From positions 1 through 39,721 of the forward strand of contig PAPR01000016.1 of assembly GCA_002709085.1 (NCBI GenBank): a DNA stretch of 39,721 nt. The letters are read 5' to 3'. This DNA comes from Pseudooceanicola sp. (GTDB lineage: Bacteria; Pseudomonadota; Alphaproteobacteria; Rhodobacterales; Rhodobacteraceae). The notes beneath the pieces were generated by a model. That model did not search any database. It was not told where the DNA came from and saw only the letters and a list, made by a program, of their open reading frames with translations. This document shows positions 1 through 39,721 of the stretch, in pieces. Position numbers and translations under genes: made by a program. Positions within the stretch are counted from its first letter, which is position 1. Each line of letters opens with the position of its first letter.

Positions 1-1
1 C

Positions 2-154
2 CCTGATCGCAAGCTGCTGACCTATCACGTCAATTTCACCAAAGCCGTGCAGACCCGCCGTTTGACCATGGGTGTCGCCGACGGCAGGGTTGAAGCCGAC
101 GGTGAGGAAATTTACGTCGTCAAGGATATGAAGGTCGCTCTGTCAGAGAGCTGA
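2..154 (+). CDS. fabA: FabA, 3-hydroxydecanoyl-ACP dehydratase/isomerase, C-terminal end (partial)
   Basis: This is the last 50 codons of a gene that begins before the window and stops at TGA 152-154. The visible protein (YHVNFTKAV, then RRLTMGVADG, then a short Val-Lys-Asp-Met-Lys-Val tail) follows the end of FabA, where E. coli has a similar RRLIMGLADG segment. FabA dehydrates 3-hydroxyacyl-ACP and isomerises the trans-2 to the cis-3 decenoyl form, the branch point to unsaturated fatty acids. The catalytic His and Asp lie outside the window. It is followed 23 bp later by fabB, its obligate partner, so fabA-fabB-fabI is probably one operon. Confidence 0.85.
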   Translation, partial: PDRKLLTYHVNFTKAVQTRRLTMGVADGRVEADGEEIYVVKDMKVALSES

Positions 155-177
155 CCTATGGGTCGAGGGAGAGCGCC

Positions 178-1407
178 ATGCGCCGAGTAGTCGTCACGGG
201 TCTGGGGATCGTTTCCTCGATCGGTAACAATGCCGAAGAGGTTCTGTCCTCGCTCAAGGCCGGAACATCCGGAATCGTCGCGTCAGAAGAGATGGCGGAG
301 CATGGCTTTCGCTCGCGCATCGCAGGGACGCTCAAGATCAAGCCGGCGGATCACGTGGACAAGCGCGCCCTGCGCTTCATGGGACCGGGTGCAGCCTATT
401 CCCATATCGCCATGACGCAGGCTATCGCCGATGCAGGGCTGGAGGAGTCCGACATCGTGAACCCGCGCACCGGTCTGGTCGCGGGCTCCGGCGGACCATC
501 GACCTCCGCGCTCTTTGCCGCGCATCAGACGGTCTTGTCGACCGGCGCGACCAAGCGGATCGGCCCTTTCGCGGTGCCCAAGGCGATGTCCTCGACCGTT
601 TCGGCCAACCTCGCGACTGCCTTCAAGATCAAGGGGATCAACTATTCCATCACCTCCGCCTGCTCGACCTCGCTGCATTGCATCGGCAACGCGGCGGAGC
701 AGATCATGATGGGCAAGCAGGACGTGATGTTCGCCGGCGGCGGCGAGGAGCTGGACTGGACGCTTTCCTGCCTCTTTGACGCCATGGGCGCGATGTCGTC
801 CAAATTCAACGACACCCCCGACAAGGCCTCTCGCGCCTTCGATGCCAGCCGCGATGGTTTCGTCATCTCGGGCGGCGGCGGTATTGTCGTGCTGGAAGAG
901 CTGGAGCGCGCCAAGGCACGCGGCGCCAAGATCTATGCCGAAGTCACCGGCTACGCCGCCACCTCGGACGGGCACGACATGGTGGCCCCGTCGGGCGAGG
1001 GCGGCGAACGTGCGATGCGTCTGGCGCTGGAGACCCTGCCCGAAGGGCGCAAGGTCGGCTACATCAACGCCCATGGCACCTCGACCCCGGTTGGAGACGT
1101 TGGCGAAGTTCAGGCCGTGCGCCGCGTCTTTGGCGAAGGGTCCCCCCCGCCGATCAGTTCGACGAAATCCATGACGGGGCATGCGCAGGGCGCGGCGGGG
1201 GCGTTGGAAGCGATCTTCTGCCTCCTGATGCTCGACAAGGATTTCATTACGCCCTCGATCAACGTGGAAACGCTGGATGAGGCGCTGGCCCCGGCAGAAA
1301 TCGCGACGAGCCTTGTGGAAAACGCGGGCCTTGATACGGTGATGACCAACAGCTTCGGCTTTGGCGGGACCAATGGGTCCATGCTGCTCAGCCGTTATAA
1401 CGGGTGA
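178..1407 (+). CDS. fabB: FabB, 3-oxoacyl-ACP synthase I (KAS I)
   Basis: The 409-residue beta-ketoacyl-ACP synthase condenses malonyl-ACP with acyl-ACP and elongates the cis-3-decenoyl product of FabA, so it is needed for unsaturated fatty acids. The thiolase-fold condensing-enzyme triad is complete: nucleophile Cys162 in SACSTSLHC, His299 in NAHGTSTPVGD and His335 in SMTGHAQG. The C-terminal glycine-rich NSFGFGGTN motif is also present. Length matches KAS I (about 405). It sits 23 bp after fabA and 6 bp before fabI, which supports FabB rather than FabF. A long open frame on the opposite strand (283-1686) is a by-product of high G+C and is not a gene. Confidence 0.95.
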   Translation: MRRVVVTGLGIVSSIGNNAEEVLSSLKAGTSGIVASEEMAEHGFRSRIAGTLKIKPADHVDKRALRFMGPGAAYSHIAMTQAIADAGLEESDIVNPRTGLVAGSGGPSTSALFAAHQTVLSTGATKRIGPFAVPKAMSSTVSANLATAFKIKGINYSITSACSTSLHCIGNAAEQIMMGKQDVMFAGGGEELDWTLSCLFDAMGAMSSKFNDTPDKASRAFDASRDGFVISGGGGIVVLEELERAKARGAKIYAEVTGYAATSDGHDMVAPSGEGGERAMRLALETLPEGRKVGYINAHGTSTPVGDVGEVQAVRRVFGEGSPPPISSTKSMTGHAQGAAGALEAIFCLLMLDKDFITPSINVETLDEALAPAEIATSLVENAGLDTVMTNSFGFGGTNGSMLLSRYNG

Positions 1408-1413
1408 CAAATC

Positions 1414-2202
1414 ATGAGCGGACTTCTTGAGGGCAAACGCGGGCTGATCATGGGCGTCGCCAACGACCGCTCCATCGCCTGGGGGATCGCGAAAGCTATG
1501 GCGGGTGCAGGGGCGGAACTGGCATTCTCCTATCAGGGCGACGCCTTCGGCAAGCGGGTCCTGCCACTGGCGCAAAGCCTTGGCAGCGACTTCATCGTCG
1601 ACATGGATGTAACGGATGATGCTTCTCTCGACCGCGGCTTTGGCGAGTTGAAAGAGAAGTGGGACAAGATCGACTTCATCGTGCACGCCATCGCCTATTC
1701 CAACAAGGAAGAGTTGGCGGGCCGGTTCATCAACACCAGCCGCGATAACTTTAAGAATTCGCTCGATATTTCTTGCTATTCCCTGATCGAAGTGGCGCGC
1801 CGCGCTGCACCCTTGATGACCGAGGGCGGCACGGTACTGACAATGACCTATCAGGGCTCCACCCGCGTCACGCCCTATTACAACGTGATGGGCGTCGCCA
1901 AGGCGGCGCTGGAGGCAGCGGTGCGTTACCTCGCCAATGATCTTGGCCCCGACCGCATCCGGGTTAACGCGATTTCACCCGGCCCGATGAAAACACTGGC
2001 CGGCGCCGCCATTTCCGGGGCGCGCAAGACTTTCCGCCAGACAGAGGCGAACGCCCCCCTGCGGGCCAACGCGACTCTCGAAGCGGTCGGTGGCACGGCG
2101 GTTTACCTCGCCTCCGACGCCGGAGCTTATACGACGGGGGAAATTATCCGCGTCGATGGCGGCTACCACGTGCTCGGCATGCCCCAACCTGAGAATCTGT
2201 AG
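1414..2202 (+). CDS. fabI: FabI, NADH-dependent enoyl-ACP reductase
   Basis: The 262-residue short-chain dehydrogenase-type protein performs the last reduction of each fatty-acid elongation cycle. The N-terminal nucleotide-binding stretch (GLIMGVANDRSIAWGIA) is typical of FabI. The catalytic Tyr156-x6-Lys163 pair is present in YYNVMGVAK with the spacing seen in E. coli FabI, and SPGPMKTLA follows as expected. It begins 6 bp after fabB, so it is co-transcribed with it. The ATG is preceded by only a weak ribosome-binding sequence, consistent with translational coupling. FabI is the triclosan target family; sensitivity cannot be judged from sequence alone. Confidence 0.95.
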   Translation: MSGLLEGKRGLIMGVANDRSIAWGIAKAMAGAGAELAFSYQGDAFGKRVLPLAQSLGSDFIVDMDVTDDASLDRGFGELKEKWDKIDFIVHAIAYSNKEELAGRFINTSRDNFKNSLDISCYSLIEVARRAAPLMTEGGTVLTMTYQGSTRVTPYYNVMGVAKAALEAAVRYLANDLGPDRIRVNAISPGPMKTLAGAAISGARKTFRQTEANAPLRANATLEAVGGTAVYLASDAGAYTTGEIIRVDGGYHVLGMPQPENL

Positions 2203-2206
2203 TTCA

Positions 2207-2229
2207 GGTCGATTGCACCGCAATCGGCC
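2207..2229 (+). terminator. Hairpin just after fabI, possible terminator
   Basis: A 10-bp stem with one G-U pair and a 3-base loop (CGATTGC, acc, GCAATCG at its core) starts 5 bases after the fabI stop. There is no T-run behind it, so it may act as an mRNA 3' end stabiliser or a weak terminator. The rest of 2230-2527, up to the convergent gene, shows no gene that I can support. Confidence 0.4.
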
Positions 2230-2527
2230 CCCGTCAGAGCTTTGTCGTGCAAAGCGCGAGTGGGACGCCCGAGCATCCCTGCGTGCCGCGAGAAGCGCGC
2301 CTCAACGCCCGCGTTAAATGTTAGAGCGTGACGCGATTTCGCCGAAAAGTTCCACGCATTCACCACGCTCGATAGCGCATAGCCCTGCGCAGGGAGGCGT
2401 TATCCGCCTTCGACCACGTTAACCTGTGTGGGGGGAGTACGAGGCAGACGGCAATCGTCGGCGTCAACCTCGCTAAACGTACAGACTACGCGCCGCGCAT
2501 ATATCACTCAGGTATCTCACACGACCC

Positions 2528-3397
2528 TCAAAACCACTGCCCCGGCTCCATCAACCCCAGGTCCAGCAATTGCGGCGACTCCCACCTGAACGGCGTGGAA
2601 TTGTGCCAGCGGAAACTCTCGATTCCGAAGGCTGAGCCTGGGTTGCGCTTCAACGCCTTGGCGACGCGGAAAGAGCAGACCGCAGCTGTCAGATTGTTGT
2701 GCCAGGCGCAGGCGTAGGTGTTGTATTCCTCGTCCGAGAAGGTGAAATCCGACCGCATGCGCAGCCCCTTGGCCGCGCGAAACAGGGCGATCCGGTCGAT
2801 GCGACGGCGCTCGGGCGGAATGTGTTCCTCATGCCGCCAGCGTAGCCCGCCAAAGAAATCGAGCTGTCGTTCCTTTGGATGGCCGTGGCGCGCAGGATCG
2901 GGCCGGGCCTGCGCATAATAGCCGGATTTATCGAGCCAGGCGTCCTGCAGCGACACCGCGTTCGGTGCCGCATCAAGGTCGCCGGCGTAGAGGTCGACCA
3001 CGTAGGTCAGCATCGCGTCGCGCCGTTCCTCGCTGTGAAACGCCAGCATTTCGCCGACCGTGCGTGTCTCGCAGAAGGGGTGAAAGAGGTACTCGGCGTT
3101 GTAGCCGTAATAGAGCCACGCGCCCCGTGCGATGGTCATCGCCCGGTTCACCGCGTCGATCAGGCTGTCGCCCGCCGTCACGTCGTAGTCGATCCGGATC
3201 ACCGCATGTTGCAGACCGCGCGCGATGCGGAAGCCGGGCGGTGCGAACAGGACGACGCTCGCGAAGCCCGCGGTCAGGTGGTGGCGCAGAGTTGAGTCGA
3301 TCTCTACCTCGTCCTCGGCAAAGATCATCGCCGACGGCCCGGTCACGAAAGCCGGAGGTCTTGCGGTGATGAAATCCGCGAGGGTGTTGAATCGCAT
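2528..3397 (-). CDS. Conserved protein of unknown function (possibly distant glycosyltransferase-like)
   Basis: This is a 289-residue protein with no signal peptide or membrane segment. I chose the ATG at 3397 because GAGGAAA lies just upstream of it; a longer frame to 3466 has no such support. The N-terminal part (MIFAEDEVEIDSTLRHH) faintly recalls proteins of the glycosyltransferase 2/92 type. The middle is rich in aromatic and charged residues (YYGYNAEYLFHPFCETR, FHSEERRDAML), and the C-terminus ends LLDLGLMEPGQWF. My impression is that such proteins are common in Rhodobacterales near miaB, but I cannot assign a reaction. It converges on fabI and diverges from miaB. Coding is well supported by length and composition; function is unknown. 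Confidence 0.8.
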   Translation of the reverse strand: MRFNTLADFITARPPAFVTGPSAMIFAEDEVEIDSTLRHHLTAGFASVVLFAPPGFRIARGLQHAVIRIDYDVTAGDSLIDAVNRAMTIARGAWLYYGYNAEYLFHPFCETRTVGEMLAFHSEERRDAMLTYVVDLYAGDLDAAPNAVSLQDAWLDKSGYYAQARPDPARHGHPKERQLDFFGGLRWRHEEHIPPERRRIDRIALFRAAKGLRMRSDFTFSDEEYNTYACAWHNNLTAAVCSFRVAKALKRNPGSAFGIESFRWHNSTPFRWESPQLLDLGLMEPGQWF

Positions 3398-3553
3398 TGC
3401 TTTTCCTCGTCTGGTCGCGCGATGTGCCACAGCTCGCAACGTCCTGCCTTTTGCCTCGCATTGCAAGAGGGCGCACTTTACTCTAGCAAAGCGCCCTGAT
3501 CCTGCGACGGGCTGACGCGCCCGCAGTTCGCCCCCAAATTGCCCGAGATCCCC

Positions 3554-4873
3554 ATGACCCAGTCCCGCAAGCTTTTCATCAAGACCTATGGCTGCCAGAT
3601 GAACGTTTATGACAGCGAACGGATGGCCGAGGCGCTGGGTGGCAACGGCTATGACGAGGTCGGCTCACCCGAAGAAGCGGATATGATCCTTCTTAATACG
3701 TGCCACATCCGGGAACGCGCGGCGGAAAAAATTTACTCTGAATTGGGCCGCTACAAGGAGTTGAAGCAGGCCAAGCCGGACCTCAAGATCGGCGTCGCCG
3801 GTTGTGTTGCGCAAGCCGAGGGCGCGGAGATCATGCGCCGCCAGCCAATGGTCGATCTGGTCGTCGGTCCGCAAAGCTACCACCGTTTGCCCGAGATGGA
3901 AGCGCGCGCCGGGGGGCGTGAAAAGGTTATCGACACCGACTTCCCCGAGGAAGACAAATTCGCCCACCTCGCCGCCCGTCCCAAGGCAAAGCGGGGGCCG
4001 ACCGCATTCCTCACCGTGCAGGAGGGCTGCGACAAGTTTTGCGCCTTTTGCGTCGTTCCCTACACGCGGGGTGCAGAGGTCAGCAGGCCCGTCGAGCGCA
4101 TCCTGACCGAGGCCCGTGATCTGGTCGATCGCGGCGTGCGCGAACTGACCTTACTGGGCCAGAACGTCAACGCCTATCACGGGCAGGGCCCGGACGGCCG
4201 CGACTGGACCCTCGCGCGCCTGATCCGCCGGTTGGCCGAGATCGACGGCCTGGCGCGCATCCGGTTCACCACATCGCACCCGAACGACATGAGCGACGAC
4301 CTGATCGCCGCGCATGGCGATTGTGACAAGCTGATGCCCTACCTGCACCTGCCTGTTCAGTCCGGATCCGATCGGATCCTCAAGCGGATGAACCGCAGTC
4401 ACACGCGCGACAGCTACCTGCGGTTGATAGAGCGGATCCGCAACGCCCGCCCCGACATCCTCTTGTCCGGGGACTTCATAGTCGGATTTCCTGAAGAAAC
4501 CGATAACGATTTCCACGACACCCTGCGCCTGATCGAAGAGGTCGGCTATGGACAGGCCTACAGCTTTAAATATTCCACCCGTCCCGGCACCCCCGCCGCT
4601 GAACGCGCGCAGGTCGAAGAGGCGGTCAAGGATGCGCGCCTTCAGGAGCTTCAGGCCCTGATAACAAGGCAGCAGCGCGCCGCGCAGGATGCCATGGTCG
4701 GACGCGAGGTCGGCGTTTTGGTCGAGCGTCCCGGCCGGATGCCCGGTCAGGTGACGGGCAAGTCCGATCACCTCCATGCAGTGCATATGACGGCCGATCT
4801 GAACCCCGGCGCCCTGGTTCGTGTGCGGATCGAGTCGAGCGGGACGAACTCCCTCGCCGGGGTGCTGGTTTAA
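3554..4873 (+). CDS. miaB: MiaB, tRNA-2-methylthio-N6-isopentenyladenosine synthase
   Basis: This 439-residue radical-SAM methylthiotransferase adds the 2-methylthio group to i6A37 in tRNAs reading UNN codons. All three domains are visible. The N-terminal MTTase domain has cluster ligands Cys14 (KTYGCQMN), Cys50 (NTCHIRE) and Cys84 (AGCVAQ). The radical-SAM core has Cys159, Cys163 and Cys166 in GCDKFCAFC. The C-terminal TRAM domain is the RNA-binding part ([17 protein letters not shown]). The ATG at 3554 gives the usual MiaB N-terminus; a TTG at 3539 would add five residues without better support. MiaB is preferred over MtaB or RimO because of the complete cysteine spacing and NTCHIRERA motif. 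Confidence 0.95.
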
Positions 4874-5181
4874 GAGCTGCTGGCGAGATATCCTAGTTTG
4901 TCGAAATTTTCTTGCGACGGCAGCGAAAACTGATTCCCGACGGGGCGTGTGGTCTGTTCACAGCAGCGGATCCGCCTGCGTCTTTGCCGATCATTGTACA
5001 TGATCTGTCTACAATTCGTGGCTGTCATGCCGCGCTCTCCCATATTTTGTCATCATTTCCGTGGATTGAATCTTCACATGATCGCGTAAACCGCTAAAGT
5101 GATTTCACAAAACAACGCTTGGGACTGGTATGGCCGATTGCGCCGGACGGGACCCTCGGGGGAAGCAGAGGAAGTATAACC
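4874..5181 (+). other. Gene-free stretch between miaB and the OmpA-type gene
   Basis: Short open frames here are not convincing: none has both a plausible ribosome-binding site and protein-like composition. The right half is locally A/T-richer and probably holds the promoter and leader of the OmpA-type gene, but I cannot pick out a -10/-35 pair with confidence. Confidence 0.5.
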
Positions 5182-5757
5182 GTGAAGATGTATATCAACT
5201 TCGCCGGAAAGATGCTGAAAGGGCTCGCTGCCGCCGCCCTTTGCGTCGCAACGGTCGCCGGCCCGGCCCAGGCCCAGCAACAGCAGGGACGCGGCTGGAA
5301 TGAACGCTATGTGCCGACCATCTGGGTTGACCCGGATGGATGCGAACACTGGGTCATGGACGATGGCCTTGAGGGCTACATGGATAATCACCTGACGCGG
5401 CAGGGCCTCCCGGTCTGTAACCGCGGCAACGTCTGTGGCGTGATGGAAACCGACCAGTTCTTTGCCACGGACAAGTACTACATCAGCCCTGCCAATCAGC
5501 AGCGTCTGACGCAGTTCTTCAACTCCGCGACAGCGACGGCCTTTATCATTGCGGGTCACACCGACAGCCGGGCCTCGGATGAATACAATATCCGCCTGTC
5601 CTATAACCGCGCCAACGCGGTGGCCAAGGTTGCGGCGGCCTCTGGCGCGCGCATCGCCGATGTGCGCGGCTACGGCGAACGGATGCCGGTTGCCAGCAAC
5701 AGATCCGCAGCAGGCATGGCGAAGAACCGCCGTGTCGAAATCATTTGTATCCGCTAA
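5182..5757 (+). CDS. OmpA-family secreted protein with N-terminal two-cysteine motif
   Basis: This 191-residue protein probably starts at GTG 5182, because AGAGGAAG lies 6 bases upstream; ATG 5188 is the alternative. A signal peptide ends near residue 31 (GPAQAQ). Residues about 48-80 carry a motif starting WVDPDGCEHWVMDDGLEGY and ending in a second Cys (PVC). Residues about 115-191 are an OmpA C-terminal domain with the peptidoglycan-binding signature (IIAGHTDSRASDEYN then LSYNRANAV, and KNRRVEI at the end). It should sit in the periplasm or outer membrane and bind peptidoglycan. The next gene, 13 bp downstream, encodes a lipoprotein with the same two-cysteine motif, so the two are likely functional partners. 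The role of the motif is unknown to me. Confidence 0.85.
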   Translation: MKMYINFAGKMLKGLAAAALCVATVAGPAQAQQQQGRGWNERYVPTIWVDPDGCEHWVMDDGLEGYMDNHLTRQGLPVCNRGNVCGVMETDQFFATDKYYISPANQQRLTQFFNSATATAFIIAGHTDSRASDEYNIRLSYNRANAVAKVAAASGARIADVRGYGERMPVASNRSAAGMAKNRRVEIICIR

Positions 5758-5770
5758 AGGGAGAGCCGAC

Positions 5771-6100
5771 ATGAAAATTATTAAGCTCATCCTCGGAGGT
5801 GCGATGGTTGCCGGCGTCGCCGCCTGCGGGCATCCGAGTCCTGCGCCGGATTACAAGGGTGTGGACCGCGGCTTTGGGTCCAAGCACCTCAGCCAGCTTC
5901 AGGCCGGTATCTGGATCGATCCGAACGGCTGTGACCACTGGATCATTGATGATGGCGTCGAGGGCTATCTGACCACCCGGATCGGCCCCTATGGCAAGCC
6001 CGTCTGCTCCGGCACGGCTGCGCCGAACACCGCGACAGGCGGGTTCAAAGGTGGCGGCGACATCTTTGATCCGCGAACGGCCACCAGGCCAGCCGCCTGA
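5771..6100 (+). CDS. Small lipoprotein sharing the two-cysteine motif of its neighbour
   Basis: This 109-residue protein has a lipoprotein signal peptide: MKIIK, a hydrophobic stretch and lipobox VAAC at residues 17-20, so Cys20 should be lipidated. GGGAG lies just upstream of ATG 5771. After a short linker it carries a motif starting WIDPNGCDHWIIDDGVEGY and ending in KPVC, clearly homologous to the N-terminal motif of the upstream OmpA-type protein. It lacks the OmpA domain and ends in a glycine/alanine/proline-rich tail. Gene spacing of 13 bp and the terminator after it indicate a two-gene operon. Inference: an outer-membrane-anchored partner of the peptidoglycan-binding protein. No biochemical function is known to me. 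Confidence 0.85.
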   Translation: MKIIKLILGGAMVAGVAACGHPSPAPDYKGVDRGFGSKHLSQLQAGIWIDPNGCDHWIIDDGVEGYLTTRIGPYGKPVCSGTAAPNTATGGFKGGGDIFDPRTATRPAA

Positions 6101-6133
6101 CGCATGCCGGTTCAGCCTGCATACCAAGCAAAC

Positions 6134-6165
6134 AAATGCCGCAGGGACCTCCCTGCGGCATTTTT
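6134..6165 (+). terminator. Rho-independent terminator after the lipoprotein gene
   Basis: A perfect 14-bp inverted repeat (6134-6147 and 6150-6163, core ATGCCGCAGGGA) has a 2-base centre and runs into TTTTT. It ends the OmpA-type/lipoprotein operon and insulates it from phoH. Confidence 0.9.
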
Positions 6166-6223
6166 CGTTTCCCGTATCGATCGCATCGACGTAATCTCGC
6201 CCCATCAAACGTAGGAGTTTTGT

Positions 6224-7249
6224 TTGGCCGCCACATTGCTGCCCCCCCGCGATACAACCGAGCAACCCCTGACCGAAGTGGCTGTCGAATTTCCCGACAA
6301 CTTTCTTTTGATCGAGCTTTGCGGCGAATTTGACCGCAATCTGGCCGAAATCGAACAGAAGCTATCGGTCCAGATCCTGCGGCGCGGCAACCATTTGGTC
6401 GCCATGGGAGAACGTCCCGCGGCCGAAGAGGCGGTGAAGGTCCTGCGCAGTCTCTATGCCCGTCTCGAAGCCGGTCGGCCCGTCGCCAGCGCCGACATCG
6501 ATCGTGAATTGCGCATGCCCGGCGACCTTGGGGGCGGGCTCGCCCGCGCCAGTCGCGACGGCAAGCAGATCGAGATGTTCAAGGGCGGCGCGATCGAGAT
6601 CAAAACCCGCAAGAAGCTGGTAGAGCCGCGCACCGAAGCCCAGAAAGCCTATGTCGCCAGCCTTTTCCAGAACGAATTGGCCTTTGGCATCGGCCCCGCC
6701 GGTACCGGCAAGACCTACCTCGCAGTCGCGGTCGGCGTCTCCATGTTCATCGACGGGCTGGTCGACAAGATCATCCTCAGCCGCCCCGCCGTCGAGGCGG
6801 GCGAAAAGCTGGGCTATCTGCCGGGCGACATGAAGGACAAGGTCGATCCCTACATGCAGCCCCTCTACGACGCGCTGAACGATTTCCTGCCGGGCAAGCA
6901 ATTGGCCAAGATGATGGAGGAAAAGGTGATCGAGATCGCGCCGCTCGCCTTTATGCGGGGCCGGACGTTGTCTCACGCATTCGTCGTTCTGGACGAGGCG
7001 CAGAACGCCACCACGATGCAGATGAAGATGTTCCTGACCCGGCTGGGGGAGGGGTCTCGCATGGTCGTGACCGGCGACCGCACCCAGATCGACCTGCCGC
7101 GCGGCATGCCCTCCGGGCTGCACGACGCCGAACGTCTGCTGGGCGGGATCAACAAGATCAGCTTTAACTACTTCACCTCAAAGGATGTCGTGCGCCACCC
7201 GCTGGTCGCCGCGATCATCGAAGCCTATGAGGCGGACGCGGGGACGTGA
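6224..7249 (+). CDS. ybeZ: PhoH-family ATPase (PhoL/YbeZ-like)
   Basis: This 341-residue PhoH-family P-loop ATPase probably works with YbeY and CorC-type partners in rRNA/ribosome quality control. The start is most likely TTG 6224: TAGGAG sits 6 bases upstream and no ATG with comparable support exists nearby. An N-terminal KH-like region (about residues 15-90) precedes the PhoH domain. Walker A is GIGPAGTGKTYLA and Walker B is FVVLDEAQNAT, followed by the FLTRLGEGSRMVVTGD stretch typical of the family. It is the first gene of a ybeZ-ybeY-corC-lnt run, the same order as in many proteobacteria. The name PhoH comes from the phosphate-regulated E. coli relative and does not imply phosphate control here. 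Confidence 0.93.
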   Translation: MAATLLPPRDTTEQPLTEVAVEFPDNFLLIELCGEFDRNLAEIEQKLSVQILRRGNHLVAMGERPAAEEAVKVLRSLYARLEAGRPVASADIDRELRMPGDLGGGLARASRDGKQIEMFKGGAIEIKTRKKLVEPRTEAQKAYVASLFQNELAFGIGPAGTGKTYLAVAVGVSMFIDGLVDKIILSRPAVEAGEKLGYLPGDMKDKVDPYMQPLYDALNDFLPGKQLAKMMEEKVIEIAPLAFMRGRTLSHAFVVLDEAQNATTMQMKMFLTRLGEGSRMVVTGDRTQIDLPRGMPSGLHDAERLLGGINKISFNYFTSKDVVRHPLVAAIIEAYEADAGT

Positions 7250-7332
7250 GACTGGCGGTGGCGGCGCGTCCTGCGGATAGGGTCCCGCCTGCGCGCTCTG
7301 GTGAAGGCCAAGCGCATCGGCTACAGGGTCAT

Positions 7333-7842
7333 ATGGCACAGATCGACTGCATTATCGAAGATGATCGCTGGAATGCACTGGATCTCGAGGCCCTCGCGGA
7401 CTGTGCGGTCGAGGCAACGTTGACGCATCTCGATCTCTCCCCCGAGGCCTTTGAGATCGCGCTTCTGGCTTGCAGTGACAGCCGCATCGCGGCGTTGAAC
7501 GCCGATTTTCGCGCTAAAGCGACCGCGACAAATGTGCTGTCCTGGCCCTCTGAAGATCGCGCTGCGCCCGAGGATGGAGGCGCACCGGAGAGACCCGCGA
7601 AAGGCCCCTCCGACGGCCCTCCCGAGGAGCTGGGGGACATCGCAATTGCTTGGGAAACCTGCGAAAAAGAGGCGATGAAGGCGGGAAGGCCTTTGCCAGA
7701 TCACACCACACACCTCATCATTCATGCGGTGCTGCATCTGCTGGGCTATGATCATGAGCGTGACCGCGACGCCACGCTGATGGAACGGATTGAAGTCGAA
7801 ATACTTGGCAAAATGGGTCTGCCGGACCCATATGATATTTGA
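7333..7842 (+). CDS. ybeY: YbeY, endoribonuclease / rRNA maturation factor
   Basis: This 169-residue metal-dependent endoribonuclease acts in 16S rRNA 3'-end maturation and ribosome quality control. The zinc-binding signature HAVLHLLGYDHERD is complete, with its three ligand histidines. I chose ATG 7333, which has ACAGGG upstream and gives the usual short N-terminus. A GTG at 7246 that overlaps the ybeZ stop would add 29 poorly conserved residues. There is an insertion rich in Pro/Gly/Glu around residues 75-100 (before the GDIAIAWE strand), as is common in alphaproteobacteria. It lies between ybeZ and corC. Confidence 0.93.
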   Translation: MAQIDCIIEDDRWNALDLEALADCAVEATLTHLDLSPEAFEIALLACSDSRIAALNADFRAKATATNVLSWPSEDRAAPEDGGAPERPAKGPSDGPPEELGDIAIAWETCEKEAMKAGRPLPDHTTHLIIHAVLHLLGYDHERDRDATLMERIEVEILGKMGLPDPYDI

Positions 7843-7900
7843 TTGCGGGGGAAATCCCCATTTTGCCGCCGATTCGCGCGGCGCTTACTGGTTAGGAATG

Positions 7901-8854
7901 ATGGGCGACAATAGCGACGGCCCTTCTAACGCGGCGCAGGGCGCGCTGCCGGAAGGTCAGACGACAAAAGCGGTGACTTCGGCGCCACGCAAACGTGGTT
8001 TCTGGTCACGCATGATCGGGGGGAGGCAGAGCCCCGCCACCACATCGCCGACGTTGGTCCCCCCAACGGATGCGGTTTCGCGACCGGCGCACGGGATGAT
8101 CAACCTGCGCCGAATGCGGGTCGAGGACGTTGCCATCCCAAAGGCCGAGATCGTCGCCGTGCCGGTCGACATCACCCGCGAGGATCTGGTGAAGCTGTTC
8201 CGCACCAGCGGCATGACCCGCTTGCCGGTGTTTCAGGATACGCTCGACACGCCAATCGGCATGATCCACCTGAAGGACTTTGCGCTGCGTCACGGTTTTA
8301 CCGCCAAGCCGACGCGCTTTGCGCTCAAGGCGATGCTACGCCCCTTGCTCTACGTGCCGCCCTCGATGCCGATCGGCGTCCTGCTGCAAAAGATGCAGAA
8401 AGAGCGTCGGCATATGGCGCTGGTCATCGACGAGTATGGCGGAGTCGACGGATTGGTGACGATCGAGGACCTCATCGAACAGGTCATCGGCCAGATCGAA
8501 GACGAACACGACGTGGACGAGGACGAATTCTGGACACGCGAGGCAGACAATACCTATCTCGCGCTGGCCCGCTCGCCGCTAGATGATTTTGCCAGCGAGA
8601 CCGGCACCAATCTGACCGAGCATGACAGCGTCGATGAAGAAGAAATCGACACCCTCGGCGGATTGGTCTTCATGCTGGCCGGGCGCGTTCCGGCGCGTGG
8701 TGAGGTGGTCCCCCATCCCGCGGGTCACGAATTCGAAGTCGTGGACGCCGATCCCCGCCGGATCAAGCGTCTGCGTGTCCGCCTGCACCGCGATGGCGCG
8801 CAGCATCCGGCGGCGGCGACGGTGGAAGAGCCGTCGACCCTCGCCGCGCAATGA
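7901..8854 (+). CDS. corC: CorC/HlyC-type CBS-domain protein
   Basis: This 317-residue cytoplasmic CBS-pair protein of the CorC/HlyC group is linked to magnesium/cobalt efflux and, by operon context, to envelope and ribosome maintenance. A low-complexity N-terminus (to about residue 65) is followed by two CBS domains (around RVEDVAIPKAEIVAVP and MALVIDEYGGVDGLVTIED) and a C-terminal transporter-associated domain (DTLGGLVFMLAGRVP). ATG 7898 and ATG 7901 are adjacent; AGGA abuts the first, so the second is slightly better spaced. A TTG at 7790 inside ybeY is unlikely. Its stop overlaps the lnt start by ATGA, so lnt is translationally coupled. Confidence 0.9.
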   Translation: MGDNSDGPSNAAQGALPEGQTTKAVTSAPRKRGFWSRMIGGRQSPATTSPTLVPPTDAVSRPAHGMINLRRMRVEDVAIPKAEIVAVPVDITREDLVKLFRTSGMTRLPVFQDTLDTPIGMIHLKDFALRHGFTAKPTRFALKAMLRPLLYVPPSMPIGVLLQKMQKERRHMALVIDEYGGVDGLVTIEDLIEQVIGQIEDEHDVDEDEFWTREADNTYLALARSPLDDFASETGTNLTEHDSVDEEEIDTLGGLVFMLAGRVPARGEVVPHPAGHEFEVVDADPRRIKRLRVRLHRDGAQHPAAATVEEPSTLAAQ

Positions 8855-10410
8855 TCCGCACAGCCGTCGCCGGATTGCGCTGGCAAGCCCGTCTTGCCGG
8901 CTTCTCGCGTCCGCGTCGGATGTTTCTGACGGCATCGCTGGGGGCGATCGCGGCGCTCGGGCAGGCCCCCGTTGATCTGTGGCCCCTGACCATTCTCGGC
9001 CTCGCCGGCGTGCATTTCATTGCGATGCAGGATGCGCGGGCACGCGATGTTGCGCTGACGTGGTGGGCCGGGGGTGCAGGGTATTTCGCGCTGGCGCTCA
9101 GCTGGATCGTGGAGCCGTTCCTTGTTGACCTCGCTCGCCACGGCTGGATGGCTCCTTTTGGACTAGTGCTGACCGCCGGCGGTATGGCGCTATTCTGGGG
9201 CATGGGCGGGGCGCTGGCGCGTCGCGTCGTCCGAGGGTCCGGTTCGGGTTTTGCCGTTGCGACGGTCATATCGCTGACCCTCGCCGGGGTTGTGCGGGGC
9301 GTGATTTTTACCGGCTTCCCTTGGGCCTTGCCGGGCCATGCGCTGATCGGGACGCCAGCCCTGCAACTGGCGCAGTTCGGCGGGGCCATGGGGTTGTCGC
9401 TGATCGTGCTGACGCTTGCTGTCTGCTTGCCGCTGATACTTAGCCCCTTCGTGCGGCGGCGCGCGCTGCTCGGTCTTCCGCTGTGGCTCGCGGCTGCCGC
9501 CGCGCCCCTGTTGATCGGCGCGGCCCTGATCCCGCCGGAGTCTGCGAGCACCGGCCGCCCCGTAGTCCGACTGGTGCAACCCAACGTGCCGCAGACCGAA
9601 AAGTGGGATCGCGAGAAAGCGCCGGGGCATTTCCAGCGCATGCTCGACCTCACCGCTGCCCCCGGCGAACCTGACCTAATAGTCTGGCCGGAAACGGCGG
9701 TCCCGGCCTGGCTCAATGACATCGACGGATTACTGCCGGTGATTTCGGACTCGGCGAAAGGCAGACCGCTGGTCTTTGGCATCAACCGCGCAGAACGTGG
9801 GCGCGTCTATAATTCGCTCGCCGTGCTCCACGATCAGGCCGGGATCACGGAGGTCTACGACAAGCATCACCTCGTCCCGTTCGGAGAGTTCATGCCCCTC
9901 GGCGATCTGCTGGGCCGGATCGGTATCCGCGGCATCGCGCAGCGGGACGGTTACGGGTTCACACCTGGTCCTGGGCCCCGCCTGATCGACCTGCCGGGCA
10001 TCGGCGCGTCGCTGCCGCTGATCTGCTACGAGGGGGTCTTTCCGCGCAACATCAGCGCCGCCCCGGCGCGGCCCGAGCTGCTTCTGCTGATCACCAACGA
10101 CGCGTGGTTTGGCACGATCTCCGGCCCTTATCAGCACCTCGCTCAGGCGCGGCTAAGGGCGGTGGAGCAGGGCCTGCCGATGGTGCGCGTCGCCAACACA
10201 GGGGTCTCTGCGCTGATTACACCCTCCGGGCGGCTGCGCGGACGGATCGACCTGGGTCAGCCGGGCCTCTCCGACGTTGCGCTGCCCGCCGCACTGCGTC
10301 CGACGCCCTACGCACGGATTGGGGACTGGCCGTTGATTCTGGCGCTGCTGGTGGCTCTTCTGTTGCTGATCCCCCTCAACCGACGCCCCATGTTCCGCCA
10401 GGGGCGTTGA
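8851..10410 (+). CDS. lnt: Lnt, apolipoprotein N-acyltransferase
   Basis: This 519-residue inner-membrane enzyme transfers an acyl chain from phospholipid to the N-terminal diacylglyceryl-Cys of lipoproteins. Several hydrophobic segments fill residues about 15-225. A periplasmic nitrilase-type domain with the full catalytic triad follows: Glu281 (WPETAVPAW), Lys338 (VYDKHHLVPFGE) and Cys392 (LICYEGVF). A last membrane helix is near residues 495-510. Length is normal for the family. ATG 8851 overlaps the corC stop. The small lipoprotein at 5771-6100 would be one of its substrates. Confidence 0.95.
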   Translation: MIRTAVAGLRWQARLAGFSRPRRMFLTASLGAIAALGQAPVDLWPLTILGLAGVHFIAMQDARARDVALTWWAGGAGYFALALSWIVEPFLVDLARHGWMAPFGLVLTAGGMALFWGMGGALARRVVRGSGSGFAVATVISLTLAGVVRGVIFTGFPWALPGHALIGTPALQLAQFGGAMGLSLIVLTLAVCLPLILSPFVRRRALLGLPLWLAAAAAPLLIGAALIPPESASTGRPVVRLVQPNVPQTEKWDREKAPGHFQRMLDLTAAPGEPDLIVWPETAVPAWLNDIDGLLPVISDSAKGRPLVFGINRAERGRVYNSLAVLHDQAGITEVYDKHHLVPFGEFMPLGDLLGRIGIRGIAQRDGYGFTPGPGPRLIDLPGIGASLPLICYEGVFPRNISAAPARPELLLLITNDAWFGTISGPYQHLAQARLRAVEQGLPMVRVANTGVSALITPSGRLRGRIDLGQPGLSDVALPAALRPTPYARIGDWPLILALLVALLLLIPLNRRPMFRQGR

Positions 10411-10447
10411 CGCCCGCGCCGGTAATCTCTACCCGATATAGCACGAC

Positions 10448-10494
10448 ATCCCAACGGCTTCCTGACGGGGTGGTTAATCATCTATCGGAGCACT
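10448..10494 (+). promoter_or_regulatory. SAM/SAH-type riboswitch in the metK leader
   Basis: The leader directly before metK contains CCAACGGCTTCCTGACG, then GGTTAATCAT, then GGAGCA just before the ATG. This matches what I remember of the SAM/SAH riboswitch class (Rfam SAM-SAH), found upstream of metK in Rhodobacterales. In that class the Shine-Dalgarno segment is drawn into a pseudoknot when ligand binds; here GGAG (10487-10490) can pair with CTTCC (10457-10461). High S-adenosylmethionine would therefore block translation of SAM synthetase. The match was recognised by eye; a covariance-model search was not possible. Confidence 0.85.
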
Positions 10495-10498
10495 TCCC

Positions 10499-11680
10499 AT
10501 GACCCGCCAGAACTATATCTTCACCTCGGAATCCGTCTCCGAAGGTCATCCCGACAAGGTTTGTGACCAGATTTCCGACGCGATCCTCGACGCATTCCTG
10601 ACCGAGGAGCCGCAAGCGCGGGTCGCCTGCGAGACCTTTGCCACCACCAACCGCGTGGTCATCGGCGGTGAGGTCGGTCTGTCGGATCAGGCTCGGCTGA
10701 CCGAATATATGGGACGCGTCGACGACATCGCCCGCGCCTGCATCAAGGGCATCGGCTACGAACAGGAGAAGTTTCACCACGAGACGGTCGAGATCACCAA
10801 CCTGCTGCACGAGCAATCCGCTCATATCGCGCAGGGCGTCGATGCGGCGGTGGACAAGGAAGAGGGCGCCGGCGATCAGGGGATCATGTTCGGCTACGCC
10901 ACGACCGAAACCGATGATCTGATGCCCGCCCCGATCTCCTTCGCGCACCGGATTCTGCGCCGGCTGGCCGAAGTGCGCAAGGACGGGACCGAGCCGACCC
11001 TGGGCCCGGACGCGAAATCCCAGGTCTCCCTTCGCTACGAAAACGGCAAGCCGGTGGAGGTCACGCAACTTGTCCTCTCCACCCAGCATTCGGACGACAA
11101 CCAGACCTCGGGCGACATCCGCGCGCTGGTCGAACCCTATATCCGTGAGGTCTTTCCCACCGACTGGCTGACCGATGCGACGGAATGGTGGATCAATCCG
11201 ACCGGCAAGTTCGTCATCGGCGGGCCGGGCGGCGACGCGGGCCTGACGGGGCGCAAGATCATCGTCGACACCTACGGTGGCGCGGCCCCACATGGCGGCG
11301 GCGCGTTCTCGGGCAAGGACCCGACCAAGGTGGACCGCTCCGCCGCCTATGCCGCGCGCTACCTCGCCAAGAACATCGTGGCCGCGGGCATGGCCGAAAA
11401 ATGCACGATCCAGCTCTCCTACGCCATCGGGATCTCGCGCCCGCTGTCGATCTACGCTGATACCTACGGCACCGGTCAAGTGCACGAGGCCGAGATCGAG
11501 CGCGCCGTCGCCAAGGTCATGGACCTCACCCCTCGCGGCATCCGCGAGCACCTTGAGCTGAACAAGCCGATCTATCAGCGCACCGCGGCCTACGGCCACT
11601 TCGGGCGCAAACCGGAGGCGGACGGCGGTTTCAGCTGGGAGAAAACGGATTTGGTCGAGGCGCTGAAGAAGGCGGTTTAG
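10499..11680 (+). CDS. metK: MetK, S-adenosylmethionine synthetase
   Basis: This 393-residue enzyme forms S-adenosylmethionine from ATP and methionine. Family signatures are intact: an N-terminal [13 protein letters not shown] loop with the ATP-binding His, [12 protein letters not shown], and the glycine-rich [16 protein letters not shown] that binds the polyphosphate. The ATG is 6-8 bases after a GGAG that also belongs to the riboswitch. In many Rhodobacterales trmB follows metK closely; here no such gene follows and the conserved gene order ends. Confidence 0.96.
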
Positions 11681-12157
11681 GGGGTGGTGATTGGGGGTGC
11701 TGTTCTAGGACCAAAGTTACCGCGCTGAGGGTGGTACCCTTTACAACGGCAACATTCGTGAGGCTGTTGTGACCGACCCAAACCTGACGTTCTGGGCGTT
11801 CGCGGCAGAGGCCCGCTGTCCTGAATGAATTCAACGCCCGAACGCTGTCAAGATCGACACCAAAGCCTGTTCGGGCATTGTCTTTCCTGGGCAATGGAGT
11901 TCACGTCGCCCTGCAACCTGTCCAAGCACTTAAGTTGCTGCGGTTATCGGTGACCAGATCACAAACTCTCAAGGTATCTTGCCAATTATGCTTCTGGGTA
12001 CCATATGTAGTCGCTGGATCCTTTAGGTGCCTACTTTTCAGGAATTATCTGTTTTCCGGCCACTCTGACCCATGAATTTTATTCGTTGGTCAAGCATTTC
12101 AGTGGTTTATGCCTTGCCCTGATTTTCTCTCGATTGAATCTCTGCTAGTTCGGCCCC
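11681..12157 (+). other. Gene-free stretch between metK and the antiporter gene
   Basis: About 480 bp with no gene I can support; the open frames are short, lack ribosome-binding sites and look non-protein-like. An 8-bp inverted repeat (GCCCGAAC near 11834, GTTCGGGC near 11869) has a 27-base loop and no T-run. The second half becomes A/T-richer and probably carries the antiporter promoter. This is where the conserved core ends and accessory DNA begins. Confidence 0.5.
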
Positions 12158-14680
12158 ATGAATATCATACTGATTACAACGGTTATCTCATCGCTCTTTC
12201 TGGTTATCGCCGCAGCCGAGCCGTTGGCGGCGCGATTGAGGCTGCCCTACAGCGTGATCTTGGCCGTTCTTGGTATGCTCATCGGCACAGCAGCGATCTT
12301 TTTTCTGCGCACTGAGATGACGGATGCACTGAACCCTGTTGCAGAGGCGATCCTCGGTCTGCCGATCCGTTCGAACGTATTCCTCTATGTTTTCCTGCCA
12401 ACGCTCTTATTTCAGGCAACGCTGGGAATGAATTTGCGGCGCATGCTGGACGATTGGGTGCCTATTCTGGTGCTTGCTGTCGTGGCCGTCGTCGTAGCAA
12501 CTTTGGGTGTGGGGTATTCGCTGGCGTGGGCAAGCACGCTGCCGCTTGCGGCCTGCCTGTTAATCGGGGCTATCGTATCAACAACAGACCCTTCAGCTGT
12601 TGTGTCTATTTTTCGCTCGATATCTGCACCGCGTCGGCTTGCGCGCATCATCGAAGGGGAGAGCCTTCTGAACGATGCCGCAGCGATTGCACTCTTTGGC
12701 CTATTCATAGGGTTTGTAATGCTCGGGATACCCGACCCGACCTTGGCGGAGGCATTGGGACAGTTTCCGCTGCTGATTGTCGGCGGCGTCATTGCAGGCT
12801 GGCTGGCAACGCGAATTTCAGTTTGGGTCATGGCAATTTTCGTACATTATGAACGCGCGCAAATTTCCGTTTCGGTGGCTCTGCCCTATCTTGTTTATAT
12901 CGGTGCGGAACAGATTATTGGCGCATCGGGTGTGATTGCTGTTGTAACCGCTGGATTGACGTTAAACCTGACAGGGCCAAGACGTTTGCCCCCTCAAATT
13001 TGGGCGAACCTGAATGAGGTCTGGGTATTGTTGGCTCATTGGGCAGGAGCGTTAATTTTCATTCTGGCGGCATTGCTCATCCCGCGCCTTTTGGAGGAAG
13101 TGAGAGCCGAAGATTTTGTGCTCGTCGGCGTGGTAATTTGCGCGGCAGTCTTTGCACGGGCGCTGATTTTGTTCGGAGTGCTTCCGCTGCTGACTTTGCT
13201 CCGTCTGTCACCAGAAGTCGAACGCCCTTACCGTGTGGCGATTTTATGGGGTGGACTTCGAGGGGCGGTCACTCTTGCGCTGGCTTTGGCGGTCACCGAA
13301 AGCACCCTGGTCCCTATCGAGATAAAGCGTGTGGTCGGGATCTTGGCTACAGGGTTCACTCTGTTCACTCTCCTTGTTCAGGGGACCACATTGAGAACCG
13401 TGATAAGGTGGCTGGGGCTTGATCGACTTTCGCCGCTCGATGAAGCGCTGTCACGACAGGTCGTTGCGGTGGCTCTGCAGACCGTGCGCGAAGACGTCAA
13501 GCGGACCACCGAAAACTATGAACTGACGCGGGAAATTGTACGTTCCGAAGCCAAAAATTTCGGTGAAAGATTGGATCAAACAGTCCAGGCGGCTGAAGAC
13601 GGCGCTGAAATTCTCGATCGGGACCGGATCACTTTGGGGCTGATCGCGTTGGCCGGCCATGAGCGCGATACCATCATCGTCCGAATGCGGGAACGGACGA
13701 TTTCGCAACGGATGGCAGAACAAGTCTTGTCGGATGCTGACCGGCTTATCGAAGGCGCGAGATCCGACGGACGAAACGGATACCAGCGAGCGGCGCGTCG
13801 CAGCGTATCCTACGGAAAAGGGTTCAAGATTGGTGTCGCACTACAGCGTCGTCTGCGTTTGTCGGGGCCACTGGCCCGGATGACAGCCGACCGCTTTGAA
13901 ATTCTACTTTCGCAACGGCTGATCCTGCGTGACCTTGATGCATTTATTGACGGTCGAATCCGCCGGATCCATGGGCGTCGGGTGGCTGATTTGCTGCACG
14001 AATTGCTCGCGCGTCGGGTAGAAGCAATGGAGACCGCATTAGAGGGCCTCCGATTGCAATATCCAGGTTACGCTGAAAAACTCGAACGTCGCTTCATCCG
14101 GCGCACGGCGCTTCGCCTTGAGGAACGTGAATATACTATTATGCGGGAGGACGGATTGATCGGCGCAGAAGTTTATACCTCCCTTATGCAAACCTTGAAT
14201 GTTCAACGTGCTGCGACTGAAAGACGCCCTAAGCTCGACATCGCTATTCAACGGTTAGAACTTGTTCAGCGTTTCCCCTTGTTTGTCGGGATGGACGACG
14301 CCGCGCTCAACAAGTTGGGGCGTGCGCTCAAAACAGTTCACGTTAACTCCGGTGAAGTTATCATTGCCAAAGACGGTCCTGCCGAGAGCGTCTATTTCAT
14401 AGCGTCTGGTGCGGTCGAGTTGGAAAGCGCCGGACAGACTTGGCGACGCGGTGGAGGCGAGATGTTCGGCCAAATGGCGATTTTGACGAAGAAAGCGGTT
14501 CGTACACAGGTGCGCGCTATTGCTCCGTCAACACTACTTGTACTCGACGCCGAACGTTTCCGTCGCTTACTTGCACGTAGCCCTGCGATACAACAAGCTA
14601 TTCGCGCCAGCGCAAATGAGCGCGGCTTGGATCCAGACGTCCTCATGTTTGATGAGAAAACCGCACCTCAAGGGCTGTGA
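12158..14680 (+). CDS. CPA1-type cation/proton antiporter with C-terminal cyclic-nucleotide-binding-like domain
   Basis: This is an 840-residue membrane protein. Residues about 1-410 form the CPA1 (NhaP/NHE-like) antiporter with roughly 12 hydrophobic helices; core motifs are STTDPSAVVSIFR with Asp144 and EGESLLNDAAAI with the Asn172-Asp173 pair typical of CPA1. Residues about 430-690 are a long charged, probably helical cytoplasmic region. Residues about 700-820 form a cyclic-nucleotide-binding fold (FPLFVGMDDAALNKLG, GEMFGQMAIL). In the phosphate-binding cassette the usual acidic Glu after Phe-Gly is Gln, while an Arg a few residues later remains, so real cNMP binding is uncertain. The overall layout resembles sperm-type NHE and plant SOS1-like exchangers. 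The ATG has no strong ribosome-binding site. Substrate (Na+ or K+) cannot be told. Confidence 0.88.
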   Translation: MNIILITTVISSLFLVIAAAEPLAARLRLPYSVILAVLGMLIGTAAIFFLRTEMTDALNPVAEAILGLPIRSNVFLYVFLPTLLFQATLGMNLRRMLDDWVPILVLAVVAVVVATLGVGYSLAWASTLPLAACLLIGAIVSTTDPSAVVSIFRSISAPRRLARIIEGESLLNDAAAIALFGLFIGFVMLGIPDPTLAEALGQFPLLIVGGVIAGWLATRISVWVMAIFVHYERAQISVSVALPYLVYIGAEQIIGASGVIAVVTAGLTLNLTGPRRLPPQIWANLNEVWVLLAHWAGALIFILAALLIPRLLEEVRAEDFVLVGVVICAAVFARALILFGVLPLLTLLRLSPEVERPYRVAILWGGLRGAVTLALALAVTESTLVPIEIKRVVGILATGFTLFTLLVQGTTLRTVIRWLGLDRLSPLDEALSRQVVAVALQTVREDVKRTTENYELTREIVRSEAKNFGERLDQTVQAAEDGAEILDRDRITLGLIALAGHERDTIIVRMRERTISQRMAEQVLSDADRLIEGARSDGRNGYQRAARRSVSYGKGFKIGVALQRRLRLSGPLARMTADRFEILLSQRLILRDLDAFIDGRIRRIHGRRVADLLHELLARRVEAMETALEGLRLQYPGYAEKLERRFIRRTALRLEEREYTIMREDGLIGAEVYTSLMQTLNVQRAATERRPKLDIAIQRLELVQRFPLFVGMDDAALNKLGRALKTVHVNSGEVIIAKDGPAESVYFIASGAVELESAGQTWRRGGGEMFGQMAILTKKAVRTQVRAIAPSTLLVLDAERFRRLLARSPAIQQAIRASANERGLDPDVLMFDEKTAPQGL

Positions 14681-14683
14681 GCA

Positions 14684-14703
14684 AAAGTCGGTATTGCGAC
14701 TTT
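14684..14703 (+). terminator. Hairpin after the antiporter gene, possible terminator
   Basis: A 7-bp perfect stem (AAAGTCG / CGACTTT) with a 6-base loop begins 4 bases after the stop codon. Only three T residues end the stem and no longer run follows, so termination strength is doubtful. Confidence 0.4.
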
Positions 14704-14830
14704 GGCAAACTGGCTTGCTGAACCGCGCCGGGTTTGCCGTAGGCTGATTGCGGTTGGTTACGCGGCTGTGTCTCCAGTTTCCAGAGCCGCGTAGAAGTTG
14801 GCTTCCGCTTCGGTTGGCCCCGCAGAAAAT

Positions 14831-15016
14831 TCAGCGCCTGAACGGCTCGATCTTATCCGCCGAAAGCGCATAGCCGATGTCCGCCAGTTGCGTGCTGGTC
14901 GATGCCGTTCCGAACATTTCCGCCAACAAGCCTGAACTCTCATAAGGCGTTCCTGTCGTCACGAAAACCAGCTGGTTCGCGGGTGACGGCGAATTGCAGG
15001 AACAAGCGCCTATTAA
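14831..15016 (-). pseudogene. Degenerate second copy of the DUF3299 gene (C-terminal remnant)
   Basis: Read on the minus strand, this stretch encodes IGACSCNSPSPANQLVFV, then a segment ending LADIGYALSADKIEPFRR and a stop at 14831-14833. It aligns with the last third of the intact DUF3299 protein encoded just upstream in transcription (GACIHVPPPPPNQLVFV and LAEIGYEVTADEIEVYVWE). There is no start codon; a stop lies a few codons before the homology, at 15032-15034. It is therefore a 5'-truncated relic of a tandem duplication or of a related gene. Divergence between the two copies indicates it is not a recent duplicate. Confidence 0.75.
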
Positions 15017-15036
15017 ATGTCGTGGGCCCGTTCATT

Positions 15037-15549
15037 TCATTCCCAGACATAGACCTCTATCTCATCCGCGGTCACCTCGTAGCCGATTTCAGCCAGATTG
15101 GTGCGGATCGGATTCACCCGGATCGCCCCTGTCACCCAAATCGCCTCGAACATCGACTCGGCGGGCCAGGGTCGTGCTGACGTCACAAAAACCAATTGGT
15201 TCGGCGGCGGCGGCGGAACGTGGATGCAGGCCCCTACATAGGGGGTCAGAATGAACTCGGTCACGCCACTGCCGCCAGTTTCGAGGGGCAGCATGTAACC
15301 CGGCATCTTTATTGTGACGCCGTTCAGGTCCTCGACGAACTTGAAAGCGTTCTTGTCGAAATTCGGCAACCAAGTGTCATTCTGCTCGTCGTAATCGCCT
15401 TCGCCGACGATTTCGGAATAGGGGACGCCCGTCGGGATAAGATCATCCCAGGTGATTTCCCGAACCGAAGCTGCAAGGGCCGGGTGCCGTGGATATAAGA
15501 GCGATGCACTTGCAAGGCCAAGCAAGGCTGCACGGCGGGATGTACGCAT
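15037..15549 (-). CDS. DUF3299 family exported protein
   Basis: This 170-residue protein has an N-terminal export signal containing a twin-arginine pair (TSRRAALLG) and cleavage near PALAAS, so it probably acts in the periplasm, perhaps through Tat. The mature part (WDDLIPTGVPY, KMPGYMLPLE, TPYVGACIHVPPPPPNQ, WVTGAIRV) matches DUF3299, a small domain often encoded beside FtsX/MacB-like ABC genes. It is the last intact gene of the zur-znuCB-DUF2796-ABC run and begins 13 bp after the permease. A Vibrio zinc-uptake locus (Zrg) is, to my recollection, built from a DUF2796 protein, an ABC ATPase and permease, and a DUF3299 protein. Its biochemical role is unknown. A remnant of a second copy lies downstream. 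Confidence 0.83.
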   Translation of the reverse strand: MRTSRRAALLGLASASLLYPRHPALAASVREITWDDLIPTGVPYSEIVGEGDYDEQNDTWLPNFDKNAFKFVEDLNGVTIKMPGYMLPLETGGSGVTEFILTPYVGACIHVPPPPPNQLVFVTSARPWPAESMFEAIWVTGAIRVNPIRTNLAEIGYEVTADEIEVYVWE

Positions 15550-15562
15550 GTGAACTCCTTTT

Positions 15563-16816
15563 TCAGCGTCTGACGGTCATGCCATCCGACAATGAGAGCC
15601 GGTAGGCGCGAAGCGCCGGGAACAGGCTGGTGAGGGCGGCGGCGAGAATGACGCCGATCACAACAATTCCCTCCCGCGAGGACAGTGGCTCTATCGGCAA
15701 GTATAGACCGAATGCGGTATCGACGTAAGGTCGCAGCGCCCACAAGCCTGTGTAGAGCAAGGCGATCCCCAGCAGAACGGCGATCAGCGCCATCAGCACC
15801 GCCTCCAGCATCAGGAGGCCCATGATCGTCAGCGGTCGCGCGCCGACCGCACGCAAGATCGCCATTTCCCGACGTCGTTCATTCAGGCCGGAAAATATCA
15901 TTGCGGCCATGCCCAGAAGCGCCGTTGCCACAACCATCGCCGAAACGCCGATCAGCGCCGTTTCGGCAATGCCGACGATGCCCCACAGCTCCTGCAAGGC
16001 CACGCCAGGCAGGACGGCCAGAAGGGGTTCTTCGGGATACTGGTTGATGCTGCGTTGCAAGGCAAAGATTTGGAGGCGGGATTTTACGCCGATCATGGCA
16101 GCTGTGATCGCACCGGGCGTCAGGTCCATCTGCCTGATTTCATCGGGCGACGTCATCTGACCGGGAATCTGCGCGCCGCCCTGCCAATCCACATGGATGG
16201 CCTCGATCGCTTCGAGGCTGACGACGACGGTGCGGTCGACCGGCGTGCCGGTCTTGGCGAGGATGCCCGTGACACGAAACGGCTGATTGTCATGATTGGC
16301 GAACGACGCAAGCCCATGCGCCACAACTAGCGGATCACCAATCGCATAGCCCAGCGATGCGGCCACATCCGCCCCGATCACCGCATCGAAGAGATCATTG
16401 AAGGCACGGCCTTCGGCAAACTCCAGCGATCGTCCGCCGCGATACTTGTAGCGCGCGAAATACTCGGCTGTCGTGCCCATGACGCGGAACTGCCGGTGCG
16501 AATCCCCCAGCGAGATCGGTACGATCCACTCTACTTCAGGTCGGGCGGCAATGTCCTGATAGCTTTCCCACGTGGCGTTGTTGGTCGCGTTGCCAATACG
16601 GAACACGGAATAGAGCAAGAGCTGCACGGAACCCGACCGGGCCCCCACGATCAGGTCGGTCTCTGAGATCGTGTCGCCGAAACTTGCTTTCGCCCCCGTG
16701 CGCACCTTTTCGACGCCCAGGAACAATGCGACCGACAAGGCGACCGCAAAGATCGTCAGGCCAACTGTCAGACGACGCGCGATCAGGCTGCGTAGAGCGA
16801 GGCGCAACAGGATCAT
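15563..16816 (-). CDS. FtsX/MacB-like ABC transporter permease
   Basis: This 417-residue permease of the FtsX type has one N-terminal helix (about residues 18-36), a large periplasmic MacB-core-like domain, and three C-terminal helices (around ALIGVSAMVVATALLGMAAM, MALIAVLLGIALLYTG and IVVIGVILAAALTSLFPAL). Permeases of this kind move lipoproteins or peptides or drive periplasmic partners rather than importing ions directly. Its start overlaps the ATPase stop (ATGA), so the two form one transporter. Position between a DUF2796 and a DUF3299 gene resembles the Vibrio zrg zinc locus, which supports a zinc-related role; the cargo is unknown. Confidence 0.87.
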   Translation of the reverse strand: MILLRLALRSLIARRLTVGLTIFAVALSVALFLGVEKVRTGAKASFGDTISETDLIVGARSGSVQLLLYSVFRIGNATNNATWESYQDIAARPEVEWIVPISLGDSHRQFRVMGTTAEYFARYKYRGGRSLEFAEGRAFNDLFDAVIGADVAASLGYAIGDPLVVAHGLASFANHDNQPFRVTGILAKTGTPVDRTVVVSLEAIEAIHVDWQGGAQIPGQMTSPDEIRQMDLTPGAITAAMIGVKSRLQIFALQRSINQYPEEPLLAVLPGVALQELWGIVGIAETALIGVSAMVVATALLGMAAMIFSGLNERRREMAILRAVGARPLTIMGLLMLEAVLMALIAVLLGIALLYTGLWALRPYVDTAFGLYLPIEPLSSREGIVVIGVILAAALTSLFPALRAYRLSLSDGMTVRR

Positions 16817-17526
16817 GCGGCGCCCTCGCGCGTCAGTGTGGCGATGTCTTCCATTCGAACGCTGCGATCAAAGCGAGGGGCCAGCCGTTCGTCATGGCTG
16901 ACCATCAACAACGTCGATCCGGCAGCCGAGCATTGCGCGAACAGCAGGTCGAGGAAATTCGCCTGCGATCCGGCGTCGAGCGCGGACGTGGGTTCGTCAG
17001 CAACGATGAGGGAAGGTGCGCCGATCAGGGCGCGCGCCACCGCCACGCGCTGCTGCTGGCCGACGCTGAGGCGGTCGGCCGTTGAGGAGGCCATCTTATC
17101 TCGTGCAAGGCCTAGCGCGTCGGTCAGGATAAGGGCGGCGTTCTGCGCATCCCCGACTCGGCCCCGTCGCTCAGGCGCGAAACGCAGCGGCAGCAGGATG
17201 TTATCCACGGCCGAGGCGTAAGGCAGCAGGTTGAATTGCTGGAACACGATTCCGATCGCCTCGGCCCGGAAGCGGTCCCGCGCGGCGGGGCGCATTGTCA
17301 CCATCTCGGTTCCATCCACGCGGATCGAGCCGCGTGTCGGTGCATTGATACCGCAGATCAGTGACAGAAGGGTGGATTTACCCGAGCCGCTTTCACCAAG
17401 CAAAAGCACCCGCTCGCCCCGCCTGATGCGGAAACTGGACACGCCCAAGCCGAAGGCATCGCGTCCGCCCCAGTGAAATTGGACCTGATCTAGGGCCAGG
17501 GCGAATTGAGTATCCGTATCGCTCAC
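16813..17526 (-). CDS. LolD/MacB-like ABC transporter ATP-binding protein
   Basis: This 237-residue ATPase has all ABC motifs: Walker A GESGSGKST, Q-loop in FQQFNLLPYASA, signature LSVGQQQRVAVARAL, Walker B LIVADEPTSALD and switch His in MVSHDERL. The initiation codon is GTG 17526, with a G-rich segment upstream and only 13 bp from the DUF2796 stop. Sequence type places it with LolD/MacB/FtsE ATPases that serve FtsX-like permeases, which matches its overlapping downstream partner. It is distinct from the ZnuC ATPase in the same run, so the operon encodes two different ABC systems. Confidence 0.9.
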   Translation of the reverse strand: MSDTDTQFALALDQVQFHWGGRDAFGLGVSSFRIRRGERVLLLGESGSGKSTLLSLICGINAPTRGSIRVDGTEMVTMRPAARDRFRAEAIGIVFQQFNLLPYASAVDNILLPLRFAPERRGRVGDAQNAALILTDALGLARDKMASSTADRLSVGQQQRVAVARALIGAPSLIVADEPTSALDAGSQANFLDLLFAQCSAAGSTLLMVSHDERLAPRFDRSVRMEDIATLTREGAA

Positions 17527-17539
17527 CCGCGTCCCCCGG

Positions 17540-18139
17540 TCAGATCAGTCCCGACAGATCGAGAACGGGGGCGGCGCGCTTGACCTCGAAGCCTTGCGAT
17601 CCTTTGCCTGAAACCATCTGCACCTCAACCTCCTGCGCATTCGGAAACACGTCGAAAAAGACGAAATCGATACCGTCAAGAGCGCTCGGATCAGCGCAAT
17701 CCAGCAAATATTCCGCGTGGAATTCGGTATGTCCCGCGCCCTCTTTCTCTGCGTGATCGTCATGCGCATGGTCTTCGCCTTCGGCCTCATGTTCGTGCTC
17801 GGCATGCTTCTCAGCGTCATCGTGGTGCTCGTCGATCAGGCCCGCGTTTGACGAGACGACCGTGCAGCCAGCCGCATCCGGCAGGACAAAAAGCGCCAGC
17901 GGCTTTGACAGCTTCGCAATCGCCGCGTCAAGTTTCGCGAGGTCCTCGGCTGTTTCCGCCTCATACTCGAATCCAACGATATCAACGCCGGGAGCTTCAA
18001 GCTCCATAGCGACCTGCGTACCTTCGATGGCGATATTCAGTGCAGAGTGTCCGTGTTCGTGAGCGCCAAGCTCCCTCGTCTCCTGTCCGAGAAGCGAGGA
18101 CGGCACCATGAGAGCGATCACCAAAGCTGTCTTGTTCAT
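17540..18139 (-). CDS. DUF2796 (ZrgA-like) histidine-rich periplasmic protein
   Basis: This 199-residue protein has a signal peptide (MNKTALVIALMVPSSLLG) and starts at ATG 18139, with GGAG upstream. The mature N-terminus reads RELGAHEHGHSALNIAIEG, typical of DUF2796. Residues about 105-150 are very rich in His, Asp and Glu (KHAEHEHEAEGEDHAHDDH), a flexible metal-collecting stretch. ZrgA of Vibrio cholerae belongs to this family and is part of a zinc-uptake locus. Here it follows znuB by 38 bp and precedes the FtsX-like ABC pair, so it could bind zinc for either transporter. Function in alphaproteobacteria is inferred only. Confidence 0.85.
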   Translation of the reverse strand: MNKTALVIALMVPSSLLGQETRELGAHEHGHSALNIAIEGTQVAMELEAPGVDIVGFEYEAETAEDLAKLDAAIAKLSKPLALFVLPDAAGCTVVSSNAGLIDEHHDDAEKHAEHEHEAEGEDHAHDDHAEKEGAGHTEFHAEYLLDCADPSALDGIDFVFFDVFPNAQEVEVQMVSGKGSQGFEVKRAAPVLDLSGLI

Positions 18140-18177
18140 ATTGTCATCTCCGTTCCAAGACTTCTGGATTAATGTGC

Positions 18178-18978
18178 TCACTGGGCAGACGTACGAAGGC
18201 TTCCCACGATGCTGAGCGCCGCGAAAATCAGGGCGGCGACACAAACTATGGAGGGTCCCGCCGGTGTGTCGAGGATATAGGCTGCGCGCAGTCCGACCAG
18301 GGCCGAGACACTGCCGATGCCTGCCGCCACCAAGGCCATGCCCTCGGGGGTGCGGCTGAGGGGTCTGGCCGCGGCGGCCGGGATGATCAGCAACGCGGCG
18401 ATGAGCAAGACACCCACGACCTTGATCGCGACGGCAACGGTGATGGCGAGCGACAGCGTCAGGATCAGTTGTTCCCGTTTGGGTTCGAGGCCGCTGGCGT
18501 GGGCCAGATCCTCGTTCAGCGTCGCGGTCAGCAACGCCGACCACCGCCACGCGATTAGCGCCACGACAAGGGCCGCACCGCCCCAGATCACGGCCAGATC
18601 GGTGCGTGATACGGCCAGAATGTCGCCGAAGAGGTATGCCATCAGGTCAATCCGAATGCCGGACAGGAACGACACCGCAACCAGTCCGAAGGCAAGAGCG
18701 GAATGCGCAAGCACACCCAGAAGGGTGTCCATCGCGTAGCCCCGCCCAGTCAACAGGTTGACCGTCAGCGCCATCAGAAGTGCGATCACCAGGGCCCCCG
18801 CAAACACAGAAATCGAAAGGGCCAGCGACAGGGCGACGCCGAGGATCGCGGCATGGGCCGTCGCGTCACCAAAATAGGCCATGCGCCGCCAGACGACGAA
18901 GCAGCCCAGAGGGGCCGCCGCCAGCGCTACACCGATTCCGGCAAGGGTTGCCCGCATCATGAAATCATCCAGCATCAT
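18178..18978 (-). CDS. znuB: ZnuB, zinc ABC transporter permease
   Basis: This 266-residue, highly hydrophobic protein of the ABC-3 (ZnuB/TroC) family has about eight membrane helices. The family landmarks WRRMAYFGDATAHAAILG near the N-terminus and VVGVLLIAALLIIPAAAA near the middle-to-end are clear. With ZnuC and ZnuA it makes the high-affinity zinc importer. Its ATG (18978, with a second ATG at 18975) overlaps the znuC stop. Gene order zur-znuC-znuB is the common alphaproteobacterial arrangement. Confidence 0.93.
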   Translation of the reverse strand: MMLDDFMMRATLAGIGVALAAAPLGCFVVWRRMAYFGDATAHAAILGVALSLALSISVFAGALVIALLMALTVNLLTGRGYAMDTLLGVLAHSALAFGLVAVSFLSGIRIDLMAYLFGDILAVSRTDLAVIWGGAALVVALIAWRWSALLTATLNEDLAHASGLEPKREQLILTLSLAITVAVAIKVVGVLLIAALLIIPAAAARPLSRTPEGMALVAAGIGSVSALVGLRAAYILDTPAGPSIVCVAALIFAALSIVGSLRTSAQ

Positions 18979-19721
18979 TCGGCGGCTTCCGTGTTCTCGT
19001 GTCTGTGATCGTGGTCATGCGTGTGATCGTGATCGTGACGATAGAGTGCCAGCGCGCCCATCGTTCCCGACCCGAACAGCGCGCGGTATTCCGGCGCCGA
19101 CGCGACCACCTCTGGCGTACCTTCGCAGCAAACATGACCATTGAGGCAGATCACCCGATCCGACGCGCTCATCACCACGTGCAATTCGTGGCTGATCATC
19201 AGGACGGTGCAGCCTGTCTCGCGCCGCACCTTCTCTATCTGGCTATAGAAGGCTGCGGAGCCGGGTTGGTCCAGCCCCTGCGTCGCTTCATCAAGAAGGA
19301 GGAGGTGAGGCTTGTCGATCAGTGCGCGCGCCAGCAGTACGCGCTGGAACTGCCCGCCGGAAAGTCGCGACATCTGGGCAGCCGCAAGGTCTGGCACCCC
19401 CGCCTGTGCAAGTGCCTCGTCGATGGCTTCAGGCGCCACCCTAGTTGGCAAACGCAAGAACCGTGCGACTGTCATCGGTAGCGTCGGGTCGATATGCAGC
19501 CGCTGCGGAACGTATCCTACCCGCAGGTCGGACCGTTGCGTCACCCGCCCTTGGGACGGCTTTACAGCCCCGATGATAGATCGCAGAAGGCTGGTCTTGC
19601 CGGAACCATTCGGGCCCACGATCGTCACGATCTCGCCAGGCTCAATGCTAAGTGAAACCTGAGACAAGACCGTTTTAGCACCGTAGCTGATGCTCAGATT
19701 CTCGACCTTTACAAGACTCAT
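18975..19721 (-). CDS. znuC: ZnuC, zinc ABC transporter ATP-binding protein
   Basis: This 248-residue ATPase has Walker A VGPNGSGKTS, signature RLSGGQFQRVLLARAL, Walker B LLLLDEATQGLD and switch His in MISHELHVVM. It ends in a histidine-rich tail (HDHDHTHDHDHRH), as many ZnuC proteins do, which may sense or buffer cytoplasmic zinc. I chose ATG 19721, which overlaps the zur stop by ATGA; a longer frame to 19874 lies inside zur and is not plausible. It energises ZnuB. Confidence 0.94.
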   Translation of the reverse strand: MSLVKVENLSISYGAKTVLSQVSLSIEPGEIVTIVGPNGSGKTSLLRSIIGAVKPSQGRVTQRSDLRVGYVPQRLHIDPTLPMTVARFLRLPTRVAPEAIDEALAQAGVPDLAAAQMSRLSGGQFQRVLLARALIDKPHLLLLDEATQGLDQPGSAAFYSQIEKVRRETGCTVLMISHELHVVMSASDRVICLNGHVCCEGTPEVVASAPEYRALFGSGTMGALALYRHDHDHTHDHDHRHENTEAAE

Positions 19722-20248
19722 GCGCGCACATCCTCGGCGGGTTTTTCCGCGCAGGTCGGACACACACCTTCGGCTTCGACCACAGTGCGCTCGATTCGAA
19801 AGCCGGTCGCGCGTGCGGCAGCGCCCAAGGCACCCCGCGCCGGGGTCGACTGTGCCTCGGCCACGGAGTCGCACATGCGGCAGATCATGAAGGCTGGAGC
19901 GTGGGTTTCTCCGGGGTGGGCGCAGGCGATAAAGGCGTTGAGTCGCTCGATCTTGTGCGCCAGGCCGTTGCTTACGAGGAAGTCGAGCGCGCGGTAAGCG
20001 ACGGGCGGCTGAGACCCGAAGCCCTCATCGCGCAATCGGTCGAGAATGACATAAGCGCCGAGAGCACGATGCTCTTGCAGCAAAATTTCCAGGACTTTGC
20101 GACGCACCGGGGTGAAGCGAAGACCCTCCCTGTTGCATCGTACTTCGGCGGCCGAAAGCCCGTCCACGACGCATGAGGCATGGTCGTGGCGCGAGAAGCC
20201 TACCGGCGTAGTCGCGTCTTCCGGAGCAATGGGAGAGCCACTTGTCAT
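19718..20248 (-). CDS. zur: Zur, Fur-family zinc uptake regulator
   Basis: This 176-residue Fur-family repressor binds zinc and shuts off uptake genes when zinc is plentiful. The winged-helix recognition region (LRFTPVRRKVLEILL) and two cysteine pairs for the structural zinc site (ICRMC, and CPTC near the C-terminus) are visible. Position at the head of znuCB and opposite znuA identifies it as Zur rather than Fur or PerR. The ATG at 20248 has no Shine-Dalgarno sequence and abuts one arm of the palindrome at 20249-20287, so the message may be nearly leaderless; a TTG at 20263 is the only alternative upstream. Confidence 0.93.
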   Translation of the reverse strand: MTSGSPIAPEDATTPVGFSRHDHASCVVDGLSAAEVRCNREGLRFTPVRRKVLEILLQEHRALGAYVILDRLRDEGFGSQPPVAYRALDFLVSNGLAHKIERLNAFIACAHPGETHAPAFMICRMCDSVAEAQSTPARGALGAAARATGFRIERTVVEAEGVCPTCAEKPAEDVRA

Positions 20249-20287
20249 GTTATCACGTTTCAATTAGAGCAGATGAAACGTTATAAG
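20249..20287. promoter_or_regulatory. Zur operator candidate in the zur/znuA divergent promoter
   Basis: A 13-bp inverted repeat, GTTATCACGTTTC and GAAACGTTATAAG, matches at 11 of 13 positions and is separated by 13 bases. It fills the gap between the divergent zur and znuA genes. Both arms contain a GTTAT element like that in the perfect palindrome at 21492-21506. One Zur site here would control both znuA and zur-znuCB. Confidence 0.5.
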
Positions 20288-20304
20288 ATCACATGGAGGA
20301 CCAG

Positions 20305-21213
20305 ATGTCCAGAACGCTCCTGTCTCTTTCCCTCGCCGCTGTCCTGACGGGAGGGGCCGCCCTCGCCGAGGCGCCGCGTGTGGCCACGGATATTGCGCCA
20401 GTTCATTCACTTGTCGCGCGCGTCATGGATGGCGTCGGGTCACCCGAGCTGATCGTTCAACGCGGGGCCAGTCCGCATGAATATTCGTTACGCCCCTCCG
20501 AGGCCGCCGCGTTACAGGAGGCTGATCTGGTTTTCTGGATCAGCCCTGACCTAACCCCATGGCTAGGGGATGCGATTGAGACCTTGGCGAGCAATGCTTC
20601 GGTAACCGGATTGCTCGAAGCCGACGGGACGATCCAGCTCGAGTTCAGGGAAAGTGCCCTGTTTGAAGCGCATGAGCACGCGGAGAGCGGCCACGACCAC
20701 GGTGAACATGATCCCCATGCATGGTTGTCACCGCAGAACGCCGCGACTTGGCTCAATGTGATCGCAGGACAGCTTTCCGCTGCCGACCCGGAAAATGCCG
20801 GAGCCTACTTCGCAAATGCAGCCGCTGGGCGGACAGAAATTGACACGCTGTCCGCCGATGTCAGAGCCTTGCTGGAACCCGTGCGGGGCGGACGGTTCAT
20901 CGTCTTCCACGACGCCTACCAATATTTCGAGTCTGCCTTTGAGTTGTTCGCCTCCGGGGCAATTTCGGTCAGCGATGCCTCCGATCCCAGCCCGGCCAGG
21001 CTCGCCGAAATTCGTAAGAGAATCGCGGACGAGGGTATCGACTGCGTGCTGGCAGAGCCGCAATTCAATGCAGGGCTTGTCGCCACAGTGCTGGATGGCA
21101 CCGAAGCGAAAACAGGCGTTCTTGACCCGTTGGGGTCCGATCTTGAGTCCGGTCCGGCGCTCTATCCCCAGCTCATCCGCAATCTCGCATCAACCCTTGC
21201 GGAATGCCTGTGA
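20305..21213 (+). CDS. znuA: ZnuA, periplasmic zinc-binding protein
   Basis: This 302-residue cluster A-I solute-binding protein has a signal peptide (SLSLAAVLTGGAALAEA) and ligand-type residues of ZnuA: His58 in GASPHEYSLRPSEA, a His-rich loop (HEHAESGHDHGEHD) followed by PHAWLSP, and His in FHDAYQYFE. I chose ATG 20305, which has GGAGG 5 bases upstream; ATG 20293 would place that sequence inside the gene. It captures zinc in the periplasm for ZnuBC and is transcribed divergently from zur-znuCB. The His loop makes a zinc role more likely than manganese. Confidence 0.93.
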   Translation: MSRTLLSLSLAAVLTGGAALAEAPRVATDIAPVHSLVARVMDGVGSPELIVQRGASPHEYSLRPSEAAALQEADLVFWISPDLTPWLGDAIETLASNASVTGLLEADGTIQLEFRESALFEAHEHAESGHDHGEHDPHAWLSPQNAATWLNVIAGQLSAADPENAGAYFANAAAGRTEIDTLSADVRALLEPVRGGRFIVFHDAYQYFESAFELFASGAISVSDASDPSPARLAEIRKRIADEGIDCVLAEPQFNAGLVATVLDGTEAKTGVLDPLGSDLESGPALYPQLIRNLASTLAECL

Positions 21214-21249
21214 CACCGAACAAGGCACAAATGTCAGCGAGGAAGCGCC

Positions 21250-21469
21250 TTGGCCGGTAGGTGTCCGCAACTGATAGGCCTTGTCATCCTCTTGTGGGTG
21301 ATGTGTCCCGGCAAGGAAGCCGAGGCACATCCCCATATCTTCGTCGACGCCCGAGCGGGGTTCCTGTTCGACGAGCGTGGTCACCTGAACGCTTTGAGGA
21401 TTCGATGTCATCGGTGGGTTGTTGATCGTGATCCTCAGCTTCGGCATGTTGTTGCCCTACCTGCCATGA
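21250..21469 (+). pseudogene. Remnant of a DUF1007 gene fused to the tail of a membrane protein gene
   Basis: A signal-peptide-like stretch (LIGLVILLWVMCPGKEAEA) leads into AHPHIFVDARAGFLFDERG, the unmistakable N-terminus of DUF1007 periplasmic proteins, which often accompany nickel/cobalt or zinc permeases. Homology stops near 21403. From 21404 a different frame encodes DVIGGLLIVILSFGMLLPYLP and a stop, which looks like the last helix of a membrane protein. So one deletion probably removed most of the DUF1007 gene and all but the end of a following permease gene. It lies between znuA and the COG0523 gene, a place where such genes are expected. Confidence 0.7.
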
Positions 21470-21491
21470 CTTGTCATTTTTGCGTCAATAT

Positions 21492-21506
21492 TGTTATGTC
21501 ATAACA
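21492..21506. promoter_or_regulatory. Zur-like palindrome upstream of the COG0523 gene
   Basis: TGTTATG-T-CATAACA is a perfect 7-1-7 palindrome, 34 bases before the ATG of the COG0523 gene. It fits the TGTTATN3ATAACA pattern expected for alphaproteobacterial Zur sites. This would make the downstream metallochaperone, and probably the chain to the AztD-like gene, zinc-starvation inducible. Confidence 0.75.
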
Positions 21507-21540
21507 TATCACGAATCATTTTGTATAGAGTTGACCCTGA

Positions 21541-22647
21541 ATGACCGTTGCCGCTTTGACGACCGATACACGCTTGCCCGTCACCCTGCTGACCGGCTTT
21601 CTCGGCGCGGGAAAAACCACGCTTCTGAATTCGGTAATGCGCGCGGAAACTGGACCAAAGATTGCCGTCATCGTGAACGAGTTTGGCGAGGCTGGCCTGG
21701 ATCACGATCTAATCGAATCCGTGGATGAAGAAATCATCCTGATGCAATCGGGCTGTCTGTGCTGCTCGGTTCGAGGCGATCTGACGCGCACGATGGCGGA
21801 CCTGATCGAACGCAGACAAGCTGGGGACATCGCTTTCGAGCGCGTGGTAATCGAGACGACGGGCCTGGCCGATCCCGGCCCGATCCTGCAAACTCTGCTG
21901 GTCGATCCCTATCTTGCGCGCAACGTACGTATGGATGGCGTTGTGACAGTCGCCGATGCCGCCACGGGGCCTGATACGCTCGACAGGCAGTTCGAGGCCG
22001 TGTCACAGATCGCGATGGCGGATCTGCTGGTGCTCAGCAAGACAGATCTCGTCTCGTCAGCGACGGCAGAGACCTTCGAGAGGCGGCTCAGCGGGCTCAA
22101 TCCGACGGCGCGAATCCTGCGTGCCGGTCAGAAAACCCCTTCGGACGGCGCCCTGTGGAACCTGAGCGGCCTGCGAAATACCGCGACACCGAAGCAAACT
22201 CTGGGCTGGCTTACCCCCGGTGACCCTGCTCCGGATCCGTTTGCCAATTTATCTGGTCTCGCTCCGGCCCGATCCACAACAGACGCGACATTTTCGCCGC
22301 ATGATGCGCGAATAGGCTCGGCCTCCATCGTACTGGACGGTCCCATCCCCGGTGCCGACTTCGACCTCTGGCTCGATACGCTGATCGCACTGCGCGGACC
22401 GGACATCCTGCGCGTGAAAGGCGTCGTGTTCCTCGAAGGTATCGAGACGCCCTTCGTCTTTCACGGTGTTCAGCATGTGTTCGATCCGCCCGTGCCGGTG
22501 CGGGATTGGCCCGCCGGCGACCGACGCTCCCGCATCGTTGTGATTGCGCGCGACATGACCCGCCCCGAACTCGTGCGCAATCTCGACATGCTGCGCGCGG
22601 GGGTTCCTGGAACAACCGACACTCTTCGTTCCGAGGACCCTGCATGA
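21541..22647 (+). CDS. COG0523 family zinc metallochaperone GTPase (ZigA/ZagA-like)
   Basis: This 368-residue G3E GTPase has Walker [13 protein letters not shown] (residues 19-30), the metal-binding CxCC motif GCLCC with Cys72, Cys74 and Cys75, a Walker B-like [10 protein letters not shown], the guanine-specificity motif SKTD, and a C-terminal CobW domain ([22 protein letters not shown]). Zur-controlled members of this family deliver scarce zinc to essential enzymes. The operator just upstream and the zinc neighbours support that role over cobalamin synthesis. Its stop overlaps the start of a second, truncated COG0523 gene. Confidence 0.9.
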
Positions 22648-22925
22648 AACATGAAAAATTGCCCGTAACCGTCCTTTCCGGCTTTCTCGGGGCCGGCAAA
22701 ACCACCCTGCTGAACCGTGTCCTGAACAACCGCGACGGCCGGCGGGTTGCGGTCATCGTCAATGATATGTCCGAAGTCAACATCGACGCCGATCTCGTGC
22801 GTGCGGACACCGACCTCAGCCGAACTGAGGAGACGCTGGTGGAAATGTCCAACGGCTGTATCCGTTCCCCGGCTGGCGGCGGGCGGAGGCAGCGGCGTGA
22901 ACCAGCAAACCCTGTTCGCTCCTGA
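22644..22925 (+). pseudogene. Second COG0523 GTPase gene, truncated after the first cysteine of CxCC
   Basis: ATG 22644 overlaps the stop of the preceding COG0523 gene. The first 73 residues are a normal COG0523 N-terminus ([42 protein letters not shown]). Homology ends exactly within the metal motif: after NGCI the expected CC is missing and a short unrelated tail runs to a stop at 22925. About three quarters of the protein is gone, so it cannot function. The break coincides with the start of the DUF1826 remnant, pointing to one deletion. Confidence 0.85.
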
Positions 22926-23223
22926 TGCGGCACTAAGCATCGTTGTGACCGACACGCCTGAACGTCCTGTCGACGCCGTGACTGCGCGCCTCATCTGCAC
23001 CTATCGGGGCACGGGCACTCAATACGGTGTTTGGATGGATGGGGCTCAACCCCGCCGCGTAATCACGTCCCCGACCGGCGCATCCATCGCCCTGCGTGGA
23101 CCCGAGGGGCCCGAGCGCCCCGCGTCCGGTCTGATGCACCGCTCGCCCCCTATCGAGAGTTCGGGCGAAACACGGCTGGTGCTGGTTCCCGATCCGATTT
23201 TCGACCCCGAGGAGGCTGCATGA
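22897..23223 (+). pseudogene. DUF1826 gene, C-terminal portion only
   Basis: The frame encodes VDAVTARLICTYRGTGTQYG and further RGPEGPERPASGLMHRSPP, the hallmark C-terminal part of DUF1826, a family commonly found beside Zur-regulated COG0523 genes. The N-terminal half is missing and the segment just before VDAV looks shortened. GTG 22897 with GGAGG upstream could still start translation of a 108-residue product, so a truncated protein may be made. I call it a pseudogene because it adjoins the broken second COG0523 gene. Confidence 0.7.
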
Positions 23224-23477
23224 AGCGCAACCTCGGCGCGACAACACTGAAACGTCGTTAAAAGACCGTCGATCCGATGGGCACATACGATGCGCTTCCG
23301 CCAGTCCTGCGCCGGTGGCTTGCCGAGGCTACGTTGCCTTGGTCTCCGACATCCTGCCGCCGTATCTGGCTTTCGGCACTGGCAAAGGGTGACGGCGAAG
23401 CGGCGGCAATCGCGCGCCTTGAGCGTGCGGAGCGCAAGACGCTCTCCCGCGATCGGTTCGCCCGATCCACCCTGTAA
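23220..23477 (+). pseudogene. DUF6525-like small protein gene interrupted by an in-frame TAA
   Basis: From ATG 23220 (overlapping the DUF1826 stop) the frame reads MKRNLGATTLKRR, then TAA at 23259-23261, then continues in the same frame with KTVDPMGTYDALPPVLRRW and on to a stop at 23475-23477. Both halves match what I recall of a short Rhodobacterales protein family (start MxxNLGATxLRRR, then DALPPxLRxWLAxAxLPWSP), so one base change has split an 85-codon gene. An ATG at 23277 could give a 66-residue product, but no ribosome-binding site is evident. Function of the family is unknown; the family name is from memory. Confidence 0.65.
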
Positions 23478-23506
23478 ATATCTTATCAACACTGAAAGGA
23501 AAGAAT

Positions 23507-24709
23507 ATGAACAGTCTCGGACTATCTATTGCCTCGCTTGGCGTGCTTGCGGCAATGGCCACGCCCGCCTTTGCCGACGATGAAGCTGTTGCATGGCGTC
23601 TCATTGTCGCAGATCACACGTCACCAACAGTTTCAGTTATTGACCTGAATGAACCGGAGAACCGCTGGACCTTCGATCTTGCTGGACCGGCTAAGCTCTA
23701 CTCGACGGCCGATGAGGCACTGGTCATCGCCGTCAAATCCGACAACGAACAAGTCGATTTTCTGCAAAGCGGATTGGCCGTTGAGAAACATGGCGGTCAT
23801 GCAGATATCGAGGTGTCCGAGCCGAGCCATATCGGCACGATCGACGGCCCGCGCCCATTTCATGTGGTGAATGATAGCGGGTCGGTTGCCATCACCTTCG
23901 ACAAGGGCGGTTACGCATCCGTTCTCGACGAGAGCGCGGTTCTGGAGGGCGACCTTACAGAGCAGACAATCCCGATGAACGTCGCACATCATCGTTTTGT
24001 GGCGGATATGGGCGGTTACTTCGTGAGTTCTGTCGCGTCCGAGGCACCCATGGACGAAGGCAAGGCCCCGCCTCGCATCGGTATCGGCAGTTTTGCGGCC
24101 GACGGCACCCCAATAGGCGAAATGCACACCTGCACCGATCTGCATGGCGAGACGTTTTCAGGCACCTTTCTGGTGGCTGGGTGCAAGGAGGGCGTTATCG
24201 CACATGACACGACGGGGGGGCCGGATGCCTTCACCATGCTGCCCTATCCCGCCGATTTCCCCGAAGACAAGACCGGTTTCCTGCTCGGTGCCAAAGCGAT
24301 GCAAATTTTTCTGGGAGACTATGATGGAATCTCGGTTGTTATCCTAGATCCCACGACATCGCCCTATTTCACGCGTGTAGAGCTACCCTTCCGCGAGGTC
24401 GATTTCATCCTCGATCCAGTGAAGCCGCAAATGGCCTATATCCTGACTGAGGACGGATCGCTGCACCGGCTCAATATGTTATCGGCCGAGCAGAGTGCAC
24501 AGATCACCCAGCCTTATTCGATGGACGGCCACTGGCGCGACCCGCGGCCGCGGGTGACCTTGGCGGATGACCGTCTAATCCTGACCGATCCGCTGGAGGC
24601 AACCTTGCGCGTCATCGGCACGGAAAACCTATCTGATATCGAAACCATCGCAGTCGAAGGCATTCCGTACAACGTGATTGCGGTGGGCGGCAGCGGCCTC
24701 ACACACTGA
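23507..24709 (+). CDS. AztD-like periplasmic zinc chaperone
   Basis: This 400-residue exported protein has a clear signal peptide (LGVLAAMATPAFADD) and a good ribosome-binding site (AAAGGAAAG before ATG 23507). The mature part is built of repeated beta-rich segments consistent with a propeller, with scattered conserved His residues (VADHTSP, HGGHAD, RPFH, VAHHRF, MHTCTDLHGE) and the C-terminal AVGGSGLTH. Length and these features match AztD of Paracoccus, a periplasmic protein that hands zinc to its partner solute-binding protein. Here the likely partner is ZnuA, encoded in the same cluster, since no aztABC genes are near. Assignment is by recognition, not by alignment. Confidence 0.8.
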   Translation: MNSLGLSIASLGVLAAMATPAFADDEAVAWRLIVADHTSPTVSVIDLNEPENRWTFDLAGPAKLYSTADEALVIAVKSDNEQVDFLQSGLAVEKHGGHADIEVSEPSHIGTIDGPRPFHVVNDSGSVAITFDKGGYASVLDESAVLEGDLTEQTIPMNVAHHRFVADMGGYFVSSVASEAPMDEGKAPPRIGIGSFAADGTPIGEMHTCTDLHGETFSGTFLVAGCKEGVIAHDTTGGPDAFTMLPYPADFPEDKTGFLLGAKAMQIFLGDYDGISVVILDPTTSPYFTRVELPFREVDFILDPVKPQMAYILTEDGSLHRLNMLSAEQSAQITQPYSMDGHWRDPRPRVTLADDRLILTDPLEATLRVIGTENLSDIETIAVEGIPYNVIAVGGSGLTH

Positions 24710-24716
24710 CGGTCAG

Positions 24717-24750
24717 GCCGGCGCGCGACTCTCCGCGGGCGCGTGCCGGC
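24717..24750 (+). terminator. Strong GC hairpin after the AztD-like gene
   Basis: An 11-bp stem (GCCGGCGCGCG / CGCGTGCCGGC, one G-U pair) with a 12-base loop starts 7 bases after the stop codon. No T-run follows. It probably marks the 3' end of the zinc cluster transcript. Confidence 0.5.
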
Positions 24751-24819
24751 AGCTGCCGATGTGTCGTTCCAATGGGAATGCGGCGCAGCACCGTGACCTG
24801 CTCCCCTGAGAGTCCGCCT

Positions 24820-25382
24820 TTATGAGTTAGCTCTGTTCAGGTTTTGATCTTTCTTTGACCGTTTAGCATATTCCACCGGTGTCAAGCCAGAGAGGCTGGA
24901 ATGAGGGCGGTGGTGATTTGAATCATCGCGCCACGCCGCCGCCAAATTGCGGGCATGGCGAAGGCTGTCAAATAGCTGCTCGTTCAAACATTCGTCCACT
25001 GCCCGGCAGTGCATGTTTACATGCATGAGAGGGGCGCATACGTCCATTGAAGCTTTCGACGAAGTCGTTCTGCATCGGCTTGTGTGGGGCGATGGAATGC
25101 CACTCGACTTTGCGATCTTTCTGCCACTTCAGGATCGCGTTGCTGGTCAGGTCGGTGCCGTTATCGTTGACCACCATGCAAGGGTAGCCCCGCGTCTCTG
25201 CAATCCGGTCCAGTTCACGGGCAACGCGGGCTCCTGAGAGCGACGTGTCGACCACAGCAGCCAAACATTCCCGGCTGAAGTCGTCGATCACGTTCAAGAG
25301 GCGGAATTGGCGACCGCAGGATAGTCTGTCAGACACGAAGTCCAGGCTCTACCGCTGGTTTGGTCCCTGCGGGACCGCCACT
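24820..25382 (-). pseudogene. IS3-family transposase OrfB, broken
   Basis: The rve integrase core is clear: SLDFVSD and NVIDDFSREC (first Asp), VVNDNGTDL (second Asp) and DFVESFNGRMR (Glu), then DECLNEQLFDSLRHARN and RPHSSLSGLTPVEYA. Three defects are visible. The 5' part is missing beyond 25382. The Trp codon of the expected NQRWSLDF is TAG. A 37-bp insertion at 24997-25033 separates NGRMR from DECLNE and shifts the frame. The protein is certainly dead. Confidence 0.85.
24997..25033. repeat. 37-bp double-hairpin insertion inside IS3 orfB
   Basis: Between the codons for NGRMR and DECLNE, which are normally contiguous, 37 extra bases are found. They consist of two adjacent palindromes, CACTGCC-C-GGCAGTG and TGCATGT-TT-ACATGCA, sharing two bases, plus seven to eight bases. 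No duplicated target site is obvious. The origin is unknown. Confidence 0.8.
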
Positions 25383-25389
25383 TAATGGG

Positions 25390-25404
25390 ATGGATGTCTC
25401 TCCC
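25390..25404 (+). repeat. Left sub-terminal inverted repeat of the IS1111-type element
   Basis: ATGGATGTCTCTCCC, the exact reverse complement of 26689-26703. Confidence 0.85.
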
Positions 25405-25450
25405 GCCATCGGCAACGCTTCGGGTGTGACGCAGCAGAATGGAGAGAGAC

Positions 25451-26470
25451 ATGACAGTCGCATTTATTGGAATTGACTTGGCCAAGAACGTGTTCCAGTT
25501 GCACGGCGCAAATAATGACGGACAGGCCGTATTGAAGCGCCGCATCCGCCGGGATTTGACAGCTACTGGCAGAGATTGCTGAGCTGGAGCCCTGCATCAT
25601 TGGCGTCGAGGCCTGCACTGGCGCGTTTCACTGGCAAAGGCAGTTCAAGGCACTTGGCCACACGGTCAAGGTGATCGCGCCGCAGTTTGTGAAGCCCTTC
25701 GTCAAGCATCAGAAGAACGATCAGAATGATGCTGAGGCCATTTGCACCGCCTTGATGCTGGCGAACATGAAGGTCGTGCCAACCAAGTCAGAAGAACAAC
25801 AAGACATTCAGGCGCTGCATCGGGCGCGACGCCGCCTCCTCAATCACAGGACGGCACTGGTGAGCCAGATGCGCGGCCTGCTGTTGGACCGCGGCATACC
25901 GATCGCCTTATCAAGCGGGCGTGCGCGGCGCGCTATCCCAGAGATCCTCAAAGACCGGACGAACGGACTGACTGCAATGAGCCGGGAGGTTATTGGCGAT
26001 CTGTTCGACTTCATGGACCAGATCGACGCGCGCATCACGGTCTTTGATCGCCGGATCGACGCGGTCTTCAAGTCCAACGAGGATTGCCGCCGGATCGCAC
26101 GCATCTGCGGTGTCGGCCCGAAGACTGCAACGGCTGTTGTTGCCGCAGTGGGCGATGGTCGGGAGTTCAAGAACGGCCGGCATCTGGCGGCGTGGATGGA
26201 GCTGGTTCCCCGACAGCATTCCAGTGGCGACAAGAGGCTGCTCATGGGGATCAGCAAGCGCGGAGACAGGCATCTGCGAACGCTGCTGGTTCACGGCGCC
26301 AGATCCGTGGTCCGGTGGCTCAGCGCAAGACCGACCCCTTCAGTCAATGGGTCAACAACCTCCGCGAACGACGTGGCATGAACCGCGCCATCGTCGCCGT
26401 GGCCAACAAGAATGCCCGGATCATCTGGATCGTGCTCAACAAAAACAAGGAGTTCCGCGCCCCCGTTTAA
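25451..26470 (+). pseudogene. IS110/IS1111-family transposase with two frameshifts
   Basis: ATG 25451, preceded by GGAGAGAG, begins MTVAFIGIDLAKNVFQLHG, with the first catalytic Asp. The frame is lost near 25555-25562 and resumes as LLAEIAELEPCIIGVEACTG (catalytic Glu), then KNDQNDAEAI (Asp pair). The IS116/IS110/IS902 domain follows (ICGVGPKTATAVVAAVGDG, HLAAWMELVPRQHSSG). A second, probably one-base deletion near 26313 separates HGARSVVR from AQRKTDPFSQWVNNLRERR; the gene ends at TAA 26468-26470. With two shifts no full-length transposase can be made. Confidence 0.88.
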
Positions 26471-26688
26471 GCGCGCAACAAGGATTGCAAGAAGATCAAA
26501 GAAATGAACCGACCGGCAAACTCCCGTGTGTGAGGAACCTGGCTTTTATATTGGCCCTATGAAGCCGACCACTTGTTGAGGCTCACCACGCGGAATTCCC
26601 ATTTGGGCGCACCATCAACCGGTGACGCCGGATAGATGTTTGCAACCTGGGACTTGGCGGCGGAACAGATCAGAGAAAATCTTGCAAT

Positions 26689-26703
26689 GGGAGAGACATC
26701 CAT
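26689..26703 (-). repeat. Right sub-terminal inverted repeat of the IS1111-type element
   Basis: GGGAGAGACATCCAT, the exact reverse complement of 25390-25404; 1,314 bp from end to end. Confidence 0.85.
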
Positions 26704-26707
26704 AGAT

Positions 26708-26824
26708 TTAAAAGGACGCCGTGCTCATACCATGCTCACGGCACAGCTCAGCCACTGGCACGCCGCCTTCAGCTTGGCGCAGGATCGCAAGGATCTGGGG
26801 TTCGCTATATCTGGTCATCTTCAT
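26708..26824 (-). pseudogene. IS3-family OrfA, N-terminal remnant
   Basis: ATG 26824 (minus) begins a typical IS3 OrfA helix-turn-helix: MTRYSEPQILAILRQAE, then VPVAELCREHGMSTASF. At the codon after Phe, where Tyr is usual (FYKW), the IS1111-type end begins and makes TAA. Only 38 residues remain. Confidence 0.85.
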
Positions 26825-26870
26825 CTGAATCTCCTCATGCATCTTGCTGAGAAAATTCTACGTCCGCAGC

Positions 26871-26883
26871 CCCTTAGTTTTGG
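26871..26883 (+). repeat. Copy A of a 13-bp direct repeat flanking the SOS operon region
   Basis: CCCTTAGTTTTGG, identical to 33804-33816 and followed in both places by a similar G-rich then ATTACC/AATACC stretch. Probably both are the outer ends of related insertion sequences. Confidence 0.6.
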
Positions 26884-26947
26884 GGAGGATTACCCCCTGC
26901 CTTTCGTCGCGTGTGGCTAGAGATCGGCACTGTGGGGAAAATCAGGT

Positions 26948-29900
26948 TCAATGGAAATCCCGGCTCGGGAACAATTTCTTCGCCTGATCGCGGGGATGCC
27001 GTGCGCCTGCGCGAATGCTGCCGCCGGGAGGGCGGCGTGTCTCGTCCGCACGGCCGTCGTTTGTCGCGAACGGTGCGCCGTGGCCGAGGGTTGAGAGCAG
27101 GGGCGAGACATCTTCAACATGTTCGGCAATCAGGTGGACCACTTGCCCTTCACGCTGAATCTGACCCGTCACGCGCAAGAGGCGACCTGCAATGACCTCC
27201 TTGCGGAAAGTCTCGTAGATCTTGGTCCAGACCACCACATTGGCGGTGCCGGTTTCGTCCTCCAGGGTCAGGAACACCACACCCGAGGCGGTGCCAGGGC
27301 GCTGGCGGGTGATGACGAGGCCGGTCACGGTGATCCGCCCGGCAGTCTGCGCCACGCACTCATGGGCCATGCTGTCGGGCAGGCGGGGGCGGAGCAGTTC
27401 CAGCGGGTGGGCGCGCAAGCTGAGGCGCAGGGAGAGGTAGTCTTCGACGACCTGCTGCCCGAGCGTCATATCGGGGAGCGCGACCTCGGGCTCTGTTGTG
27501 CCCTCGCCATCGGTGCCGAACAGCGGCAGCGGCTTTGGTGCGCGCAACGCGCGGGCGGCCCAGAGAGCGGCGCGGCGGTTGAGGCCGATCTGCGCGAAGG
27601 CATCCCCCTCGGCCAGCCGCTCCAGCGCCCTGGGTGGCACACCGGCCCGACGCCACAGGCTTTCCACATCGGGATATCCGTTGCCGCGCGCGGCTTTGAT
27701 CCAAGCGGCATCTTCCTCGCGCATGCCCTTGATCTGGCGAAACCCCAGCCGTAGCGCAAGCGCGCCGTCGCTGCGCGGTTCCAGCGTGCAATCCCAGGCC
27801 GAGTGATTGACCGAGACGGGGCGAATCTCGATGCCATGCTCGCGCGCATCACGCACCAGTTGCGCGGGCGCATAGAACCCCATCGGCTGGCTGTTCAAGA
27901 GCGCACAGGTAAAGACCGCCGGGTGATGGCATTTGAGCCAGGCCGAGACATAGACCAGCCGCGCGAAGCTGGCGGCGTGGCTTTCCGGAAAACCATAACT
28001 GCCAAATCCTTCGATCTGGGCAAAACAGCGCTCGGCGAAATCCGCCCCGTGGCCGCGCGCCAGCATGCCCGACACGAACCGCTCGCGGAAGGCACCGATG
28101 GTTCCCATGCGCTTGAAGGTGGCGAGGCTGCGGCGCAGGCGGTCGGCCTCGGCGGGGGAAAACCCGGCGGCGACCACGGCGATCTGCATCGCCTGCTCCT
28201 GAAACAGCGGCACGCCATAGGTTCGGCCCAACACATCCATCAACGCGGGGCCCAGATCCTCGACCGCCTCCTTGCCCTGGCGGCGATTGATGAAGGGATG
28301 CACCATGCCGCCCTGGATCGGACCGGGGCGCACGATGGCCACCTCGCAGACCAAATCGTAGAATTTGCGCGGTCGCATGCGCGGCAGAAAGTTGAGTTGC
28401 GCGCGGCTTTCGACCTGAAACACCCCGATGGCGTCTGCGCGGCAGAGCATGTCGTAAACCGCCGCATCCTCGGGCGGCACATTGGCCAGCGTCAGATGCT
28501 GTTGGCGATGATCGGCCAGAAGCCCAAACGCCTTGCGGATGCAGGTCAGCATCCCGAGCGCCAGGATATCGACCTTCAACAGCCCGAGCGCGTTGATATC
28601 GTCCTTGTCCCATTCGATGATGGTGCGGTTTTCCATCGCCGCATTCTCGATCGGGCAAAGCTCATCGAGCCGGCCGTGCGTGATGACGAAACCGCCGACA
28701 TGCTGGGACAGGTGACGGGGAAAGCCGATGATTTCGCCGATCAGCTTCGCCGCCAGCGCCACGCGGCTATCGGCGGGATCAATTCCGGCATCGCGCATCC
28801 TGTCCTCGTCGGGCGCGCTGGATGACCAGCCCCAAATCTGCCCCGACAGCCGCGCAATCACGTCCTGGCTGAGGCCCATCACCTTGCCGACCTCGCGAAT
28901 GGCGGCGCGCGAACGGAAATGGATCACCGTCGCGGTCAGCCCGGCGCGCTCGCGGCCATAACGCGCGTAAATCCACTGGATCACCTCCTCGCAGCGCTCA
29001 TGCTCGAAATCCACGTCGATATCGGGTGGCTCGCCGCGTTCCTTGCTGATGAACCGCTCGAAGATGAGGGTGATGGATTCGGGCGGCACCTCGGTCACTC
29101 CCAGAAGGTAGCAGACCACCGAATTGGCCGCCGAGCCGCGCCCCTGACAGAGGATGCCCTTCGAGCGCGCGAAGGCCACGATGTCATGCACCGTCAGGAA
29201 ATAGGGCGCATAGCCCATCTCGTCGATCAGCCTCAGTTCCTTGTCGACCCGTGTGACGATCCTGGCGGGCGGCCCCTTGGGATAGCGCCAGTGCAGCCCC
29301 TCGCGTGACAGCCGTTCCAACCGGGTCTGCGCGGGTTCGTCGTCCTGCGCCTCATCCGGGTATTGATAGCGCAGGTCATCAAGGCGAAAGGCGCAGGCAT
29401 CGGCGATCTCCAGCGTGCGGCGAATGGCGGCGGGATGGCGGTGGAACATGCGGGCCATGTCGGCGGGCGCTTTCAGCCGCCGCTCGCCATTGGTCAGGCG
29501 CTGCGTGCCGATATTGTCGATGGTGCAGCCCACGCGCAGGCAGGTCAGCACATCGGTCAGCGGACGGCGCGCGGCACGGTGCATCAGCACATCGCCCACC
29601 GCCATCATGGGCAGGCCGGTGCTGTCGGCCAGCCGCGCCAAATGGGCGAGCCTTGCTGGGTCGCGCCCGTCATAGCGCGGGGCGGCACCGAGAAAGCAGC
29701 GCCCCGGAAAGGCGCGGGCCATGGTGCGCAGATCGCCCGCCCCCTCTTTCGACCCCTCCAGCGGGTCTGGCGGCAGGGCGATCAGCACCATGCCCCGACC
29801 CCACTCAAGCAGATCGGCGCGCGTCAGGTGGCACGCGCCCTTTTCGGCGCGCCGCTTGCCGAGCGACAAGAGCCGTGTCAGCCGCGACCAGGCGGTGACA

Positions 29901-30289
29901 TCCATGGGCAGGGCCAGCCATTCCACGTCGCTGTCGCTCAGGTTGAGCCGCGCACCGGGAATGAGCTTCGGCAGCGGCCTGTCGGCGGGGATGAGTGGAC
30001 CATCCTCGCGCAGGCGCAGGGCTTGCCGGCTGGAATGATCCGTCACCTGCCGGGACCGCACGGCCGGGCCTTCCGGAGCCGCACCGCTGGCCTGTGCCTC
30101 CTCGCGCAACCGTTCCAGTTCCTTCAGCGCCGAGAAGGCCCGCACAACGCCCGCGACTGAATTGCGATCGGTGATGGCGATGGCGGCAAGGCCCAGCTCG
30201 GCGGCGCGCGTCACAAGTTCCTCGGGATGCGAGGCGCCGCGCAGGAAGGTGAAATTGCTGGTCACGCACAGTTCGGCATAGGCAGTCAC
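26948..30289 (-). CDS. dnaE2: DnaE2 (ImuC), error-prone DNA polymerase III alpha subunit
   Basis: This 1113-residue polymerase performs mutagenic lesion bypass with ImuA and ImuB. The N-terminal PHP domain (YAELCVTSNFTFLRGASHPEE) is followed by the C-family catalytic core with PDIDVDF at about residues 422-428, then helix-hairpin-helix and OB-fold regions (RITVTGLVITRQRPGT). The C-terminus SRDFH is typical of DnaE2. I chose GTG 30289, overlapping the imuB stop by four bases with GGGGGAA upstream; an ATG frame to 30358 lies inside imuB. No frameshift or intein is seen. It is the last gene of a LexA-controlled operon. Confidence 0.95.
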   Translation of the reverse strand: MTAYAELCVTSNFTFLRGASHPEELVTRAAELGLAAIAITDRNSVAGVVRAFSALKELERLREEAQASGAAPEGPAVRSRQVTDHSSRQALRLREDGPLIPADRPLPKLIPGARLNLSDSDVEWLALPMDVTAWSRLTRLLSLGKRRAEKGACHLTRADLLEWGRGMVLIALPPDPLEGSKEGAGDLRTMARAFPGRCFLGAAPRYDGRDPARLAHLARLADSTGLPMMAVGDVLMHRAARRPLTDVLTCLRVGCTIDNIGTQRLTNGERRLKAPADMARMFHRHPAAIRRTLEIADACAFRLDDLRYQYPDEAQDDEPAQTRLERLSREGLHWRYPKGPPARIVTRVDKELRLIDEMGYAPYFLTVHDIVAFARSKGILCQGRGSAANSVVCYLLGVTEVPPESITLIFERFISKERGEPPDIDVDFEHERCEEVIQWIYARYGRERAGLTATVIHFRSRAAIREVGKVMGLSQDVIARLSGQIWGWSSSAPDEDRMRDAGIDPADSRVALAAKLIGEIIGFPRHLSQHVGGFVITHGRLDELCPIENAAMENRTIIEWDKDDINALGLLKVDILALGMLTCIRKAFGLLADHRQQHLTLANVPPEDAAVYDMLCRADAIGVFQVESRAQLNFLPRMRPRKFYDLVCEVAIVRPGPIQGGMVHPFINRRQGKEAVEDLGPALMDVLGRTYGVPLFQEQAMQIAVVAAGFSPAEADRLRRSLATFKRMGTIGAFRERFVSGMLARGHGADFAERCFAQIEGFGSYGFPESHAASFARLVYVSAWLKCHHPAVFTCALLNSQPMGFYAPAQLVRDAREHGIEIRPVSVNHSAWDCTLEPRSDGALALRLGFRQIKGMREEDAAWIKAARGNGYPDVESLWRRAGVPPRALERLAEGDAFAQIGLNRRAALWAARALRAPKPLPLFGTDGEGTTEPEVALPDMTLGQQVVEDYLSLRLSLRAHPLELLRPRLPDSMAHECVAQTAGRITVTGLVITRQRPGTASGVVFLTLEDETGTANVVVWTKIYETFRKEVIAGRLLRVTGQIQREGQVVHLIAEHVEDVSPLLSTLGHGAPFATNDGRADETRRPPGGSIRAGARHPRDQAKKLFPSRDFH

Positions 30290-31785
30290 GCGAATTCCCC
30301 CTGTGCGAACCAGTGCTGCGCGGCCCATGTGGCGGCCTGCGGGGTGTGGAACAGCCACAGGCGCGGCCCCTCGCGCGTCTCGATGCGCCAGTAATCGCGC
30401 AGGCCCGAGCGCCAGGCGGGATCGTCAAACCACCATTCCGGCGCGATCCGCTCGGGCCCGGTGGCGCGCAGGGTGGTGAATCTCATGCGCCGCCAGCGAA
30501 ACATCGCGGGTGGATGGCCGGGCCGGCTGCCGCCCCGTGGCATCACCGGCTCGGGCGGAAAGAGCGTGATCGGCCGCTCCGGGCCGCAATGGGGTGGGAG
30601 GGCCTCGGGGGCGCTATGGGCGGCGGGGACGATGATGAAGCTGCGCTCGGGGATGTCGCTTTGGGCGGGCAGCAGCCGCAGCACCCGCTCGAACCCCAGC
30701 CGATTGCCGAGCGTCGAGAAGAGATCGGCCAAGGCGTCCTCCTGGCGTAGGGGGCGGCCCCGGCCGATCTGCTCGGGCGCCAGACGTTCGGTCACATGCG
30801 CCGCCAGGCGCATCGCCTCGATCCCGAACCCGGAATCGACCTCATCGACGCCCTTGGCAAAGAGCGCCTTGATGCGGCTCGCATCCCGCATCGGCCGCGC
30901 AAGACCGATCTCGACCTGTGCCGTCTCATGATCCACCCGGTGCAACTCCAGCCGCAGACGCCGCGCGCCGCGCTGATGCTGTGCGAGCATGGCGCAAAGC
31001 CGGTCCAGGAGCCGCGCCAGCCCTTCCATCACGTCCGCCTGCAAGCCGATGGGGTCGGGAAAGGTCATCCGCGCGCTGAAGCGCGGCAGGTCCGCCTCGG
31101 GCGAGAGCGGCTCGGGCTGATGCCCCAGCGCCTGGTCGAGCCGCAGCAGCAGACCGGCCCCGAACCGGCGTGCAAGTGGGGCGCGTGGCTGCGCCATCAA
31201 ATCGGCAATGTGTGTCAACCCCATGCGGGTGAGTGCCTGTGCCGTTTCCCCGTCGATCCGCAAGGCCGATATGGGCAGAGCGCCGATGCCCTCCGCCAGT
31301 GCGCCTTCGGGTATGATGCCGCCGCCGTGGCGGGCCAGCGCATGGGCGGCACCGCAGGTCCCGGCAATGGCGCTGGCCGCACTCAGCCCGGCGCGGGCCA
31401 GGCGCGCGTGCAGATCGCCGCGCAGATCCGCCTCGCCGCCGAAAAGATGCGGCACGCCGGTGATGTCGGCCATCAGCCCGTCGGCACCGTCGCGCGCCAC
31501 CATCGGCGAATAGCGCCCCGCCCACCGCCGCAGGGCGGCCAGCGCCGCCGCCTCGCGCCCCAGATCGGCGGGCCGGGTGATGAGGCCGGGGCAGATCGCG
31601 TGCGCATCGGCCAGCGCCATGCCGCGTTGCACCCCTTGCGAGTGGGCCGCCACGTTCAGACAGTGCACATGATCGGCGTTCCCTGACCGGTGGGTCAGGG
31701 CGAAAGGTCCCTCAACGGGACGTTTGCGCAGGCTGGTCTCGCTCGCCAGCCGCGCAAACCAGATGCAGAGCAGCCGTCTTGCCAT
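30286..31785 (-). CDS. imuB: ImuB, Y-family polymerase-like protein
   Basis: This 499-residue relative of DinB/DNA polymerase V lacks an active catalytic site in characterised members and acts as the hub linking DnaE2 and ImuA to the beta clamp. The N-terminus (RLLCIWFARLASE), GMALADAHAICPGL, MADITGVPHLFGGE and the little-finger region (QHQRGARRLRLELHRVD) follow the family. ATG 31785 lies inside the end of imuA (74-base overlap), and the stop overlaps dnaE2, so all three are translationally linked. Confidence 0.93.
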   Translation of the reverse strand: MARRLLCIWFARLASETSLRKRPVEGPFALTHRSGNADHVHCLNVAAHSQGVQRGMALADAHAICPGLITRPADLGREAAALAALRRWAGRYSPMVARDGADGLMADITGVPHLFGGEADLRGDLHARLARAGLSAASAIAGTCGAAHALARHGGGIIPEGALAEGIGALPISALRIDGETAQALTRMGLTHIADLMAQPRAPLARRFGAGLLLRLDQALGHQPEPLSPEADLPRFSARMTFPDPIGLQADVMEGLARLLDRLCAMLAQHQRGARRLRLELHRVDHETAQVEIGLARPMRDASRIKALFAKGVDEVDSGFGIEAMRLAAHVTERLAPEQIGRGRPLRQEDALADLFSTLGNRLGFERVLRLLPAQSDIPERSFIIVPAAHSAPEALPPHCGPERPITLFPPEPVMPRGGSRPGHPPAMFRWRRMRFTTLRATGPERIAPEWWFDDPAWRSGLRDYWRIETREGPRLWLFHTPQAATWAAQHWFAQGEFA

Positions 31786-32296
31786 TCCAATTTGTGGTCC
31801 AGAATCCTGTAGTTCCTCTTTTGTTCTTTTTAAGATCCCAGTGATGCAGAGTCGAGTCCCGGCCTTCTCCCGCCAGCGGCGCGCAGTGCCAGCGCGTCTC
31901 GGCCGCGTAGCTGCCCTGGCCCTCGCGGATCAGCATCAACCCGGTGGTCTGCCCCGCCTCCGCCGCCAGTTGCAGCCGCCGCCCGGCGATCAGCGACAGC
32001 GGTTTATCAGGTTCCGCGATCACCAGCGCGACACTGGGCGAACGCAGGCATTCCTCGACACTCCACAGCAGGTCAATCTCGCTGGCGGGCCGCAGGACAT
32101 GCAGCCGCGTACCCACGTCCTCGGGCAGGCCGCGCAGCATCGGCAGATGCGGCGCATGGGCCGGCAGCGCCCAGATCAGCGGGCCCTCATACCGCGCCGC
32201 CTGCCAGAGCGCAAAGGCGCGTCGGCCCGGCCCTTCGGCCTCATGCACTCGCGCGGGGGCGAGGGTGAGTGGTGGGGCCTCATCCACCATCTTCAC
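31712..32296 (-). CDS. imuA: ImuA, RecA-like SOS mutagenesis protein
   Basis: This is a 194-residue protein with GPLIWALPAHAPHLPMLRGL and LVIAEPDKPLSLIAGRRLQLAAE, as in the ImuA group of RecA/SulA-like proteins. It lacks an obvious Walker A, as is common for the short alphaproteobacterial form. GTG 32296 is preferred because AAAGG lies 7 bases upstream; ATG 32290 is possible. Both starts fall inside the 3' end of the SRAP gene. It modulates ImuB-DnaE2 activity. Confidence 0.88.
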   Translation of the reverse strand: MKMVDEAPPLTLAPARVHEAEGPGRRAFALWQAARYEGPLIWALPAHAPHLPMLRGLPEDVGTRLHVLRPASEIDLLWSVEECLRSPSVALVIAEPDKPLSLIAGRRLQLAAEAGQTTGLMLIREGQGSYAAETRWHCAPLAGEGRDSTLHHWDLKKNKRGTTGFWTTNWNGKTAALHLVCAAGERDQPAQTSR

Positions 32297-32960
32297 GCAT
32301 GCCTTTGGTCACGATTCCGAGCATCCCATCCGGCAGCGGGCGCTGCAGCGTCAGCGCCACCTTTGCCGGCGCGGTCAGCCAGGTGCGCCAGTCCTCGAGC
32401 TTTGTGAGGATCACCGGCATCGCCTTGGAATGAACCGGGGCGACCTCGGCATTGGCTGGGCAGGTCAGCAACCCGAACAGCTCCGCCGTCACCTCGCCCT
32501 CCTTCAGCTTGCGCACCGAGGTCCACTCAACGCGCAGGCCCGCGAAGAAGCCGAGCGGCCGGTCCTCGCCCAGGGCGAACCAGACCGGCGAGTTGCGCGC
32601 AGCACCTGGGCGCTGGTTAAGTTCGGAAAAACTGGTGAACGGCACGAGAGAGCGGTGTTCCAGCCCGAGCCAGCGCCGCCAGTGCGGCGAGGCCACGTTG
32701 CGAAAGTTGGTGACACCCTTGTCGGTCTTTTTGCCTTCAAGGTATTTTGGCGGCGTGGGCATGCCCCATCGCGCATTGGCAAGCTGCCAGCTGCCTGCCG
32801 CACCGGCCCGGATGATCGTCGCGACATAGTCCGACCAGATCCCCGTCAGCGGCGGCAGGTTGCCAACCGCGTCCACCAACTCCTCGTCGCCTTGCAATAC
32901 GTCATCGAAGAGGTGGCGCATCGCGTCCTGACTTTTGGTCTGCGAATAGAGATTGCACAT
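32280..32960 (-). CDS. SRAP-family protein (YedK/HMCES-like), SOS-response-associated
   Basis: This 226-residue SRAP domain protein shields abasic sites in single-stranded DNA by forming a covalent link through Cys2 after removal of Met1. The start at ATG 32960 (MCNLYSQTK) is fixed by the need for Cys2. Other active-site positions are visible: Asn in VTNFRNVASPHWRRW, Glu113 in FTSFSE and His177 in VHSKAMPVIL. It is the first gene of the operon with imuA, imuB and dnaE2 and lies 41 bp from the LexA box. Sequence type differs somewhat from E. coli YedK in the NFRN segment. Confidence 0.9.
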   Translation of the reverse strand: MCNLYSQTKSQDAMRHLFDDVLQGDEELVDAVGNLPPLTGIWSDYVATIIRAGAAGSWQLANARWGMPTPPKYLEGKKTDKGVTNFRNVASPHWRRWLGLEHRSLVPFTSFSELNQRPGAARNSPVWFALGEDRPLGFFAGLRVEWTSVRKLKEGEVTAELFGLLTCPANAEVAPVHSKAMPVILTKLEDWRTWLTAPAKVALTLQRPLPDGMLGIVTKGMREDGG

Positions 32961-33000
32961 CGGCGGGGCTTTCAGGGATCCGGGTCGATTGGGTGAGCCG

Positions 33001-33015
33001 GAACATTGCCAGAAC
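33001..33015 (-). promoter_or_regulatory. LexA box of the SRAP-imuAB-dnaE2 operon
   Basis: GAAC-ATTGCCA-GAAC is exactly the direct-repeat operator GAACN7GAAC (GTTCN7GTTC on the other strand) bound by LexA in alphaproteobacteria. It lies 41 bases upstream of the SRAP gene start and faces the operon. DNA damage should therefore induce all four genes. Confidence 0.9.
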
Positions 33016-33415
33016 ATCCTGCGATTGAAAACCTCGGATGTTCGCTCCCGGATCTGGATGTGCCACAGAGATCGTGATACCAATTTTTGTGATTGATGCG
33101 AGGCAAGAGGTGGTTACCGCCTTGGTAATGAAGGTGTCGCCGCTGCGCCGCTCATCATGTGATGTAAAAAGTCGCCTTGACCGCTGTACTGAATTCATTC
33201 GTAGCTGGCAGAGCAGATTTCATTCGACGGAACTCCGCAGGCCGGTGGTTTCCGTGCCTTTGGAAAGTGAAAGTGGGCTTTGGATCATGGCGGATCCGGA
33301 GCATGGGGAAGGGGTTCCAGGTAGTTCCCTTTGCCCTGCAGTGGATTGTCTTCCCGAACGTATCTCCGGCGCGCGCGCGGCTGCCGCGCGTTTCCTCAAA
33401 ATTCGGAGACCAATC
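33016..33415 (+). other. Gene-free stretch upstream of the mosaic ORF
   Basis: No gene is supported between the LexA box and ATG 33416. The right part (about 33290-33400) contains a G-rich then GC-alternating segment (GGCGCGCGCGCGG near 33369) that probably is the leader of the former ardC-like gene. Short frames here lack protein-like composition. Confidence 0.5.
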
Positions 33416-33802
33416 ATGGCCAAATCCGCTAAGCCAAAATTCGATGCCGCGGCATCGATCACAAGCGAACTCATCGACATCATCGACCGCGGGGTGCTGC
33501 CCTGACGCAAACCCTGGCGTGTCGGCGGCAGTTCACCGTCGAAGGTGTCATCACGCATTGGCAAACAGAAGGCGGTCACGGCGACAGCACGCAAGATCGC
33601 CGTTCTGTTCTACAATGCTTTGCGGCATGGCATGACCTATCAGGATCAGTTGGGGGGCGGCTTACGACGAACGACATCGGCCATGCAGGCTCAATACCTC
33701 AGCGGACTCACGCCCTACGAATACATCTGCAAAATCCGGACTTCAGAGCCAGAGCGATTCATCGTTGATCCGATCCACCAGATGCCGGGACTGAACACCT
33801 AG
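33416..33802 (+). pseudogene. In-frame mosaic of ArdC-like, IS110-like and IS481-like fragments with one TGA
   Basis: ATG 33416 with GGAGA upstream begins MAKSAKPKFDAAASITSEL, the N-terminus of an ArdC-like antirestriction protein (DUF1738 type). After GVLP a TGA (33503-33505) stands where Trp is expected, and the ArdC reading continues RKPWRVGGSS. It then passes without frame change into RIGKQKAVTATARKIAVLFY, resembling the C-terminus of IS110-family transposases. From about 33680 it reads YLSGLTPYEYICKIRTSEP to HQMPGLNT, the C-terminus of IS481-family transposases. So three unrelated ends share one frame of 129 codons including the final stop. It is probably debris, though a chimeric product from an internal start at 33683 or upstream cannot be excluded. 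Confidence 0.75.
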
Positions 33803-33803
33803 G

Positions 33804-33816
33804 CCCTTAGTTTTGG
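33804..33816 (+). repeat. Copy B of the 13-bp direct repeat flanking the SOS operon region
   Basis: CCCTTAGTTTTGG, identical to 26871-26883, just after the IS481-like stop codon, so it is probably the end of that element. Confidence 0.6.
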
Positions 33817-34148
33817 TGGGAATACCGACGCTAGAGATCGCATTGCGATTCCACCGCGAGCGAATTGGGCTCGTAGGAGTCGACCTCCCCCTGAAGTGTA
33901 CGGATCATCTGGCTGCGTTGCTGGAGGTCCCGCAATTGGGGTTTCAGCAGCCAGTGCTAGGTGTGCTGGTCCAAAACCATTTCGCCCCGACAGTTCACTG
34001 GCCGAACTCACGGTCTGCAATCGTTGACCTTTTCACACGGTGTCGCAAGCTGTGGCAGGTAAATTTGCAAACAAATGGCAAATCGGGAATCGGGCTGACA
34101 GCAAATGTCCCCGAACAAGAAATTAATTGTCTGTCAGGGGAGGAGATA
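33817..34148. other. Spacer before the TAXI-TRAP operon, with a possible minus-strand gene tail
   Basis: The open frame leading into the TAXI gene from the left lacks signs of coding. On the minus strand 33831-33956 could encode HWLLKPQLRDLQQRSQMIR continuing to a stop at 33831; the composition is protein-like and helical, so this may be the 3' end of a deleted gene. I do not recognise it. The last 100 bases are A/T-richer and should carry the promoter of the TRAP operon. Confidence 0.4.
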
Positions 34149-35147
34149 ATGATGAAAGTAGTGAGACAAATATTTAGTATACCGGGGGCCGCCCGGTCAG
34201 CCTTCGGGGCTGCAATCGTGGCGGTTGGTGTGATGACTGCCGCCTCCGCCACGGCCCAAACCGTCACGATCGGGACAACAGCACAAGGTTCTCTCGGGGC
34301 GGCGCTCGGCGCGGCATTGGCCAAGGTGATGGACGGGCGCGGTATGACATTGCGTGCAGTACCGATGGGCGGACCAGAGGTCACGATCCCGTTGCTAAAC
34401 AGTGGTGAGATCCAATTTTCTCTGGTCAGCGCCGATTTGGCCAGTCTGGCGGCTTCGGGACGAACCGTGTTCGAGGGCAACCCCCAACCCAATATCCGTC
34501 TGGTCGGACATCTTGTGTCGTTTGAAGCGGGCTGGTTCGTGCGAGCGGATTCCGACATCATGACGATGGCTGATCTGAAAGGAAAACGCGTATCATGGGG
34601 CATTACCCAGCAGCGTATTCTGGAATATTGGGGCCGCGCGCAGCTAGCAACGGCAGACCTGGGTGAAGACGATATCGTACCGGTCCATGCCACGGCAGCC
34701 CCAGCCGCAGTTCAGGATTTCATGGCAGGCCGGTCGGATGCGGTGGTCTTTACGGTTGGGTCGGGTCTGGTTTCGCAGGCGGATGCCGCAGTCGGCGGCG
34801 TCCGGTTTGTGCCCCTGCCTGATCGTGACGACCGGTTGGACATCATCACCAGTATCGTTCCGGGCACATTGATCCGCCAAGTTACGCCAAACAAGCGGCG
34901 CCCCGGTGTCGTAACCGAAACGCCAATAATGGGGTCGACGCTGGTCCTGCTGGCCAGCGCCGACACGGCGCCAGAAACGGTCGCTGCGGTTACAGAAGCA
35001 CTGTATACCGCACGGGACGAATTCATCGCAATTCACCCCGCCTTCAACCGGATGGACCTGAAAACGCTGGCCGGAAAGGTTCCCGACTTGCCGGCACATG
35101 ACGGTGCGGCCGGCTACTACAAAGCCAACGGCATCACCGGCGAGTAG
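34149..35147 (+). CDS. TAXI-family TRAP transporter solute-binding protein
   Basis: This 332-residue periplasmic receptor starts at ATG 34149 or the adjacent ATG 34152, with a very strong GGGGAGGAG just upstream. It has a signal peptide with hydrophobic core and cleavage near SATAQT. The mature N-terminus VTIGTTAQGSLGAALGAAL, LNSGEIQFSLVSAD and ADLKGKRVSWG are typical of TAXI (TRAP-associated extracytoplasmic immunogenic) receptors, which bind small carboxylates or related anions. The fused permease follows after 5 bp. The substrate cannot be read from sequence, but the sulfatase in the same operon suggests an organic sulfate. Confidence 0.9.
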   Translation: MMKVVRQIFSIPGAARSAFGAAIVAVGVMTAASATAQTVTIGTTAQGSLGAALGAALAKVMDGRGMTLRAVPMGGPEVTIPLLNSGEIQFSLVSADLASLAASGRTVFEGNPQPNIRLVGHLVSFEAGWFVRADSDIMTMADLKGKRVSWGITQQRILEYWGRAQLATADLGEDDIVPVHATAAPAAVQDFMAGRSDAVVFTVGSGLVSQADAAVGGVRFVPLPDRDDRLDIITSIVPGTLIRQVTPNKRRPGVVTETPIMGSTLVLLASADTAPETVAAVTEALYTARDEFIAIHPAFNRMDLKTLAGKVPDLPAHDGAAGYYKANGITGE

Positions 35148-35152
35148 GCCCG

Positions 35153-37072
35153 ATGCTCTCGATAACACCGATAAAGAATGCCGTTGCGGTGTTGATCGTA
35201 GCAGGTGCCTTGGTGTGGGCCTTGGACGTTCTGCAGCTCTTGGCGCTGAGCGTTTACAAAGAACAGTATATGTCCTTTGCATTGGGCCTCACCCTTGCCA
35301 TTATCTTTCTGCCAGCCGAAACAGAGCCCTGGACCGGGCGAACCTTCGGCTGGTGGTTTGGTATTGTCGCCGCAACTGCGGGGTTCGTGACCTGCGGATA
35401 CCTTGCGGTGATGTATCCTGTTTTATTGCCGACAATGATCATCAAACCGATGCCTGCAATCATCTGCGGCGCGATCCTGATTCCGCTGCTGGTCGAGGCG
35501 CTGCGGCGGGTCGCCGGACTGACGCTTTGTCTGATGCTAGTGGCGTTCTTGATCGTCGGGCTGCTTGCTCATTACCTGCCCGGCCACCTGGAAGGACGCC
35601 AGGTGCGGCCCGGTCGGCTTCTCAGCTATCTGACCATTGATCCCAATGGGATCCTTGGCCTGCCTTTGCTGGTGACATCCACAATCGTCGTGTCGTTTGT
35701 TCTGTTCGGCAACATCCTAAATGTTGCGGGGGGTGGTGCGTTCTTCACCGATCTGTCACTGGCTGCAATGGGCCGGTTTCGCGGCGGCACCGCAAAGATT
35801 GCCATCGCCGCGTCAGCGCTGTTTGGGTCGGTGTCGGGCAGCGCAGTTGCCAATGTTGCATCAACTGGGGTGATCACCATCCCGATGATGAAAAAATCCG
35901 GCTATTCCCCATCTGACGCCTCGGCAATTGAAGCGTCAGCCTCGACCGGGGGGCAATTATTGCCGCCGGTGATGGGCGCCGTCGCCTTTCTGATGGCCGA
36001 GTTCCTGAATGTGCCCTATGCCGAAGTCGCACTGGCCGCGCTGATCCCTGGTTTGCTCTATTATACCTGCCTGTTCATTCAGGCCGATCTATTGGCCGCA
36101 CGCAAAGGAATCAGCGCGCTGAAACGTGCCGACCTGCCGCGTGCCATGACAGTATTGGGCAAGGGCGGTCATTACATTATTCCATTTGCCGTACTTATCA
36201 CGGGTCTGTTCAAATACAATCTGGAAGCCGAACGCGCCGTGGCCTATGCCACTGCCGTAACGCTGTTTCTCGGTTTTTTGCGCAGCTACGGGCCGACCCG
36301 GTTGACCCTGCGCGGAGTGTTTCACGCAGTGGTGAGCGGGGGCAGAACCGTTGCCGACATCATCATCATTGGCGCCTGTGCCGGAGCGATCATAGGCGTT
36401 CTCAATATCACTGCGGTGTCCTTTGGCCTTACGTTGCAACTGGTCAGCATTGGCGAAAGCAGCTTGTTCCTGTTGCTGATCACAGCCGCCATTCTGTCGA
36501 TCATCATGGGTATGGGCCTTCCGACACTGGGGGTTTACCTGTTGCTGGCAACCTTGACCGCGCCGTCACTGGTTGAACTGGGGCTTACCCCAATCAGCGC
36601 GCATATGTTCATCTTTTTCTTTGGTATGATGTCGCTGATCACGCCACCAATTGCGGTCGCTGCGTTTGCAGCGGCCAATATCGGCGGTGCCCCCCCGATG
36701 AAAGTGGGCTGGAAGGCGGTGCAGTTTTCATGGCCCGCCTTCGTTCTGCCGTTTCTGTTTGTCTATTCACCGTCCTTGCTGATGATAGGCGACCCGTGGC
36801 GCATTGTCGTTGCCGTTGCGACAGCGGTTCTTGGGGTCGCGCTGATCAGCTCCGGGCTGGTTGGTTACGCATCGCGCCGCCTTTTGGGGTGGGAACGCTG
36901 GGTCGCGGTTCTGGCCGGGGCCTGTTTCCTTTTGCCCGATGACGCCACAACCTATGGGATTTGGATCAATCTGGCAGGTCTGCCGTTGTTGGCGATTATT
37001 GCTCTCAGGCTGATGCTTGTGCGCGAAATCCCCGGCTTGGCCACAGAGGACAACATCGTAAACGCAACATAA
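35153..37072 (+). CDS. TRAP transporter fused permease (DctQM-type, TAXI class)
   Basis: This 639-residue membrane protein joins the small (DctQ-like, about 4 helices, residues 1-140) and large (DctM-like, about 12 helices) subunits, as is usual for TAXI systems. Landmarks are GSVSGSAVANVASTGVITIP, ASTGGQLLPPVMGAVAFLM and MGMGLPTLGVYLLL, all typical of the DctM domain, and FGMMSLITPPIAVAAFAAAN. It uses an ion gradient, normally sodium, to import the ligand of the upstream receptor. A hydrophobic C-terminal extension of about 100 residues follows the DctM part. Confidence 0.92.
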   Translation: MLSITPIKNAVAVLIVAGALVWALDVLQLLALSVYKEQYMSFALGLTLAIIFLPAETEPWTGRTFGWWFGIVAATAGFVTCGYLAVMYPVLLPTMIIKPMPAIICGAILIPLLVEALRRVAGLTLCLMLVAFLIVGLLAHYLPGHLEGRQVRPGRLLSYLTIDPNGILGLPLLVTSTIVVSFVLFGNILNVAGGGAFFTDLSLAAMGRFRGGTAKIAIAASALFGSVSGSAVANVASTGVITIPMMKKSGYSPSDASAIEASASTGGQLLPPVMGAVAFLMAEFLNVPYAEVALAALIPGLLYYTCLFIQADLLAARKGISALKRADLPRAMTVLGKGGHYIIPFAVLITGLFKYNLEAERAVAYATAVTLFLGFLRSYGPTRLTLRGVFHAVVSGGRTVADIIIIGACAGAIIGVLNITAVSFGLTLQLVSIGESSLFLLLITAAILSIIMGMGLPTLGVYLLLATLTAPSLVELGLTPISAHMFIFFFGMMSLITPPIAVAAFAAANIGGAPPMKVGWKAVQFSWPAFVLPFLFVYSPSLLMIGDPWRIVVAVATAVLGVALISSGLVGYASRRLLGWERWVAVLAGACFLLPDDATTYGIWINLAGLPLLAIIALRLMLVREIPGLATEDNIVNAT

Positions 37073-37085
37073 ATAGGGATATGTC

Positions 37086-38678
37086 ATGGGCGATGCCACG
37101 AAACCGAACTTTATTGTTTTCCTGACCGACCAGCAGCGTTGGGATCATCTGGGGTGTTATGGCAATGAGGTGCTGAAAACCCCCAACATCGACGCCTTGG
37201 CCGACCAAGGCACGCGATTTGACAAGTTCTACGTCTCGTCTCCGCTATGCCAGCCCAACCGGGCGACACTGATGACCGGGCGCACCCCGATGGTACACGG
37301 GGTACGCACCAACGGCATCGCGCTGGACCGCGACGCGGTGACCTTTGTTGACCTGTTGCGCGCTGCCGGCTGGCGCACCGCTCTGTTCGGAAAATCGCAT
37401 CTGCAAAACGTCACTGGCCGTCCCCCCGGCCCGCGCCCGCCCGCAAACCCTGATCGCAGAGCGCCCCCGGCCGAGTTGCAAGAGGCCATGCGCCGCCGCC
37501 GAAATGGCCCGGATTACGACGCCGAGGTAAACCCCAAGTGGCATGAGGATCCGCATCGTGCCGTACCCAAGATGCCCTACTACGGCTATGACACCGTGCG
37601 GCTTGCTGCGTCCCACTCTGACCGGGTGCAGGGCGATTATACCAGTTGGTTCAACGCCCGGCACCCCGACCCGGATTCGTTGCGCGGCAAGGCAAATGCG
37701 ATACCTGACGACACTATCAGCGTAGTTCAGTCATGGCGCACCTCTATACCGGAAGAGCTATATCCAACGGCTTATGTTGCCAATGAAACCATCAACTATC
37801 TGAAATACCATCAGGAAAGTGCTGAAGGGCGGCCCTTTTTCGTGACCTGCTCGTTCCCAGACCCGCACCACCCGTTCACACCTCCCGGCAAATATTGGGA
37901 CATGTATAATCCTGACGATATTCCGGTTCCCGTTTCGCACCACAAACCGATGACCATTGATGACATGCCGCCAGGCCTGTGGTTCGCCTATGAAAAAGGA
38001 GCCGCTGAACCTGATGCTCAATGGCCCGTGCCCGTCAGTGCGCGCCACGCTCAAGAAGCGATTGCATTGAATTACGGAATGATCAGCATGGTCGATGATG
38101 CAGTTGGTCGGGTGCTTGAGTCGCTGACGCCCGAAGTGCGGGCCAACACGGTGATCATCTTTACGTCGGACCATGGCGACTACATGGGTGATCACGGGGT
38201 CATTCTTAAGCTTGGTCTGCATTTTCAAGGCGTTGTCCGCGTACCTTTTGTCTGGCAGGATCCCGAGGGTACCAAAGGCGAGGTTCGTCAGGATCTGGGT
38301 GGAACTATTGATATCGGAGCAACCGTTCTGGCGCGCGCCGGTTTGCAGACCTATTTCGGCAACCAAGGCCACGATTTGTTCGATGCAAACCTCGCACCGC
38401 GTAAAGGCATCCTGATCGACGACCATGGGATGGCGGTTTTCAAAGACCCTGAAGCTAAGGCAGGGCTGATGAGCTATATCACCGACAAATGGCGACTCTC
38501 GGTCTGGGAAGGCTCCGACTGGGGTGAGCTGTATAATCTTGCCGAAGACCCCGAAGAAATGACGAATCTGTGGAGCGACCCGGACCATGGCGCGATGCGA
38601 CAGTCATTGTTGCATCGGCTATTGCGCGAAATGATTTCCCTTCGCGACCGGTCTCTTACACCCACGTCACTAGCCTGA
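37086..38678 (+). CDS. Type I sulfatase without signal peptide (cytoplasmic)
   Basis: This 530-residue alkaline-phosphatase-superfamily hydrolase has metal ligands in FLTDQQRWDHLGCYGN, and the sulfatase motif CxPxR as CQPNR with Cys55, to be converted to formylglycine, and Arg59. FGKSHL, PHHPF and FTSDHGDYMGDHG complete the active site. There is no export signal, so it should act in the cytoplasm on a substrate brought in by the TRAP transporter 13 bp upstream. No formylglycine-generating enzyme is in the window and it must be encoded elsewhere. Phosphonate monoester hydrolases share this motif and cannot be excluded; choline sulfatase is less likely from the sequence. Confidence 0.9.
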   Translation: MGDATKPNFIVFLTDQQRWDHLGCYGNEVLKTPNIDALADQGTRFDKFYVSSPLCQPNRATLMTGRTPMVHGVRTNGIALDRDAVTFVDLLRAAGWRTALFGKSHLQNVTGRPPGPRPPANPDRRAPPAELQEAMRRRRNGPDYDAEVNPKWHEDPHRAVPKMPYYGYDTVRLAASHSDRVQGDYTSWFNARHPDPDSLRGKANAIPDDTISVVQSWRTSIPEELYPTAYVANETINYLKYHQESAEGRPFFVTCSFPDPHHPFTPPGKYWDMYNPDDIPVPVSHHKPMTIDDMPPGLWFAYEKGAAEPDAQWPVPVSARHAQEAIALNYGMISMVDDAVGRVLESLTPEVRANTVIIFTSDHGDYMGDHGVILKLGLHFQGVVRVPFVWQDPEGTKGEVRQDLGGTIDIGATVLARAGLQTYFGNQGHDLFDANLAPRKGILIDDHGMAVFKDPEAKAGLMSYITDKWRLSVWEGSDWGELYNLAEDPEEMTNLWSDPDHGAMRQSLLHRLLREMISLRDRSLTPTSLA

Positions 38679-39001
38679 CAGTCCTTGAAAATGCCCCATT
38701 ATCTACAAAAAATTACGACCTTTGTGATCGTCCAGCCTGGCTTGCGTCGAGACGGCCCTGATCACCTCCTCACGTAGACATTTCGGAAATTGAAAAATGA
38801 GCCAATTTTCCGGGTTCGCCGGAGCGAGGCTTATAAATGATCACCGAATTAAAGTCTGTTCGCGACGTTTGAAAAAGATGCCGACCCAACGTCACGCCCG
38901 GCTCCTTCTGGAGAGCGCTATCTGGAGCGATGATCGGTGGTGTCCCGAAACTGGTGGAAATTCTCTGGCGGCGTTCTCCGGGTATGGGGATTTGGGCCTG
39001 A
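38679..39001. other. Spacer after the sulfatase, reaching the end of an IS256-type element
   Basis: No gene is supported. A minus-strand frame near 38770-38850 ends YKPRSGEPGKLAHFSISEM and may be the tail of a lost gene, but I do not recognise it. From about 38940 GTGTCCCGAAACTGGTGG resembles the terminal repeat of IS256-type elements, so the IS end is probably there. Confidence 0.45.
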
Positions 39002-39620
39002 TCAGGCCGCGAGGTCAAGGCTGATCGGTGCGATGGGCTGATCCAGCGTTTCCCAACCGTCCACTTTCCGCATCTGGGTCTGGCCCGATGCTATCAGCTC
39101 CCAGAGCAGCGTCGGCACGGTTTCGGCGCAGGACAGCACGGTTTGGGTTTTGATGCGGCGGCGGAACGCCTCGTTCAGGCGCTCGATGGCGCTTGTCATG
39201 CGGGCTGATTTCCACTGCGGCGGGTCCAGCCGGGTGAAGGTGAACAGCCGGTCTCCAACCTCTTCCAGACTGTCCGCCACCGTGCGGCATTTCAACTGCC
39301 ATCTGAGCAGGAACGCCTTGCGACGCTTGTCGACTTCAACCGCGTTTGCGGCATAGATCATGTCGCGGTATTCCTCGGCCAACTCGTCCTGCATGCGTTT
39401 CGAGGCGTGGCCGAGAAGGTTGCGATGCTTGTGGTTGCAGCGCTGGATCGGCAGTTTCTCGCCCCAAAGCGCGACCAGCGGCCTCAAGTCCGGGGCGGCG
39501 CACGCCAATGTTAAATTCCGGTGGCTTCAGGCCGCGCGCGTCGAGATCGCCGAGAAACTCGGCCCAGACAGCTTTACTTTCACCGCCCATATTCATTATT
39601 GAGAGCCGCACTTTCTACCC
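39002..39620 (-). pseudogene. IS256-family (mutator-type) transposase, C-terminal part, frameshifted
   Basis: The minus strand encodes MNMGGESKAVWAEFLGDL, then after a shift of frame near 39490 ALWGEKLPIQRC and HKHRNLLGHASKRMQDELAE. It continues through RTVADSLEEVGDRLFTFTR, SAIERLNEAFRRRIKTQTV (catalytic Glu region) and ends LDLAA with a stop at 39002-39004. This is the C-terminal half of an IS256-type transposase; the N-terminal half is missing where the next element begins. It is not functional. Confidence 0.85.
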
Positions 39621-39622
39621 GT

Positions 39623-39642
39623 TGCTCTGCCCTGCTCTGCCC
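39623..39642 (+). repeat. Tandem 10-bp repeat at the IS junction
   Basis: TGCTCTGCCC occurs twice in immediate tandem, exactly where IS256-type and IS3-type sequences meet. It may be a target-site or end duplication, or replication slippage. Confidence 0.6.
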
Positions 39643-39721
39643 CCTGAAAACTGGATCGTTCGGAGATGGAGTTTTCCGCTAAGTTTCCCTGGCTGGAAGA
39701 GGAGCGGAATCGCATGAAAGC
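39633..39721 (+). mobile_element. IS3-family element, left end and first codons (partial)
   Basis: CCCCCTGAAAACTGGATCG near 39640 looks like an IS3-type terminal repeat, and ATG 39714 with AGAGGAGCGG upstream begins MKA, a usual start of OrfA in such elements. The element continues beyond the window, so family assignment rests on the end and leader only. Confidence 0.6.

Follow-up and report, generated by a model that had tools for sequence, protein, structure and literature searches.

The window analysed here, a stretch of 39,721 nucleotides on contig PAPR01000016.1 of Pseudooceanicola sp., contains a zinc locus in which a minus-strand run of seven genes, in the order zur-znuC-znuB-zrgA-zrgC-zrgB-zrgE, adjoins a divergent znuA and a plus-strand set with aztD at its end. 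By coordinates all gaps within the run are at most 38 bp (znuB-zrgA 38 bp, zrgA-zrgC 13 bp, zrgB-zrgE 13 bp), and zur/znuC, znuC/znuB and zrgC/zrgB overlap by 4 bp. The gene content and the unbroken passage from zur-znuC-znuB into a DUF2796/ABC/DUF3299 set had been claimed in a sequence-only reading of this DNA, and searches with Pfam and NCBIfam together with the gene spacing bear out both. The features are as follows.

about 14833..15016, minus strand: zrgE2, a second DUF3299 gene of which the 3' part remains, 70.7% DNA identity to the intact copy in locus L035
15037..15549, minus strand: zrgE, DUF3299 (PF11736, E 4.7e-36; PDB 4hsp, E 2.4e-27)
15563..16816, minus strand: zrgB, MacB/LolC-like (type VII) ABC permease (PF12704 and PF02687 over cut-off)
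16813..17526, minus strand: zrgC, ABC ATPase of the FtsE/LolD/MacB kind (PF00005, E 5.7e-31)
17540..18139, minus strand: zrgA, His-rich periplasmic zinc-binding protein, DUF2796 (PF10986, E 2.6e-51)
18178..18978, minus strand: znuB, zinc ABC permease (PF00950, E 5.3e-68)
18975..19721, minus strand: znuC, zinc ABC ATPase (ZnuC model 296.5 bits, AztA model 164)
19718..20248, minus strand: zur, zinc uptake repressor (NF008646, E 1.3e-31, under its cut-off)
20242..20294, unstranded: zur/znuA divergent promoter, Zur-box-like sites at 20247, 20273 and 20278
20293..21213, plus strand: znuA, zinc-binding protein with a short His-rich loop (PF01297, E 7.7e-62)
21280..21429, plus strand: DUF1007 fragment (PF06226, E 4.1e-8)
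21491..21507, unstranded: Zur-box-like site with the highest score in the window, TTGTTATGTCATAACAT, 33 bp upstream of the COG0523 gene
21541..22647, plus strand: intact COG0523 GTPase (PF02492, cobW, E 3.6e-50; PF07683, CobW_C, E 2.9e-19)
22644..22862, plus strand: second COG0523 gene, zigA-like, reduced to its 5' part (it covers residues 1-74 of a 403-residue relative)
22933..23217, plus strand: 3' remnant of a DUF1826 gene (PF08856, positions 116-200 of 202)
23277..23477, plus strand: DUF6525, probably without a start (PF20135, positions 19-78 of 78, E 4.8e-25)
23507..24709, plus strand: aztD, beta-propeller zinc metallochaperone (NF038015, E 3e-88; PDB 6ck1, E 3.4e-121)

The gene names hold at the family level, since NCBIfam cut-offs were missed by ZrgA (176.4 vs 185), AztD (296 vs 400), ZnuA (201 vs 268), ZnuB (260 vs 284), ZnuC (296.5 vs 306) and Zur (110 vs 167). 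Zur also narrowly missed the Pfam FUR model (22.2 vs 23.1), and its CxxC pairs align with those of neighbours. For the product of zrgC the top NCBIfam models are FtsE and LolD, both below cut-off; AztD has no Pfam match. A Cluster A-I binding protein, an ABC-3 permease and a ZnuC adjoining Zur (Pfam, NCBIfam) make up a ZnuABC importer, and NCBIfam scores the permease higher as ZnuB than as AztB (260 vs 204 bits) and the binding protein higher as ZnuA than as AztC (201 vs 164 bits).

The scores of Zur-box-like sites were set against the top score of each of 40 Markov-resampled windows (mean 10.9; the five highest 13.0, 13.3, 13.7, 14.7 and 19.2). Predicted boxes lie at the promoters: the site at 21491, with 24.3 bits, exceeds all 40 resampled windows, and the sites at 20247, 20273 and 20278 in the zur/znuA gap score 13.6, 16.9 and 16.9, of which the first, taken alone, is within chance because resampled windows reach 13.7-19.2. 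Zur probably starts with the ATG at 20248, so that a Zur-box-like site abuts its start as in Paracoccus denitrificans, whose layout of zur/znuA boxes, as given in Table 7 of PMC5387054, matches the sites found here. The P. denitrificans ZnuABC/Zur locus likewise has zur-znuC-znuB divergent from znuA with Zur boxes in the gap; it differs from the present locus, where zrgACBE is added after znuB and AztD lies nearby without aztABC. The znuB-zrgA gap contains no Zur-box-like site (best score −3.2). In related loci the start of the zrg operon has a site of at least 16 bits in 49 of 72 scored named loci, as compared with 4 of 585 random windows from the same loci, and lacks one in the remaining 23; the 72 are the best 80 of 123 loci minus three without ZrgA and five close to an end. 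Judged from these predicted sites, the island looks Zur-controlled. A search of Rfam gave no match in the zinc locus, the only hit being a SAM-SAH riboswitch elsewhere, and scans for promoters and terminators found no excess over shuffles (3 vs a mean of 3.4, and 4 vs 7.5).

DUF2796 is now the ZrgA family. The genes behind znuCB are therefore a Zrg module, like PA4063-PA4066 of Pseudomonas aeruginosa, and not a new kind of system; the sequence-only reading, which had called the set Zrg-like and joined to Znu, was right in this. In the window and in the 80 loci ZrgA stands beside an ABC ATPase, an FtsX/MacB permease and a DUF3299 protein: among the loci found by ZrgB (best 80 of 123), ZrgA is present in 77, ZrgC in 79 and DUF3299 in 79. 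ZrgA missed the NCBIfam equivalog cut-off and passed that of Pfam PF10986, and has relatives in the PDB (7ahw, E 8.3e-28; 8ezw, E 8.8e-14). Through alignment to both structures site 1 was assigned, of which the N-terminal His pair and the acidic partner are kept, as are the disulfide cysteines (in 120 rows H27, H29, E58 and C92 at 1.00, C148 at 0.99). ZrgE has an invariant C108-x-H110-x-PPPP-x-NQ (97 rows) and, by eye, an RR pair in its signal peptide. With Vibrio ZrgABCDE and PA4063-PA4066 the module shares a single operon, in the order A-C-B-E, that encodes ZrgA, the ATPase, the MacB-like permease and DUF3299, and, by prediction, Zur control. It differs in lying behind zur-znuC-znuB without its own box, in the 3' remnant zrgE2 and in the lack of zrgD (DUF2607), for which the gene spacing leaves no room between znuB and zrgE; according to PMC9817125 zrgD is missing from some Vibrionaceae too.

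The mechanism of Zrg is disputed in print, a zinc importer having been proposed for Vibrio and a metallophore exporter for Pseudomonas. Loss of zrgA is reported to impair low-zinc growth of V. parahaemolyticus, a defect repaired by added zinc (PMC9817125), and of V. cholerae in a znuA-negative strain, where loss of zrgE alone is described as without effect (PMC9820375). In a P. aeruginosa znuA zrmB strain loss of PA4065 (ZrgB) slows low-zinc growth without, by the same report, lowering the cell zinc; its authors suggest that pyochelin-cobalt is exported (PMC11481552). The island of Pseudooceanicola sp. puts Zrg into one run with a classical importer.

ZrgB is not of an ion-importer type, as the sequence-only reading had maintained for the FtsX-like pair: the PDB relatives of ZrgBC are LolCDE, MacB, YtrEF, YbbAP, HrtBA and FtsEX. 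Its predicted fold is MacB/LolC-like (Foldseek E 1e-11 to LolCDE with MacB near behind, at TM-scores of only about 0.4), the model being of medium confidence (pLDDT 74.7, pTM 0.61; residues 169-174 beside H175 below 50). A large periplasmic domain in the permease is shared with LolCDE, MacB and FtsEX of the type VII ABC superfamily, and the separate ATPase with LolCDE and FtsEX; unlike these, ZrgBC has a conserved periplasmic His/Asp set and a zinc-binding partner protein. D105, H107, H167, H175, D194 and H208 are present in 122 of 122 near rows. In a wider set of 35 rows, consisting of ZrgB from other families plus that of the window, H107 is kept in 32 and the other five in all 35; of 398 genomes, 66 exceeded the ZrgA cut-off, 36 loci were taken from these, and 34 of the loci yielded a ZrgB. 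The window protein has four histidines in all (H107, H167, H175, H208) and no cysteine, none of them in membrane helices. Two MacB_PCD paralogues from the same genome (L240 and L242, the alignment of the latter being unstable in this region) are without the set. The His/Asp residues are possible metal ligands, invariance by itself being no proof of metal binding, and the five invariant ones are targets for a mutant test.

The MacB/LolCDE/HrtBA class to which ZrgBC belongs would also suit an exporter that expels either surplus metal or a small molecule that chelates metal and helps at low zinc only indirectly. What PMC11481552 reports on pyochelin and cobalt in the PA4065 mutant points in this direction, as does a related set in Ruegeria conchae, in which an HlyD-like adaptor adjoins DUF3299. 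We nevertheless regard export as unlikely. In 77 of the 80 loci (best 80 of 123) the zinc-binding ZrgA adjoins ZrgBC, and the V. parahaemolyticus zrgA mutant is, as described in PMC9817125, repaired by zinc itself. Pfam found no MacA-like adaptor among the seven minus-strand genes, and in the neighbour clusters common to at least five of the 80 zrg loci (best 80 of 123) no adaptor or other neighbour of MacA, TolC or TonB type was recognised by eye. An outer-membrane machine, one of the roles suggested in the sequence-only reading for the FtsX-like pair, is therefore not indicated locally, and a locally encoded tripartite pump found no support in these clusters.

In AztD both zinc sites, every known zinc ligand, the cysteine pair and the C-terminal His are kept (alignment to 6ck1), as in P. 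denitrificans AztABCD, despite the missed NCBIfam cut-off. Unlike there, AztD closes the COG0523 set, and no aztA, aztB or aztC turned up in the genome as assembled (77% complete), which upholds, for this assembly, the earlier statement that AztD is present without aztABC. Apart from znuB, the assembled genome has ABC-3 permeases only on contig C9, in a Sit-type cluster with two of them; the binding protein of that cluster scores 176 bits with the AztC model, whose cut-off is 350, and it follows that aztABC is absent from the assembled part. A lost aztABC nearby was considered and rejected, nothing of it being seen in that part. Among 15 AztD-bearing genomes searched, 11 have no AztC score above 212 bits (four of these with merely a distant AztD-like protein) and three others reach 322 to 358; in the searched genomes AztD chaperones are thus often without their known partner. 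In P. denitrificans AztD passes zinc to AztC and, as PMC6689063 cites from earlier work, not to ZnuA. One could take AztD for what survives of an aztABCD operon that was otherwise lost, with no partner today, as the missing aztABC and several broken neighbouring genes might suggest. This we think improbable, because AztD is intact with every known ligand, because a genome of the same genus (G677) also has AztD without AztC near a zigA-like COG0523 gene and znu, and because on a Salipiger plasmid AztD adjoins zigA-DUF1826 in a 19-kb stretch that lacks aztABC.

We consider it fairly probable that the locus is a Zur-controlled zinc-starvation island combining Znu, Zrg, COG0523 and AztD. What was observed is which genes are present, the form of the operon, the predicted Zur sites, the conservation and the type of fold; its regulation in Pseudooceanicola sp., each zinc-transfer step, any transport of zinc through the membrane by ZrgBC and the joint function of the parts are inferred. 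Under zinc shortage Zur would come off its boxes, both those between zur and znuA and the one upstream of COG0523. Transcription of zur-znuC-znuB-zrgA-zrgC-zrgB-zrgE would then start from a single promoter, zrg being expressed by read-through from znu; the opposite promoter would serve znuA, and a third the genes from COG0523 to aztD. ZnuABC would act as the classical zinc importer and ZrgA would collect periplasmic zinc. ZrgBC, an ABC pair of the mechanotransmission type, would most likely spend ATP on taking zinc from ZrgA, at the periplasmic His/Asp site of ZrgB and with ZrgE assisting, and on passing it on. AztD would hold periplasmic zinc and may feed ZnuA, and COG0523 would allot zinc in the cytoplasm.

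The four components could instead work independently and be clustered merely through their shared Zur, as a matter of regulatory convenience. Related loci speak partly for this: znu genes are near zrg in 7 of the 80 named loci (best 80 of 123) and missing from the stretch examined in the other 73, some of which are short contigs; in stretches fetched by ZrgA matches znu was nearby in only 1 of 58. Of the conserved neighbourhood that the sequence-only reading proposed to look for, zrgA-C-B-E was conserved, with znu genes beside it in these 7 loci. Separate contributions of Znu and Zrg are also seen in Vibrio double mutants, according to PMC9820375 and PMC9817125. On the other side, the co-location recurs in several layouts, and zrg without its own box seems here to depend on the znu promoter. 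We hold mere regulatory convenience for a serious alternative and lean against it.

Within the favoured zinc-starvation island, ZrgBC might belong to a wider MacB-type ABC group that hands zinc between periplasmic proteins and not through the membrane, with the His/Asp set of ZrgB as transfer site and DUF3299-type proteins as receivers or gates. Alkaline phosphatase is a zinc enzyme. Sets of the order alkaline phosphatase, small protein, ATPase and FtsX permease hold related pairs in 7 of 7 regions opened (by annotation; the phosphatase confirmed by Pfam in two). Their permeases keep D105, H167, D194 and H208 in three of three aligned, H175 in two and H107 in none, and a CPFC motif is present in all three of their small proteins that were read; this protein is distantly related to DUF3299 (hhalign probability 86%). 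We put this forward as a rather doubtful extension; if true, it would make the growth results in Vibrio compatible with the finding that cell zinc does not change in P. aeruginosa.

Znu genes near zrg are also found on plasmid p111 of Pseudooceanicola algae, in a fuller island that has znuBC-zur, znuA, two COG0523 genes, DUF1826, DUF6525 and zrgACBE as here. There, in contrast, the genes are complete by annotation, zrg lies behind DUF6525 and not behind znuB, DUF3299 is present in two copies, and there is no AztD in the stretch shown. Phaeobacter inhibens, also of the Rhodobacterales, has a zrg module on a plasmid as well. The window ZrgB matches Jannaschia at 93%. The znu-zrg block is nearest to Jannaschia, unlike a flanking gene, and may therefore have been transferred as a unit.

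Four of the genes located between znuA and aztD are damaged or doubtful. The DUF1007 fragment is 52% identical to residues 23-69 of a 232-aa open frame in L188, the zigA-like remnant 81% to residues 1-74 of one intact relative and 85% to residues 4-76 of another, and the DUF1826 remnant 58% to residues 119-211 of 212 of a relative. The zrgE2 remnant matches the second DUF3299 copy of L035 over 174 columns (window 14833-14991, E 8e-19), and in the translations compared its conserved GACxHxPPPPxNQ core is degraded. The damage to zigA, DUF1826, DUF1007, DUF6525 and the second DUF3299 gene points to ongoing decay in part of the island. These decayed genes were missing from the sequence-only reading, whose left edge at 14831 takes in the 3' remnant of zrgE2.

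The genes zur, znuC, znuB, zrgA, zrgC, zrgB and zrgE form one minus-strand series from 20248 to 15037, in which neighbours overlap or lie no more than 38 bp apart; the plus strand carries znuA, an intact COG0523 gene and the gene for AztD. Pfam and NCBIfam name each part of the series, which bears out the minus-strand gene content of the sequence-only reading. Since the NCBIfam equivalog cut-offs were not reached, the names are kept at the family level. DUF2796 is the ZrgA family in current Pfam. The set zrgA, ATPase, permease and DUF3299 is that of PA4063-4066 (as described in PMC8561739) and of the Vibrio Zrg operon as listed in Table 1 of PMC9817125, so that the likeness drawn in the earlier reading holds. 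Overlooked in it was that several island genes are fragments. These, and the insertion sequence (IS) genes at the right border, are:

DUF1007 fragment, keeping residues 23-69 of a 232-residue relative
zigA-like COG0523 fragment, keeping residues 1-74 of 403; the DUF1826 end comes next
DUF1826 fragment, the last part, residues 119-211 of 212
DUF6525, matching model positions 19-78 of 78 only
about 14833-15016, 3' stretch of a second DUF3299 gene, sharing 70.7% identity with the intact second copy in L035, a stretch of genome G141
24968-25336, rve, IS gene at the right border of the island
25671-26381, IS110-type gene, likewise at the right border

In L115, the stretch from Jannaschia pohangensis, a single DUF3299 copy was found; window positions 25044-25170 are 75% identical to the DNA adjoining znuA there. 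The locus is a real, well-formed but partly decaying zinc-starvation island.

Its parts are already known; the arrangement is a new variant. Published are alphaproteobacterial ZrgA-like proteins beside ABC genes (PMC7731109), AztD near ZnuA-family and CobW genes (PMC6689063) and a resemblance of the Zrg pair to MacB (PMC9820375, PMC11481552). In the open-access literature searched, we found no description of a Rhodobacterales znu-zrg operon or of the conserved ZrgB histidines treated below. The interest lies in these residues and in the disputed Zrg mechanism.

A scan with ZrgB, one genome per species, gave 123 relatives, of which the best 80 were kept. By title these are mostly from Rhodobacterales genera or unclassified Rhodobacteraceae or Alphaproteobacteria, and include a Neomegalonema MAG and a 'Proteobacteria bacterium' MAG. 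The neighbourhood proposed for comparison, the zrg set together with znuBC, stood in its first part: of these 80 loci, 77 encode ZrgA, 79 ZrgC and 79 DUF3299 (52 a second DUF3299). Seven have znu genes nearby, a lower bound because some contigs are short. In these seven, zrg lies behind znuB (L115), behind znuA (L143, L150, L171), behind znuB and COG0523 genes (L146) or converges on znuBC-zur (L185, L188). Among 58 stretches retrieved through ZrgA matches (58 of 295 family genomes exceed the ZrgA cut-off), znu genes occur in one (L035), arranged as in the window. Within the window's own genus, ZrgA exceeds the cut-off in 8 of 22 genomes and AztD has a match in 3 of 22, one of them weak. Plasmid p111 of Pseudooceanicola algae combines znuBC-zur, znuA, two COG0523 genes, DUF1826, DUF6525 and zrgACBE, with DUF3299 in two copies. 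Two other loci, L134 and L183, contain between DUF6525 and zrgA, at about 3.4-8.6 kb of the stretch, Opp/Nik-type ABC importer-like genes (by eye); such genes are also reported for the zinc-responsive pden1338-1344 operon (PMC5387054), and they perhaps encode a metallophore importer of the same zinc operon.

For regulation, a Zur matrix was built from the five P. denitrificans sites in Table 7 of PMC5387054; its scores measure likeness to a binding site, and the sites are putative. The window's best site (24.3 bits), 33 bp upstream of COG0523, exceeds every score from 40 Markov-resampled windows. Three sites in the zur/znuA gap score 16.9, 16.9 and 13.6; the weakest of these is within the chance level, since the resampled windows reach 19.2 in one case and then 14.7. 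No Zur-box-like site was found by the matrix scan in the znuB-zrgA gap (-3.2). In the named loci (the best 80), a site of at least 16 stands at the start of the zrg operon in 49 of 72 that could be scored, versus 4 of 585 windows taken at random from these loci. Twenty-one score below 14; ten of these immediately follow znu, COG0523 or DUF6525 genes of the same strand and another three follow such genes at a greater distance (by eye), so that zrg transcription may there start at an upstream zinc promoter, as it may in the window. As a separate observation, 27 of the 72 scored modules, including L150, L185 and L188, open with their own short Fur-family gene, which in these three coexists with a true zur; the CxxC pairs are kept in all eight aligned, and the box is of the ATTTTATAAAATAACAA type, slightly unlike the zur/znu box. 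L089 and L090 have weak ZrgA matches and Zur-box-like sites nearby, with no recognisable zrg module.

The AlphaFold model of ZrgB (pLDDT 74.7, pTM 0.61) matches chains of LolCDE, MacB, YtrEF, YbbAP, HrtBA, BceAB and FtsEX among the 50 structural matches listed (TM-scores about 0.3-0.6), none of these being an ion importer, in agreement with the earlier view that the FtsX-like pair is not of an ion-import type. By its predicted fold, the pair is more likely to be a machine moving periplasmic components than a pore. D105, H107, H167, H175, D194 and H208 occur in every one of 122 rows (family sample plus named loci); in 34 loci of other families plus the window all but H107 (32/35) are kept in 35 of 35. 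In the window's ZrgB these four are the only histidines, none of them inside a hydropathy-predicted membrane helix, and there is no cysteine. Two MacB_PCD paralogues of the same genome are without the set, the alignment of one being unstable in this region. A Ruegeria conchae permease, found with DUF3299 and an HlyD-like adaptor and without ZrgA, keeps all six residues; three alkaline-phosphatase-linked permeases all keep D105, H167, D194 and H208, two keep H175 and none H107. The conserved set is a candidate metal site. In ZrgE, C108 and H110 are invariant (97 rows; 7 rows). All seven regions examined for this set (L236, L237, L238, L243-L246) are annotated in the order alkaline phosphatase, small protein, ABC ATPase, FtsX-like permease, with a CPFC motif in all three small proteins read.

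In the favoured account, ZrgBC would use ATP to handle ZrgA-held zinc at the periplasmic face of ZrgB. In V. parahaemolyticus zrgA is reported to be required for growth at low zinc, a defect cured by added zinc; for V. cholerae an effect of zrgA loss is reported in a znuA-negative strain, and single loss of zrgD or zrgE is without effect (PMC9817125, PMC9820375). When the ZrgB homologue is lost from a P. aeruginosa znuA zrmB strain, growth is described as slowed, with cell zinc unchanged and cobalt and pyochelin increased, and an exporter was proposed (PMC11481552).

AztD of the window keeps all site 1 and site 2 ligands, the cysteine pair and the C-terminal histidine as listed in PMC6689063. 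AztD matches occur in 16 of the 295 genomes, two weak and four at about 170 bits. AztC was searched for in 15 AztD genomes, 14 from the sample plus the same-genus G677: three (G083, G094, G091) reach 322 to 358 bits at best, in G273 an AztC fragment adjoins AztD at a contig end, and 11, four of them with a distant AztD-like protein only, have none above 212 bits. AztD without AztC is therefore common among the genomes searched. In G677, AztD lies near COG0523 genes and znuBC-zur-znuA. A pairing of AztD with Znu is plausible, but for P. denitrificans PMC6689063 reports that zinc is not passed from AztD to ZnuA. The G677 stretch (L259) is a larger zinc-starvation island, in which HisI- and threonyl-tRNA-synthetase-like paralogues (by eye) adjoin COG0523, DUF1826, AztD and znu. 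The distant group (about 170 bits; L102 to L105) lies behind COG0523 genes, lacks the site 2 Asp in 4/4 and keeps the site 1 His set.

At the DNA level the block from zrgE into znuA (15037-20675) shares 82% identity with J. pohangensis and 76% with L035; the corresponding values for its eight proteins are 76-95% and 66-92%, and 43-82% for the same-genus plasmid stretch L254, which is probably P. algae p111 again. The flanking gene near the island is:

26948-30358, error-prone DNA polymerase (DnaE2 by eye)

Its identity to the counterparts is 69-70% for three same-genus genomes and 60-61% for another five; G141 gives 60% and J. pohangensis 52%. With Jannaschia the ranking is thus the other way round, the block being close but the flanking gene distant; in G141 the flanking gene is no more distant than in the five. 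Horizontal exchange of the znu-zrg block would be the simplest account, on thin evidence from one accessory gene. The DnaE2 matches reach the gene end in the three same-genus genomes and J. pohangensis, and end near residue 1000 in the five and G141. Outside the island, the window has a SAM-SAH riboswitch at 10443-10492 (51.2 bits).
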